From Verrucomicrobiota bacterium (GTDB taxonomy: Bacteria; Pseudomonadota; Gammaproteobacteria; Nevskiales; Nevskiaceae), in the NCBI GenBank assembly GCA_903970595.1, contig CAJCJI010000352.1:1-37868 (forward strand): a DNA stretch of 37,868 bases, written 5' to 3'. The notes beneath the pieces are model-generated. The model did not search any database and was not told where the DNA came from. It worked only from the letters and a program-made list of their open reading frames with translations. A program made the translations under genes and the position numbers. Shown one piece after another: positions 1 through 37,868 of this stretch. How positions within the stretch are numbered: position 1 is the stretch's first letter; each line of letters opens with the position of its first letter.

Positions 1-1
1 C

Positions 2-1306
2 TGGGGCTGCCCCATCCCCATCATCTACTGCGAATCCTGCGACGCCGTGCCGGTGCCGGAGGACCAGCTCCCCGTGCGCCTGCCGGAAGACCTGGTGCCG
101 GACGGCCGCGGCAACCCGCTGCTGCGCCTGCCCGAATTCGTCAATGTCGCCTGCCCGCACTGCGGCAAGCCGGCGCGGCGCGAGACCGACACCTGCGACA
201 CCTTCGTCGACTCCTCCTGGTATTTCGCCCGCTTCGCCAGCGCCGGCCAGCAGCAGGCCATGCTCGACGGGCGCGCCGCCTACTGGCTGCCGGTGGACCA
301 ATACATCGGCGGCATCGAGCACGCCATCCTGCACCTGCTGTACGCGCGCTTCTTCCAGAAGCTGATGCGCGACCTGGGACTGTCAACGGTGGGCGAACCC
401 TTCAAGCGCCTGCTGACCCAGGGCATGGTGCTGGCCGAAGCCTATTACCGTACCGACGCGGCAGGCGGCCGCGAGTGGATCGCGCCGAAGGACGTCGAAG
501 TGGAGCGAGACGCCAAGGGCGCGGCCATGCGCGCCCTGCACAAAGACACGCGCGAGCCCCTGGTGGCCGCTGGCCTGGGCACCATGTCCAAGTCCAAGAA
601 CAACGGCGTCGATCCGCAGGAGATCATCGACTCGCATGGCGCCGACGCCGTGCGCCTGTTCATGATGTTCACCGCGCCGCCGGAGCAGACCCTGGAATGG
701 AGCGATGCCGGCATCGACGGCGCCGCGCGTTTCCTGCGCCGCGTCTGGAAACTGGTCTACGAGCACAGCCAGCGCGGCCCCGCGCCAGCCCTGGACGCCG
801 CCAGCCTCACCGAGGCGCAGAAGGAACTGCGGCGCCAGCTGCACGACGCCCTGGCCAGGATCGCCAACGACTTCGAGCGGCGCTTCAACTTCAACACCGC
901 CATCGCCGCCTGCATGGAACTGGTCAACTCCCTGTCGCGCTTCGAGGACCTGAGCCCCAACGGCCGTGCCGTTTCGCAGGAGGCGCTGGAGGCCCTGGTG
1001 CGCGTGCTTTCGCCCATCGTGCCGCACATCGCCCACCGCCTGTGGTTCGAGCTGGGCCACCGCCAGCCGGTGATCGACGCCCCCTGGCCGCAGCCCGAGG
1101 CTGCCGCCCGCGTGGCGGATACCGTGCTGCTGGTAGTGCAGATCAACGGCAAGCGGCGCGGCGAGATCACCGTGCCGGCGGATGCCGCGAAGGAGTCGAT
1201 CGTCGCCGCGGCGCTGGCCGATCCGAACGTGCAGAAATTCCTCGACGGCCAGCCGATCAAAAAGACCATCGTGGTGCCGGGCAAGCTGCTAAATTTCGTC
1301 GTGTGA
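2..1306 (+). CDS. leuS: Leucyl-tRNA synthetase, C-terminal part (5' end outside window)
   Basis: Class I aminoacyl-tRNA synthetase that charges tRNA-Leu in the cytoplasm. The reading frame is open from base 2, so the N-terminal Rossmann half and editing domain lie upstream of the window. Visible parts are a Cys-rich zinc-type segment (CPHCGKPARRETDTC), the DSSWYFARF and GGIEHAILHLLYARF stretches typical of LeuS, the class I signature as TMSKSKNNGVDP, the helical anticodon-binding domain, and the C-terminal domain ending in LLNFVV. The first Lys of KMSKS is Thr here; the second, more critical Lys is kept. The stop codon overlaps the GTG start of lptE, so the two genes are translationally coupled. 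Identification is very secure. Confidence 0.97.
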   Translation, partial: WGCPIPIIYCESCDAVPVPEDQLPVRLPEDLVPDGRGNPLLRLPEFVNVACPHCGKPARRETDTCDTFVDSSWYFARFASAGQQQAMLDGRAAYWLPVDQYIGGIEHAILHLLYARFFQKLMRDLGLSTVGEPFKRLLTQGMVLAEAYYRTDAAGGREWIAPKDVEVERDAKGAAMRALHKDTREPLVAAGLGTMSKSKNNGVDPQEIIDSHGADAVRLFMMFTAPPEQTLEWSDAGIDGAARFLRRVWKLVYEHSQRGPAPALDAASLTEAQKELRRQLHDALARIANDFERRFNFNTAIAACMELVNSLSRFEDLSPNGRAVSQEALEALVRVLSPIVPHIAHRLWFELGHRQPVIDAPWPQPEAAARVADTVLLVVQINGKRRGEITVPADAAKESIVAAALADPNVQKFLDGQPIKKTIVVPGKLLNFVV

Positions 1307-1920
1307 ACCACTCTCCCCGCCCCAGGCATCCTTGGCCGCAGGCCGCCGCAGCGTTGGCGGCAGTGCTGCTGGGCGGCTGCGGCTTCCACTTGGCGGGGGA
1401 GCGCCCGCTGCCGCCGGCCCTGAGCTCGGTCTACGTCGAGACGGTGCAGCCCTACCGGGTGGGCACGCCGCCGATCGAGACCGCCCTGCAGTCCCGCATC
1501 ACCTCCAGCGGCGGCGCGGTCAAGTCCCACATCGCGGACGCCAAGTCCGTGCTGCGCCTGTCCAACCTCAGCGAAACCCGCGAGACCCTGTCGATCGGAG
1601 CCAACGGCCTGGCCAACGAGTATCGCCTGGTCACCCAGGTGACCTTCGAGCTGCATAGCGGCGACCAGGAACTGATCCCGCCGCAGCCGCAGGGCGTATC
1701 GCGCACCTACAGCTTCAGCGTCGACGAAGTGCTCGGCAAGGAAGAGGAAGAGGCGCGCCTGCGCGGCTACATGCAGGACGAACTGGCCGCGCTGATCCTG
1801 TTGCGCATCGACGCCCAGCTGGCGCATCCGCATGCCGCCGCGGCCAAGCCGGCGCCGGCCGCGGTCCCCGCGGAGATCGAACCGCAACAGCCCGACGCGC
1901 AAGACAACCCGGCGCCCTAG
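1303..1920 (+). CDS. lptE: LPS-assembly lipoprotein LptE
   Basis: Outer-membrane lipoprotein that plugs the LptD barrel and takes part in the final step of LPS transport to the cell surface. The predicted 205-residue protein has a basic N-terminus, a short hydrophobic stretch and the lipobox LLGGC followed by GFHLAG, the typical start of mature LptE. The GTG start lies inside the leuS stop region (GTGA overlap), which is the usual leuS-lptE arrangement and decides the start. The C-terminal tail after about residue 170 is Ala/Pro-rich and probably disordered. In many gammaproteobacteria holA follows directly; here it does not, and an unrelated outer-membrane gene comes next. Confidence 0.93.
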   Translation: MNHSPRPRHPWPQAAAALAAVLLGGCGFHLAGERPLPPALSSVYVETVQPYRVGTPPIETALQSRITSSGGAVKSHIADAKSVLRLSNLSETRETLSIGANGLANEYRLVTQVTFELHSGDQELIPPQPQGVSRTYSFSVDEVLGKEEEEARLRGYMQDELAALILLRIDAQLAHPHAAAAKPAPAAVPAEIEPQQPDAQDNPAP

Positions 1921-2023
1921 CGTTCCGCTGGCCGCCAGCCGCTCGAACTTAATATAATTCCCCGCGGTCGAGAGGTAGCGCCTTGCTGCGCTCGTGCCGT
2001 CCCCATCCGACAAGGAAGCAAAC

Positions 2024-2779
2024 ATGAAGCATTGGACGCTGCTCTTCGCCGCGGTAACGCTGCTGCCCGCCGCCGCCCTGGCCGACGTACCGCCGCCCCA
2101 GGCCCCGCCGCCGGCGCTGCCAACGCCCTGGAGCGGAGATGCCGCACTCGGCTACATCCGCACCACCGGCAACGTCGACAGCACCTCGCTGAGCGTCAAG
2201 GGCAACCTGGACTGGATCTCCGCGCCCTGGAGCAACCACGCCCATACCATGGGAAATTACAGCAGCAGCCTGGGCGCGAGCACCGCCGAAAGCTACGAGT
2301 TCGACGACAAGCTCAGCCGCGACCTCGATCCCAGCCAATACCTGTTCGCCAGCTTCAACTACACCGACGACCGCTTCGCCGGTGTGGTCTCGCGCTTCTC
2401 CGAGGCGGTCGGTTACGGTCGCCACTTCATCAAGACGCCGACGCAAACCCTGGACATCGACGCCGGCCTGGGTCTGAGCCAGGAACGCGAGTCGGGCTAC
2501 CAGGGATACGACGGCGAATTCATCGGCGTCTTCAATCTGGCCTACCTGTACAAGTTCAGCCCCACGGCGCAATTCAAGCAGACCTTGCACATCGAATCGG
2601 CCGTGCAAAACACCTACATCAATCCCGTCTCCGAACTGAAGTTCACCATCGTCGGCAACTTCTTCGCCACACTCGACTACGATTGGCGGCACAATACCTC
2701 GGTGCCGGACGGCACCGTGCACACCGACACCATCACCAGCATCAACTTCGGCTACAGCTTCGGCAAGAAGCCCGGATAA
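2024..2779 (+). CDS. DUF481 family outer-membrane protein (YdiY-like)
   Basis: A 251-residue secreted protein with a clear Sec signal peptide (MKHWTLLFAAVTLLPAAALA) followed by a Pro-rich linker. The remainder alternates short beta-strand-like segments and turns, opening with GDAALGYIRTTGNVDSTSLS, the entry typical of DUF481 / salt-induced outer-membrane proteins, and ending in an aromatic-rich strand (INFGYSFGKKPG). I therefore infer a small outer-membrane beta-barrel of unknown substrate. The ATG at 2024 is preferred because AAGGA lies just upstream and the signal peptide starts there; an earlier in-frame start would add a charged leader. It stands about 100 bp after lptE and may have its own promoter. 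Confidence 0.85.
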   Translation: MKHWTLLFAAVTLLPAAALADVPPPQAPPPALPTPWSGDAALGYIRTTGNVDSTSLSVKGNLDWISAPWSNHAHTMGNYSSSLGASTAESYEFDDKLSRDLDPSQYLFASFNYTDDRFAGVVSRFSEAVGYGRHFIKTPTQTLDIDAGLGLSQERESGYQGYDGEFIGVFNLAYLYKFSPTAQFKQTLHIESAVQNTYINPVSELKFTIVGNFFATLDYDWRHNTSVPDGTVHTDTITSINFGYSFGKKPG

Positions 2780-2805
2780 GCGGATTTGCGAATGAGTTCT
2801 CCCAG

Positions 2806-3114
2806 GTGAGCTACTACAAACACCACCTCTTCTTCTGCTGCAACCAGCGCGACGGCGGGCGCACCTGCTGCAACGACAAGGGCGCCACCCAGTTGCGCGA
2901 CTATTGCAAGAGCCAGGTCAAGAAGCTCGGACTGGCCGGGCAGGGGCAGGTGCGCGTCAACATGGCCGGCTGCCTGGATCGCTGCGAAGAAGGGCCCACC
3001 GTCGTGGTCTACCCCGAAGGCGTGTGGTACCGCTACGCCAGCCAGCAGGACATCGACGAAATCGTCGACAGCCACCTGCTCAATGGGCGCGTGGTGGAGC
3101 GCCTGCGAATCTGA
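2806..3114 (+). CDS. (2Fe-2S) ferredoxin domain protein, thioredoxin-like fold
   Basis: A 102-residue protein of the small thioredoxin-like [2Fe-2S] ferredoxin family. It begins YYKHHLFFCCNQRDGG and has a second cysteine group in NMAGCLDRCEEGPTVVVYPEG; Cys residues in the first loop together with CLDRC fit the four cluster ligands. The family is soluble and is thought to carry electrons or sense redox state, but a specific partner is not known. The start is uncertain: GTG at 2806 is the only reasonable in-frame start after the upstream DUF481 stop, and it lacks a strong ribosome binding site. The gene lies 26 bp after the DUF481 gene and its last 35 bp overlap the 3' end of the convergent mltF gene. 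Confidence 0.85.
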   Translation: MSYYKHHLFFCCNQRDGGRTCCNDKGATQLRDYCKSQVKKLGLAGQGQVRVNMAGCLDRCEEGPTVVVYPEGVWYRYASQQDIDEIVDSHLLNGRVVERLRI

Positions 3115-4555
3115 GCCGGCCCGCGGCGGCGGCCGGTTGCGCCGCCGCCGCCGGCTTCACGGATGCGGCGGCCTGCAACGTTGATGTATCGTTCTGGCTC
3201 ATCCAGGTCAGCATGTCGTAGTAGTTGCGCACATTGCCGACATAGGCCACCGCCTCGCGTCCGCGGGCGTAGCCATAGTGGGTCTTCTTGAACCAGCGTT
3301 CGCGGCTGAGCAGGGGCAGGGCGTCGCGCACGTCGAGCCAGCGGTTGGGGTCGCCGCCCAGCTGCGCGGCCAGCGCGCGTGCGTCCAGCAGGTGGCCGAA
3401 GCCCTGGTTGTAGGCCGCCAGCGCCATCCAGGTGCGGTCCGGCTCGGCGATCTGCGGCGGCAGCTGCTGCAGAATCTCCTGGAAATAATGCGCCCCGCCG
3501 CGGATGCTCTGCCCCGCGTTCTCGCGATCGGCCACCGCCAGGCCCGCGGCGGTCTCCATCGTCAGCATCATGATGCCGCGCACGCCGGTGGGGCTGACGG
3601 CCGCCGGATCCCAGTGCGACTCCTGGTAGCCGATAGCGGCCAGTACCCGCCAGTCCAGCCCGAAGCGCCGCGCCGCCTCCTGGTAAAGCGCCAGGAAGCG
3701 CGGCAGGCGTACCCGCGCGTCCGCGGTGAACTGCACCACGCCCTGGTAATCCGTTTCGCCGAGGTGGCCGAAGTAGCGGTCGCGCAGGCGCGCCAGCTCG
3801 CCTTCGGCCATCGTCCGGTGCAGATATTCCTGCACCGTGTTGAATAGCGTCGTGTCCTCGTCTTGCGGCAGCGCCCAGGCCAGGTCCTGCCGGTCCGAAA
3901 TGGTGAACGCTACGCGCAGATTGGGGTAGTAGCGCTGATCCAGGGCGACCAGGTCGGAATTCGCCACGGTGTAGTCCAGGTCGCCGCTGGCCACCTGGTA
4001 CAGCAGGTCATCCGCGTCGATCTCCGGCTCCGCCTGGTTCCACTTCAGTCCCGGATAACGCTGCTTGAGCGCACTCAAGATCTCCTCGCCGCTGTCGCCG
4101 GGCACAATGTCCAGTTCGCCATCCAGGCCGTCCAGGTCGCGCGGCGCCTCGCCGCCGGCGTTGTACACCAGCAGCTGCGCCACCTGCCGCAAGGGGCGCG
4201 AAAAGCGCACCCGCGCTTCGCGCGCAGGCGTGACATTGATGCTCGCCGCCGCCAAGTCCGCCTGGCCCGCCGCCACCGCATCCACAGCTTCCGGCGCGCT
4301 GTCGAAGTAGCGCAGGTCGAGCTTCACTCCGAGCCTTCGCGCCAGGCCCCGCAACAGATCGCATTCAAAGCCCGTCAGGCCCGCGGGACCCTCATAACAG
4401 GTGATCGGGCTGTTGGTGGTGGCCACCACCAGTTTGCCGGCCAGCTGCACCCGTTCCAGGGCCGTAGGCTTGGGCGAGCACGTCGATAGCGGCATCAGGC
4501 TCAGCAACAGCAGCCACCGCGGCACGGCGTGGGTCAGGCGCAATAAGCCATTCAT
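3080..4555 (-). CDS. mltF: Membrane-bound lytic murein transglycosylase F
   Basis: Periplasmic enzyme that cleaves the MurNAc-GlcNAc bond in peptidoglycan with formation of anhydro-MurNAc. The 491-residue product has an N-terminal hydrophobic export segment ending in LMPLSTCS (possibly a lipobox, although Thr before Cys is unusual). An SBP_bac_3-like domain follows at about residues 40-270 (KLVVATTNSPITCYEGPAGL, GFECDLLRGLA), then an SLT domain at about residues 290-430. The catalytic Glu is in IGYQESHWDP, followed by SPTGVRGIMMLT and the AAYNQGFGH motif. Domain order and length match MltF. The tail is Ala/Pro-rich. It is transcribed convergently with the ferredoxin gene, overlapping by 35 bp. 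Confidence 0.94.
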   Translation of the reverse strand: MNGLLRLTHAVPRWLLLLSLMPLSTCSPKPTALERVQLAGKLVVATTNSPITCYEGPAGLTGFECDLLRGLARRLGVKLDLRYFDSAPEAVDAVAAGQADLAAASINVTPAREARVRFSRPLRQVAQLLVYNAGGEAPRDLDGLDGELDIVPGDSGEEILSALKQRYPGLKWNQAEPEIDADDLLYQVASGDLDYTVANSDLVALDQRYYPNLRVAFTISDRQDLAWALPQDEDTTLFNTVQEYLHRTMAEGELARLRDRYFGHLGETDYQGVVQFTADARVRLPRFLALYQEAARRFGLDWRVLAAIGYQESHWDPAAVSPTGVRGIMMLTMETAAGLAVADRENAGQSIRGGAHYFQEILQQLPPQIAEPDRTWMALAAYNQGFGHLLDARALAAQLGGDPNRWLDVRDALPLLSRERWFKKTHYGYARGREAVAYVGNVRNYYDMLTWMSQNDTSTLQAAASVKPAAAAQPAAAAGRLRFAGAPPRAH

Positions 4556-4814
4556 CGGATTGAAAAAAATGGTTCCGGGCTGCCGGCAAACGAGCGCAAG
4601 GTCAGATTAGACCGCAATTCGGCCCTACAATTCCCTGGCACCCGTTCGTGAGCGAACATAAGCCGCCGGATCGGCCGCGAAGCTGCTAAAATGTCGTCTC
4701 GGGTCACATCTCCGGCAGGAGACCCAGCCCGCCGCCGCGCCAGCAGCTGTCAAAAAAGCCCGGATTATCCCGGGTAAATGGCATGCTTCCCCCGCGCTGC
4801 ACTGCGACAAGCCC

Positions 4815-4907
4815 GGAGAGGTACCGAAGCGGTCATAACGGCGCCGACTCGAAATCGGATGGGGGACGAAAATCCCCACAAGGGTTCGAATCCCTTCCTC
4901 TCCGCCA
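4815..4907 (+). tRNA. tRNA-Ser (anticodon CGA), CCA encoded
   Basis: The acceptor arms GGAGAGG and CCTCTCC pair perfectly and are followed by G and CCA. The anticodon loop CTCGAAA sits on a CCGA/TCGG stem, giving anticodon CGA, which reads the serine codon UCG. The long variable arm (GGGGGACGAAAATCCCC region) is diagnostic of class II tRNA-Ser. The T arm has the canonical GTTCGAATC loop. An integrative-element remnant begins immediately downstream, which fits tRNA genes as preferred insertion neighbourhoods, but I found no duplicated tRNA 3' end further on. Confidence 0.96.
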
Positions 4908-4919
4908 CTTAGTCTATAT

Positions 4920-4949
4920 CCCGCCCTTCAATTCGCCAGGGCGGGACGT
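4920..4949 (+). terminator. Probable tRNA-Ser terminator hairpin
   Basis: The inverted repeat CCCGCCCT / AGGGCGGG at 4920-4927 and 4938-4945 has an 8-bp GC-rich stem and a 10-nt loop, followed by ACGTTT. It stands 13 bp after the tRNA CCA. The T-run is short, so termination may be only partial. Confidence 0.55.
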
Positions 4950-5081
4950 TTCCCGCGCCGTTGGCGGGGATCCCGCCTCAAACTCCCCACACAGAGCACG
5001 TTCTCCGGAGATAATTTGCCCGTTCCGGCAACGCCGTCTCCGTTTCCCAATCGCGTGTGGGGACTTTGAAATGCCGCCAAT

Positions 5082-5107
5082 CAAAAACGCCCGCCGAGGC
5101 GGGCGTG
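5082..5107 (-). terminator. Rho-independent terminator of the recombinase gene
   Basis: On the minus strand ACGCCCGC / GCGGGCGT form an 8-bp hairpin with a 4-nt loop, followed directly by a TTTTT run. It lies 18 bp past the stop of the broken recombinase gene and is a textbook intrinsic terminator for that strand. Confidence 0.75.
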
Positions 5108-5124
5108 ACTTGGTTAAGTTTTGC

Positions 5125-6728
5125 TCAGCCGAATCCCAATACCTGCCGCTGCTCCTCCCAGGAAACCGGCAACTCGACGTCATGCAGTAACTCCCGCGCG
5201 GTCAGTGTCGCCGGCTGCTTCCCCTCAATAATGGCCTCCACGATATCCGGCGCCAGCATACCCAGCGGCACGATGCGGCCCATTGTCTGCCCTGACAGCC
5301 TCACCTTCTTTGCCAATTCCTCGGTCGAGGCCACCTCCCCGGAAGCCAGCATCGTCCAATACTGAAATCCCCGGCTGATGGTATTGATCAGTGCAGCGTC
5401 GACTCTCGTCGTTTTCCCCGCGGCTGATCCCGCCATCACCAGCTTCTGCTCGATGCCGCGGCGCCTGAGCATCAGTGGCACCCACCGCTCAATGGTGATC
5501 GGTGGCTGATGCGGAACACTCAAAATAACTTTCAAAGTCGATGCCGACAGATGCACAGCCTTGACCAACCCAAGATAGTTGGACAGCTGTCCGACTTGAT
5601 CGAGCACCTGAGAAAGTTCAGAATCCTTGACCCCCGATGCATTGGCCGAAGCCGCAATCGCCACCCGGTCCTGCAGCATCATCGTGACAATTTCCTGCAC
5701 GCGCTGCTCGATCTCCGCCGCCGGCAGGCGCCAGCCATTCGCTTTGATTTGTGGTTCATCCGATACCGGAGAGACGTAGTACCGGTATCGGCGCCCTTTC
5801 TTGATGGCATGGCTCGGCGTCAGCTTCTGGCCGTTCTCGTCGAAAATCTTCCCCGACAGCGGACTTGGATCGGTTAAGCGTTTCGCTTTGCCTTTACGCA
5901 CCGCTTTGGTCGTCAATTGCCGCTGCACCCGGTCCCAGGTGGCGCGGTCGATGATTGCATCGTGCAGGCCGGGGAAACGATGTTCCTTATGCCGGATTTC
6001 ACCGATGTAGATCGGGTTGGACAGGATGGTATAGAGGGCTCCGCGGAAGAAGTGGCCCGCATCGTTTCGGGTATACGATCCCGGCCGGATTCCGTCCCGG
6101 CGAAGTTCCGCCGCAAGCTCCCTGACTCCGGTACAGGCCAGGTAGCGGGTGAAGATGTAACGCACCTTTTCGGCATCCTCTGGCACCACCACCAGCTTAC
6201 GATCCTGTGCCGCATACCCCAGCGGCGGGATCCCGCCCATTCACATGCCTTTGCGTTTGGAGGCTGCGATCTTGTCTCGGATGCGTTCCCCGGTGACTTC
6301 CCGCTCGAACTGGGCGAAGGACAGCAGCACATTCAAGGTCAACCGGCCATCGAGGTGGTCGTGTTGAATTGCTGGGTCACCGCCACGAATGACACCCCGT
6401 GGCGGTCGAACACTTCGACCATCTTGGCGAAATCGGCCAGGGAGCGTGTCAGCCGGTCGACCTTGTAAACCACGATGACGTCGACGCGGCCGTCCTGGAT
6501 ATCCTTCAACAAACGCTGCAGTGCGGGGCGCTCCATGGTCCCGCCCGATATGCCGCCGTCATCACAAGCACTCTCGATCAGTTTCCAGCCCTCGCCGCGC
6601 TGGCTCTTGATGAACGCTTCGCAGGCTTCCCGTTGGGCGTGTAGGGAGTTGAAATCCTGTTCCAGGCCTTCCTCGGAAGATTTGCGGGTGTAGACGGCAC
6701 ATCGCCGAACACCACGATCATTGGACAT
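5125..6728 (-). pseudogene. Large serine recombinase, disrupted by one frameshift and one nonsense codon
   Basis: The N-terminal resolvase domain is intact: CAVYTRKSSEEG with the catalytic Ser, [18 protein letters not shown] and [10 protein letters not shown]. At about 6344-6350 one base is missing, so the expected [11 protein letters not shown] breaks off as TSMAG-stop. In the next frame the sequence continues correctly ([34 protein letters not shown]) until TGA at 6241-6243 replaces the Trp codon expected in GMWMGGIPPLGY. After that the Recombinase domain and coiled-coil/zinc-like C-terminal part (from GGIPPLGY to RQVLGFG) are open. The ATG at 6728 has a near-perfect GGAGGT six bases upstream. 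Intact length would be about 530 residues. The two lesions make integrase activity very unlikely unless they are sequencing errors. Confidence 0.9.
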
Positions 6729-7146
6729 GGGCACCTCCCCGCGAGCCGAAGAAGGCCGGGCCGGATCGCTTATGGCCGGTAATCAGCCGGGCGACCTCCG
6801 AAAGCGAGCCGAAGCGCTGGCCGGCATATTCGACTTCGTCGGGGTACACCGTGACCCGGTGGTGCTGGCCGTGCCATACTCGGATCAGGACGGTGCCGGG
6901 GCCTACATCGGCGGGGCGGGGTGATTCGCCGGAAACCAGGGCGCGACGGATAGTGGGTTTCAGGGGACCGAAATGTTCCTCCTGAAGCCGATAGCCGATG
7001 GCCATGACCAGCAAGGGCCTGGACATGTTTCTGGGTGGGTCCGACTTGTAATGCTCCTGGTACTGCAGGGCGAAGGCCTTCCGGCTTTGGCCTTGCAGTG
7101 CGGACAGCGTCTCCGCCAGGACCGAGGCGGACGTCCGGCGGGTCAC
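6718..7146 (-). CDS. DUF2924 domain protein (recombinase-associated)
   Basis: A 142-residue protein of the DUF2924 family, seen from segments such as LYQEHYKSDPPRNMSRPLLV-like (here LQYQEHYKSDPPRN), MAIGYRLQEEHFG and the C-terminal YAGQRFGSLSEVARLITGHKRSGPAFFG. The family regularly stands directly upstream of a large serine recombinase in proteobacterial genomes; the last motif resembles small DNA-modification or restriction-associated modules, but the function is not known. The GTG start overlaps the stop of the DUF3489 gene (GTGA) and the gene end overlaps the recombinase start by about 10 bp, so the three genes form one operon. It appears intact although the recombinase is broken. Confidence 0.82.
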   Translation of the reverse strand: MTRRTSASVLAETLSALQGQSRKAFALQYQEHYKSDPPRNMSRPLLVMAIGYRLQEEHFGPLKPTIRRALVSGESPRPADVGPGTVLIRVWHGQHHRVTVYPDEVEYAGQRFGSLSEVARLITGHKRSGPAFFGSRGGAHVQ

Positions 7147-7589
7147 GCCTGGATCCGGTAGACGCGCCGATCCTCATCTCGGGCTGAGACGACCTTGAGG
7201 CCGAGCTTTTTCTTCAGGACACCGGACAGAACACCGCGAACAGAGTGCGGTTGCCAGCCGGTCGCTGTCGTCAATTCGTCCATGGCGGCGCCCTCCGGAC
7301 GCTGGAGCAAGGTGATCAGGAGGGCCTGTTTCGAGTCGCTCCGGCCGGATGCCAAGGGAAGGGATTCGAGAGCGGTCCAGACCCGCTTGACGGCGGCCTT
7401 GCGGTCCGTAAATCGGCGGACCGCCGTGGCGCCAGGCAAGGCGTTCCAGATCGCTATGAGCCGACTGGTCGGGAAGCGGCGGGCATCGAGATCCTTGGTG
7501 CTCTGCAACACATTTGTGTCGGCGGGGACAGGTGCGGGGACAGCGGTGGTGACGGTGACGTGGTGGTCACGGACGAGGTAAATGCGCAT
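7143..7589 (-). CDS. DUF3489 domain protein (recombinase-associated)
   Basis: A 148-residue protein whose C-terminal half is a winged-helix-like DUF3489 domain: SKQALLITLLQRPEGAAMDE, LTTATGWQPHSVRGVLSG, LKKKLGLKVVSARDEDRRVYRI. The N-terminal half is a variable linker. I chose ATG at 7589 because GGAG lies six bases upstream; an earlier start at 7646 would add 19 residues without a ribosome binding site. It is the first gene of the DUF3489-DUF2924-recombinase cassette. A DNA-binding role is an inference from the fold type; no target is known. Confidence 0.82.
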   Translation of the reverse strand: MRIYLVRDHHVTVTTAVPAPVPADTNVLQSTKDLDARRFPTSRLIAIWNALPGATAVRRFTDRKAAVKRVWTALESLPLASGRSDSKQALLITLLQRPEGAAMDELTTATGWQPHSVRGVLSGVLKKKLGLKVVSARDEDRRVYRIQA

Positions 7590-7756
7590 GGTTTGCTCCG
7601 GTTGGGAGCGGAAGGCCCGCTCGACCAACATGAACGCTCTTTGCACGGTGGAAAGCCAGTGGTTTGTTAGGGCATCAATAATTGGAGGGAGGCCATCTCC
7701 GATAATTTTCCGTTATCTTGGGTAAAGAATAATCGATGGAAGACGGTGTAATGAAC

Positions 7757-8059
7757 TCAGGCAAAAAAATACTTAGAGCGTTCTACGCTGCCTATCGCCA
7801 GCGTTCCAATAGGCGGCGGCTTTCTTAGGACAATCCCAGGAGTTCTGGCCTTCTGTTCCTCAAAAAAAGTGAGCAAAAAATTTCCCTCATAGAGAAGTCG
7901 AAATTGATGACGCAAGACTCTGTTCATGGTTGTAACGTCGCAGGCATGAACCCCGTAGCTGTCGTGAATCATTGCAAAATGTCGCAACCCACGATCATAT
8001 AGAGAGGATAGCGGTGGCTTTCTCTTTCGCGAGGCCCGCCGGAACGCAGACATTCTCAC
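7757..8059 (-). pseudogene. C-terminal fragment of a T7-like single-subunit RNA polymerase
   Basis: The 100-residue frame contains LYDRGLRHFAMIHDSYGVHA, which matches the palm motif of T7-family RNA polymerases (FALIHDSFGT in T7). It then runs colinearly to the C-terminus: VLRHQFRLLYEGNFLLTFFEEQ and the end SVERSKYFFA, corresponding to the conserved FAFA-type foot. The first 17 or so residues do not resemble the family and the frame is closed upstream by TGA, so about 90 percent of the polymerase is missing. This is a relic of a podovirus-like prophage or related element rather than a working enzyme. DNA around it is AT-richer than the genome. The identification rests on motif recognition by eye. 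Confidence 0.72.
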
Positions 8060-8423
8060 TAGGTATTTTTCACGGTATCAGTCTGAAAGACCAAGCATGT
8101 ACATAATAGAAGCAACTCTGTTCAGAATTATTCACCAGAGTGATGAAGATGCACTTCGATTATTGAATTTGGCTGACGATACTATGTCGTGGTCATCAGA
8201 CCATTTCAGAGTACGTTTCCGGCTCATGTTAGAACGGTCGAAAGTGTTTCGAATGAGGGCGGAACGGTTCCTATCGCCGACTTTCGAAAGGCGCATACAC
8301 GCTTCTGCGTTTGCCATGTAGGCAAATCGCCTGCCGGTGCAACAGCGTGACCCGGCGGCCCAGGACGCTTTGGTTGGCTCGCTGCCGGCGATCCTTGGCG
8401 CGCGCGCCGAGGAAAGAGGACGA
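8060..8423. other. AT-rich gap without a convincing gene
   Basis: A 74-codon frame at 8097-8321 on the plus strand is open from an ATG, but I recognise no motif in it, it has no clear ribosome binding site and the opposite strand is also open. Base composition matches the polymerase fragment next to it, so it probably belongs to the same decayed element. Confidence 0.4.
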
Positions 8424-9248
8424 TCAAGACACGATACGTCGCATGGCGCTGAAGGCGCGTTGCTGAATTTGCCGGATTCTCTCTCCAGATAGTTTGTAGT
8501 TTTTTGAGATTTCCCTAAAGCCTGCTTTCTTGCCCATGCTTAGCCATCGGCGCTCGATTACATCACGCGATCGCTCATCAAGCATGGCCAATGCCGTTTT
8601 CAGGCGGTGCATTCGCCGCTGGTTCCAGTTTAGCTCTTCGATTGCTGCGACGTCGTCGTTTCCATCGGCAAGATTGGCACACAAGAAATAATGTCGATGG
8701 ACAATTAGCCTCGCTGAACTCAAAGAAAGGTCGTCCCCCCGTAAACGATCTTCCAGGTGCTGAATGTCCATGACCCGGACCCCAAGGGAACTGGATATTG
8801 CTCTTATCTCATCCGCGGATAATGGTTCCCGGCTCAGCCTGAAGTGTTGCATTCGCATAAACAGGTGCAACTGTTCCTTGGTAATCCCAGTCGTGGCGAT
8901 GCACCAATTGTCCAGCACAAATCTACAGATCTCCAGATTGATCTGGCGAATGGCGGACGAAATGAGCCGATTGCCGCGTTCGGGCTTGAACTGTCTCACA
9001 GCTTTGACCAAGCCGATATTCCCTTCCTGAATAAGGTCAGGAAAGGGCTGTTCGTACTTCAAGTAGCCGCGAGCGATATTCACAACATAACGCAAGTGAG
9101 ACGATATCAGCAGTTCCTCGATATTTGGCTCGTGCGAGGCATGCAGACGCGCGAAAAGGCGCCATTCCTCCTCCTTGCCGATCCGGGGGAATCGCTCGAC
9201 GGCCTGGATGTACAAGTCAAGACGGCTTTGCACGATGCCTGCAATCAA
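8424..9248 (-). CDS. RpoH-like sigma-70 family factor, divergent
   Basis: A 274-residue group 3 sigma factor, close in length to RpoH. Region 2 is clear (SSHLRYVVNIARGYLKYEQP, DLIQEGNIGLVKAVRQFKPE), and region 4 has LDERSRDVIERRWLSMG and the helix-turn-helix FREISKNYKLSGERIRQIQQ. Between them the RpoH-typical FSTYATWWI-like and QRKLFFNLR segments are altered (here LISSAIRQINLEI and EQLHLFMRMQHFR), so promoter specificity may differ from heat-shock RpoH. It lies 40 bp after the initiating sugar-transferase gene on the same strand and is probably co-transcribed with it. The start is uncertain (TTG 9248 or GTG 9233). A role in transcription of the exopolysaccharide locus is inferred only from position. 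Confidence 0.82.
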   Translation of the reverse strand: MIAGIVQSRLDLYIQAVERFPRIGKEEEWRLFARLHASHEPNIEELLISSHLRYVVNIARGYLKYEQPFPDLIQEGNIGLVKAVRQFKPERGNRLISSAIRQINLEICRFVLDNWCIATTGITKEQLHLFMRMQHFRLSREPLSADEIRAISSSLGVRVMDIQHLEDRLRGDDLSLSSARLIVHRHYFLCANLADGNDDVAAIEELNWNQRRMHRLKTALAMLDERSRDVIERRWLSMGKKAGFREISKNYKLSGERIRQIQQRAFSAMRRIVS

Positions 9249-9288
9249 TCAGGCACAAGGACTGCGATGCGTCTCCTGCCGAACAGAT

Positions 9289-10827
9289 TCAGCGCGCATT
9301 GGTGCCTCGAACGACCACCCAGAACGTCATGGCCAGAATCCAGAGATCCAGCGTCAACGACCAGTTCTCGACGTAGTAAAGATCGAATTCGATGCGGCTG
9401 CACAACTGCTGGACGGTGTCCGTGGCACCGCGCAAGCCCTTGACTTGCGACAAGCCCGTCATGCCGGGCTTCATGCGATGCCGGTGCGGGTAGGTATCGA
9501 TGATTTCATGACAAAGAAGTTGCTCGGTGCGCATGTCGACTGCGTGCGGCCGTGGTCCGACCAGCGACATTTCACCCCTCAGCACATTAAATAACTGGGG
9601 CAGTTCGTCGAGGCTCGATCCGCGCAGGAAGCGGCCGACCCTGGTGATCCGATCGTCATTGCGGCCGGTTTGTCGCAGCGCCTGTTGTGCGGAGCCTGGA
9701 TTCCAGCGCATGGTCCGGAATTTGTAGACGTCAAACTCAATGTTGTTGGAGGTATGCCGCCGCTGCTTGAAGAGCACCGGGCCCGGGCTGTCGATCCGGA
9801 TCGCCAGAGCAATGAGTGCCAATATCGGAAGCGCCAACACGGTGATGATGCCGCACAAGATGAAGTCTTCGACGGCTTTGATCACGGCGTTCCAGCGTTT
9901 CAGCGGGCGATCGGCGAGCAAGGTGACCGGCAAACCGTCACAGACATAGTTGATGGTGCCGCAAGGAACGCTGAGGCCGATATTCTGCGGACACAAGCCT
10001 ACCGATACCGCCAGGCTCTTCAGGCTGTGCACCAGGGGAAGCAGCCGCTTTTCCGCGGTGCTGGGCAGCGTGATCAGCACCCAATCTATTCTGCGTGCTT
10101 TGCCGAGCTCTATCAGATCGGAGATCGTACCGATTGGTCCAGACGACTGCTTTTCGGTACGGCCGACAAGGTCATCAAATATACCCAATAACTCGACGCC
10201 GCCGGCCCGGGTCTGCCGCAGGTGTGCGATCAGCCGGTCCGCTACCGGGCCGGCGCCGACAACCGCAATGGTTTCTCTCAGAATGCCTCGATTCTGCAAT
10301 ACCCGGAAATTGACGGCCAGGGCAGCCCGGCCGATCATGGTCAAGGCAAAAGCCGTCACGATCCAGATTCCGACGACAGATCGTGGCAAGCTGTCCAGAG
10401 ACCGGGTTGCAAAACCCATCGCAAGAATGACGCCGGCAAATCTTGCAAAGCGCATAACGAAACGACGCAACATTTGAGCGGGCTGTCCGCCGATCCCGGA
10501 TTTAAAATCACGATCCCGCAACGCAAATGGCGCGAGTATCGAGACGATCAAGGCGTCTTTTCGATACTCGTTCCAGAAATCCAGGTCGTAGCTCGTTGAT
10601 CCAATCAGGTGAATATAGATCAGCATGCCCAGATATGCGGCGGCGGCCGAGCTTAAAAAATCAAACAGGGGAAGAAGATCTCCGACCAGGGAAACCAGAT
10701 CGTTGCTGAGCCTGATCCTGCTTGGGCGACTGCTGCCCTCCAAAGTCTCTGTATAAAACGTCATATTGCGCCGCCCTGAATGCCGAAACCTGATAGCTGA
10801 CATTGCTGCCGGACGCGGCTTGGCCAT
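9289..10827 (-). CDS. Undecaprenyl-phosphate glucose phosphotransferase (WcaJ/GumD/EpsB type)
   Basis: Membrane enzyme that starts the repeat unit by moving a hexose-1-phosphate, probably glucose-1-P, to undecaprenyl phosphate. About 512 residues: N-terminal transmembrane helices (residues ~35-130), a Rossmann-like CoA-binding-type domain (ETIAVVGAGPVADRLIAHLR), and a further membrane-associated helix. The C-terminal bacterial sugar transferase domain contains PVLFKQRRH, FDVYKFRTMR, GRFLRGSSLDELPQLFNVL and GEMSLVGPRP. Several starts are possible: TTG 10830, ATG 10827 and ATG 10764; the last begins just before the first conserved stretch. Three tandem GTRCG-N4-CGYAC repeats stand about 120 bp upstream. 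The sigma-factor gene follows at 40 bp. Confidence 0.93.
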   Translation of the reverse strand: MAKPRPAAMSAIRFRHSGRRNMTFYTETLEGSSRPSRIRLSNDLVSLVGDLLPLFDFLSSAAAAYLGMLIYIHLIGSTSYDLDFWNEYRKDALIVSILAPFALRDRDFKSGIGGQPAQMLRRFVMRFARFAGVILAMGFATRSLDSLPRSVVGIWIVTAFALTMIGRAALAVNFRVLQNRGILRETIAVVGAGPVADRLIAHLRQTRAGGVELLGIFDDLVGRTEKQSSGPIGTISDLIELGKARRIDWVLITLPSTAEKRLLPLVHSLKSLAVSVGLCPQNIGLSVPCGTINYVCDGLPVTLLADRPLKRWNAVIKAVEDFILCGIITVLALPILALIALAIRIDSPGPVLFKQRRHTSNNIEFDVYKFRTMRWNPGSAQQALRQTGRNDDRITRVGRFLRGSSLDELPQLFNVLRGEMSLVGPRPHAVDMRTEQLLCHEIIDTYPHRHRMKPGMTGLSQVKGLRGATDTVQQLCSRIEFDLYYVENWSLTLDLWILAMTFWVVVRGTNAR

Positions 10828-10945
10828 CAAGATGATTGTGCGGCCGCCGTGAGCGCAGCTGTTCGGAATGCCGGCTGCTCGCCGGTGTTCCTACTGAGAC
10901 CTCTCAGATGGATGGCACACTAATATTCGGGGTCTTTGAGCGTCT

Positions 10946-10993
10946 GTACGAGGACGTACTCTGTGCGAGGACGTACTCTGTGCGGCGACGTAC
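10946..10993. promoter_or_regulatory. Triple operator array, 17-bp period, upstream of the initiating transferase
   Basis: Three inverted repeats stand head to tail at exactly 17-bp spacing: GTACG-AGGA-CGTAC (10946-10959), GTGCG-AGGA-CGTAC (10963-10976) and GTGCG-GCGA-CGTAC (10980-10993). The first two units are identical as a 17-bp direct repeat. They lie in the 262-bp gap between the sugar-transferase start and the end of the EpsL gene, upstream of the former. An operator function is inferred. Confidence 0.65.
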
Positions 10994-11089
10994 GTTTTGC
11001 TGGGACGGAGGCGGGATCAGGTGCCGCGGAGCAGTTTGCCCGCAGGATTTAGAGATGCCCGAGCGACATCATGAAGTTTCTGTGCGGCT

Positions 11090-12394
11090 TCATTTCACAT
11101 TCGCCGCATCGCCGAGGCTGATGCGTACATCGATGCCGAAGATCGCGGCATTGAAACCATCGATGGCGATGTTGGCCTGACGATCTTCATAGCTCGCGAA
11201 CGGTGAGACCCTCAGCCATTGCAGCGCCTGGTAAGTCAGCTTGAGCGTGCTCAGTTGATCCACTTCACGGAGGTTGGAATTGACAGATCCGGTCGCGCCG
11301 CCGCTTTCATACTTGCTGTCCGTCAAGCTGTAGTTTGCGCTCACCGTGATCTTGAGGGTTGGCAGCCAGTTCGCGCCAACGCTGAATCCGGAGCCAACCA
11401 CGGCGCCTGTACCAGCCAGTGCCCCGGCACCGGCTACTGCCCCGGAACTGGAACCTGAACCGGCGATTCCGCTGTTGATGGTGCGGAACAGCTGCAGGTT
11501 TACCGCCGTCTTTTCGCTGAGCTTGCGCATATAGCTCAGGGAGCCGTTGTACCCGGAGATGCTGCCCGAGCCGATGGTCTGGTCATTGCGCTCGGTATAT
11601 CCGAACTCGGCTTTGACATTCGAAAGGCCGCTGATGACATAAGTCGAGGTCAGATCGAGCGTCGCCTGGTTGTAGTCGTGCGGACCTGCAATACCCAGAT
11701 AGTTGCCGCGCAGGTACTGCCCATACAAGCCCGCGCTGAATGGCTCGATATTGAGGTACCTCACAGCCAGATAAACGGAGTTCTCGCTCGAACCGAATCC
11801 GGCAACGCCCGGGATCGGCGAATCAAGTTCATGATTCTTGATGCCGCCCTGAACCAGCCACTCCGGCGTCACCATCAGATTGACCCTGGCTCCGGCGGCG
11901 CGATCGAGTTGCAGTTCCAGTTGTGGAGCAGAGAGCGCCGCAAAAGGTGTCATGCTCCGTTCCTGCCGGATGTCGACCGCCCCATCCAGATCGTCGCTCA
12001 AGGCCCAGTCCAGTCCTCCGTCGACCAGGTACTCGTAATGATCGAGTTGGCTGAAGTGCAGATAGTCGAAGCGGCGGCCCTCCACCGCTCCATGCAGGTT
12101 CTGCTGGTTGATCTGATAGTTAGCGTTCACTCCGCCCAGGAAACGTTGAACGAAGTCGTCGCGCCGCGACGAGCCGGTATCGAGCAGGGCCTGAGCGGGG
12201 CTGGGCAGGTCCAGCACATTCGAGTCGTATTCTGTCTGTGCGGCAACATAGGGGACGATCTGCGCTTGCGCCCCCACAACCATCGGGCACAAGGACAGGG
12301 TGTAGACATAGCGCAGAAAAATACGCCAGGAGTTGATGGGACGCTGCCGGCGCCTGGCGTTGCCGCCGGTGCCGTACGTTCGATGTTTATCCAA
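11090..12394 (-). CDS. EpsL-like outer-membrane beta-barrel of the exopolysaccharide locus
   Basis: A 434-residue secreted protein. An Arg-rich n-region and hydrophobic segment (IFLRYVYTLSLCPMVVGAQAQ) form a signal peptide, followed by IVPYVAAQTEYDSNVLDLP and many amphipathic beta-strands typical of the EpsL / outer-membrane beta-barrel group found in Eps-type loci; the last strand ends AAIFGIDVRISLGDAANVK. It probably helps polymer cross or leave the outer membrane. The TTG start at 12394 is supported by GAAGGGG five bases upstream. Near residues 280-315 there is a low-complexity Gly/Ala/Ser insertion (GAVAGAGALAGTGAVVGSG) that should be a surface loop. Its upstream region holds an exact GTGCG-N4-CGTAC site and a degenerate triple array. 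No exosortase gene is visible here. Confidence 0.75.
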   Translation of the reverse strand: MDKHRTYGTGGNARRRQRPINSWRIFLRYVYTLSLCPMVVGAQAQIVPYVAAQTEYDSNVLDLPSPAQALLDTGSSRRDDFVQRFLGGVNANYQINQQNLHGAVEGRRFDYLHFSQLDHYEYLVDGGLDWALSDDLDGAVDIRQERSMTPFAALSAPQLELQLDRAAGARVNLMVTPEWLVQGGIKNHELDSPIPGVAGFGSSENSVYLAVRYLNIEPFSAGLYGQYLRGNYLGIAGPHDYNQATLDLTSTYVISGLSNVKAEFGYTERNDQTIGSGSISGYNGSLSYMRKLSEKTAVNLQLFRTINSGIAGSGSSSGAVAGAGALAGTGAVVGSGFSVGANWLPTLKITVSANYSLTDSKYESGGATGSVNSNLREVDQLSTLKLTYQALQWLRVSPFASYEDRQANIAIDGFNAAIFGIDVRISLGDAANVK

Positions 12395-12425
12395 GTGCGC
12401 CCCTTCGGTCCGAGCGATACAGGTC

Positions 12426-12456
12426 CGTAACGGCGCTCCGCGAAAATTGTTACGGG
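12426..12456 (-). repeat. Inverted repeat in the EpsL leader
   Basis: CCGTAAC (12426-12432) and GTTACGG (12450-12456) are perfect 7-bp arms with a 17-bp spacer, 32 bp upstream of the EpsL start. It could be a leader hairpin or a binding site; I cannot decide which. Confidence 0.35.
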
Positions 12457-12491
12457 ACTGTTCAGTCTGACAGGATCGCGCGCGCGACTAT

Positions 12492-12505
12492 GTGCGATAG
12501 CGTAC
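12492..12505. promoter_or_regulatory. Single GTRCG-N4-CGYAC site upstream of EpsL
   Basis: GTGCG-ATAG-CGTAC is an exact match to the repeat found in the arrays at 10946 and 18618. It lies 98 bp upstream of the EpsL start in the divergent gap that also serves the membrane-protein gene at 12795. Confidence 0.55.
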
Positions 12506-12642
12506 GGAGCAGGGTGAAAGGTAATAGGGTTGAGCGGGGTGGGCGCTACCTGTTCGTTTCACAGCGGGTTCTGCTACTGCGCTACACTCCGGCCGCCCTG
12601 TTGCTCGGATCGGACGGTATGCGCTTTGAGATGGTCCGCTAA

Positions 12643-12690
12643 GTACGGCACCGAACAGGGTTAGGTACCGAACAGGGTTAGGCAACGAAC
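12643..12690. repeat. Degenerate triple 17-bp repeat
   Basis: Three units at exactly 17-bp spacing: GTACG-GCAC-CGAAC (12643), GTTAG-GTAC-CGAAC (12660) and GTTAG-GCAA-CGAAC (12677). ACCGAACAGGGTTAGG is repeated exactly at 12650-12665 and 12667-12682. The period and half-site layout match the two clean arrays, but the half-sites are altered (CGAAC, GTTAG), so this is either a decayed array or one for a related protein. The remainder of the 400-bp gap 12395-12794 holds the site at 12492 and nothing else I can name. Confidence 0.5.
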
Positions 12691-12794
12691 CGACATTCTG
12701 GTTGTTTGGGTCTAGTATTCGCCGAACTTGCTGGAATTAAGCCCTTACTTCATTCCAGCTGGCGTTTCCCATCCCTGAAACAGGGGAAAAGAAT

Positions 12795-13292
12795 ATGACC
12801 CGGCACTACACAAGTCAAAGCGTCTTCGATACAGAGGCGACAATGATCCACGGCGCGAGCGGAATCGCGGCGCTGCCGCCGTCCGTGCCTGCATCTGGCG
12901 ATGTGGCGGCCCCCGGCGTCGATCATGACAAACGCCTCTCACCGTCGAGCCAGCCCTTCCTGATCTATGCCATCGGCTTGCTGATGGTGTCGATCCTGGC
13001 CTTGTGGCCTTTTGTGCAATCTCCACATGGGAGCCGCGGTTGGACTATTCCTGGGGTTCAAGCCGATGCCGGGTTGCTGGCGGCCCCCGAGGCGCAGACC
13101 CGGATGCGAATTGCTGGAATAGCGGATCTCATGCGGACTCCGGAAAGCCCAAGCGATGATCGAAGAATCGCAACACCAGGCCGCCGTCCGACAGCCGTTG
13201 TGCGGCCTGAGCCACAGGGCGGGATAATACCCGATCCTGAGCCAATTGCCGGGCAGCCCGCATTGGTGAGTCTTTTCATTGCGCATGATTGA
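12795..13292 (+). CDS. Hypothetical single-span membrane protein
   Basis: A 165-residue protein I do not recognise. One transmembrane helix is evident (PFLIYAIGLLMVSILALWPF, residues ~54-75), with a soluble Ser/Pro-rich N-terminal part and a Pro-rich C-terminal part containing a possible proline-rich linker (GIIPDPEPIAGQPA). The ATG at 12795 follows AGGGGAAAAGAAT, a good ribosome binding site, which is the main reason to believe the gene is real. Its end overlaps the 3' end of the convergent GH5 gene by 17 bp. A role in envelope assembly of the polysaccharide machinery is possible only from position. Confidence 0.5.
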   Translation: MTRHYTSQSVFDTEATMIHGASGIAALPPSVPASGDVAAPGVDHDKRLSPSSQPFLIYAIGLLMVSILALWPFVQSPHGSRGWTIPGVQADAGLLAAPEAQTRMRIAGIADLMRTPESPSDDRRIATPGRRPTAVVRPEPQGGIIPDPEPIAGQPALVSLFIAHD

Positions 13293-15222
13293 CCATCCAG
13301 CTCTGGAAGAACTGTCCGTAACCATCGGTCGGCGTGCCGTTCACACCCGTGATCAGCACGTTATCCGCATCTCCCCAGACGTCCCATGCCCAGCCGATGA
13401 CGCTCACGCCGTTCTGATCCGCGAACGCGGTCACGGTGGAAACCAGCGGCGAGCCCACCGTTCCGGACGAATCCTGATCTCCAGTCTCGGTGGCGATGAC
13501 CGGGATGCCCGCGGCCAGAATGTTCTGTACTTCGGTAAAAATCTGCGGCGAGTAATTCGGCTGAGCATAGGCGGCAGTGCCCCAGGTCGTCCCGTATGTG
13601 GGGTAAGCATGCCAGGTCGCCGCCATCTGGCTCTGCGGATCGGTCGGCCGATAACTCAGCCAGCTACTCAGGTCCTCCGAGTACTGCATTGCGCCGACCA
13701 GCACCACATTTTCCGCGCCCGTGGCGCGAACCGCGTTGATCATCTGCTGATAGCTGGCCACAGCCCAGGTTTGGGTGACGTTCTGCCAGTTGCTGCTGCC
13801 GCTGGTGGCGGGAAAGCCGGTGAAGGAGCCGCCGGTCCCCTGCATCATGTAGGACCAGGAGTTGCCGGTGAAATCGAAATCGAAGAACGGTTCGTTGTAC
13901 AGCTCGAACATGACCGCCGGATTGCCCTTGAACTGGGTGGCGATGGAGGTCCAGAACGCCAGCGAATGATCGGCGTCGGCCATTTGCGTCTGCAACATTG
14001 GGCACATCGTTCCGGGCGCCGCCCAGTGCAGGTCGAGAATCACGTAGAGGCCGGCGGCATTGGCTTCCGACACCTGCGTCTCAACCGACGACTTGTAGTT
14101 GTTGCCCGGATCGGGGTTGTGCACCACTCCGCTGCTGTCGGTGCAGCTGTAGTCCAGCCAGGATGCCTCGTTGAGCGGAAGGCGCACCACGTTGGCCTTC
14201 CAGCTGTGGATGGCTGCCCAATTCGGGCCGTTGGCCTGACCGCCCTGTGCTCCCGAGGGATCGGAAGGGTCCCAGCCTTGAATCGCCACGGACTCGAATC
14301 CGCTGAAGTTTACGCCGCGCAATTGCACGGCCTGCCCGGCGACATCGACGAATTGATTGCCTTGCACACGGATCGACATAGCGCCGGTCGTACCGCCGGA
14401 GCTGCTGCTGGACGAGTTTCCGCCGCTGGAGCTTCCGGTTTTGCCGCCGCTGCTCGAACTGCTGGATCCGCCGCCCGAGCTGCTACTGCTGCTGCCGGAG
14501 CTTGAGCTCGACGCCGGAGCTGTCGTTACAGTGAATGATATGGCGGAAAACACGGCATGCTGTGGATTGAGCAGGGCGAGCTGACCCGTCGCCCCATCGT
14601 TCGGTACGGTAATCTGCGCCTGTGTATCGCTGACCACCTTGATCCCGGCGTCATGCGCGTTGCCGATCCAGGCGGCGTCCGACCCGGTGAAGCCAGTGCC
14701 GGCTATGGTGACTACCGATCCCTTGGGTCCAGAAGCAGGTGAAAACCCGCTGATGCTCTGCTGCGGATAAGACGCGTTGCTGATCACCGTAAACGAAGAA
14801 GCGGTGAATGCCGCATGTGCGGAATTGAGAATCGCAACGGCCCCGCTGGTGGCATCGGTCGGAACCGTGACGGTCGCCCTGGTATCGCTGAGGACATGGA
14901 GGGCGGCGTTATGCGCATTGCCCACCCAGGCCTGCGTCGATCCGGTAAACCCCGAGCCGATCAGGGTCACAATCGCGCCACTAGCGCCGGTGCCCGGAGA
15001 GAACGAATTGATGAGCTGTTGAGGATTGGTGGCTGCAGCCTGTGCGCCGCCGCAGGATGTCAGCAGCAACAACATGCACAGGAAACCGCAAGTCAAGGCA
15101 CCGTGCCTGTTCTGCAGACATTTTACGGATTGGTGTCTGCCGCGTTCCGGCCAGGCGACCCTCATAGCGGCCAAGAAAGCGGCTAGCGTTCGCTCAGCCG
15201 ATGTAATGTAAATCTTGCACAT
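13276..15222 (-). CDS. Secreted GH5 family glycoside hydrolase lipoprotein with two IPT/TIG domains
   Basis: Probable endoglucanase-like lipoprotein. A hydrophobic stretch ends in the lipobox LLTSCGG. Two consecutive IPT/TIG domains follow, each starting INSFSPGTGASG or ISGFSPASGPKG and containing GSGFTGS or GTGFTGS plus W(V/I)GNAH. Then comes a Ser/Gly linker of about 45 residues, and a GH5 catalytic domain beginning at VQGNQFVDVAGQ. The acid/base Glu is in LYNEPFF (codon at 13891-13893) and the nucleophile Glu is in VIATETGDQ (codon near 13486). The start is unclear: ATG 15222 has AGGA upstream but leaves a long leader, whereas ATG 15165 gives a more normal signal peptide. In this locus it may trim or release the polymer, as hydrolases in other exopolysaccharide loci do. 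Confidence 0.85.
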   Translation of the reverse strand: MCKIYITSAERTLAAFLAAMRVAWPERGRHQSVKCLQNRHGALTCGFLCMLLLLTSCGGAQAAATNPQQLINSFSPGTGASGAIVTLIGSGFTGSTQAWVGNAHNAALHVLSDTRATVTVPTDATSGAVAILNSAHAAFTASSFTVISNASYPQQSISGFSPASGPKGSVVTIAGTGFTGSDAAWIGNAHDAGIKVVSDTQAQITVPNDGATGQLALLNPQHAVFSAISFTVTTAPASSSSSGSSSSSSGGGSSSSSSGGKTGSSSGGNSSSSSSGGTTGAMSIRVQGNQFVDVAGQAVQLRGVNFSGFESVAIQGWDPSDPSGAQGGQANGPNWAAIHSWKANVVRLPLNEASWLDYSCTDSSGVVHNPDPGNNYKSSVETQVSEANAAGLYVILDLHWAAPGTMCPMLQTQMADADHSLAFWTSIATQFKGNPAVMFELYNEPFFDFDFTGNSWSYMMQGTGGSFTGFPATSGSSNWQNVTQTWAVASYQQMINAVRATGAENVVLVGAMQYSEDLSSWLSYRPTDPQSQMAATWHAYPTYGTTWGTAAYAQPNYSPQIFTEVQNILAAGIPVIATETGDQDSSGTVGSPLVSTVTAFADQNGVSVIGWAWDVWGDADNVLITGVNGTPTDGYGQFFQSWMVNHAQ

Positions 15223-15297
15223 GGCAATGTAGTCCTGAGGTTTGAATAGGGCGAACCAAGCCATGCGCTGCATCTGTCGGCGAATGGTCTGGTGCAA

Positions 15298-15698
15298 GCA
15301 CCTTCTACTCTATGGGCCTTTATGTGCGGTGCCCCACGTTGAAAGGCGCCATTTGCGCGTTCGACGGGTTGTCGGTAAAAAGCAAGCGCCGCCTATCGGT
15401 CCTAAACTGCCGACCATCGGCAACAAACGCGGCTATGGGTAATTTTTGCCACGGAGCAAAACACCTAGCGACCTTCGCTTGCCAAGTGAGGGAAGGCGGT
15501 AACGCCATCGGAGGTAGCGGCAATGGTCCGGATTCGGCTATCGCTGCGCCGATGGAATTGATGCTGGCGGTCGACCATCAGAACCCGATCAAGCACGGAC
15601 GCCGGCTGCCGATCTTGCATTTCCAAATCGCTCTTCGAGCATGATCGCTATGTCCGCTATCACACATACCCGTACGCAGGATTGCGTCAATATTGCGC
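15298..15698. other. Intergenic gap between GH5 and oxidoreductase genes
   Basis: The gap of about 400 bp carries divergent promoters in principle. I see one near-match to the locus operator, GTGCG-GTGC-CCCAC at 15324-15337 (one mismatch), and a short palindrome GGTGC-AA-GCACC at 15291-15302. No gene or RNA is recognisable. Confidence 0.35.
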
Positions 15699-16937
15699 AT
15701 GGTGAACGAATCGCCCGAGGTCGCGGTTATTGGAGCTGGCCCGTATGGCCTGTCGATCGCTGCGCACCTTCGTCATCGGAGCGTGAGCTTCCGCATTTTC
15801 GGACACGCCATGCAAACCTGGCTCACCCGTATGCCGGTGGGCATGATGCTCAAATCCGACGGCTTCGCCTCTAACCTCAGTGATCCGGAGGCGCGTTTCA
15901 CTCTAAGGGCCTATTGCGAAGAGCAGGGCATTCCTTACAAAGACCAGGATCAACCCGTGCGGCTCGAAACGTTCTGTGCTTATGGTCTGGCATTTCAGAG
16001 ACGTCTGGTGCCGACACTCGAGGAAAGAATTGTGGTGTCGATCGCGCGCGGAGCAAAAGGCTTCGAGTTGCGACTGGACAACGGACAGACCGTGACCCCG
16101 CAGCGAGTCGTCATCGCGGTGGGCCTGGGCGCTTTCCAGAACGTGCCCACGCAACTTGCGCATCTACCAGCGGAGGTGTTTTCCCACAGCTCTCATGATC
16201 GCGATTTGGCCTCTTTCCGAGGACGCGACGTCACGGTCGTTGGCGGCGGGGCATCAGCGCTCGACCTTGCCGCCTTGCTTCATGCGCAGGGAGCCGTGAC
16301 GAGAATCATATGCCGGCAGGCCAAAATAGAGATTCATCAGGGGCCCGGGCTGAAATCCCGCTCGCTCTGGCAAGGCCTGCGGCATCCGCGCTCCGGAATC
16401 GGGCACAGCTTGCGTTCATTCGTTTTGGCGGAAGCGCCGCTGCTGTTTCATTGCTTGCCGGAGCAGCTGCGCCTGCGCATAGTACGCACTCACCTTGGAC
16501 CGGCCGGTGGGTGGTTTGTAAGAGACCTGGTGATCGGCAAGGTGCCATTCCTGCTGGGTTGCACCATCACTGAAGCCGAGCGCTGCGAGGGCTTCGTGCG
16601 GCTCAAAATTCGTGCCGACGACAGCTGTGAGAGCTTTGCGACGACCGATCACGTAATCGCCGCCACCGGCTATCGGGTCGATCTGCGGCGGCTCGCGTTC
16701 CTTGATGCAGGTATTGTCGCCCAATTGCAAACCGCGGAGCATTCTCCAGTACTTTCGCGCAACTTCGAATCCTCGGTCCCTGGCTTGTATTTTGTCGGCG
16801 CTCTATCCGCAAGCAGCTTCGGCCCCCTGGTGAGATTCGCCTTTGGCGCGCGCTTTACCGCCGGGCGACTGGCCAAGCATCTATATAAACGCAGCCGCCA
16901 ACCAGCGCTCTATTGGCCCGAGACCTCGACCGGGTAA
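15699..16937 (+). CDS. FAD-dependent NAD(P)-binding oxidoreductase
   Basis: About 412 residues with a two-dinucleotide-binding layout. There is an N-terminal FAD motif (VAVIGAGPYGLSIAAHLR), a second GxGxxG motif for NAD(P) near residue 180 (VTVVGGGASALDLAALL), the ATGYRVDLRRL motif near residue 320 and a terminal GLYFVGALSASSFGP segment. The pattern resembles flavin monooxygenases and lysine/ornithine N-hydroxylase relatives. The substrate is unknown; neighbours (ATP-grasp ligase, NRPS, polysaccharide genes) suggest a small amino-acid or sugar-linked substrate, but this is inference. Start at ATG 15699 is two codons after a possible TTG 15693; neither has a strong ribosome binding site. Confidence 0.82.
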   Translation: MVNESPEVAVIGAGPYGLSIAAHLRHRSVSFRIFGHAMQTWLTRMPVGMMLKSDGFASNLSDPEARFTLRAYCEEQGIPYKDQDQPVRLETFCAYGLAFQRRLVPTLEERIVVSIARGAKGFELRLDNGQTVTPQRVVIAVGLGAFQNVPTQLAHLPAEVFSHSSHDRDLASFRGRDVTVVGGGASALDLAALLHAQGAVTRIICRQAKIEIHQGPGLKSRSLWQGLRHPRSGIGHSLRSFVLAEAPLLFHCLPEQLRLRIVRTHLGPAGGWFVRDLVIGKVPFLLGCTITEAERCEGFVRLKIRADDSCESFATTDHVIAATGYRVDLRRLAFLDAGIVAQLQTAEHSPVLSRNFESSVPGLYFVGALSASSFGPLVRFAFGARFTAGRLAKHLYKRSRQPALYWPETSTG

Positions 16938-16994
16938 GCTAGGCGCACGGGGGCTTTACTGAATATTCTAACCCGATTCGCTTTGTGTAACTCT

Positions 16995-18413
16995 TTAGCG
17001 TATTGATGTAGTTCGGTCGCCAAACATTGCGACCTCCTCCGCTGGATCGCGCAGATGTCGAAGCTGCAGACCGTTCTTTAGCCTTGCAAGAAGGCCACGG
17101 TCTTCCCACCGCAAGCCAAGGCCATCTTGCAACAGGCCGGGCTCCTCCCAGGGAATATCGTGGTATACGGAATGTAACGCCTTGCTGGTTGAACTGCGAC
17201 GCCATTCCCCGGGAAACATCGCGATCACTTCGGCGTCGGCCAGGGAATCACGGGAAGCAACCGCGGACCCTGTCAATTGAGAGCAGAGAGCCGCCGGCAA
17301 ATCACATCCGATGCCCAGAGCAAGGTGACAAATCGGCGTGGCGCGCGGATTGACCTCGATCAGCCACGCGGCGCGGTTTGCGGAGTCGAGAACAAAGTCG
17401 AATCCCCATAGTCCGGACAATCCCAGGCGCCTTACCAGCCGGGCCGCGGTATCCGACATCTCCGTGTGCTCGATGATCCGTACGACGGTTGCCGGTCCGG
17501 TCGGATGTTGCGTACTCAAGGCTTCGACGCTGATTCCCGCAAGGATCCTTCCGCGCCAACAGGCAACCGCGCGATTGGCCGGTATGCCGTTGACGTGATC
17601 CTGAGCCGTAACCGAGCGTCGCGGGTGTTTGAGCCAGCGCAGCATCTGCGACGAATCCCGATCCAAAGCCGTGCGTATAACTGCTTTCAGCAGAGGCGGG
17701 CGCACCGACATGATATTGAATGCGCGCCGTGCCTCGTCCTTGTTCCGCGCAATATATACCCCCAGTCCGCCCCATGTGTTGTCTATCTTGAGTACCGTCG
17801 GATAATCATGCCGTCCCGACCATACGTCCAGGTCGGCCTCCGATAAGAGGGTTTGCGTGGCCGGGGTCCGCACCCCCTCCCGTAAAGCAAGGCCGCCCAT
17901 TTCGGCCCGTACCGTGGAGAGCCGACAGGCCGATGGAGTACCCAGAGAACGCTCAATAAGGTGCGCATACCCTTGCGCTACGGCGCCAGCCTGGACTCGT
18001 TCATAAAGCAGATTCAGATGTAACGCGGCATCGTCATCGCACGGAATAATCAGGTCGGGGCTTGCCGCTTTGATCGCGGCATTCAGCGAACCCAAGGGGT
18101 TCAGAACGCCGTAGTGATAAAGCGCCGGGCATTCGCGCAACCGGGCTACGGGGTGCTCCTTTGGACAGAGCGCATCGACGTGACAGCCGAGCCTCCTGAA
18201 GGCCATGGCCAATCGCGCGGCGACAGGCCATCTGAGTGTCGCAGTAAGAAGAATACGCGGAGTTTCGATGCGCTTCGCTGCGGCCGCCTGAATAATTCGG
18301 GCCGGAGTATACGTCAGCGCCCGGTGGTCGTCCGCTCGCAGGTAGGGCGCTTCCCGCATCAGAAGGCAATCCGCGACGTCTGCGGTTGTATGGTTGCCAG
18401 CAGCCGGCATCCG
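16995..18413 (-). CDS. ATP-grasp domain ligase
   Basis: ATP-grasp enzymes join a carboxylate to an amine or other nucleophile through an acyl phosphate. Visible are an N-terminal Rossmann-like domain (RILLTATLRWPVAARLAMAF, CPKEHPVARL, LIIPCDDDAALHL), the ATP-binding lysine region (YPTVLKIDNTWGGLGVYI) and the metal/phosphate site with GFDFVLDSANRAAWLIEVNPRAT. The C-terminal ~120 residues are unassigned. The layout resembles carbamoyl-phosphate-synthase-like or D-Ala-D-Ala-ligase-like peptide-forming ATP-grasp enzymes; the substrate cannot be read from sequence. The start is ambiguous: GTG 18542, ATG 18413 or ATG 18359; homology-like sequence starts only after 18359. It is divergent from the WecG-type gene, with a triple operator between them. 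Confidence 0.8.
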   Translation of the reverse strand, partial: RMPAAGNHTTADVADCLLMREAPYLRADDHRALTYTPARIIQAAAAKRIETPRILLTATLRWPVAARLAMAFRRLGCHVDALCPKEHPVARLRECPALYHYGVLNPLGSLNAAIKAASPDLIIPCDDDAALHLNLLYERVQAGAVAQGYAHLIERSLGTPSACRLSTVRAEMGGLALREGVRTPATQTLLSEADLDVWSGRHDYPTVLKIDNTWGGLGVYIARNKDEARRAFNIMSVRPPLLKAVIRTALDRDSSQMLRWLKHPRRSVTAQDHVNGIPANRAVACWRGRILAGISVEALSTQHPTGPATVVRIIEHTEMSDTAARLVRRLGLSGLWGFDFVLDSANRAAWLIEVNPRATPICHLALGIGCDLPAALCSQLTGSAVASRDSLADAEVIAMFPGEWRRSSTSKALHSVYHDIPWEEPGLLQDGLGLRWEDRGLLARLKNGLQLRHLRDPAEEVAMFGDRTTSIR

Positions 18414-18617
18414 CGCTGTAGCGACGATGTTTTGAGCGAAAGAAAGGCCTGACGTGGCGCGCAGGCGCAGGCCCCGTCGGTCTGATACCGCACAGTGGAT
18501 GGCGCGAGCGGCGTCAAATCCAACATCAAGCGCAGAGTCCACGATCGCATTGGCCTGTTATCTCCCGCTCATCTCCTTGAGGTCGCCTCAGGGTGGTCCC
18601 GGCACGTTCCGGAGTCC

Positions 18618-18665
18618 GTGCGTAGGCGCACTCAGTACGTAGTCGTACTGAGTGCGCACACGCAC
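18618..18665. promoter_or_regulatory. Triple operator array, 17-bp period, between ATP-grasp and WecG-type genes
   Basis: Three inverted repeats at exactly 17-bp spacing: GTGCG-TAGG-CGCAC (18618-18631), GTACG-TAGT-CGTAC (18635-18648) and GTGCG-CACA-CGCAC (18652-18665). The outer two are perfect GTGCG/CGCAC dyads and the middle one a perfect GTACG/CGTAC dyad, so the whole 48-bp block is nearly self-complementary about 18641. It sits in a divergent promoter region. Function as an operator is inferred from symmetry, period and recurrence. Confidence 0.7.
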
Positions 18666-18803
18666 AGAACCGCGAAGTCACGATGCTTAAGGTGAGTACC
18701 TCGCGGCCACGTCTGCAATCGCTAATGTCTTTGATGTGCGATGCCCGGCTCGGCCGCTAACCACAGCGCCATCTCATTGGAAGGCCGGCAGGCGGAGACG
18801 CGG

Positions 18804-19592
18804 ATGCTTACATCTACTGTTCAGATCGACGATTATGACGTGGCGGAATTTACGGATGTCGCAGCGGTTTTTGGACAGAACCGCTATAGCTTCGTGGTCA
18901 CCCCGAACGCGGATCATATGATACGGCTCGATGAGGATGTCTCGTTCCGCAAGATCTATGCAGACGCCGGGTTCGTACTCTTTGACAGCCGCTTTCTCTC
19001 GCATATTCTGCGCTTCACCCGCGGACTGCGCATCCCGGTGTGCACCGGGAGCGATCTTACGGCAAGACTGTTCTCCCAGGTGATTGCGCCCGACGATCCC
19101 ATCGTACTGATCGGGTGCAACGACAAGCAGGCCGCACAGCTTGTTGAAACCTACGGCCTGCAGCGGCTGGCCCATTTCAATCCGCCCATGGGGTTCATAA
19201 ATGATGCGTCCCAGGTGGAGGCGGTTCTTGATTTTGTAGAGGCCCATAGTCCCTTCCGTTTTTGTTTCCTCGCCGTCGGAGCCCCGCAGCAGGAGCTTCT
19301 GGCGCAGCAGCTGAAGGCACGTAATGTGGCGCGCGGCCTGGCATTGTGCGTTGGCGCCTCGATCAATTTTCTTACAGGGGCGGAACAGCGCGCGCCCAAG
19401 TGGATGCAAGGGATGGGTATGGAATGGATGTACCGGCTGGTCCAGGCTCCCGGTCTCATGGCCAAGCGCTACCTGATCCGCTGTCCGCGCATTTTCAAAC
19501 TGCTGCGGCATACGGCGATTGCGCTTCGCCCGGCTTTATATGAGCATGCCGTAAGTTTGCACGATGGCACTCAGCTTGAAACAGCATTGTAG
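18804..19592 (+). CDS. WecG/TagA/CpsF family glycosyltransferase (GumM-like)
   Basis: GT26 enzyme that adds a sugar to the lipid-linked repeat unit at the cytoplasmic face. Diagnostic stretches are VVTPNADHMIRLDEDVSFRK, GFVLFDSRFLSHILR, the PVCTGSDLTARLF segment, FCFLAVGAPQQELLA and LALCVGASINFLTGAEQRAP followed by WMQGMGMEWMYRLVQAP. The ATG at 18804 is chosen because GGAG lies nine bases upstream; an earlier ATG at 18741 would add 21 residues that look unrelated to the family. Length of about 262 residues is normal. It is followed 54 bp later by wzx. Confidence 0.92.
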   Translation: MLTSTVQIDDYDVAEFTDVAAVFGQNRYSFVVTPNADHMIRLDEDVSFRKIYADAGFVLFDSRFLSHILRFTRGLRIPVCTGSDLTARLFSQVIAPDDPIVLIGCNDKQAAQLVETYGLQRLAHFNPPMGFINDASQVEAVLDFVEAHSPFRFCFLAVGAPQQELLAQQLKARNVARGLALCVGASINFLTGAEQRAPKWMQGMGMEWMYRLVQAPGLMAKRYLIRCPRIFKLLRHTAIALRPALYEHAVSLHDGTQLETAL

Positions 19593-19628
19593 CCATTGCG
19601 GACCGGAGCGCTTATTCGATAATTCACT

Positions 19629-19642
19629 CTGCGATAGCGAAC
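19629..19642. promoter_or_regulatory. Near-match to the locus operator at the wzx start
   Basis: CTGCG-ATAG-CGAAC deviates from GTRCG-N4-CGYAC at two positions and ends four bases before the wzx ATG. Binding there would compete with ribosome loading or elongation rather than initiation. Weak evidence. Confidence 0.25.
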
Positions 19643-19646
19643 AGTC

Positions 19647-21188
19647 ATGGTCGAAATCCATACACCAACAGTGCATTCGCTTTCGCAAGATATCGTGCAC
19701 CGTGCCGGATCTGCCCCCGACTTGAAGACGCCAGCTCGATTGGCTCCAACGACCTGGGTCACGATTCAGACCGTATACGAGCAGGGACTCGGCGTCATCT
19801 TGTTCGCCGTGCAGGCGGCAGCCTTGGGGCCGCATGCCTTCGGTCTGTTTTCGCTGGTCATGGTGTTCATCGGATTCTGCGAATTCGTTCTTGGAATGGC
19901 GGCCTCCGAGGCGCTGATCTCGATTCCCGACATCGAGGATCTCCACTTCCACACCATGACAACGGCAAATGTGCTGGCGTCCATCGTGCTCGGAATCGCG
20001 GTGTTTGCAGGTGCGGACAGTATTGCGCGGGTTTTTGGGGAAGCTGAGCTGGCCCCCGTCCTGCGCTGGATGTCGGCGCTGCCGATTATTTCGGCTTTTT
20101 GCGCAGCGCCAATTGCGGCAAGCAAGCGCGAAATGCGCTTTCGCCCTATTGCCATGCGTTCCATTGCCGGATTGACCGTCGGAGGTGTCATCGGCTTGAC
20201 ACTGGCGCTGCTGGGTGCCGGTGTCTGGGCCCTGGTTGCACAAGCCATCGTACAACGCGGGGCCAGTGCAATAGTCCTTTGGGCGGCTGTCCCGCTGCGG
20301 CCGAGGTTCTCCTTGTCGGTGCCGCATTTCCGCGATTTGCGGCGATTCGCGGCTCCCGTAATGCTGTCCCGCACCATGAACTGGGCATCCGGGCAGCTAC
20401 CCCGCCTGGTGCTTGGCTTTTACCTGGGCGCCACTGAACTTGGGCTTTTCAGCCTGGCCGCGCGGCTTAGCGACATTCTGATCCAGGTGGCCTTGGAACC
20501 AAGGATTTCCGTCGCACGCGTGGATCTGCGCCGCTTTGCCAGCGACCCGGCGGGTCTCGAAAGCGCGATGCGCAAGCTGTTTCTCCAGATGAGCGTGTTC
20601 TGCTTTCCGCTGTGCATTGGAGGCGCGGCGATCGTGCCGACGCTATTCCACGCCTGGCTCGATCCTCACTGGTTCGGTGGGATCGTTGTGGCGCAGCTGC
20701 TGATGTTGATGGGGGTTCCGTGCATCACGCTGTATTGCGCAACCGCGGTTCTGCTGGCCATGAACCGGCAGAAGTGGGAAGCACTGATCTCCACGGCTCA
20801 GACCTCGTCCACCTTGCTGGCGGTCCTGTGCTTCGCACCGTTCGGCCTGGTTGCCGCATCGGCGGCGATAGCTCTGCGGCCGCTGATTCTTATGCCGTTG
20901 CCGGTAGTGTTGATGAATCGGCTCTGCAAGCTTCCGCTGGGCGTCATTCTTCGCACCCAGGCCCCCGCTCTGGCTGCGGCGGTGCTGATGGGAGCTGCCG
21001 TGTCGCTGCTGGGGCTGCATCTGGAAAATATTTTCAGCGATGCAAACGATTTGATCATCTTGATTGCGTTCGGCGCAATCGTCTATGTTTTATTGATTGG
21101 TCTTTTGCTGCCGGATTTCTGCATTGGACTGCTCAAGCAATTGAGCCGGCATCTGCAGGCCTCCGGTAAATCTCCCGCGCAGAGCTGA
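19647..21188 (+). CDS. Wzx-type lipid-linked oligosaccharide flippase
   Basis: Inner-membrane protein of the MOP/MATE superfamily that moves the undecaprenyl-linked repeat unit to the periplasm. The 513-residue sequence has about 12-14 hydrophobic helices, with the N-terminal WVTIQTVYEQGLGVILFAVQ and ALGPHAFGLFSLVMVF, the mid-protein FRDLRRFAAPVMLSRTMNWA and LPRLVLGFYLGATELGLFSL (typical of WzxC/GumJ-like proteins), and a second half with paired helices. The upstream gene is the WecG-type transferase on the same strand, and the NRPS gene ends 45 bp downstream on the other strand. No clear terminator separates the convergent ends. Confidence 0.9.
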   Translation: MVEIHTPTVHSLSQDIVHRAGSAPDLKTPARLAPTTWVTIQTVYEQGLGVILFAVQAAALGPHAFGLFSLVMVFIGFCEFVLGMAASEALISIPDIEDLHFHTMTTANVLASIVLGIAVFAGADSIARVFGEAELAPVLRWMSALPIISAFCAAPIAASKREMRFRPIAMRSIAGLTVGGVIGLTLALLGAGVWALVAQAIVQRGASAIVLWAAVPLRPRFSLSVPHFRDLRRFAAPVMLSRTMNWASGQLPRLVLGFYLGATELGLFSLAARLSDILIQVALEPRISVARVDLRRFASDPAGLESAMRKLFLQMSVFCFPLCIGGAAIVPTLFHAWLDPHWFGGIVVAQLLMLMGVPCITLYCATAVLLAMNRQKWEALISTAQTSSTLLAVLCFAPFGLVAASAAIALRPLILMPLPVVLMNRLCKLPLGVILRTQAPALAAAVLMGAAVSLLGLHLENIFSDANDLIILIAFGAIVYVLLIGLLLPDFCIGLLKQLSRHLQASGKSPAQS

Positions 21189-21233
21189 ACCGTCCGACCA
21201 GGCACGACGCGTCACCCCGTATCGGCAAGCGCT

Positions 21234-24200
21234 TTAACGGCCTGCTCTGGGCATTGGAGTATCGGCGCCGTGATCCAGAGCGGCCGATATCGTTGCCGCC
21301 ATCTGCGACACCCCGGGGTCCTGGAACATTATGAAGTGGTCACCGCCGACCACGGTGAGCTCAAGGCCGCCGACGGCATATTCACCCCATCCCATCTCGG
21401 CATCCAGGAAGCGCCCGCTAGGCTCATCTGCGCTCCGGAACAGCAAGATCCGTCCCGGGTATTGTTTCGGTTGATAGCGGCGTGCAGCTTCATCCAGATA
21501 GTTGAGCAACCACTGATCGTAGACCTCCGGAGAGGAAACCTTGCCCTGAATCAATCGGGTAGGCTCCGCAATCACGCTGTTACGAGTGAACAGCTTCAGC
21601 AGCCTCTTGACAATCATCCGATTGCCGATAAATGCACCTAAACTCTGCTGTCGCGAGTGTACCCTGGACCAGTCCAGCACGATCAATTTCCACCTGTAAG
21701 AATAATCCGAAAGCAAGCGTCTTGGCAGACTGAGTCTAGTCAAGTAACCCGGCGCATAGGTATCGACCAACATCAGTTGCGACACCTCCTGCCCTGAGGC
21801 GCAAAGCTGCTGCGCAATCTCGTAGGCAAGCGCCCCGGCAACGCACCAGCCCAGCAGCGCATAGGGCCCGTCGGTTTGTACGCGCCGGATCAACTGAACG
21901 TATCTCGTAGCGATCTCTTCAAAGCTCGAGGGCAAAGACTCCGCCGAAAGAGCGGGGTCGAACAATTGAAGTGTTGTGAACGGCCGATCAGGACCGAGAC
22001 GTTTGGACAAGGTGTAATAAATACCGGTATTGTTTATTGCGATCAGCGGCTGCTTGGCACCGCTGGCCTGCAAGCGCACCACCTGGCGAAAATCGTATTT
22101 TCGCGTGTCGCTGCCTTCGAGCAGGCCGGCTTGCTCCGCCAGGGTAGGCACCTGGAACAGGGTGGCGAGGCTGAAGTGCTGTCCGAACTCGGCGTCGATA
22201 CGGGCCAACAGCCTTATCGCGAGGAGGGAATGGCCTCCCATTTCAAAGAAGTTGGCGTGCTTGTCGACGACCGCCAAACCCAGAACCGCGTTCCAGAGCG
22301 CCGCCACGCGTTTCTCCACGGCGCTGAATGGCGCGAATTCCGGCTTTTTGTGCGAGGCGGTCGACACGGCAGCTGGCAGCGCGCGCCGGTCCGTCTTGCC
22401 GCTGGGCGTCTTGGGCATGGCATCGAGCAAAGTGATGAATGCCGGGCACATAAACGCCGGGAGCACTCCGGCCATGCTGCTCCGCAGGCTGCGGATCAAG
22501 GCTTCCGCATGTTGTGCATGATCGCGCCGCGGCACAACGTATGCGCTTAACGCCGCCTCACCATTGGCGCCCTCGGCCAGAATCACCACCGCTTCGGAGA
22601 CTTCCGGCTGCCGGATCAGCACGGCCTCGATCTCGGCCGGTTCGATGCGGAAACCGCGCAGCTTGATCTGGTGATCGATGCGGCCGAGAATCTGAACGTC
22701 GCCGTTGGAACACCAGCGCGCGAGGTCCCCTGTCAGATAGATGCGGCCTGCGGCAAATCGGTTGGAGGTGAACTTTTCTGCGGTGAGCTGCGGCTTGTTG
22801 TGGTAGCAGCGCGCTACACCGTCACCGCCGATATAGAGCAGACCAGGTACGCCGGCCGGTACCGGCTCGCCTTTGCCGTCGAGGATGTAAAACCGCGTAT
22901 TGGCGATCGGGCGACCCACCGTGATCGTTTCGTCGCCGCTGAGCATCTTGCCACAGGACGACCAAATCGTCGTTTCCGTTGGGCCATACATGTTCCACAA
23001 CTCGCCGGCGCCCTCGAGCAGGCGATTTGCCAGTTCACGCGGCAGGCTCTCGCCGCCAATCATCATCTTGAAGCCCGGTCTGGAGCGAAAGCCCGCTTCC
23101 AGCAGCAGGCGCCAGCTCGCAGGCGTGCCCTGCATCACGGTAACGCGGCGCTGTTCGATCAATTGCAGGAGTCTGGCGCCATCGACCACATCCGCTTCCG
23201 TTGCCAACACCAGCCTGGCGCCAACGACCAATGGCAAAAATAGTTCCAGCGCAGCGATGTCGAATGAGATCGTTGTCACCGCAAGCAGAACATCATGTTG
23301 CTCAAGGCCTGGACGAGCCGCCATCGCGTAAAGGAGATTGACCACCGATCGATGCGTGATTTCCACACCCTTGGGCAGCCCCGTGGACCCGGAGGTGTAG
23401 ATGACATAGGCCAGGTCGTCGGGCGTTGAAGGAGCGCCCGGGGCATCCACCTCTTCCGGGGCGGCACTCGTTGCGCCGCCCTCTAATTGAATAACCGGCA
23501 CCCCTTCCAAGGGCAGCGCGGACTCCGGAATGCGATCGGTAATCAGTGCCCCGAGGCCGGCATCCTTCAGGATGTGGCTCAGACGTTCTGCGGGATGTGC
23601 CGGATCGAGCGGTACGTAAGCCAAGCCGGCTTTGAGCACCGACACCAGGGCCACGACCAGTTCCATCGAGCGGTTCAACAATATGCCGACACAACGACCG
23701 CGCTCAAGTCCCTGGCGCCGCAGTCTTAGCGCGAGCTGGTTGGCGGCGAGGTCGAGCTCGCTGAAGGTCATTGTCCTGTCGCCGCAGGCCACGGCGATTG
23801 CATCGGGCGTGCGCGCCGCCTGGGCTTCCAGCAATTGCGACACTGTCAGGTGCCGCGGATACAGGGTATCGGTATGGTTCCAATCGAAAAGAGCGGTGCG
23901 GCGTTCCGCATCGTCAAGCATCGGCAGCGCTGAAATCCGGCAATCTTCATCGATCGTCGCGCCGTGCAATAAAAACCGGAAATGCTTGAGCAGTTGGGCG
24001 ATGGTGTTCGGCTGATATAAACCGGAGTCGTATTCGCAGGACAGGTGCCAGCCATCCCGGCGCTGCAAGACACTCAGGTTGAGATCGTACATCCCGCCTG
24101 CCGGCACCGATGGCATGCCTGTCGAACGCACACCGCCGTAGACCCCATCCTCGACGAAGGATCGTCGCACCGTATAAGTCACGGAAAGCAGGGGAGTTCT

Positions 24201-25352
24201 GCTGCGGTCCCGGTCCGGGCGCAGCATCTCGACGAGCTTCCCCGGCGGCATATCCGGATGCGCGAGCGCGTCTGTGACCCTATCGCGTACCCGGATCAAG
24301 AGTTCTGCAAACGATGGGTCTTCGGACAGGTCGCCTCGCAGCACCAGCATATTGGTGAACAAGCCGATAACATGCTCAAGCTCAATGCGATTGCGGCCGG
24401 CAACCGGTGTCCCGATGCAGATGTCCGTCTCGCCGGTGTACCGATGCAGCAAGACCAGGAAGGCGGCGAGGGTGGTCATGTACATAGTGCAGCCAAAGCG
24501 GCCGCCGAGGTCAGCGAGCCCGTCGATCAGGCTCCGATCCAGCAGCAAGGACTGGAAGTTTCGGTTGCTGGCCAGAACCGGCGGTGTGATCTTGTCGGGT
24601 GGAAAATCGAAATGTGTGGCCCCTCGCAAGGTATCGTTCCAAAACGCCTTGTCCGATCCTCGTGAAGTGCTGCCGATCGCCGTGGACTGCCACTCGCCGA
24701 AGTCGGCGTAGCCTGGCGGCAAGGCGGGCAAGTCCGGGAGGCGGCCTGACTGCAGTGCGTCATAGATCTCTCCCATTTCCCGTGCGAGTATGCCGATCGA
24801 CCAGCCGTCGCAGACCATCCGATGCGCCGTGAGCAACAGGACAAAGCTGTCTTCGGCCAGATGCAGGCAGGTCGCGCGGATGAAAGGGGGCCCCGACCGC
24901 AGATGGAAGGGAGCACGTGCCTCAAGTTGTGCAATGCGTTCGGCTTCGATGCCTGCCCGAAGCTCGAGCAATGGGGCGAGTTCCACCAGCCGGATGCGAA
25001 ACGGTACGTGCGGCTCAACAATCTGAACGGGCTCGCCTTCGATCTCCGTAAAGGATGTACGCAGAATCCCGTGCCGCGCGATGATCAGCTGAAGGGATTT
25101 CTCAAGATCGGGAACCGATAGTGCGCCTTCCAGCCGCCAGCGCACTGCCAGGCGCAGAGAAGGACTCAAGGGTTCCAACTGGTCCAGCACCCAGAGGCGC
25201 TGCTGCCCGGCGGAGCAGGGATAGTGCCGCCGGCTGTTCCGCTCCGCCGAGCTTACGCGGTCTGCTGCCGGAGCTTGTGCGGCATTGTCGGGAAATCCCA
25301 ATGATCCGCCGCGGGCCTGATTCCGATCGTTCTTCGTGAAGGCAGGCTGCAT
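21234..25352 (-). CDS. Single-module NRPS: condensation, adenylation, carrier, thioesterase
   Basis: A 1372-residue peptide synthetase. The C domain (~44-480) has the DFGEWQ and IGLFTNMLVLRGDL motifs, but the HHxxxDG motif reads HRMVCDG, with Arg178 in place of the catalytic second His. The A domain (~495-990) has YTSGSTGLPKG, YGPTETTIWSS, YLTGDLARW, GRIDHQIKLRGFRIEPAEIE and PSGKTDRRAL. By eye its specificity code is D-I-L-Q-M-G-M-I-W-K, similar to glycine-type codes I remember. The PCP has EMGGHSLL with Ser1042. The thioesterase (~1095-1350) has GWCVAG with Cys1170 where Ser is usual, then VDTYAPG and GGDHF for Asp and His. AAAGGG stands eight bases before the ATG. It runs against the flanking polysaccharide genes and shares a divergent promoter region with the OPX gene. 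Confidence 0.93.
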   Translation of the reverse strand: MQPAFTKNDRNQARGGSLGFPDNAAQAPAADRVSSAERNSRRHYPCSAGQQRLWVLDQLEPLSPSLRLAVRWRLEGALSVPDLEKSLQLIIARHGILRTSFTEIEGEPVQIVEPHVPFRIRLVELAPLLELRAGIEAERIAQLEARAPFHLRSGPPFIRATCLHLAEDSFVLLLTAHRMVCDGWSIGILAREMGEIYDALQSGRLPDLPALPPGYADFGEWQSTAIGSTSRGSDKAFWNDTLRGATHFDFPPDKITPPVLASNRNFQSLLLDRSLIDGLADLGGRFGCTMYMTTLAAFLVLLHRYTGETDICIGTPVAGRNRIELEHVIGLFTNMLVLRGDLSEDPSFAELLIRVRDRVTDALAHPDMPPGKLVEMLRPDRDRSRTPLLSVTYTVRRSFVEDGVYGGVRSTGMPSVPAGGMYDLNLSVLQRRDGWHLSCEYDSGLYQPNTIAQLLKHFRFLLHGATIDEDCRISALPMLDDAERRTALFDWNHTDTLYPRHLTVSQLLEAQAARTPDAIAVACGDRTMTFSELDLAANQLALRLRRQGLERGRCVGILLNRSMELVVALVSVLKAGLAYVPLDPAHPAERLSHILKDAGLGALITDRIPESALPLEGVPVIQLEGGATSAAPEEVDAPGAPSTPDDLAYVIYTSGSTGLPKGVEITHRSVVNLLYAMAARPGLEQHDVLLAVTTISFDIAALELFLPLVVGARLVLATEADVVDGARLLQLIEQRRVTVMQGTPASWRLLLEAGFRSRPGFKMMIGGESLPRELANRLLEGAGELWNMYGPTETTIWSSCGKMLSGDETITVGRPIANTRFYILDGKGEPVPAGVPGLLYIGGDGVARCYHNKPQLTAEKFTSNRFAAGRIYLTGDLARWCSNGDVQILGRIDHQIKLRGFRIEPAEIEAVLIRQPEVSEAVVILAEGANGEAALSAYVVPRRDHAQHAEALIRSLRSSMAGVLPAFMCPAFITLLDAMPKTPSGKTDRRALPAAVSTASHKKPEFAPFSAVEKRVAALWNAVLGLAVVDKHANFFEMGGHSLLAIRLLARIDAEFGQHFSLATLFQVPTLAEQAGLLEGSDTRKYDFRQVVRLQASGAKQPLIAINNTGIYYTLSKRLGPDRPFTTLQLFDPALSAESLPSSFEEIATRYVQLIRRVQTDGPYALLGWCVAGALAYEIAQQLCASGQEVSQLMLVDTYAPGYLTRLSLPRRLLSDYSYRWKLIVLDWSRVHSRQQSLGAFIGNRMIVKRLLKLFTRNSVIAEPTRLIQGKVSSPEVYDQWLLNYLDEAARRYQPKQYPGRILLFRSADEPSGRFLDAEMGWGEYAVGGLELTVVGGDHFIMFQDPGVSQMAATISAALDHGADTPMPRAGR

Positions 25353-25488
25353 TGACTTTACCCTTTGGAGCTAAGCCGATCGGGCATAATCGCCCAGCCA
25401 GCCACGCTGGCGCATGCTTGCGGCAATCGTGAGACCCATCGCGTTCATGACCGGTGATTCAGATTATGTAGCAGCGTCCGGGCGGTCT

Positions 25489-25502
25489 GTACGTCATCGT
25501 AC
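25489..25502. promoter_or_regulatory. Single GTRCG-N4-CGYAC site between NRPS and OPX genes
   Basis: GTACG-TCAT-CGTAC is a perfect dyad, extended by one base on each side (TGTACG / CGTACA). It lies 137 bp upstream of the NRPS start and 133 bp upstream of the OPX start, almost exactly in the middle of the divergent gap. It matches the middle unit of the array at 18635. Confidence 0.55.
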
Positions 25503-25509
25503 ATAACCG

Positions 25510-25547
25510 GCATCCGCAAGGCGCATCCTCGTTCACGATGCGGATGC
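25510..25547 (+). repeat. Inverted repeat in the OPX leader region
   Basis: GCATCCGC (25510-25517) and GCGGATGC (25540-25547) are perfect 8-bp arms with 22 bases between, 88 bp before the OPX start. It could form a stem in the leader transcript. No T-run follows, so a terminator is unlikely. Confidence 0.4.
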
Positions 25548-25634
25548 GACCGGAATGTGTGCGATATCGAACAGACGCGTGGTCCGACCACCTTCGACAA
25601 TCTATTCCACAAGTGAATCTGGGATGAAGCAACC

Positions 25635-26600
25635 GTGCCCAATGGCGCCTATCACGCGATTACCTCCGGCACGACCCAGGCAGCACGGTCGCGAAAATCG
25701 CAGCTCCGGTTCTTCGAATGGGCCGCTTGCCGGGCTCTGTTGTTTGCGGCGGCACTTGGCGCCGGCTGCTTCGAGCCCGTGGCCGACGCTCAAAGCGCCA
25801 GCCTGAAACTCGATGATGCAATCGCCAGCGCCAGCCAAATCGCCAGTGCTGCGCCGCCAAAAGCTGAGCCGGGAGCGGCGCTGACACTGGGACCGGGGGA
25901 TGTGGTGGCAGTTCAGGTTTACGGCCGTCCGGAACTGAGTTCCACCATCTACATCGGCGACGACGGCACCATCCGGATGCCGCTTGCAGGAGCCGTCAAC
26001 GTCTCCGGGCTGTCTCCGGCGCAGGCCTCGCAGCGAGTTGCCGAGGCTCTCAAGGAAGGCAATTTTCTGGTCAATCCCCAGGTTTCGATCATTCTTTCCC
26101 AGTTCCGCAGCCAGCAGGTCTCGGTGCTTGGCGACGTGCGTGCGCCCGCCCGCTTTCCAATCGAATCGCGCACCACGGTTCTGGATCTGCTCGCCCTGGC
26201 GGGCGGGGTCAATGAAAGCGGAGGGAATGTTGTTTACCTGATCCGTCCGGACAACAGCGGACACGTCACCCGCTATCCAATTGATTTGAAGGGGCTGAGC
26301 GACAGCAAGAGCGCAATTCCCACGCTGACGCTGCGCGGAGGCGACACGGTGTTCGTGCCGCGCGCGGAGCAATTCTATATTTACGGTGAAGTGACCACGC
26401 CCAACATGTATCGCATCGAACCCGGCATGACCGTGCTGCAGGCCATGGCCAGAGGCGGGGGAGTGACTCCGCGCGGGAGCGAAAATCGCGTGGAAATCAA
26501 GCGACGCCTCGCGAACGATCGCTATGTGACGATCACCCCTCAATTGACGGATCCGGTAATGCCGAACGATGTGATTCGCGTCAAACAGCGAATCTTCTGA
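25635..26600 (+). CDS. Polysaccharide export outer-membrane protein (OPX, Wza/GumB/EpsE type)
   Basis: Secreted protein that forms the periplasmic and outer-membrane channel for the polymer. An N-terminal hydrophobic segment (ALLFAAALGAGCFEPVADAQ) is a signal peptide; GAGC could be a poor lipobox. The Poly_export domain spans ~85-165 (LGPGDVVAVQVYGRPELSS, YIGDDGTIRMPLAGAVNVSG). Two SLBB-type domains follow (VSVLGDVRAPARFPIESRTT, FYIYGEVTTPNMYRIEPGMT). The 321-residue length fits short OPX proteins. The GTG start at 25635 is the only good in-frame choice. It begins the plus-strand operon that continues through the Wzz, kinase, Wzy and transferase genes; its stop overlaps the next ATG by one base. 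Confidence 0.93.
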   Translation: MPNGAYHAITSGTTQAARSRKSQLRFFEWAACRALLFAAALGAGCFEPVADAQSASLKLDDAIASASQIASAAPPKAEPGAALTLGPGDVVAVQVYGRPELSSTIYIGDDGTIRMPLAGAVNVSGLSPAQASQRVAEALKEGNFLVNPQVSIILSQFRSQQVSVLGDVRAPARFPIESRTTVLDLLALAGGVNESGGNVVYLIRPDNSGHVTRYPIDLKGLSDSKSAIPTLTLRGGDTVFVPRAEQFYIYGEVTTPNMYRIEPGMTVLQAMARGGGVTPRGSENRVEIKRRLANDRYVTITPQLTDPVMPNDVIRVKQRIF

Positions 26601-28039
26601 TGCCCAGATCGAATTTGCCCGCGCTGCCCGCAACGATGTCCCTGCCCATCACGGCATCGATCATTCCACAGCATTTTGTTCATCCCGGCCTGTCGCTGAG
26701 CCAGATCATGGCGATTTTGTGGGCCCATAGGAAGGCGACGCTCTACATCGCCGCGGCCATCACGGTATTTGTAGCCTGCGTCGTCTGGGTAATGCCTAAA
26801 ACGTTCTCGGCGACGGCCACCCTGATGGTCGACTATGAAGTCAATGATCCGCTCGGCGGCAAGGAATTTCCGATTGGGCTATTGGGCACCTATATGTCCA
26901 CGCAGATCGAACTGATGCGCAGCGATGAGGTGCTGATGCCGGTCGTCGACCAGCTCAAGCTCACCGATAACAAAAACTATACCAAGGGCTTCAGCGACGA
27001 GCCCGGCCGCTTGCGCCAATGGGTAGCAAAGGCGATCAGCAAGAAGCTGCTGATCGAGCAGGGGCAATATGGCAGCCAGCTCATCTACATCAGCTTTTCC
27101 GCCAACAATCCAGCGGATGCCGCGCTGATCGCCAACACCGTGGCGGAAATCTATATGCAGCAGCAGTATCAACGCCTGACGGGTCCGGCCAGCGAGCGTT
27201 CCAAGCGTTACCTGGCGCAACTCGAAGAGCTCAAGCAGAGCGTCAGCCGTGCCCAGGATCAAGTCACCGGCTTTCGCCAGCGAACCGGCCTGATCGACGT
27301 GGATGCAAAATCCGATACCGACATGGAGCGCCTGTCGTCGCTGCAGCAACAACTGGTCGAGGCGCAGAGCGTCCGCCGCAATGCGGAGGCGCGGGCGTCC
27401 CAGAACCAGTCCGTTGGACAGCAGGTGCTTTCGTCCAGCCTGATCCAGACGCTGAAGGCGCAACTTGCCCTTGAGACGGCGAACCTGGCGCAGCTGAAGG
27501 CCACGCTGGGTTCGGCGCACCCTCAAATTATCGAACTTCGCTCCCAGATCGAAGCAACGCGTGCTTCGCTTGCGGCGGAGGTCGGCAGCTATTCCAGCGG
27601 TGCGTCGTCCGACCTCAATTCGACCCGGCAGATGGAAAGCGAATTACAGCAGGCGGTCGACGATCAACGCGCCAAGGTTCTGAACGTCCAAAAAATCAGG
27701 GACGAGGGCGCCAGGTATCAGCTCGATCTTCAGTCCGCGCAGTCTGTATACAAACAGGCCCTGGATGGCTATGACCAGTTCGTCGTAGCCTCCAGCGGCC
27801 ACTATACCAATACAAGCTTCGTCAGCCGCGCGGATCCGCCGCTGAGAGCCTCCAAGCCGAAAGTGCTGGTCGACCTGTTGGCTGGAGCCTTGGCCGGGAT
27901 GATGCTGGGGCTGCTCGGGCCTCTCGGCTACGACCTTCTGAATCGGCGCGTGCGCTGCCGGGACGACGTGGAGCGCGACCACAATGTGCCGGTTCTGGTG
28001 GAATTCGGCATTTCACCGATGCAGCGGACGACATCATGA
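26600..28039 (+). CDS. Chain-length determinant / polysaccharide co-polymerase (Wzz/GumC/EpsF type)
   Basis: Inner-membrane protein that sets polymer length and links Wzy to the exporter. Of 479 residues, the first transmembrane helix is at ~46-66 (ATLYIAAAITVFVACVVWVM), then the Wzz domain (FSATATLMVDYEVNDPLGG), a long predicted coiled coil at ~200-390 and the second helix near 420-440 (VDLLAGALAGMMLGLLGPLG), preceded by the Pro-containing ADPPLRASKPK typical of these proteins. It overlaps the OPX stop by one base and the next gene by four, so translation is coupled. It lacks a fused kinase domain; that function is in the next gene. Confidence 0.93.
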   Translation: MPRSNLPALPATMSLPITASIIPQHFVHPGLSLSQIMAILWAHRKATLYIAAAITVFVACVVWVMPKTFSATATLMVDYEVNDPLGGKEFPIGLLGTYMSTQIELMRSDEVLMPVVDQLKLTDNKNYTKGFSDEPGRLRQWVAKAISKKLLIEQGQYGSQLIYISFSANNPADAALIANTVAEIYMQQQYQRLTGPASERSKRYLAQLEELKQSVSRAQDQVTGFRQRTGLIDVDAKSDTDMERLSSLQQQLVEAQSVRRNAEARASQNQSVGQQVLSSSLIQTLKAQLALETANLAQLKATLGSAHPQIIELRSQIEATRASLAAEVGSYSSGASSDLNSTRQMESELQQAVDDQRAKVLNVQKIRDEGARYQLDLQSAQSVYKQALDGYDQFVVASSGHYTNTSFVSRADPPLRASKPKVLVDLLAGALAGMMLGLLGPLGYDLLNRRVRCRDDVERDHNVPVLVEFGISPMQRTTS

Positions 28040-28899
28040 ATGCGCAGCTGGACAGCGCCCTTCTGAAGGACAGCGGCGCCATATTGAAGGCCGCGCTGAT
28101 TCGACGCTGCGCCCTATCCGACGAGGCAGTGACACGGATCACCGATGCCGAACACAGCCTGGGCGTGAGCTTCAGCGATGCGGCCTTGTTCGTCGGGCTG
28201 GCGACGCAGGAGGACGTGGCTGCGGTCCGCGGAGTCGAACACCGACTGGTGGTGATACAACGCAAGCGCGTCAGGCCGGACAATTGCCTGACCTTGATCC
28301 GCGATCCGTTCGATGCGCACAGCGAAACCGTGCGGTCCTTGCGCACCGAGCTGCTGTTGCGGCGCGATGCTCCCGGACAGGCGGATGTGATGGTGGTGAT
28401 GAGCCCCTGCGCCGGCGAGGGGCGCTCGCATCTCGCCGCAGAACTTGCCATTGCGTTCTCCCAGCTTGGTCAACAGACCCTACTGGTCGATGCCGATCTG
28501 CGTCATCCCTATCAGCACGTCTTGTTTGGTTCGGAGAATAATGAAGGCTTGTCCGATGCCATCGCCCGCGACGTCGCGCCTTACTTCCATCCAGTGGAGG
28601 GCTTGCCGCATCTGTCGCTGCTTACATCGGGACCCATACCTTCGAATCCGCTCGAACTTCTCTGCGACAGCCGCTTTGAAAAAATGATCGAGGAATGGCG
28701 CCATTCCTTCGCCTACGTGATCTTCGATACCGCTCCGGTTGAGAAATACTCGGACGCACTGGCCGTGGCCACGCTGGTCGGCAGAGTGCTTGCTTTGTGC
28801 CGTGCCCAGCATACGCCTTACGCGGAGACGCGGAGTATGTTGCGCCGCCTCGCCGCTACGCAGTCGCGCATCCTCGGTGCCGTGGTCAATCACTTCTAA
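28036..28899 (+). CDS. BY-kinase-like ATPase of chain-length control (EpsG type)
   Basis: Cytoplasmic partner of the Wzz protein. The 287-residue sequence has a small N-terminal helical domain resembling MshEN-like modules (ALSDEAVTRITDAEHSLGVS, ALFVGLATQEDVAAVRG). The P-loop ATPase domain follows: Walker A reads SPCAGEGRSHLAAELA, with Arg where most BY-kinases have Lys; Walker A' is LLVDADLRHP; the Walker B-like segment is YVIFDTAPVEKYSDALA. The protein ends VVNHF without the usual C-terminal tyrosine cluster. I recall GEGRS as common in EpsG-type proteins, so this may be normal for the subfamily. Whether it autophosphorylates is open. ATGA overlap with the Wzz gene. Confidence 0.88.
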   Translation: MNAQLDSALLKDSGAILKAALIRRCALSDEAVTRITDAEHSLGVSFSDAALFVGLATQEDVAAVRGVEHRLVVIQRKRVRPDNCLTLIRDPFDAHSETVRSLRTELLLRRDAPGQADVMVVMSPCAGEGRSHLAAELAIAFSQLGQQTLLVDADLRHPYQHVLFGSENNEGLSDAIARDVAPYFHPVEGLPHLSLLTSGPIPSNPLELLCDSRFEKMIEEWRHSFAYVIFDTAPVEKYSDALAVATLVGRVLALCRAQHTPYAETRSMLRRLAATQSRILGAVVNHF

Positions 28900-28995
28900 A
28901 AAAATGTTCAAGCGCAATACAGCCGCCCCTGTCCTGTGTCCGGCCGCTCATCGACGGACGGTGCGATCCATGTATGCACCAGGGACAGGAGCCTG

Positions 28996-30498
28996 ATGCC
29001 CCCCCACTCCGGTTCCCAGATGCGAACGCAAGAACAGCCTTTCATGCAGGGCGCCGCCCAGGCGTTTTCGCGCGTATCCGACCAGACCCACGGCATCTGC
29101 GCATTGCCGGCGGGATGGCTTGACGATAGCCGCCAATCCTTTGTGTTGACCGGAATGGCCTGGGTATTGATCGTATTGATGATCGTGCCTGACAACTTCG
29201 ACTACAGCGGCCTGTCTGGAGCGGCCGGACCAGTTTCCGGAGGTGCCGTGAGTCGCCTGCTGTGGAGCCTGCTGTTTGGCGCAGGGCTCTTTGTGACGGC
29301 ATGGAGGGGCAAGCTCGCTTATCTGGTCTTGCGGGGCTTGAACCCGTTCCTGCTGGCATTCGCCGCGCTGGCATTTGCAAGTTGTCTCTGGTCAATCGAG
29401 CCGGCCGTGACGGCGAGGCGATTGATCCGTGTGTTTACGATCATCCTGGATTCACTGGCACTGGTGCTGATGGGCTGGAGGCCCTTGCGCTTTCAAGGTG
29501 TCCTGCGTCCCATCTTGACCGCGATGCTGGTAGGCTCCCTCCTTTTCGGGCTGGCATTCCCGCATCTTGCCATTCATCAGGAATCCTCCGCGGAACTCGT
29601 CGGGGCCTGGCGCGGACTCACCGCGCACAAGAACAGCCTGGGCGCTCTTTCCTGCGTCACCCTGATTTTGTGGGTCCACGCCTGGCTAACCAGGCAAACC
29701 AGGTTGACTCCAGCGTTGTTCGGCACGACGATTGCCGTCACCTGCCTGGTGCTGTCCCGCAGTTCCACCTCGCTGGTCGCTTCCGCGTTTTCGATTGCTT
29801 TCCTGTTCATCTTCCTGCGCATGCCTTCGGGGCTGCGGCGCCAGGCGCCCTACATCGTAGGCTTGTTTGTAAGCCTGCTGTTGATTTATTCGCTTGCGAT
29901 CCTGCGCTTGCTTCCTGGGCTGGACCTCATTCTTGCTCCGATCGTCGCGGTGACGGGCAAGGATTCGAGCTTTACCGGCCGCAGCGACATCTGGAAGATC
30001 GTGATCGATCACATCCATCTGCACCGGCTCCTCGGTACCGGGTATGGCGCTTATTGGACCGGCCCGGTCGAAGGAACGCCTTCCTTCGACTTTATCCGCC
30101 TGATGCGCTTCTACCCGGGATCCGCCCATAACGGCTACCTCGAAATCATGAACGACCTGGGGTTCGCGGGCCTTATCTGCCTGATTGGGTACATGGTCGC
30201 CTACGTCAGGCAGGCATTGAGCCTGTTCGCGGTCGATCGCAACCAGGGGACCTTGTATCTGTGCCTGTTCGTGCAACAGGGCATCACCAACTTGTCGGAA
30301 TCACATTGGCTGAGCGTGATGAGCGTTGCCTTCGTGATCATGACCATGGCGACAAGCGGCATCGCGCGCGAGATTCTCGAGGTCCGCCTGCGCCACTATT
30401 TTGGCATGGCTCAGCAAGCCGTCGATGTCCAGGCGTCACATTTCGAACCTCCGGGCAATGCGGCAACACCGGGGAGCGATCATGGCAGCCCGGCCTGA
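28996..30498 (+). CDS. O-antigen ligase/polymerase family protein (Wzy, GumE-like)
   Basis: Inner-membrane polymerase that links repeat units on the periplasmic side. About 500 residues with some 11-12 hydrophobic helices. Typical motifs are WRGLTAHKNSLGALSC in the first half, LSRSSTSLVASAFSIAFLF, FTGRSDIWKIVIDHI, LLGTGYGAYWTG and, after the large periplasmic loop, YPGSAHNGYLEIMNDLGFAG. The start ATG 28996 has AGGAG four bases upstream and is preferred over a start at 28936. The gap of 96 bp after the kinase gene is the longest within this operon. Its end overlaps the acyltransferase start by 17 bp. Confidence 0.9.
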   Translation: MPPHSGSQMRTQEQPFMQGAAQAFSRVSDQTHGICALPAGWLDDSRQSFVLTGMAWVLIVLMIVPDNFDYSGLSGAAGPVSGGAVSRLLWSLLFGAGLFVTAWRGKLAYLVLRGLNPFLLAFAALAFASCLWSIEPAVTARRLIRVFTIILDSLALVLMGWRPLRFQGVLRPILTAMLVGSLLFGLAFPHLAIHQESSAELVGAWRGLTAHKNSLGALSCVTLILWVHAWLTRQTRLTPALFGTTIAVTCLVLSRSSTSLVASAFSIAFLFIFLRMPSGLRRQAPYIVGLFVSLLLIYSLAILRLLPGLDLILAPIVAVTGKDSSFTGRSDIWKIVIDHIHLHRLLGTGYGAYWTGPVEGTPSFDFIRLMRFYPGSAHNGYLEIMNDLGFAGLICLIGYMVAYVRQALSLFAVDRNQGTLYLCLFVQQGITNLSESHWLSVMSVAFVIMTMATSGIAREILEVRLRHYFGMAQQAVDVQASHFEPPGNAATPGSDHGSPA

Positions 30499-31627
30499 GG
30501 TCGACGCGGGAGCAGGCGCTGCGATGCTGCCGTCGAGCCGCTCGATTCCGTCATTGGACGGCGTGCGCGGAATCGCCGTATGCCTGGTGTTCTTCGCACA
30601 CAGCGGGCTGGAGAATCTGCTACCTGGCGGCCTGGGCGTCACCATTTTTTTTGTGTTGAGCGGATATCTCATCACGACCTTGATGGTGGGTGAATACCGC
30701 CTCACCGGCTCGATCAACTACGCGGCCTTCTATCTTCGCCGGCTGATGCGCCTGATGCCGCCTTTGCTGATTGTTACCGCCCTTGCTGGCGCACTATCGG
30801 CCTTGTCCCTGATCGAGGGAGGGTTCAGCGGCAAAGGGGTGCTCTCGGTTCTGTTCTATTTCAGTAACTATTACGCGATCAACCACGATTTTCAGGGCTT
30901 GCCGGCCGGCATGGGCGTGACCTGGTCGCTGGCGGTTGAAGAACATTACTACCTGTTCTATCCACCGCTGGCGTATCTGCTGCTCCGCATCGGCAAGATC
31001 AGGCTATCGGCAATGGTGCTGTCGATATTGTGCATGGGGGTTCTGGCCTGGCGTTGCTGGCTCGCGCTGCATGGCGCCTCGGAGGCCTACCTGGGCATGG
31101 CGACCGATACGCGAATCGACGCCATTCTGGTCGGAAGCCTCATGGGCTTCTCCTGCAATCCCTGGCTGGCGCCAGATCGGTTCCACAATGGGCGCCGGCA
31201 ATGGGCGGTGGCCGCAGTATGTTGCCTGACGCTGCTTGCCACTCTGCTCTACCGAGCGGAGTTTTTTCGGCTTACCGTGCGCTATACCTTGCAAAGCCTG
31301 GCCATTGCCCCGCTTATTTATCTTTCGATTGCCAGGTCGGGTCACGGCGCGTTTCGCTGGCTCAATTCGAGGCCCATGGTCTACCTCGGCACGGTCTCCT
31401 ACACCATCTACCTGTCGCACCAAGTGATTCTCTATTTTGTAGAGCGACAGTGGCCGCAGTTGGGTTGGGCGGCCACCACCGTCGCAACTGCGTGCATAGC
31501 GCTGGCAGTGGCTGAATCCATGCGCCGCTGGGTCGAGCAGCCTTGCGTCAAATTGCGCAGGCGCCTGCATCCGGCGCCGCCCGGGAACGGGGCCAAGGGC
31601 TACGACTTGCCAGTGGGGGCATTGTGA
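30482..31627 (+). CDS. Acyltransferase 3 family O-acetyltransferase (OafA/GumF-like)
   Basis: Membrane enzyme that probably acetylates a sugar of the repeat unit or polymer. About 381 residues with ten hydrophobic helices. The family signature is near the start (SIPSLDGVRGIAVCLVFFAHSG with the catalytic-type His), followed by GVTIFFVLSGYLITTL, the FYLRRLMRLMPPLL arginine pair and VTWSLAVEEHYYLFYPPL. ATG 30482 is preceded by GGGGAG and lies inside the Wzy 3' end. The next gene starts at GTG within the stop (GTGA). No extra SGNH domain is fused. The acyl donor and acceptor cannot be told from sequence. Confidence 0.9.
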   Translation: MAARPEVDAGAGAAMLPSSRSIPSLDGVRGIAVCLVFFAHSGLENLLPGGLGVTIFFVLSGYLITTLMVGEYRLTGSINYAAFYLRRLMRLMPPLLIVTALAGALSALSLIEGGFSGKGVLSVLFYFSNYYAINHDFQGLPAGMGVTWSLAVEEHYYLFYPPLAYLLLRIGKIRLSAMVLSILCMGVLAWRCWLALHGASEAYLGMATDTRIDAILVGSLMGFSCNPWLAPDRFHNGRRQWAVAAVCCLTLLATLLYRAEFFRLTVRYTLQSLAIAPLIYLSIARSGHGAFRWLNSRPMVYLGTVSYTIYLSHQVILYFVERQWPQLGWAATTVATACIALAVAESMRRWVEQPCVKLRRRLHPAPPGNGAKGYDLPVGAL

Positions 31628-33063
31628 CCTCCTTCGGATTCCCGACCCTTCACGACACGGCTCCTGAAGCGGCGATCACCGCCCTGCTGCACCATAACGG
31701 ACTGGTCTTGCTGGACCTCGATGAGACCCTCTATTTCCGCAATTCCACCGAGGACTTCATCGACTCCGCACACCCAGGCACCGTTGCGCTGGTGTTGTTG
31801 AGGCTCCTGGACCTGCTGACCCCGTGGCGCTGGACTGGCGGCGAAGCGACGCGGGACGTCTGGCGTGTGCGCCTGATTACGCTATTGTTTCCCTGGGTCA
31901 AGCGGCGCTGGCGGAATCGAGTCGGCTCCCTGGCCGCAAGCTACGCCAATGTGCCTCTGATCTGCGCGTTGAAGGGACGCAGCACACCGCCGATCATCGC
32001 CACGGTCGGCTTCCGCCCGATCGTGGAGCCCTTGATAGCGGCCCTTGGCTTCCCGGACGCCATGATCATTGCGGCGAGACTGTCCACGTTCGATGACCGC
32101 CGCTGCGGAAAACTGTCCCTGGTGACCAGCGCGCTGGGCGCCGATGCGGTAAGCGAAGGGCTGGTGATGACGGACTCCGCGCAGGATCTGCCGCTTCTGG
32201 ACGCCTGCGCCCGCCCGCTGCGGACCGTGTGGCCAGGAGCCCACTATGCGTGTGCCCTGAGCCGGGTGTATCTGCCCGGTCAATACCTCACGCAGATCAA
32301 GCGGCCTGGTGAGCGATATATTGTGCGCGGCATCCTGCAGGAGGATTTTGCCTTCTGGGTATTGTGCTCAATTTCGCTTGCCGCGGCGCCTGTCCTGCAT
32401 GTGATCGGCCTGTTGTTCCTGCTGGCGTCATTCTGGGCGATCTACGAATGCGGCTACGTCGACAATGACAGAATCGCTTCCCGCTACGAAGCCGATCCCA
32501 AGCTCACGGCCCAGTTCGCAGATGTAACGGTAGCCACACCCTGGCTGGCACCCTGGCTCTGGGGCTTAGGCTCGGGAGGCGTGGCCATCGTGCTATTGCG
32601 CTGGCCGCTCGGCGCAGTGCCCAGGGATTTCATCGAATGGGCAATGTTTCTGGCCGCCACGCATATCTGGTTCAGGTTGTACAACCGCCTCGACAAAGGG
32701 ACCCGCGTGTGGATGTACTTCGGCTTGCAGCTGGCACGGAGCGCCGCGTTCATGGTTCTGGTTCCGGTAAACCTCATCGCCGCGGTGGCGATCGGCGCCC
32801 ATATCCTGGCGCGGTGGATCCCTTATTACGTCTATCGCTTTGGCGGCAACGACTGGCCGGACGTACCTTTATACCTGACCCGCCTTGGCTTCCTCGTCGT
32901 CATGAGCCTGGTCCTCGTCATGGGTCAAGGCGCCTCGTTCCTCATGAATTACACCGCCTTAGGCGTATTCGGATGGACCTTGTTCAGGGCGCGGCAGGAA
33001 TTGAAAACCATGCTGACGGCTGCCCGACGTCTTGATAATACCCGGACCGTTCCGCAACCATGA
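31624..33063 (+). CDS. HAD-like phosphatase fused to a multi-spanning membrane domain
   Basis: A 479-residue two-part protein. Residues ~20-215 form a HAD-like domain: motif I LLDLDETLYF, motif II region IIATVGFRPIVEPLIAALGF, a Lys in CGKLSLV, and motif IV VMTDSAQDLPLLDA. Residues ~245-470 hold about seven hydrophobic helices. After the second helix comes YVDNDRIASRYEADPKLT, which recalls the aspartate-rich motif of UbiA prenyltransferases but with changed spacing. A HAD-UbiA-like fusion acting on a polyprenyl-linked intermediate is my inference. The GTG start has GGGGG upstream and overlaps the acyltransferase stop. The ATG of the next gene overlaps this stop. Confidence 0.78.
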   Translation: MTSFGFPTLHDTAPEAAITALLHHNGLVLLDLDETLYFRNSTEDFIDSAHPGTVALVLLRLLDLLTPWRWTGGEATRDVWRVRLITLLFPWVKRRWRNRVGSLAASYANVPLICALKGRSTPPIIATVGFRPIVEPLIAALGFPDAMIIAARLSTFDDRRCGKLSLVTSALGADAVSEGLVMTDSAQDLPLLDACARPLRTVWPGAHYACALSRVYLPGQYLTQIKRPGERYIVRGILQEDFAFWVLCSISLAAAPVLHVIGLLFLLASFWAIYECGYVDNDRIASRYEADPKLTAQFADVTVATPWLAPWLWGLGSGGVAIVLLRWPLGAVPRDFIEWAMFLAATHIWFRLYNRLDKGTRVWMYFGLQLARSAAFMVLVPVNLIAAVAIGAHILARWIPYYVYRFGGNDWPDVPLYLTRLGFLVVMSLVLVMGQGASFLMNYTALGVFGWTLFRARQELKTMLTAARRLDNTRTVPQP

Positions 33064-33980
33064 ACATCAGTGTTTGCATTGCCACCTATCGCCGGTGCGG
33101 ATCGCTTGACGCTCTGCTGGGCGACCTCGCCTGGCAGGAGCACAAGCCGTACGAGGTGATCGTGGTAGACAACGACGCCGAGGGCAGTGCGCGCCCGGTG
33201 GTGAAGCGCTGGCGCCACTCGGACGCACTCTATCCGATCCACTACGACATCCAGCCCTTCAAGAATATCGCCATGACGCGCAACCGCACCGTCGAACTGG
33301 CAAGCGGGGAATGGATCGCCTTCATCGACGACGACGAGCGCGCGCCGGCGTCATGGCTGTTCCTGCTCATGCTTGCCATGCTTCGCTCAGGTGCGGATGG
33401 AGTGCTCGGACCCGTCGAACCGGTGGTGCCGCCGGACGCTCCACGCTGGATCCGGCGCGGCCGCTTTTACGATTGGGCGCGCATGCCCAGCGGTACAGTC
33501 GTCCCGCGAAACAAGCTGCGTTTTGGAAACCTGCTCATGCTCGGCACACTTCTCCGCTCGTCCTCCCCTCCGTTCAATCCGGCCTACGGGCTCACCGGCG
33601 GCGAGGATGGAGACCTCCTGGCGCGGCTGGCGCAGCAAGGTGCCCGCTTCATCTGGTGCGACGAGGCTGGTGTGCACGAGCCGGTGGCGCCGGATCGGTT
33701 ATCGCTGCGCTGGCTGCTGCGGCGCGCGATGCGCGGCGGCCAGGACTTTGCGCGCCACAGTTTGTCCGGCCGGTATGGCCGTGCGACGCGAGCTTATCGC
33801 GCAGTTCTGTTTTGGCGCTCGCTGCTGCAGCTGGTGATCGCAGCCGTACTTGCCGCTGTGGTCTGGCCCGCCGGCCGGCACCACGCCGTGCATTACCTGA
33901 TGAAGGGCGCGGCCAACCTCGGCAAGCTCTCGGCGTTCTGGGGCTGGCACTATCGCGAATATGCGGAGGTCGCCGCCTGA
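33060..33980 (+). CDS. Family 2 glycosyltransferase
   Basis: GT-A fold transferase that adds one sugar to the growing lipid-linked unit. N-terminal nucleotide-binding start ISVCIATYRRCGSLDALL, the DXD-type motif in WIAFIDDDERAP and the catalytic-region acid pair in LTGGEDGDLLARL are all present. Near the C-terminus there is one hydrophobic segment (LLQLVIAAVLAAVVWPAG) that probably anchors it to the inner membrane. 306 residues, normal for the family. Donor and linkage unknown. ATGA overlaps on the 5' side and TGATG on the 3' side show tight translational coupling. Confidence 0.92.
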   Translation: MNISVCIATYRRCGSLDALLGDLAWQEHKPYEVIVVDNDAEGSARPVVKRWRHSDALYPIHYDIQPFKNIAMTRNRTVELASGEWIAFIDDDERAPASWLFLLMLAMLRSGADGVLGPVEPVVPPDAPRWIRRGRFYDWARMPSGTVVPRNKLRFGNLLMLGTLLRSSSPPFNPAYGLTGGEDGDLLARLAQQGARFIWCDEAGVHEPVAPDRLSLRWLLRRAMRGGQDFARHSLSGRYGRATRAYRAVLFWRSLLQLVIAAVLAAVVWPAGRHHAVHYLMKGAANLGKLSAFWGWHYREYAEVAA

Positions 33981-35161
33981 TGTACATCCTCAATGCCTTG
34001 CTGCTGATTCTGGCTTTGCCGGCGGTACTCGCCTGCGCCTACCTGGCGGTACTGACACTGCTCTCCGGATCTTTGTCCGTGCCGCAACGCTCCTCCCGGA
34101 AGCTGCGCTTTGACGTGATTGTCCCGGCACACAACGAAGAGCTCTTGATCGCTCGCACGCTTGCCAGCCTGGGTCGCATGGACTGGCCGTCCGACGGCTT
34201 GCGCCTGTGGGTGATCGCCGACAATTGCGCGGACTCCACCGCGGCGCGTGCGCGGGAAGCCGGTGCCCGCGTGCTGGAGCGGCGCGATATGAGCCTGCGC
34301 GGAAAAGGGCACGCGCTCAAAGTCGCGTTCACCAACAGCCTGCAGTCGGGCTGGGCCGATGCTGTCGTGATCATCGACGCCGATACCGAAGTATCGGTCA
34401 ATCTGCTGGAAGCATTCGCATCGCGCCTGGAGAGCGGCGCGGAGGCCGTGCAGGCTTGCTACGGCGTGCTGAATCCGCTGGCATCCTGGCGCACCCGGCT
34501 GGCGACCATGGCCCTGGCCTGCATCCATGACCTGCGCTCGCGTGCGCGTGAACGCATGCGCCTGTCCTGCGGAATACGGGGCAATGGATGGTGCGTTACC
34601 AGCAATATCCTGCGGCAGCTGCCATACCAGTCGTATTCCCTGACCGAAGACCTGGAATACGGCATCGCCCTGGGCCTGGCAGGACACCGGGTGCACTATG
34701 CCGATGAGGCCCGTGCCGATGCGGAAATGGCGATGGGGAGCGTCACTGCCGGCACCCAGCGGCAGCGGTGGGAGGACGGACGCCTGCTGCTCGTCGGGCA
34801 AAAGACCCTGCCGCTGCTTCGGGATGCGCTGCGCAGGCATAGTGCGGTCTGCCTGGACCTCGCACTCGATTTGCTGGTGCTGCCGCTCTCCTATATCGCC
34901 TTGAACGTGACCGCGCTGTTGTTTGCATGTGCGGTGGCGGCCTCTCTGAAGATGGCGTCGGCGGACTGGCTTTGGATCGGCGCCGCCTGTATCGGCGGCC
35001 TGTCGCTTTACGTCCTGCGCGGCTGGCAGTTAAGCGGCTTGGGGCGCCAAGGCCTGTATGCGCTGGGGCAAATCCCGCTTTATGTGGTGTGGAAAAGCTG
35101 GGTGATGTTGCAACGCAGGGACTCCGGCAAATGGATCAGAACGGGGCGGAACTACGAATGA
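33980..35161 (+). CDS. Family 2 glycosyltransferase, membrane-bound, with QxxRW motif
   Basis: A 393-residue enzyme with an N-terminal transmembrane helix (LNALLLILALPAVLACAYLA) and a GT2 domain: FDVIVPAHNEELLIARTL, the DXD motif in IIDADTE, the TED acid in YSLTEDLEYG and QRQRW. Two or three hydrophobic helices follow at ~290-345. TED and QxxRW are characteristic of cellulose-synthase-like and ceramide-glucosyltransferase-like enzymes. It may be processive, although a Wzy pathway would usually need it to add a single sugar. Last gene of the plus-strand operon; start overlaps the previous stop by one base. Confidence 0.92.
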   Translation: MYILNALLLILALPAVLACAYLAVLTLLSGSLSVPQRSSRKLRFDVIVPAHNEELLIARTLASLGRMDWPSDGLRLWVIADNCADSTAARAREAGARVLERRDMSLRGKGHALKVAFTNSLQSGWADAVVIIDADTEVSVNLLEAFASRLESGAEAVQACYGVLNPLASWRTRLATMALACIHDLRSRARERMRLSCGIRGNGWCVTSNILRQLPYQSYSLTEDLEYGIALGLAGHRVHYADEARADAEMAMGSVTAGTQRQRWEDGRLLLVGQKTLPLLRDALRRHSAVCLDLALDLLVLPLSYIALNVTALLFACAVAASLKMASADWLWIGAACIGGLSLYVLRGWQLSGLGRQGLYALGQIPLYVVWKSWVMLQRRDSGKWIRTGRNYE

Positions 35162-35194
35162 ACGCCTGAATGCTCGGGGCTCGTGCTGCCATTT

Positions 35195-35210
35195 GTGCGT
35201 GACAACGCAC
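35195..35210. promoter_or_regulatory. Inverted repeat upstream of the Crp/Fnr gene
   Basis: GTGCG-TGACAA-CGCAC is a perfect dyad, extendable to TGTGCGT-GACA-ACGCACA. It uses the same GTGCG/CGCAC half-sites as the outer units at 18618 and 18652, but the spacer is six bases instead of four. It stands 110 bp before the regulator start. Confidence 0.4.
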
Positions 35211-35319
35211 ATACCCGACACGGCACCGGCTTCATACTGAAGCACGATCAAGCACCCGGTATTTCAGACCTGATCCAGTCAAAGCCCGACGCGTCACCTC
35301 GGAAATCGTCACCCCCGCC

Positions 35320-36045
35320 ATGTTTGCACCGGATCAGAACCGTCTTCTTGCAACGCTGCCGCCGCTCGACCAGGAGCGTCTCTTTTCGCAGCTGCAGCTT
35401 GTGCAGCTGTTGTCGGGTACGGCGCTCTATGAGTCCGGGAATGAGTTGCGACATGCTTATTTTCCGGTTAGTTCCACAGTGTCGATGATCTACGTAATGG
35501 AAGACGGCTCCTACACGGAAATAGCCCTGGTGGGCCGTGAAGGCATGATAGGACATTCCTTGTTCATGGGTGGCACCACTGTTTCGCACCGGGCGATGGT
35601 AACCAGTGGCGGCTACGCCTACCGGATGAAGGACAGCCTGATCCGGCACGAATTCAGGCATTCGGTGCCGATGCAACAGGTCCTGCTGTCCTATACGCAA
35701 GCCCTGCTCACGCAGATGGCCCAAAGCGCCGTATGCAATCGCCACCATTCGCTGGATCAGCAATTGTGCCGCTGGCTGCTGATGAGCCTGGATCGACACA
35801 CGTCCAACATTCTTTTGACGACGCAGGAAATGATCTCCAATATGCTTGGCGTGCGCCGCGAAGGCGTAACCGAGTCGGCGGGAAAGCTGCAGGCGGCGGG
35901 CGTCATCAGCTATAGACGCGGACAAATCACAGTGCTGGACCGGGTTGGTCTGGAGCAAAAATGCTGCGAGTGTTACCGCGTCGTGCGCAACGAATTCGAT
36001 CGCCTGTTGCCGGAGCCTTCCCACAGGCGACTGTCGGCGGCATAG
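35320..36045 (+). CDS. Crp/Fnr family transcriptional regulator (paralogue 1)
   Basis: A 241-residue protein with an N-terminal cupin-like effector domain (LYESGNELRHAYFPVSSTVS, YTEIALVGREGMIGHSLFMG), a long dimerisation helix (VLLSYTQALLTQMAQSAVCN) and a C-terminal winged helix-turn-helix (LTTQEMISNMLGVRREGVTESAGKLQAAGVISYRRG). The canonical cAMP-binding residues of E. coli Crp (GELGL...R-S) are not seen, so the effector is unknown. It ends with a KCCECY segment shared, as SCECY, with the paralogue at 36759. It follows the polysaccharide operon by 158 bp and is a candidate regulator of it. Confidence 0.88.
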   Translation: MFAPDQNRLLATLPPLDQERLFSQLQLVQLLSGTALYESGNELRHAYFPVSSTVSMIYVMEDGSYTEIALVGREGMIGHSLFMGGTTVSHRAMVTSGGYAYRMKDSLIRHEFRHSVPMQQVLLSYTQALLTQMAQSAVCNRHHSLDQQLCRWLLMSLDRHTSNILLTTQEMISNMLGVRREGVTESAGKLQAAGVISYRRGQITVLDRVGLEQKCCECYRVVRNEFDRLLPEPSHRRLSAA

Positions 36046-36200
36046 CCGCGAACTCCAGGGTTGATTCCACCGCTCTGTTTGTTCTTTTGCTTTTAATGCG
36101 GCTTTACATCGTACCGGTGGGTTAGCGTACCGACATCGCGGCTCATTCCGGTCTATTTTGTGCCTTACCGGAATGTCCGGCATTGGATTAGGCACTACTC

Positions 36201-36650
36201 ATGCACAACATCGATACGATGAAGGTTCTCAACGATCTGGTTCGGACGTCGGAGAACAGCAGGAACGAGTTCGTCGAAGCGGCTTGCGAGGCGACAAAGC
36301 CTCAATTGAAGGACTTCTTCCGGCGGCGCTCCGGCGATTGCGAGACTACCGTGGTCGAATTGCAGGCGCTGCTGCTATCGATCGGCGCTATACCGAACAA
36401 TATGGAAAGAAACGAAGTTGGTGCGTTTCGCGACCGGAACAAGGCGCCAAGTGCAGTTGGCAACACCAATGTGAGTTCTCTTGTGGATGTCGAGCATGCC
36501 GAAGACCGGGTCGAGGCCGCCTATGTCAAGGCGCTATCCACCGTGTTGCCGCCGAATATTCGCAGCGTGGTTGAGCGTCAGTACAATGGCGCGATCCGCA
36601 ATCACGATCACATTCGTGATCTGCGCAATGCCTATATGGATGGGACCTGA
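36201..36650 (+). CDS. DUF2383 / PA2169-type four-helix-bundle protein
   Basis: A 149-residue mostly helical protein of the PA2169 family. The start DTMKVLNDLVRTSENSRNEF is typical, followed by EATKPQLKDFFRRRSGDCET, and a second helical pair with EDRVEAAYVKALSTVLPPNI and the end VVERQYNGAIRNHDHIRDLR. The fold is ferritin-like; iron or stress roles have been suggested for relatives but no activity is established. No signal peptide. It lies between two convergent Crp/Fnr regulators. Confidence 0.8.
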   Translation: MHNIDTMKVLNDLVRTSENSRNEFVEAACEATKPQLKDFFRRRSGDCETTVVELQALLLSIGAIPNNMERNEVGAFRDRNKAPSAVGNTNVSSLVDVEHAEDRVEAAYVKALSTVLPPNIRSVVERQYNGAIRNHDHIRDLRNAYMDGT

Positions 36651-36670
36651 AGCGCGTCCTCTGCAGCCGG

Positions 36671-36690
36671 TGCCTGGCTTGATCCAGGCA
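36671..36690. terminator. Possible terminator hairpin between convergent genes
   Basis: TGCCTGG (36671-36677) and CCAGGCA (36684-36690) make a 7-bp stem with a six-base loop 20 bp after the DUF2383 stop. There is no T-run, so it would be a weak terminator at best. Confidence 0.35.
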
Positions 36691-36758
36691 TAAGCATCTA
36701 TCCTGGCGACCTGATCAATAATGGCTTGCCGACCAGCCGCCCTGGACCGAAGGCCTGT

Positions 36759-37469
36759 CTATCTCGTTATCATTTCGGGGAGCAGGCGGTCATATTCCCT
36801 CTTCACTACGATATAGCATTCACAGGACTTGTCCTCCAATCCCGGACGGTCGAGTACCGCAATTTTGCCGCGACTGTAGCTGATGAGCCCCGCCGTCTGT
36901 AGTTTGCCGGCGGCTTCCGTGATGCCCTCGCGGCGGACGCCGATAATATTGGCGATCTGTCCATGGGTCATGGTGATGTGACAGCCGACCAGGCGATCCA
37001 GGCTCAGCAGCAGCCACCGGCATAGCTGCTGCTCCACCTCGTGATATCGGTTGCAGACTGCCGTTTGGGACGTCTGCGTCAGCAAGGCCTGGGCATAACG
37101 CAGCAGGAGATCCTGGATGGGACCAGACTTGCGGAATTCATCCTTCAATACCTGCGCTTTCAGCCGGTAGGCGTAACCTTCACTTCTTACCACGGCCTGG
37201 CTCGGCGTCGTCCCGCCCCCCATGAACAGGTAAATGCCGATCATGCCTTCATTGCCCACCACGGCAAATTCGGTCGTGGCGCCGCTGTCCATGACGTAGA
37301 GCAGCGAGACGATACAGTCGATCGGAAAGTAAGCGTGTTCCAGGGTGGCGCCCGACTCGTACAGCACCGAGCCCACCTCCATTGGTACGCGTTCGAGATG
37401 GGGCCTCAAGCGTTCGCATTCGACCGTAGTCAGGACATTCAACAGACCGTTTTGCATGAAATGTTCCAT
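36759..37469 (-). CDS. Crp/Fnr family transcriptional regulator (paralogue 2)
   Basis: About 236 residues, clearly related along its whole length to the regulator at 35320: LYESGATLEHAYFPIDCIVS, FAVVGNEGMIGIYLFMGGGT, LLLRYAQALLTQTSQTAVCN, and the helix-turn-helix MTHGQIANIIGVRREGITEAAGKLQTAGLISYSRG. The recognition helix (RREGITEAAGKL) is nearly the same as that of paralogue 1 (RREGVTESAGKL), so the two may share a target site. As in paralogue 1, the Crp cAMP-binding residues are missing. ATG 37469 is chosen as it matches the start of the other protein; 37574 would add 35 unrelated residues. Confidence 0.87.
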   Translation of the reverse strand: MEHFMQNGLLNVLTTVECERLRPHLERVPMEVGSVLYESGATLEHAYFPIDCIVSLLYVMDSGATTEFAVVGNEGMIGIYLFMGGGTTPSQAVVRSEGYAYRLKAQVLKDEFRKSGPIQDLLLRYAQALLTQTSQTAVCNRYHEVEQQLCRWLLLSLDRLVGCHITMTHGQIANIIGVRREGITEAAGKLQTAGLISYSRGKIAVLDRPGLEDKSCECYIVVKREYDRLLPEMITR

Positions 37470-37868
37470 AGGCGATAGTGTCAGACGCAATGCCGTGGAT
37501 GTGTTGCCGGCGTGATGACTGACAGGCGGGGAGTGGCCCGATCCTGTAGAACATAGGGTATGAGGTGCGGGCATTCAGTGCGCCGCCGCACGTTTTCGTT
37601 CGGCCCGTCCGGCCAACAGGGACAGCGGGAATTGGCAGAACATGGCCAAACCCTCGACTGTGGCGTGCTCTCGGCAGACGATAAAGGCGGCGCGTGCCGC
37701 TGCTGCCTATGCCCGGCCGGAATATCCGCCGCAGACCCTCTCCCGCAACCCCTATGTGCGAATGCGTACGGACTGCGCGTGATCCCATCGTTATATTTGC
37801 CCAATGTCGCGTCGTCGCCACCGTCCGCATAGACCTGCCGGCGCTTTGCGGCGATCAAGGAGTCTGTC
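37470..37868. other. Upstream region of the second regulator, no gene seen
   Basis: About 400 bp up to the window end. Frames are open on both strands, but none has recognisable protein sequence. The only notable item is the dyad at 37756. Confidence 0.4.
37756..37769. promoter_or_regulatory. GTRCG-N4-CGYAC site at the window edge
   Basis: GTGCG-AATG-CGTAC is an exact match to the locus operator. It lies 287 bp upstream of the second Crp/Fnr gene and could belong to a gene beyond the window. A half match (CTGCG) is found 17 bp further on. Confidence 0.45.

Follow-up and report, generated by a model that had tools for sequence, protein, structure and literature searches.

A predicted tandem operator of Crp/Fnr-type dyads, phased at 17 bp, in an exopolysaccharide gene cluster of a Nevskia-like bacterium

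The operator of FNR-type regulators is TTGAT-N4-ATCAA and that of CRP is TGTGA-N6-TCACA. The dyads described here, from a window of 37,868 nucleotides (the whole stretch of DNA that was analysed), resemble the FNR operator in being inward 5-4-5 dyads of the kind bound by dimers of the Crp/Fnr fold, a fold that the modelled product of the window gene at 36759-37457 shares, and differ from it in their half-site (GTDCG rather than TTGAT), in the associated recognition helix (RREG(V/I)T) and in their tandem arrangement at 17 bp. Read with its flanks, as TGTGC-GN4C-GCACA, the site has the same 5-6-5 geometry as the CRP operator; the fifth base is C here, E or D is the usual residue where CRP has R185, and the R-E pair in the recognition helix stands in the position of CRP R180-E181. 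Neither the fold nor the geometry of the dyad is new in kind. The surrounding genes resemble Methylobacillus/XrtB-type exopolysaccharide (EPS) clusters in content, as judged by the NCBIfam EpsL, EpsE, EpsF and EpsG models, although the four window proteins fall below the curated cut-offs and no such operator is found near epsE class-wide. Bcam1349/BerA of Burkholderia cenocepacia is described as a c-di-GMP-responsive regulator of the CRP/FNR family that binds EPS-cluster promoters (PMC3584217); the terms 'palindrom', 'consensus' and 'footprint' are absent from the searched text of that source. A full-text literature search (titles and abstract starts) found no description of the GTDCG/RREG-clade assignment or of a 17-bp EPS array, an absence that is weak evidence, as subscription papers lie mostly outside such a search.

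The original prediction for this window comprised three perfect 5-4-5 dyads starting at 18618, 18635 and 18652, which we recovered letter for letter (Table 1); it had missed the arrays at 10946 and 12643 and the single dyads at 12492, 25489, 37578 and 37756. The 48-bp block 18618-18665 also forms one 25-nt inverted repeat (88% complementary, 4-nt loop). Its three dyads all fit the core GTDCG-N4-CGHAC, from which the units at 12643, 12660 and 12677 deviate by 0, 1 and 1 mismatches. Tandem Repeats Finder, which uses no motif, called a period of 17 at 10943-10993 and 12647-12690. All three 17-bp arrays sit between genes of an EpsL/EpsE-type EPS cluster, the content of which includes WcaJ-, EpsL-, WecG-, EpsE-, EpsF- and EpsG-like proteins, a flippase and NRPS-like, Wzy_C and GH5 proteins. 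The window has a single equally spaced triple (14-30 bp) of perfect 5-4-5 dyads, and 300 order-2 Markov sequences have none. Exact GTRCG-N4-CGYAC dyads number 10, against a mean of 0.19 and a maximum of 2 in 300 order-3 Markov sequences and a single match for the reversed pattern. The whole 5.15-Mb assembly contains 49 exact dyads as compared with 37 for the reversed control, so that the exact motif is near background away from the window, and 10 of the 49 fall inside these 38 kb. Pairs at 17 bp with two or fewer mismatches to GTRCG-N4-CGYAC were found nowhere else in the assembly.

Table 1. Positions of the genes, dyads and arrays in the window
Feature	Coordinates	Strand	Remarks
ATP-grasp protein gene	16995..18542	-	divergent from wecG; true start may be internal to ORF
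WecG/TagA/CpsF-family glycosyltransferase gene (wecG)	18741..19592	+	start may be 18804
WcaJ-type sugar-phosphate transferase gene (wcaJ)	9289..10830	-	downstream of array 10946-10993
EpsL-like outer-membrane EPS protein gene (epsL)	11090..12394	-	below NCBIfam cut-off
EpsE-, EpsF-, EpsG-like export, chain-length, tyrosine-kinase genes	25635..28899	+
Crp/Fnr-family regulator gene	36759..37457	-	recognition helix GVRREGITEAA; candidate array-binding protein
Second Crp/Fnr-family regulator gene	35320..36045	+	helix GVRREGVTESA; candidate array-binding protein
Dyad 1 of reported array, GTGCG-TAGG-CGCAC	18618..18631		perfect 5-4-5
Dyad 2 of reported array, GTACG-TAGT-CGTAC	18635..18648		linker TCA before, TGA after
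Dyad 3 of reported array, GTGCG-CACA-CGCAC	18652..18665		perfect 5-4-5
Second array, exact dyads at 10946/10963/10980, 17-bp period	10946..10993		upstream of wcaJ
Third array, degenerate, 12643/12660/12677, 17 bp	12643..12690		between epsL and gene at 12795
Single dyad	12492..12505		26.0 bits against Crp/Fnr-clade consensus (strong); upstream of epsL
Single dyad	25489..25502		25.4 bits (strong); between NRPS-like gene (-) and epsE (+)
Single site GTGCG-ATAT-CGAAC	25559..25572		27.8 bits (strong); same NRPS-like/epsE promoter region as 25489
Dyad upstream of Crp/Fnr gene 36759-37457	37578..37591		134 bp upstream
Dyad upstream of Crp/Fnr gene 36759-37457	37756..37769		at -312

Among the other genes of the cluster, the NRPS-like protein (1372 aa, 21234-25352, minus strand) also has counterparts beside epsE in genomes G014, G017 and G024. 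A sigma-32-like gene (8424-9248, minus strand; RpoH models below cut-off) adjoins wcaJ, with homologues of 39-42% identity in the same region of G011 and G017, and a serine-recombinase-like protein with weak matches is encoded near the cluster edge (5125-6240, minus strand). A scan of 18300-18850 for sigma-70 promoters gave no match, and a plasmid search with the ATP-grasp protein returned two Granulicella records only (34-36% identity).

Indications of the protein that might read the dyad came from 80 loci of Crp/Fnr homologues in diverse proteobacteria (875 kb; 79 usable). An unbiased palindrome search upstream of these homologues placed GTGCG with a gap of 4 first, with perfect dyads in 15 of 79 regions, ahead of TCTGT with a gap of 10 (8 regions) and TGTGC with a gap of 6 (6 regions; identical to the first site but for a one-base shift). 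The 80 loci contain 165 inward gap-4 dyads of the form GTDCG-N4-CGHAC, whereas each of the other gaps and orientations yields 7-22. Of the 165, 57 lie within the 11.4% of bases outside a crude ORF mask. The outward 5-3-5 register CGHAC-N3-GTDCG was considered as the true site and rejected, being unenriched in the 875 kb. Homologues with an RRE helix carry GTDCG-N4-CGHAC upstream in 41 of 72 cases (shuffled mean 0.35, maximum 3) and those with RRS or RRP in 0 of 7 (Fisher p 0.004; L135, with only 45 bp of upstream sequence, was left out); in the window's own genome and its relatives, the dyad accompanies 16 of 31 RREG helices and 2 of 24 others (p 0.001). Where the helix loses its E the site is lost, which fits direct readout and is confounded by phylogeny, since all seven RRS/RRP rows are from Caballeronia, Paraburkholderia, Trinickia or Pandoraea. 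Alignment with 3dv8 pairs the R-E of the helix with R-E. Among 26 homologues at least 57.5% identical, the interval from -200 to -60 holds an exact GTRCG dyad in 8 (shuffled mean 0.03) and an exact or one-mismatch dyad in 15 (0.65), and the corresponding figures for 28 less similar homologues are 1 (0.04) and 8 (0.98); the window's own genes (L022) are left out of both groups. Freely fitted flanks converge on TMT-GTDCG-nTAn-CGHAC-AKA. From these comparisons of sequence we predict that the dyad is the operator of a Crp/Fnr clade with the recognition helix RREG(V/I)T. The relatives' set and the 80-locus set overlap in the genomes of L107, L129, L132 and L183, which were left out of the scoring matrix derived from the regulator promoters.

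In other proteobacterial lineages (L107-L186) GTDCG-N4-CGHAC also occurs near PRC-barrel, BON, Ysc84, DnaJ, cyclopropane-synthase and lytic-transglycolase-like genes (20 proteins scanned out of 72 site-gene rows), which may reflect a regulon for envelope or stress functions there. In three loci (L159, L029, L031) the regulator gene is preceded by a double operator that is, unlike the 17-bp EPS arrays, spaced at 22 bp, or about two helical turns.

Both regulators encoded at the cluster's end match PF13545 (HTH_Crp_2; cut-off 27), with 51.8 bits for the 36759 gene and 50.0 for the 35320 gene; for PF00027 (cNMP_binding; cut-off 27.5) the former passes with 29.3 bits and the latter, at 26.4, is just below. 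The model of the 36759-37457 protein (pLDDT 86.4) has the overall Crp/FNR fold and matches FNR of A. fischeri with Z 19.7 and an rmsd of 2.7 over 213 aligned residues. Because members of the clade stand at the cluster's end, one of them with dyads upstream of its own gene, autoregulation of the 36759-37457 gene appears likely. The window's Crp/Fnr protein has nine matches in its own genome (G000), contig-end fragments included, which amounts to an expansion of paralogues.

We compared ten EPS clusters, namely those of the window, C259 (the second cluster of the own genome), G007, G009, G011, G014, G016, G017, G024 and G141; the labels of the relatives include Nevskia and Hydrocarboniphaga. Upstream of wecG, or of wcaJ-N where that gene leads the operon, an exact dyad is present in five of the ten (the window, G009, G017, G141 and G011, in which it overlaps the aligned start), a dyad with one mismatch in two (G014, G024) and none in three (G007, G016, C259). 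As its counter-case the original prediction named related genomes that keep the gene pair and expression pattern but lack the phased dyads. None of the relatives examined preserves the divergent ATP-grasp/wecG pair in that form, and the dyads gave the divided picture just described. Three clusters (the window, G014 and G024) carry an exact dyad at the epsE/NRPS promoter, and no exact dyad was found upstream of the ATP-grasp homologues in G025, G036 and G445 (46-47%) or in G011, where the gene lies directly 3' of another coding frame. Class-wide, 30 epsE loci revealed no consensus site; the single match (L204, GTTCG-AGCA-CGAAC) lacks the consensus flanks. A general EPS operator was rejected on these grounds, and control of EPS genes by the motif is therefore seen as a local recruitment.

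The 17-bp phase itself recurs outside the family. Exact dyad pairs 0-30 bp apart were found in 6 of 369 genomes of the class, and exact 17-bp pairs in two of them, the own genome and G141, which belongs to another family. The pattern used requires GTGCG as one outer half-site, so that an array whose two outer half-sites are GTACG or GTTCG would have been missed, and its reversed control matched 3 of 369. In G141, one array lies between an ATP-grasp gene (minus strand) and wcaJ (plus strand, ATG at 12401 in L228), and another is upstream of a 654-aa WcaJ-N/WecG fusion, so that the window and G141 have their arrays at the same genes (ATP-grasp, wcaJ, wecG), with two or more arrays per genome. 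In the region 12310-12390 of L228, the G141 array lies between the arms of a perfect inverted repeat of 10 bp (CTCAGAGTCT/AGACTCTGAG). Homologues of the ATP-grasp protein exist in 3 of the 369 genomes; in the third, G077, a single exact dyad is accompanied by a half-site in phase with it. G009 and G014 show degenerate 17-bp pairs ahead of wcaJ-N/wecG, with 2 and 3 mismatches respectively, and no array with one or fewer mismatches was found in 60 relatives. When eleven EPS loci were pooled, pairs with up to two mismatches fell at 17 bp nine times, at 34 bp four times and at each of the other 25 spacings between 14 and 40 bp 0-2 times. The linkers of the six exact 17-bp pairs are TCT, TCT, TCA, TGA, TGA and AGA. 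Transfer of the cluster may have carried the arrays from one lineage to another.

The original prediction was right in outline in treating the block as a phased, putative protein-binding array, and also in stating that neighbouring dyads face different sides of the DNA, 17 bp being equivalent to 223 degrees at 10.5 bp per turn. Its preference for a filament-forming protein over dimers is unsupported as stated, as each dyad has the form of a Crp/Fnr-type dimer operator unit, one that in many proteobacteria stands alone ahead of the gene for the regulator itself; no sign of wrapping or of a filament was seen, though either may occur. We consider it probable that, between the divergent ATP-grasp and wecG genes, the block provides their promoter region with a tandem operator, on which dimers of the RREG(V/I)T clade would assemble cooperatively in controlling EPS genes. 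On the matrix from regulator promoters (median 24.5 bits), the single sites at 12492, 25489 and 25559 score 25-28 bits and would each hold one Crp/Fnr dimer; the array sites reach at most 17.6 (10980), followed by 12.6 (18652), 12.4 (18618) and 11.4 (10963), with 10946 and 18635 below 11. Array sites lack the preferred central TA and TMT/AKA flanks. The central TA is present in none of the 10 array units of the window and G141, and its T stands in 68% of single sites; single sites have three conserved flank bases on each side, and sites of about 20 bp overlap at a spacing of 17. This sharing of flank bases, together with the missing TA, makes the array sites weaker by the matrix. Because each of them is weak on its own and neighbouring sites would use the 3-bp linkers jointly for their outer contacts, Crp/Fnr dimers may load cooperatively on alternating faces of the DNA, and the recurrence of the phase in a second family, at the corresponding EPS genes, makes a multi-dimer assembly plausible. 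Such an array might constitute a steep switch for the ATP-grasp gene and for wcaJ and wecG, the genes for committing sugar to the lipid carrier and for its extension; the paralogue bound, its cooperativity, activation or repression and the signal are points that we infer. The fuller proposal, that Crp/Fnr dimers on 17-bp arrays of weak operators form a helical cooperative oligomer on alternating faces, an arrangement kept at the promoters of wcaJ, wecG and the ATP-grasp gene in EPS clusters, is offered tentatively, as a possibility short of an expectation. To our knowledge, a switch of this architecture has not been described for the Crp/Fnr family.

The low matrix scores and the missing TA also leave room for another paralogue, or another protein, as the reader of the arrays, which is the main rival to cooperative Crp/Fnr loading: the arrays would belong to another DNA-binding protein or to a diverged Crp/Fnr paralogue sharing GTRCG, and Crp/Fnr dimers would occupy single sites only. 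Except in the degenerate array at 12643, the array units also have GTRCG, never GTTCG, as their half-site, with W-S-W linkers common to them. The half-site, the 4-bp gap and the EPS cluster are nevertheless all the same, and the outward 5-3-5 register, with 13 occurrences in 875 kb, is as infrequent as other gaps; on balance we regard a separate reader as unlikely. Less probable still is that the phase reflects chance or neutral slippage, a tandem duplication of one operator having left a 17-bp period without function. Units 1 and 2 are identical at 16 of 17 positions in the 10946 array and 13 of 17 in the 18618 array, as duplication would give, and only a minority of genomes have arrays, but the dyad positions are exact although the spacers differ, and arrays at the same genes, at least two in each genome, are shared by the window and G141. 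That the block acts as RNA, its long hairpin serving for termination, attenuation or processing, is very improbable and was rejected, for although the strand folds into a single long hairpin (z about -7.7 as RNA), the block lies between divergent genes, the terminator scan found no GC-rich hairpin with a T tract at the array, and the 10946 array and both G141 arrays do not form that hairpin, the isolated dyads being the conserved unit.

The reading as a tandem operator of the RREG(V/I)T clade, which we prefer to these alternatives, is of interest in several respects. An operator is assigned, at the level of prediction, to a large Crp/Fnr group for which we found no described site, and residues of the recognition helix are linked to it. 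The arrays would represent an unusual instance of Crp/Fnr-type sites that keep a constant 17-bp phase at corresponding genes of two families, one in which spacing, affinity and cooperativity might be separated from one another. If the reading is true, the initiation of EPS synthesis in Nevskia-like bacteria would be under the control of an RREG Crp/Fnr regulator.

Follow-up and report, generated by a model that had tools for sequence, protein, structure and literature searches.

The window, that is, the whole stretch of 37,868 nucleotides that was analysed, carries an exopolysaccharide (EPS) locus of the Wzx/Wzy-dependent kind, with a Wzx flippase, a Wzy polymerase, an OPX export protein, a chain-length protein with its kinase and an initiating transferase. 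One NRPS gene and a series of palindromic operator-like sites lie among these genes. The features are as follows:

9289-10830, minus strand: initiating sugar-phosphate transferase (Bac_transf)
10945-10994: three tandem operator-like sites with a spacing of 17 bp
11090-12394, minus strand: conserved gene of EPS loci without a Pfam match, here named EpsL-like
12491-12506 and 12642-12657: operator-like sites
13276-15297, minus strand: glycoside hydrolase family 5, with relatives in other loci
15651-15666: operator-like site
18651-18666: operator-like site before WecG
18741-19592, plus strand: WecG/TagA/CpsF glycosyltransferase
19628-19643: operator-like site before Wzx
19647-21188, plus strand: Wzx flippase
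21234-25352, minus strand: NRPS (C-A-PCP-TE), 1372 aa, a single unbroken open reading frame
25353-25634: divergent NRPS/OPX intergenic region of 282 bp with two exact TGTNCGNNNNCGNACA palindromes (25488-25503 and 25558-25573)
25635-26600, plus strand: OPX export protein, EpsE type
26600-28039, plus strand: chain-length determinant EpsF/Wzz
28036-28899, plus strand: tyrosine autokinase EpsG
28936-30498, plus strand: Wzy-type polymerase (Wzy_C)
30524-31627, plus strand: acyltransferase family 3
31624-33063, plus strand: HAD-domain protein P0002 with a long hydrophobic C-terminal part, used here as the EPS-locus marker
33060-33980, plus strand: glycosyltransferase family 2
33980-35161, plus strand: glycosyltransferase family 2
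35320-36045, plus strand: Crp/Fnr-family regulator, a candidate reader of the operator
36759-37469, minus strand: second Crp/Fnr-family regulator

The NRPS and its place in the Wzx/Wzy locus, between the flippase and OPX genes, are confirmed as the initial annotation described them. Pfam assigned Condensation to residues 41-485 (E 3e-84), AMP-binding to 508-851 with its C-terminal part at 907-986, PP-binding to 1015-1077 and Thioesterase to 1111-1357, i.e. the four domains of a C-A-PCP-TE termination module in order. The A core motifs YTSGSTG and YGPTE are present, the PCP serine motif is GGHS (GGHSLL), and the TE motif GWCVAG has Cys as the nucleophile; a TE fold is found, and the TE Cys, Asp and His are invariant. 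The second His of HHxxxDG is the accepted catalytic base of a C domain, and in the window the motif reads HRMVCDG, the second His being replaced with Arg. The protein is therefore a complete module, as had been claimed, in its domains but not in its active sites. The A-domain code DILQMGMIWK agrees with the earlier proposal of glycine (compare DILQLGLIWK, the Gly code of Bat2, PMC4831472), and glycine is thus the predicted substrate.

Co-regulation with the export operon had also been proposed, and the two exact palindromes in the 282-bp region common to the NRPS gene and the OPX operon support it. With at most one mismatch, TGTNCGNNNNCGNACA occurs 12 times in the whole window against 1.41 expected (maximum of 100 shuffles, 4), an enrichment that is partly post hoc because the degenerate motif was read from the data. 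All 12 copies are intergenic, the intergenic share of the window being about 14%. The first form used for the operator test was TGTTCGANNTCGAACA, learned from three loci; its match was strong in the window (Markov p <0.001) and nominal in G017, G024 and G014, and there was none in G009 and G162. After the motif had been defined, TGTNCGNNNNCGNACA was also noticed between genes in three more g102 genomes. A sigma-70 promoter scan of the NRPS/OPX intergenic region gave no match, and no Crp-type TGTGA-N6-TCACA site was present in the intergenic regions.

Conserved co-occurrence of the NRPS with the Wzx/Wzy genes was a check set beforehand, and it was borne out. Among 58 genomes of the family, the EPS marker was found in 11, the NRPS in 10 and both in 10, so that the NRPS is present in 10/11 genomes with the EPS locus and in 0/47 without it (Fisher p 2e-10, uncorrected for relatedness). 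In genus g102 (9 genomes), from a second family, the NRPS accompanied the EPS marker in 4/4 genomes and was found in 0/5 without the marker. Divergent NRPS-EPS synteny was observed in G017, G024, G014, G009, G067, G075, G069, G162 and G490, while in G016 and G007, two of the ten family genomes with both, the NRPS and EPS genes are far apart. Nothing in the plasmid collection matched the EPS marker. As presence of the NRPS tracks the EPS locus in both families, its occurrence there is no accident. The ATP-grasp and FAD genes of the window, in turn, had been put forward as partners of the NRPS; neither has a homologue in any other locus examined, and they are thus not a conserved part.

Two other sets of partners were found instead. 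Six genomes encode a full assembly line of three proteins, A-PCP, KS-AT-ACP-aminotransferase-C-A-PCP and C-A-PCP-TE, and in several the hybrid protein is encoded within or beside an EPS operon. The earlier statement that the lone module cannot make a peptide by itself holds for the window genome as assembled; in relatives the same protein is the last module of this PKS/NRPS line. In eight genomes, the window's included, no line was found; these have instead one gene for a putative aminoacyltransferase of FemX fold and another for a cupin/JmjC-like protein. The FemX-fold protein is present in 8/8 non-line and 0/6 line genomes and, judged from sequence, the two partner sets are mutually exclusive. 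The window genome is 87% complete, and its copies of the two genes are on a separate contig, L079:

L079:1539-2861: FemX-fold partner protein
L079:2858-3742: cupin/JmjC-like partner, a putative Fe(II)/2OG oxygenase

The AF2 model of the first protein (pLDDT 72.8) shows a tandem-GNAT FemX fold. Its best matches were S. aureus FemX (Z 16.7, rmsd 5.9, 306 aligned) and FemA (Z 16.4), followed by streptothrisamine-binding aminoacyltransferases (about Z 14) and other tandem GNATs (about 13). The FemAB sequence family did not match this protein, PF13480 Acetyltransf_6 being the only family at E<=0.001, and the predicted likeness to FemX is structural, with an rmsd of about 6 Å. The second protein has the HxD...H metal triad, HAD and PHR being invariant in six proteins, and its family score is under the Pfam cut-off. 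PDB sequence searches with the FemX-like and cupin profiles returned nothing meaningful. Contigs C197 and C272 were considered as a hidden line in the window genome and ruled out. Together they read A-PCP-KS-AT-ACP / C-A-PCP-hydrolase, the AT being split over two contig ends; with no aminotransferase, an identity to the line proteins of only about 34-43% and a releasing domain of its own, this is a different cluster.

The condensation domain follows the same division. HHxxxDG is intact in four genomes with the line and an EPS-linked NRPS, and broken or deleted in 8/8 genomes without the line, the window genome among them. The losses differ (HR..DG, HQ..DR, NA..DR, N-lobe deletion and HH..DS/DA): G000, G024 and G009 have lost the second His and G014 the entire N-lobe. 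Amino-acid transfer through the C domain, as originally suggested, is not supported, the catalytic motif being lost in every locus of the solo type. Where a comparison of non-line pairs was possible, the C domain showed a higher rate of change than A, PCP and TE. For G009/G014, dN was 0.39 for C against 0.13, 0.16 and 0.15 for A, PCP and TE, while the line pair G067/G069 gave 0.17, 0.19, 0.22 and 0.19; between the window and G017 the values were 0.48 for C and 0.32 for A, C being only moderately faster.

Such decay, with the other two proteins of the line absent and the A domain decayed in G016/G007, would also be expected of a dying relic of the line that stands beside the EPS genes by chance. 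That explanation is already disfavoured and strikes us as highly improbable, as A, PCP and TE remain under purifying selection (dN/dS 0.24-0.29 in G009/G014), the non-line proteins keep open frames, A core motifs, GGHS and GWC, a PPTase gene adjoins the NRPS in G162, and the FemX/cupin pair comes with the solo state. The proteins form a natural series of one-domain-at-a-time losses, of C in eight genomes and of A in two, and the persistence of PCP and TE through it reveals the function for which the protein is retained.

Alternatively, the C domain might tolerate its motif changes and work with a donor in trans, giving an N-acyl- or peptidyl-glycine that is attached or released. The g102 proteins retain both His (HHIVSDS/A, HHIVADA) and an alignable C domain, so residual activity is possible there; the window C domain still has the motif Asp and Gly and exceeds A only moderately in dN, and the HQ-variant C of G016/G007 is conserved at 85-86% identity. 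Nevertheless, the missing second His or N-lobe of the four genomes named above argues against an active C domain, and no second C domain was found in G162 and G009, G024 having only a weak fragment. We regard this explanation as improbable.

Retention of the NRPS with the EPS cluster, together with loss of the C domain, suggests that glycine is put on the polymer rather than into a peptide. An aminoacylated polysaccharide remains the best reading. The chances are roughly even, in our judgment, that the NRPS is the glycine-activating and glycine-carrying module of the EPS pathway, with a C domain that no longer joins peptides. Glycine specificity (from the code), the transfer step, the acceptor and the order of events are those that we infer. 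The A domain would form glycyl-AMP and load glycine onto the PCP, the condensation domain having given up peptide-bond formation, and glycine would leave via the Cys-thioesterase and/or the FemX-fold aminoacyltransferase. Its acceptor would be a sugar in the lipid-linked EPS repeat, with attachment, probably through an amide, on the cytoplasmic side before the Wzx flip; hydroxylation of the substituent may be the part of the cupin/JmjC-like protein. In the related species the same gene closes a Val / malonyl-beta-amino / Gly line, which would place a short peptide at the same position.

FemX/FemABX (S. aureus pentaglycine bridge) and the aminoacyltransferases Sba18/Sbb17 of the streptothricin group (about Z 14) have the fold of the partner protein, and the proposed analogy lies in the chemistry, the addition of glycine to an acceptor that is lipid-linked or an amino sugar. 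Known members use aminoacyl-tRNA, whereas the donor proposed here is the glycine-charged NRPS; the FemX-fold protein could also draw on Gly-tRNA or acyl-CoA and have no chemical relation to the NRPS. A more specific proposal is put forward only tentatively: the NRPS, having lost its condensation function, may be a glycine-charged carrier for the FemX-fold transferase acting on the lipid-linked EPS repeat. In evolution this system would be interchangeable with the PKS/NRPS line, by which a short beta-amino-acid peptide would be added to the same polymer. McyE/MycA-type hybrid synthases (KS-AT-ACP-aminotransferase-C-A-PCP) share their domain order with the partner protein of the line genomes; in the line, a Val-like A-PCP feeds in and the C-A-PCP-TE protein then follows.

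The closest architectural counterpart is AB3403 (A1S_0115), a stand-alone NRPS of Acinetobacter baumannii (PDB 4ZXH, 4ZXI). It matches the window NRPS over its full length as C-A-PCP-TE, and both have glycine specificity (by code only in the window), a biofilm link and Cys in the TE GxCxG motif (GWCFGG in AB3403, GWCVAG in the window). AB3403 belongs to a biofilm/motility operon whose cluster is required for a lipopeptide-like compound and includes an acyl-ACP ligase, an acyl-CoA dehydrogenase and an ACP (PMC5376624). By this precedent, the NRPS might make a small diffusible metabolite containing glycine, be it a signal, a surfactant or a protectant, which stays free of the polymer and is co-regulated with EPS because both serve biofilm life; the line does not adjoin the EPS genes in G016 and G007. 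However, the window genes scanned included neither an acyl-ACP ligase nor a free ACP, and the domain broken in 8/8 non-line loci is the very C domain needed to link an acyl group to glycine. Unlike AB3403, the window NRPS has lost its C active site and lies inside a Wzx/Wzy locus, and no FemX-fold/cupin partner has been described for AB3403. The strict linkage to one EPS locus in two families, together with the FemX-fold partner, favours polymer modification, and we consider a free metabolite rather unlikely.

If polymer modification is correct, nonribosomal peptide enzymes would also supply polymer decoration and not free natural products alone, and one EPS backbone could be tailored with glycine or a short peptide through a swap of gene sets. 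The sheath polysaccharide of Sphaerotilus/Leptothrix bears a short glycine-containing peptide and resembles, by description only, the product proposed here. Titles cited in PMC11087309 call this polymer a thiopeptidoglycan. The route by which glycine and other amino acids reach bacterial glycans is often unexplained; the Yersinia LPS core, for example, has a glycine of unknown position (PMC8533242).

Wzx/Wzy EPS loci with EpsE/EpsF/EpsG share the export, flippase, polymerase, initiating transferase and glycosyltransferase genes of the window locus, and differ from it in that no NRPS or hybrid PKS-NRPS is reported for them in the literature searched; nor was an NRPS in any Wzx/Wzy locus described there, most subscription journals lying outside that search. 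In the genome-contig collection, the P0001 query found only relatives of 35-38% identity, in Myxococcus, a Desulfobacterales MAG and Streptomyces.

The NRPS is encoded by a single open reading frame of 1372 residues, in which the Condensation (C), AMP-binding (A), PCP and Thioesterase (TE) domains all exceed their Pfam cut-offs. It is surrounded by a Wzx/Wzy exopolysaccharide (EPS) locus.

21234-25352, minus strand: NRPS
First EPS group: initiating sugar-phosphate transferase, WecG-type transferase, Wzx
EPS group divergent from the NRPS: OPX (EpsE type), EpsF, EpsG, Wzy, acyltransferase, HAD-domain protein, two family-2 glycosyltransferases
31624-33063, plus strand: the HAD-domain protein (P0002), C-terminal part hydrophobic

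Two Crp-type regulators lie on the flanks of the locus. Beside it, a tRNA-Ser (cga) followed by recombinase and DUF2924/DUF3489 genes (4815-7646) looks like the remnant of an integrated element, the recombinase apparently occupying two reading frames (5125-6240 and 6339-6734).

Full-length relatives of the NRPS (41-55% identity) were compared in genomes that are partly fragmented assemblies, and the gene was also divergent to OPX in G017, G024, G014, G009, G067, G075 and G069. Among 58 genomes of the family, P0002 was used as the EPS-locus marker and was found in 11; all 10 genomes with the NRPS fell within these (Fisher 2e-10, uncorrected for relatedness). Two of these ten, G016 and G007, have both far apart or on separate contigs. 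P0002 occurred in just one further genome of a 369-genome class sample, G162 from another family, where the NRPS adjoins it together with a PPTase gene; in that genus the same four of nine genomes carry both. Absence of the NRPS from orthologous loci had been named in the initial annotation as a possible refutation, and the conserved co-occurrence was instead upheld in the family, in G162 and in its genus. A second, related EPS cluster of the studied genome, on the 14 kb contig C259 (L071; marker 47% identical), contains no NRPS.

The A-domain code positions were taken from an alignment anchored on core motifs. The window code, DILQMGMIWK, is identical at 8 of 10 positions to DILQLGLIWK of the kalimantacin Bat2 glycine A domain (PMC4831472 Table 1), and the orthologues of G009 and G014 match the latter at 10/10; such codes predict rather than prove the substrate. 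The PCP motif reads GGHSLL, while the C domain carries HRMVCDG in place of the active-domain HHxxxDG. The TE nucleophile is Cys (GWCVAG), and its Cys, Asp and His are invariant across nine orthologues. An AlphaFold2 model of the TE (pLDDT 77) matched the TE domains of EntF, NocB and AB3403 with Z 24-26 and rmsd 2.4-2.8 over 202-208 residues.

Two alternative partner sets accompany the NRPS. G017, G067, G075 and G069 have two further genes, one for an A-PCP protein whose code, DAFWLGGTFK, is Val-like, and one for a KS-AT-ACP-aminotransferase-C-A-PCP hybrid with a Gly code; hybrid domains were scanned in G017 alone, the others being 54-56% identical over almost the entire length. In these four genomes the line genes are part of the EPS locus or next to it, apart from the G069 hybrid on another contig; in G016 and G007 all three genes, the NRPS included, stand in a single row away from the EPS genes. 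In the NRPS of three line genomes (L053, L056, L059) the A code is DILFMGVIYK, in which positions 278, 299, 322 and 331 depart from the glycine code. In an A-domain tree, the window and G017 sequences cluster with the glycine domains of the PKS-NRPS hybrids, not with other solo loci (NRPS without the two line proteins), suggesting recombination between modules.

No line was seen beside the EPS locus of the studied genome (G000, an 87% complete assembly), G024, G009, G014, G162, or G490, G492 and G496 (judged by a strict search cut-off and gene neighbourhoods). A genome-wide C-domain search detected one each and nothing further in G162 and G009, one plus a weak fragment in G024, and its truncated one alone in G014. 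All eight of these genomes encode adjacent FemX-fold and cupin/JmjC-like proteins. The six line genomes all lack the FemX-fold protein, and so does G035, whose EPS locus comes with no NRPS; G016 and G007 have distant cupins (E about 1e-13). In the studied genome the pair lies on contig C25 (L079), adjoining Crp and DUF2383 genes that resemble those at the right end of the window. Elsewhere in it, contigs C197 and C272 (L036, L035) form a separate small PKS/NRPS cluster ordered A-PCP-KS-AT-ACP, then C-A-PCP-hydrolase, with one AT domain divided between the two contig ends.

The C-domain motif HHxxxDG is intact in all four line genomes with an EPS-linked NRPS and in none of the eight genomes without the line. 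At least four distinct kinds of change have affected it there, one of them an N-lobe deletion in G014. Between G009 and G014, dN was 0.39 for C versus 0.13 (A), 0.16 (PCP) and 0.15 (TE), and in pairs from the genus of G162 the C rate was 1.3 to 2.1 times the A rate; the line pair G067/G069 gave 0.17, 0.19, 0.22 and 0.19 for C, A, PCP and TE. The reverse was observed for the terminal modules of G016 (C2:183612-187592) and G007 (C6:224191-228150), in which A has lost its core motifs (46% identity versus 85% for C; dN 0.52, with C at 0.10 and TE at 0.16). Their PCP and TE are intact. As PCP and TE are retained in every NRPS compared, this pattern indicates that selection everywhere keeps the carrier and the releasing or transferring Cys-TE; in the solo type selection would also preserve glycine activation and discard peptide-bond formation, judging from the sequences.

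Enzymes of the FemX type attach glycine to lipid-linked precursors. The closest match of the FemX-fold partner model was S. aureus FemX (Z 16.7, rmsd 5.9, 306 residues). Also near were FemA and two aminoacyltransferases that have a streptothrisamine-bound structure or are akin to such a protein, and all of these scored above other tandem GNATs. We thus propose that the NRPS activates and carries glycine and that the TE, the FemX-fold enzyme or both would join it to an EPS precursor ahead of the Wzx step; we infer the acceptor, bond and order of transfer. AB3403, the closest solved protein with the NRPS layout, is glycine-specific with a Cys TE, in line with the predicted code and the TE here. 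Because its operon is linked to biofilm and a lipopeptide-like compound (PMC5376624), a small diffusible glycine-containing metabolite, co-regulated with EPS and unattached to the polymer, stays viable as a rather improbable product.

Shared operator-like sites connect the NRPS with the EPS genes. The palindrome TGTNCGNNNNCGNACA, a degenerate form derived in part from the same data, has 12 window copies with at most one mismatch versus 1.41 expected, all intergenic. They precede the initiating transferase, EpsL-like, FAD, WecG and Wzx genes, and two exact copies lie between NRPS and OPX. Exact copies also occur at the NRPS/EPS junction of G067, G075 (in both slightly within the called NRPS start), G069, G162, G490, G492 and G496. 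No intergenic site was found at the unlinked loci of G016 and G007 or in the second EPS cluster on C259. Operator-like sites are located near the C25 pair (719 and 4764) and upstream of the cupin gene in the genus of G162. Upstream of the initiating sugar transferase, three operator-like palindromes stand in tandem with a 17-bp period (window 10945-10994).
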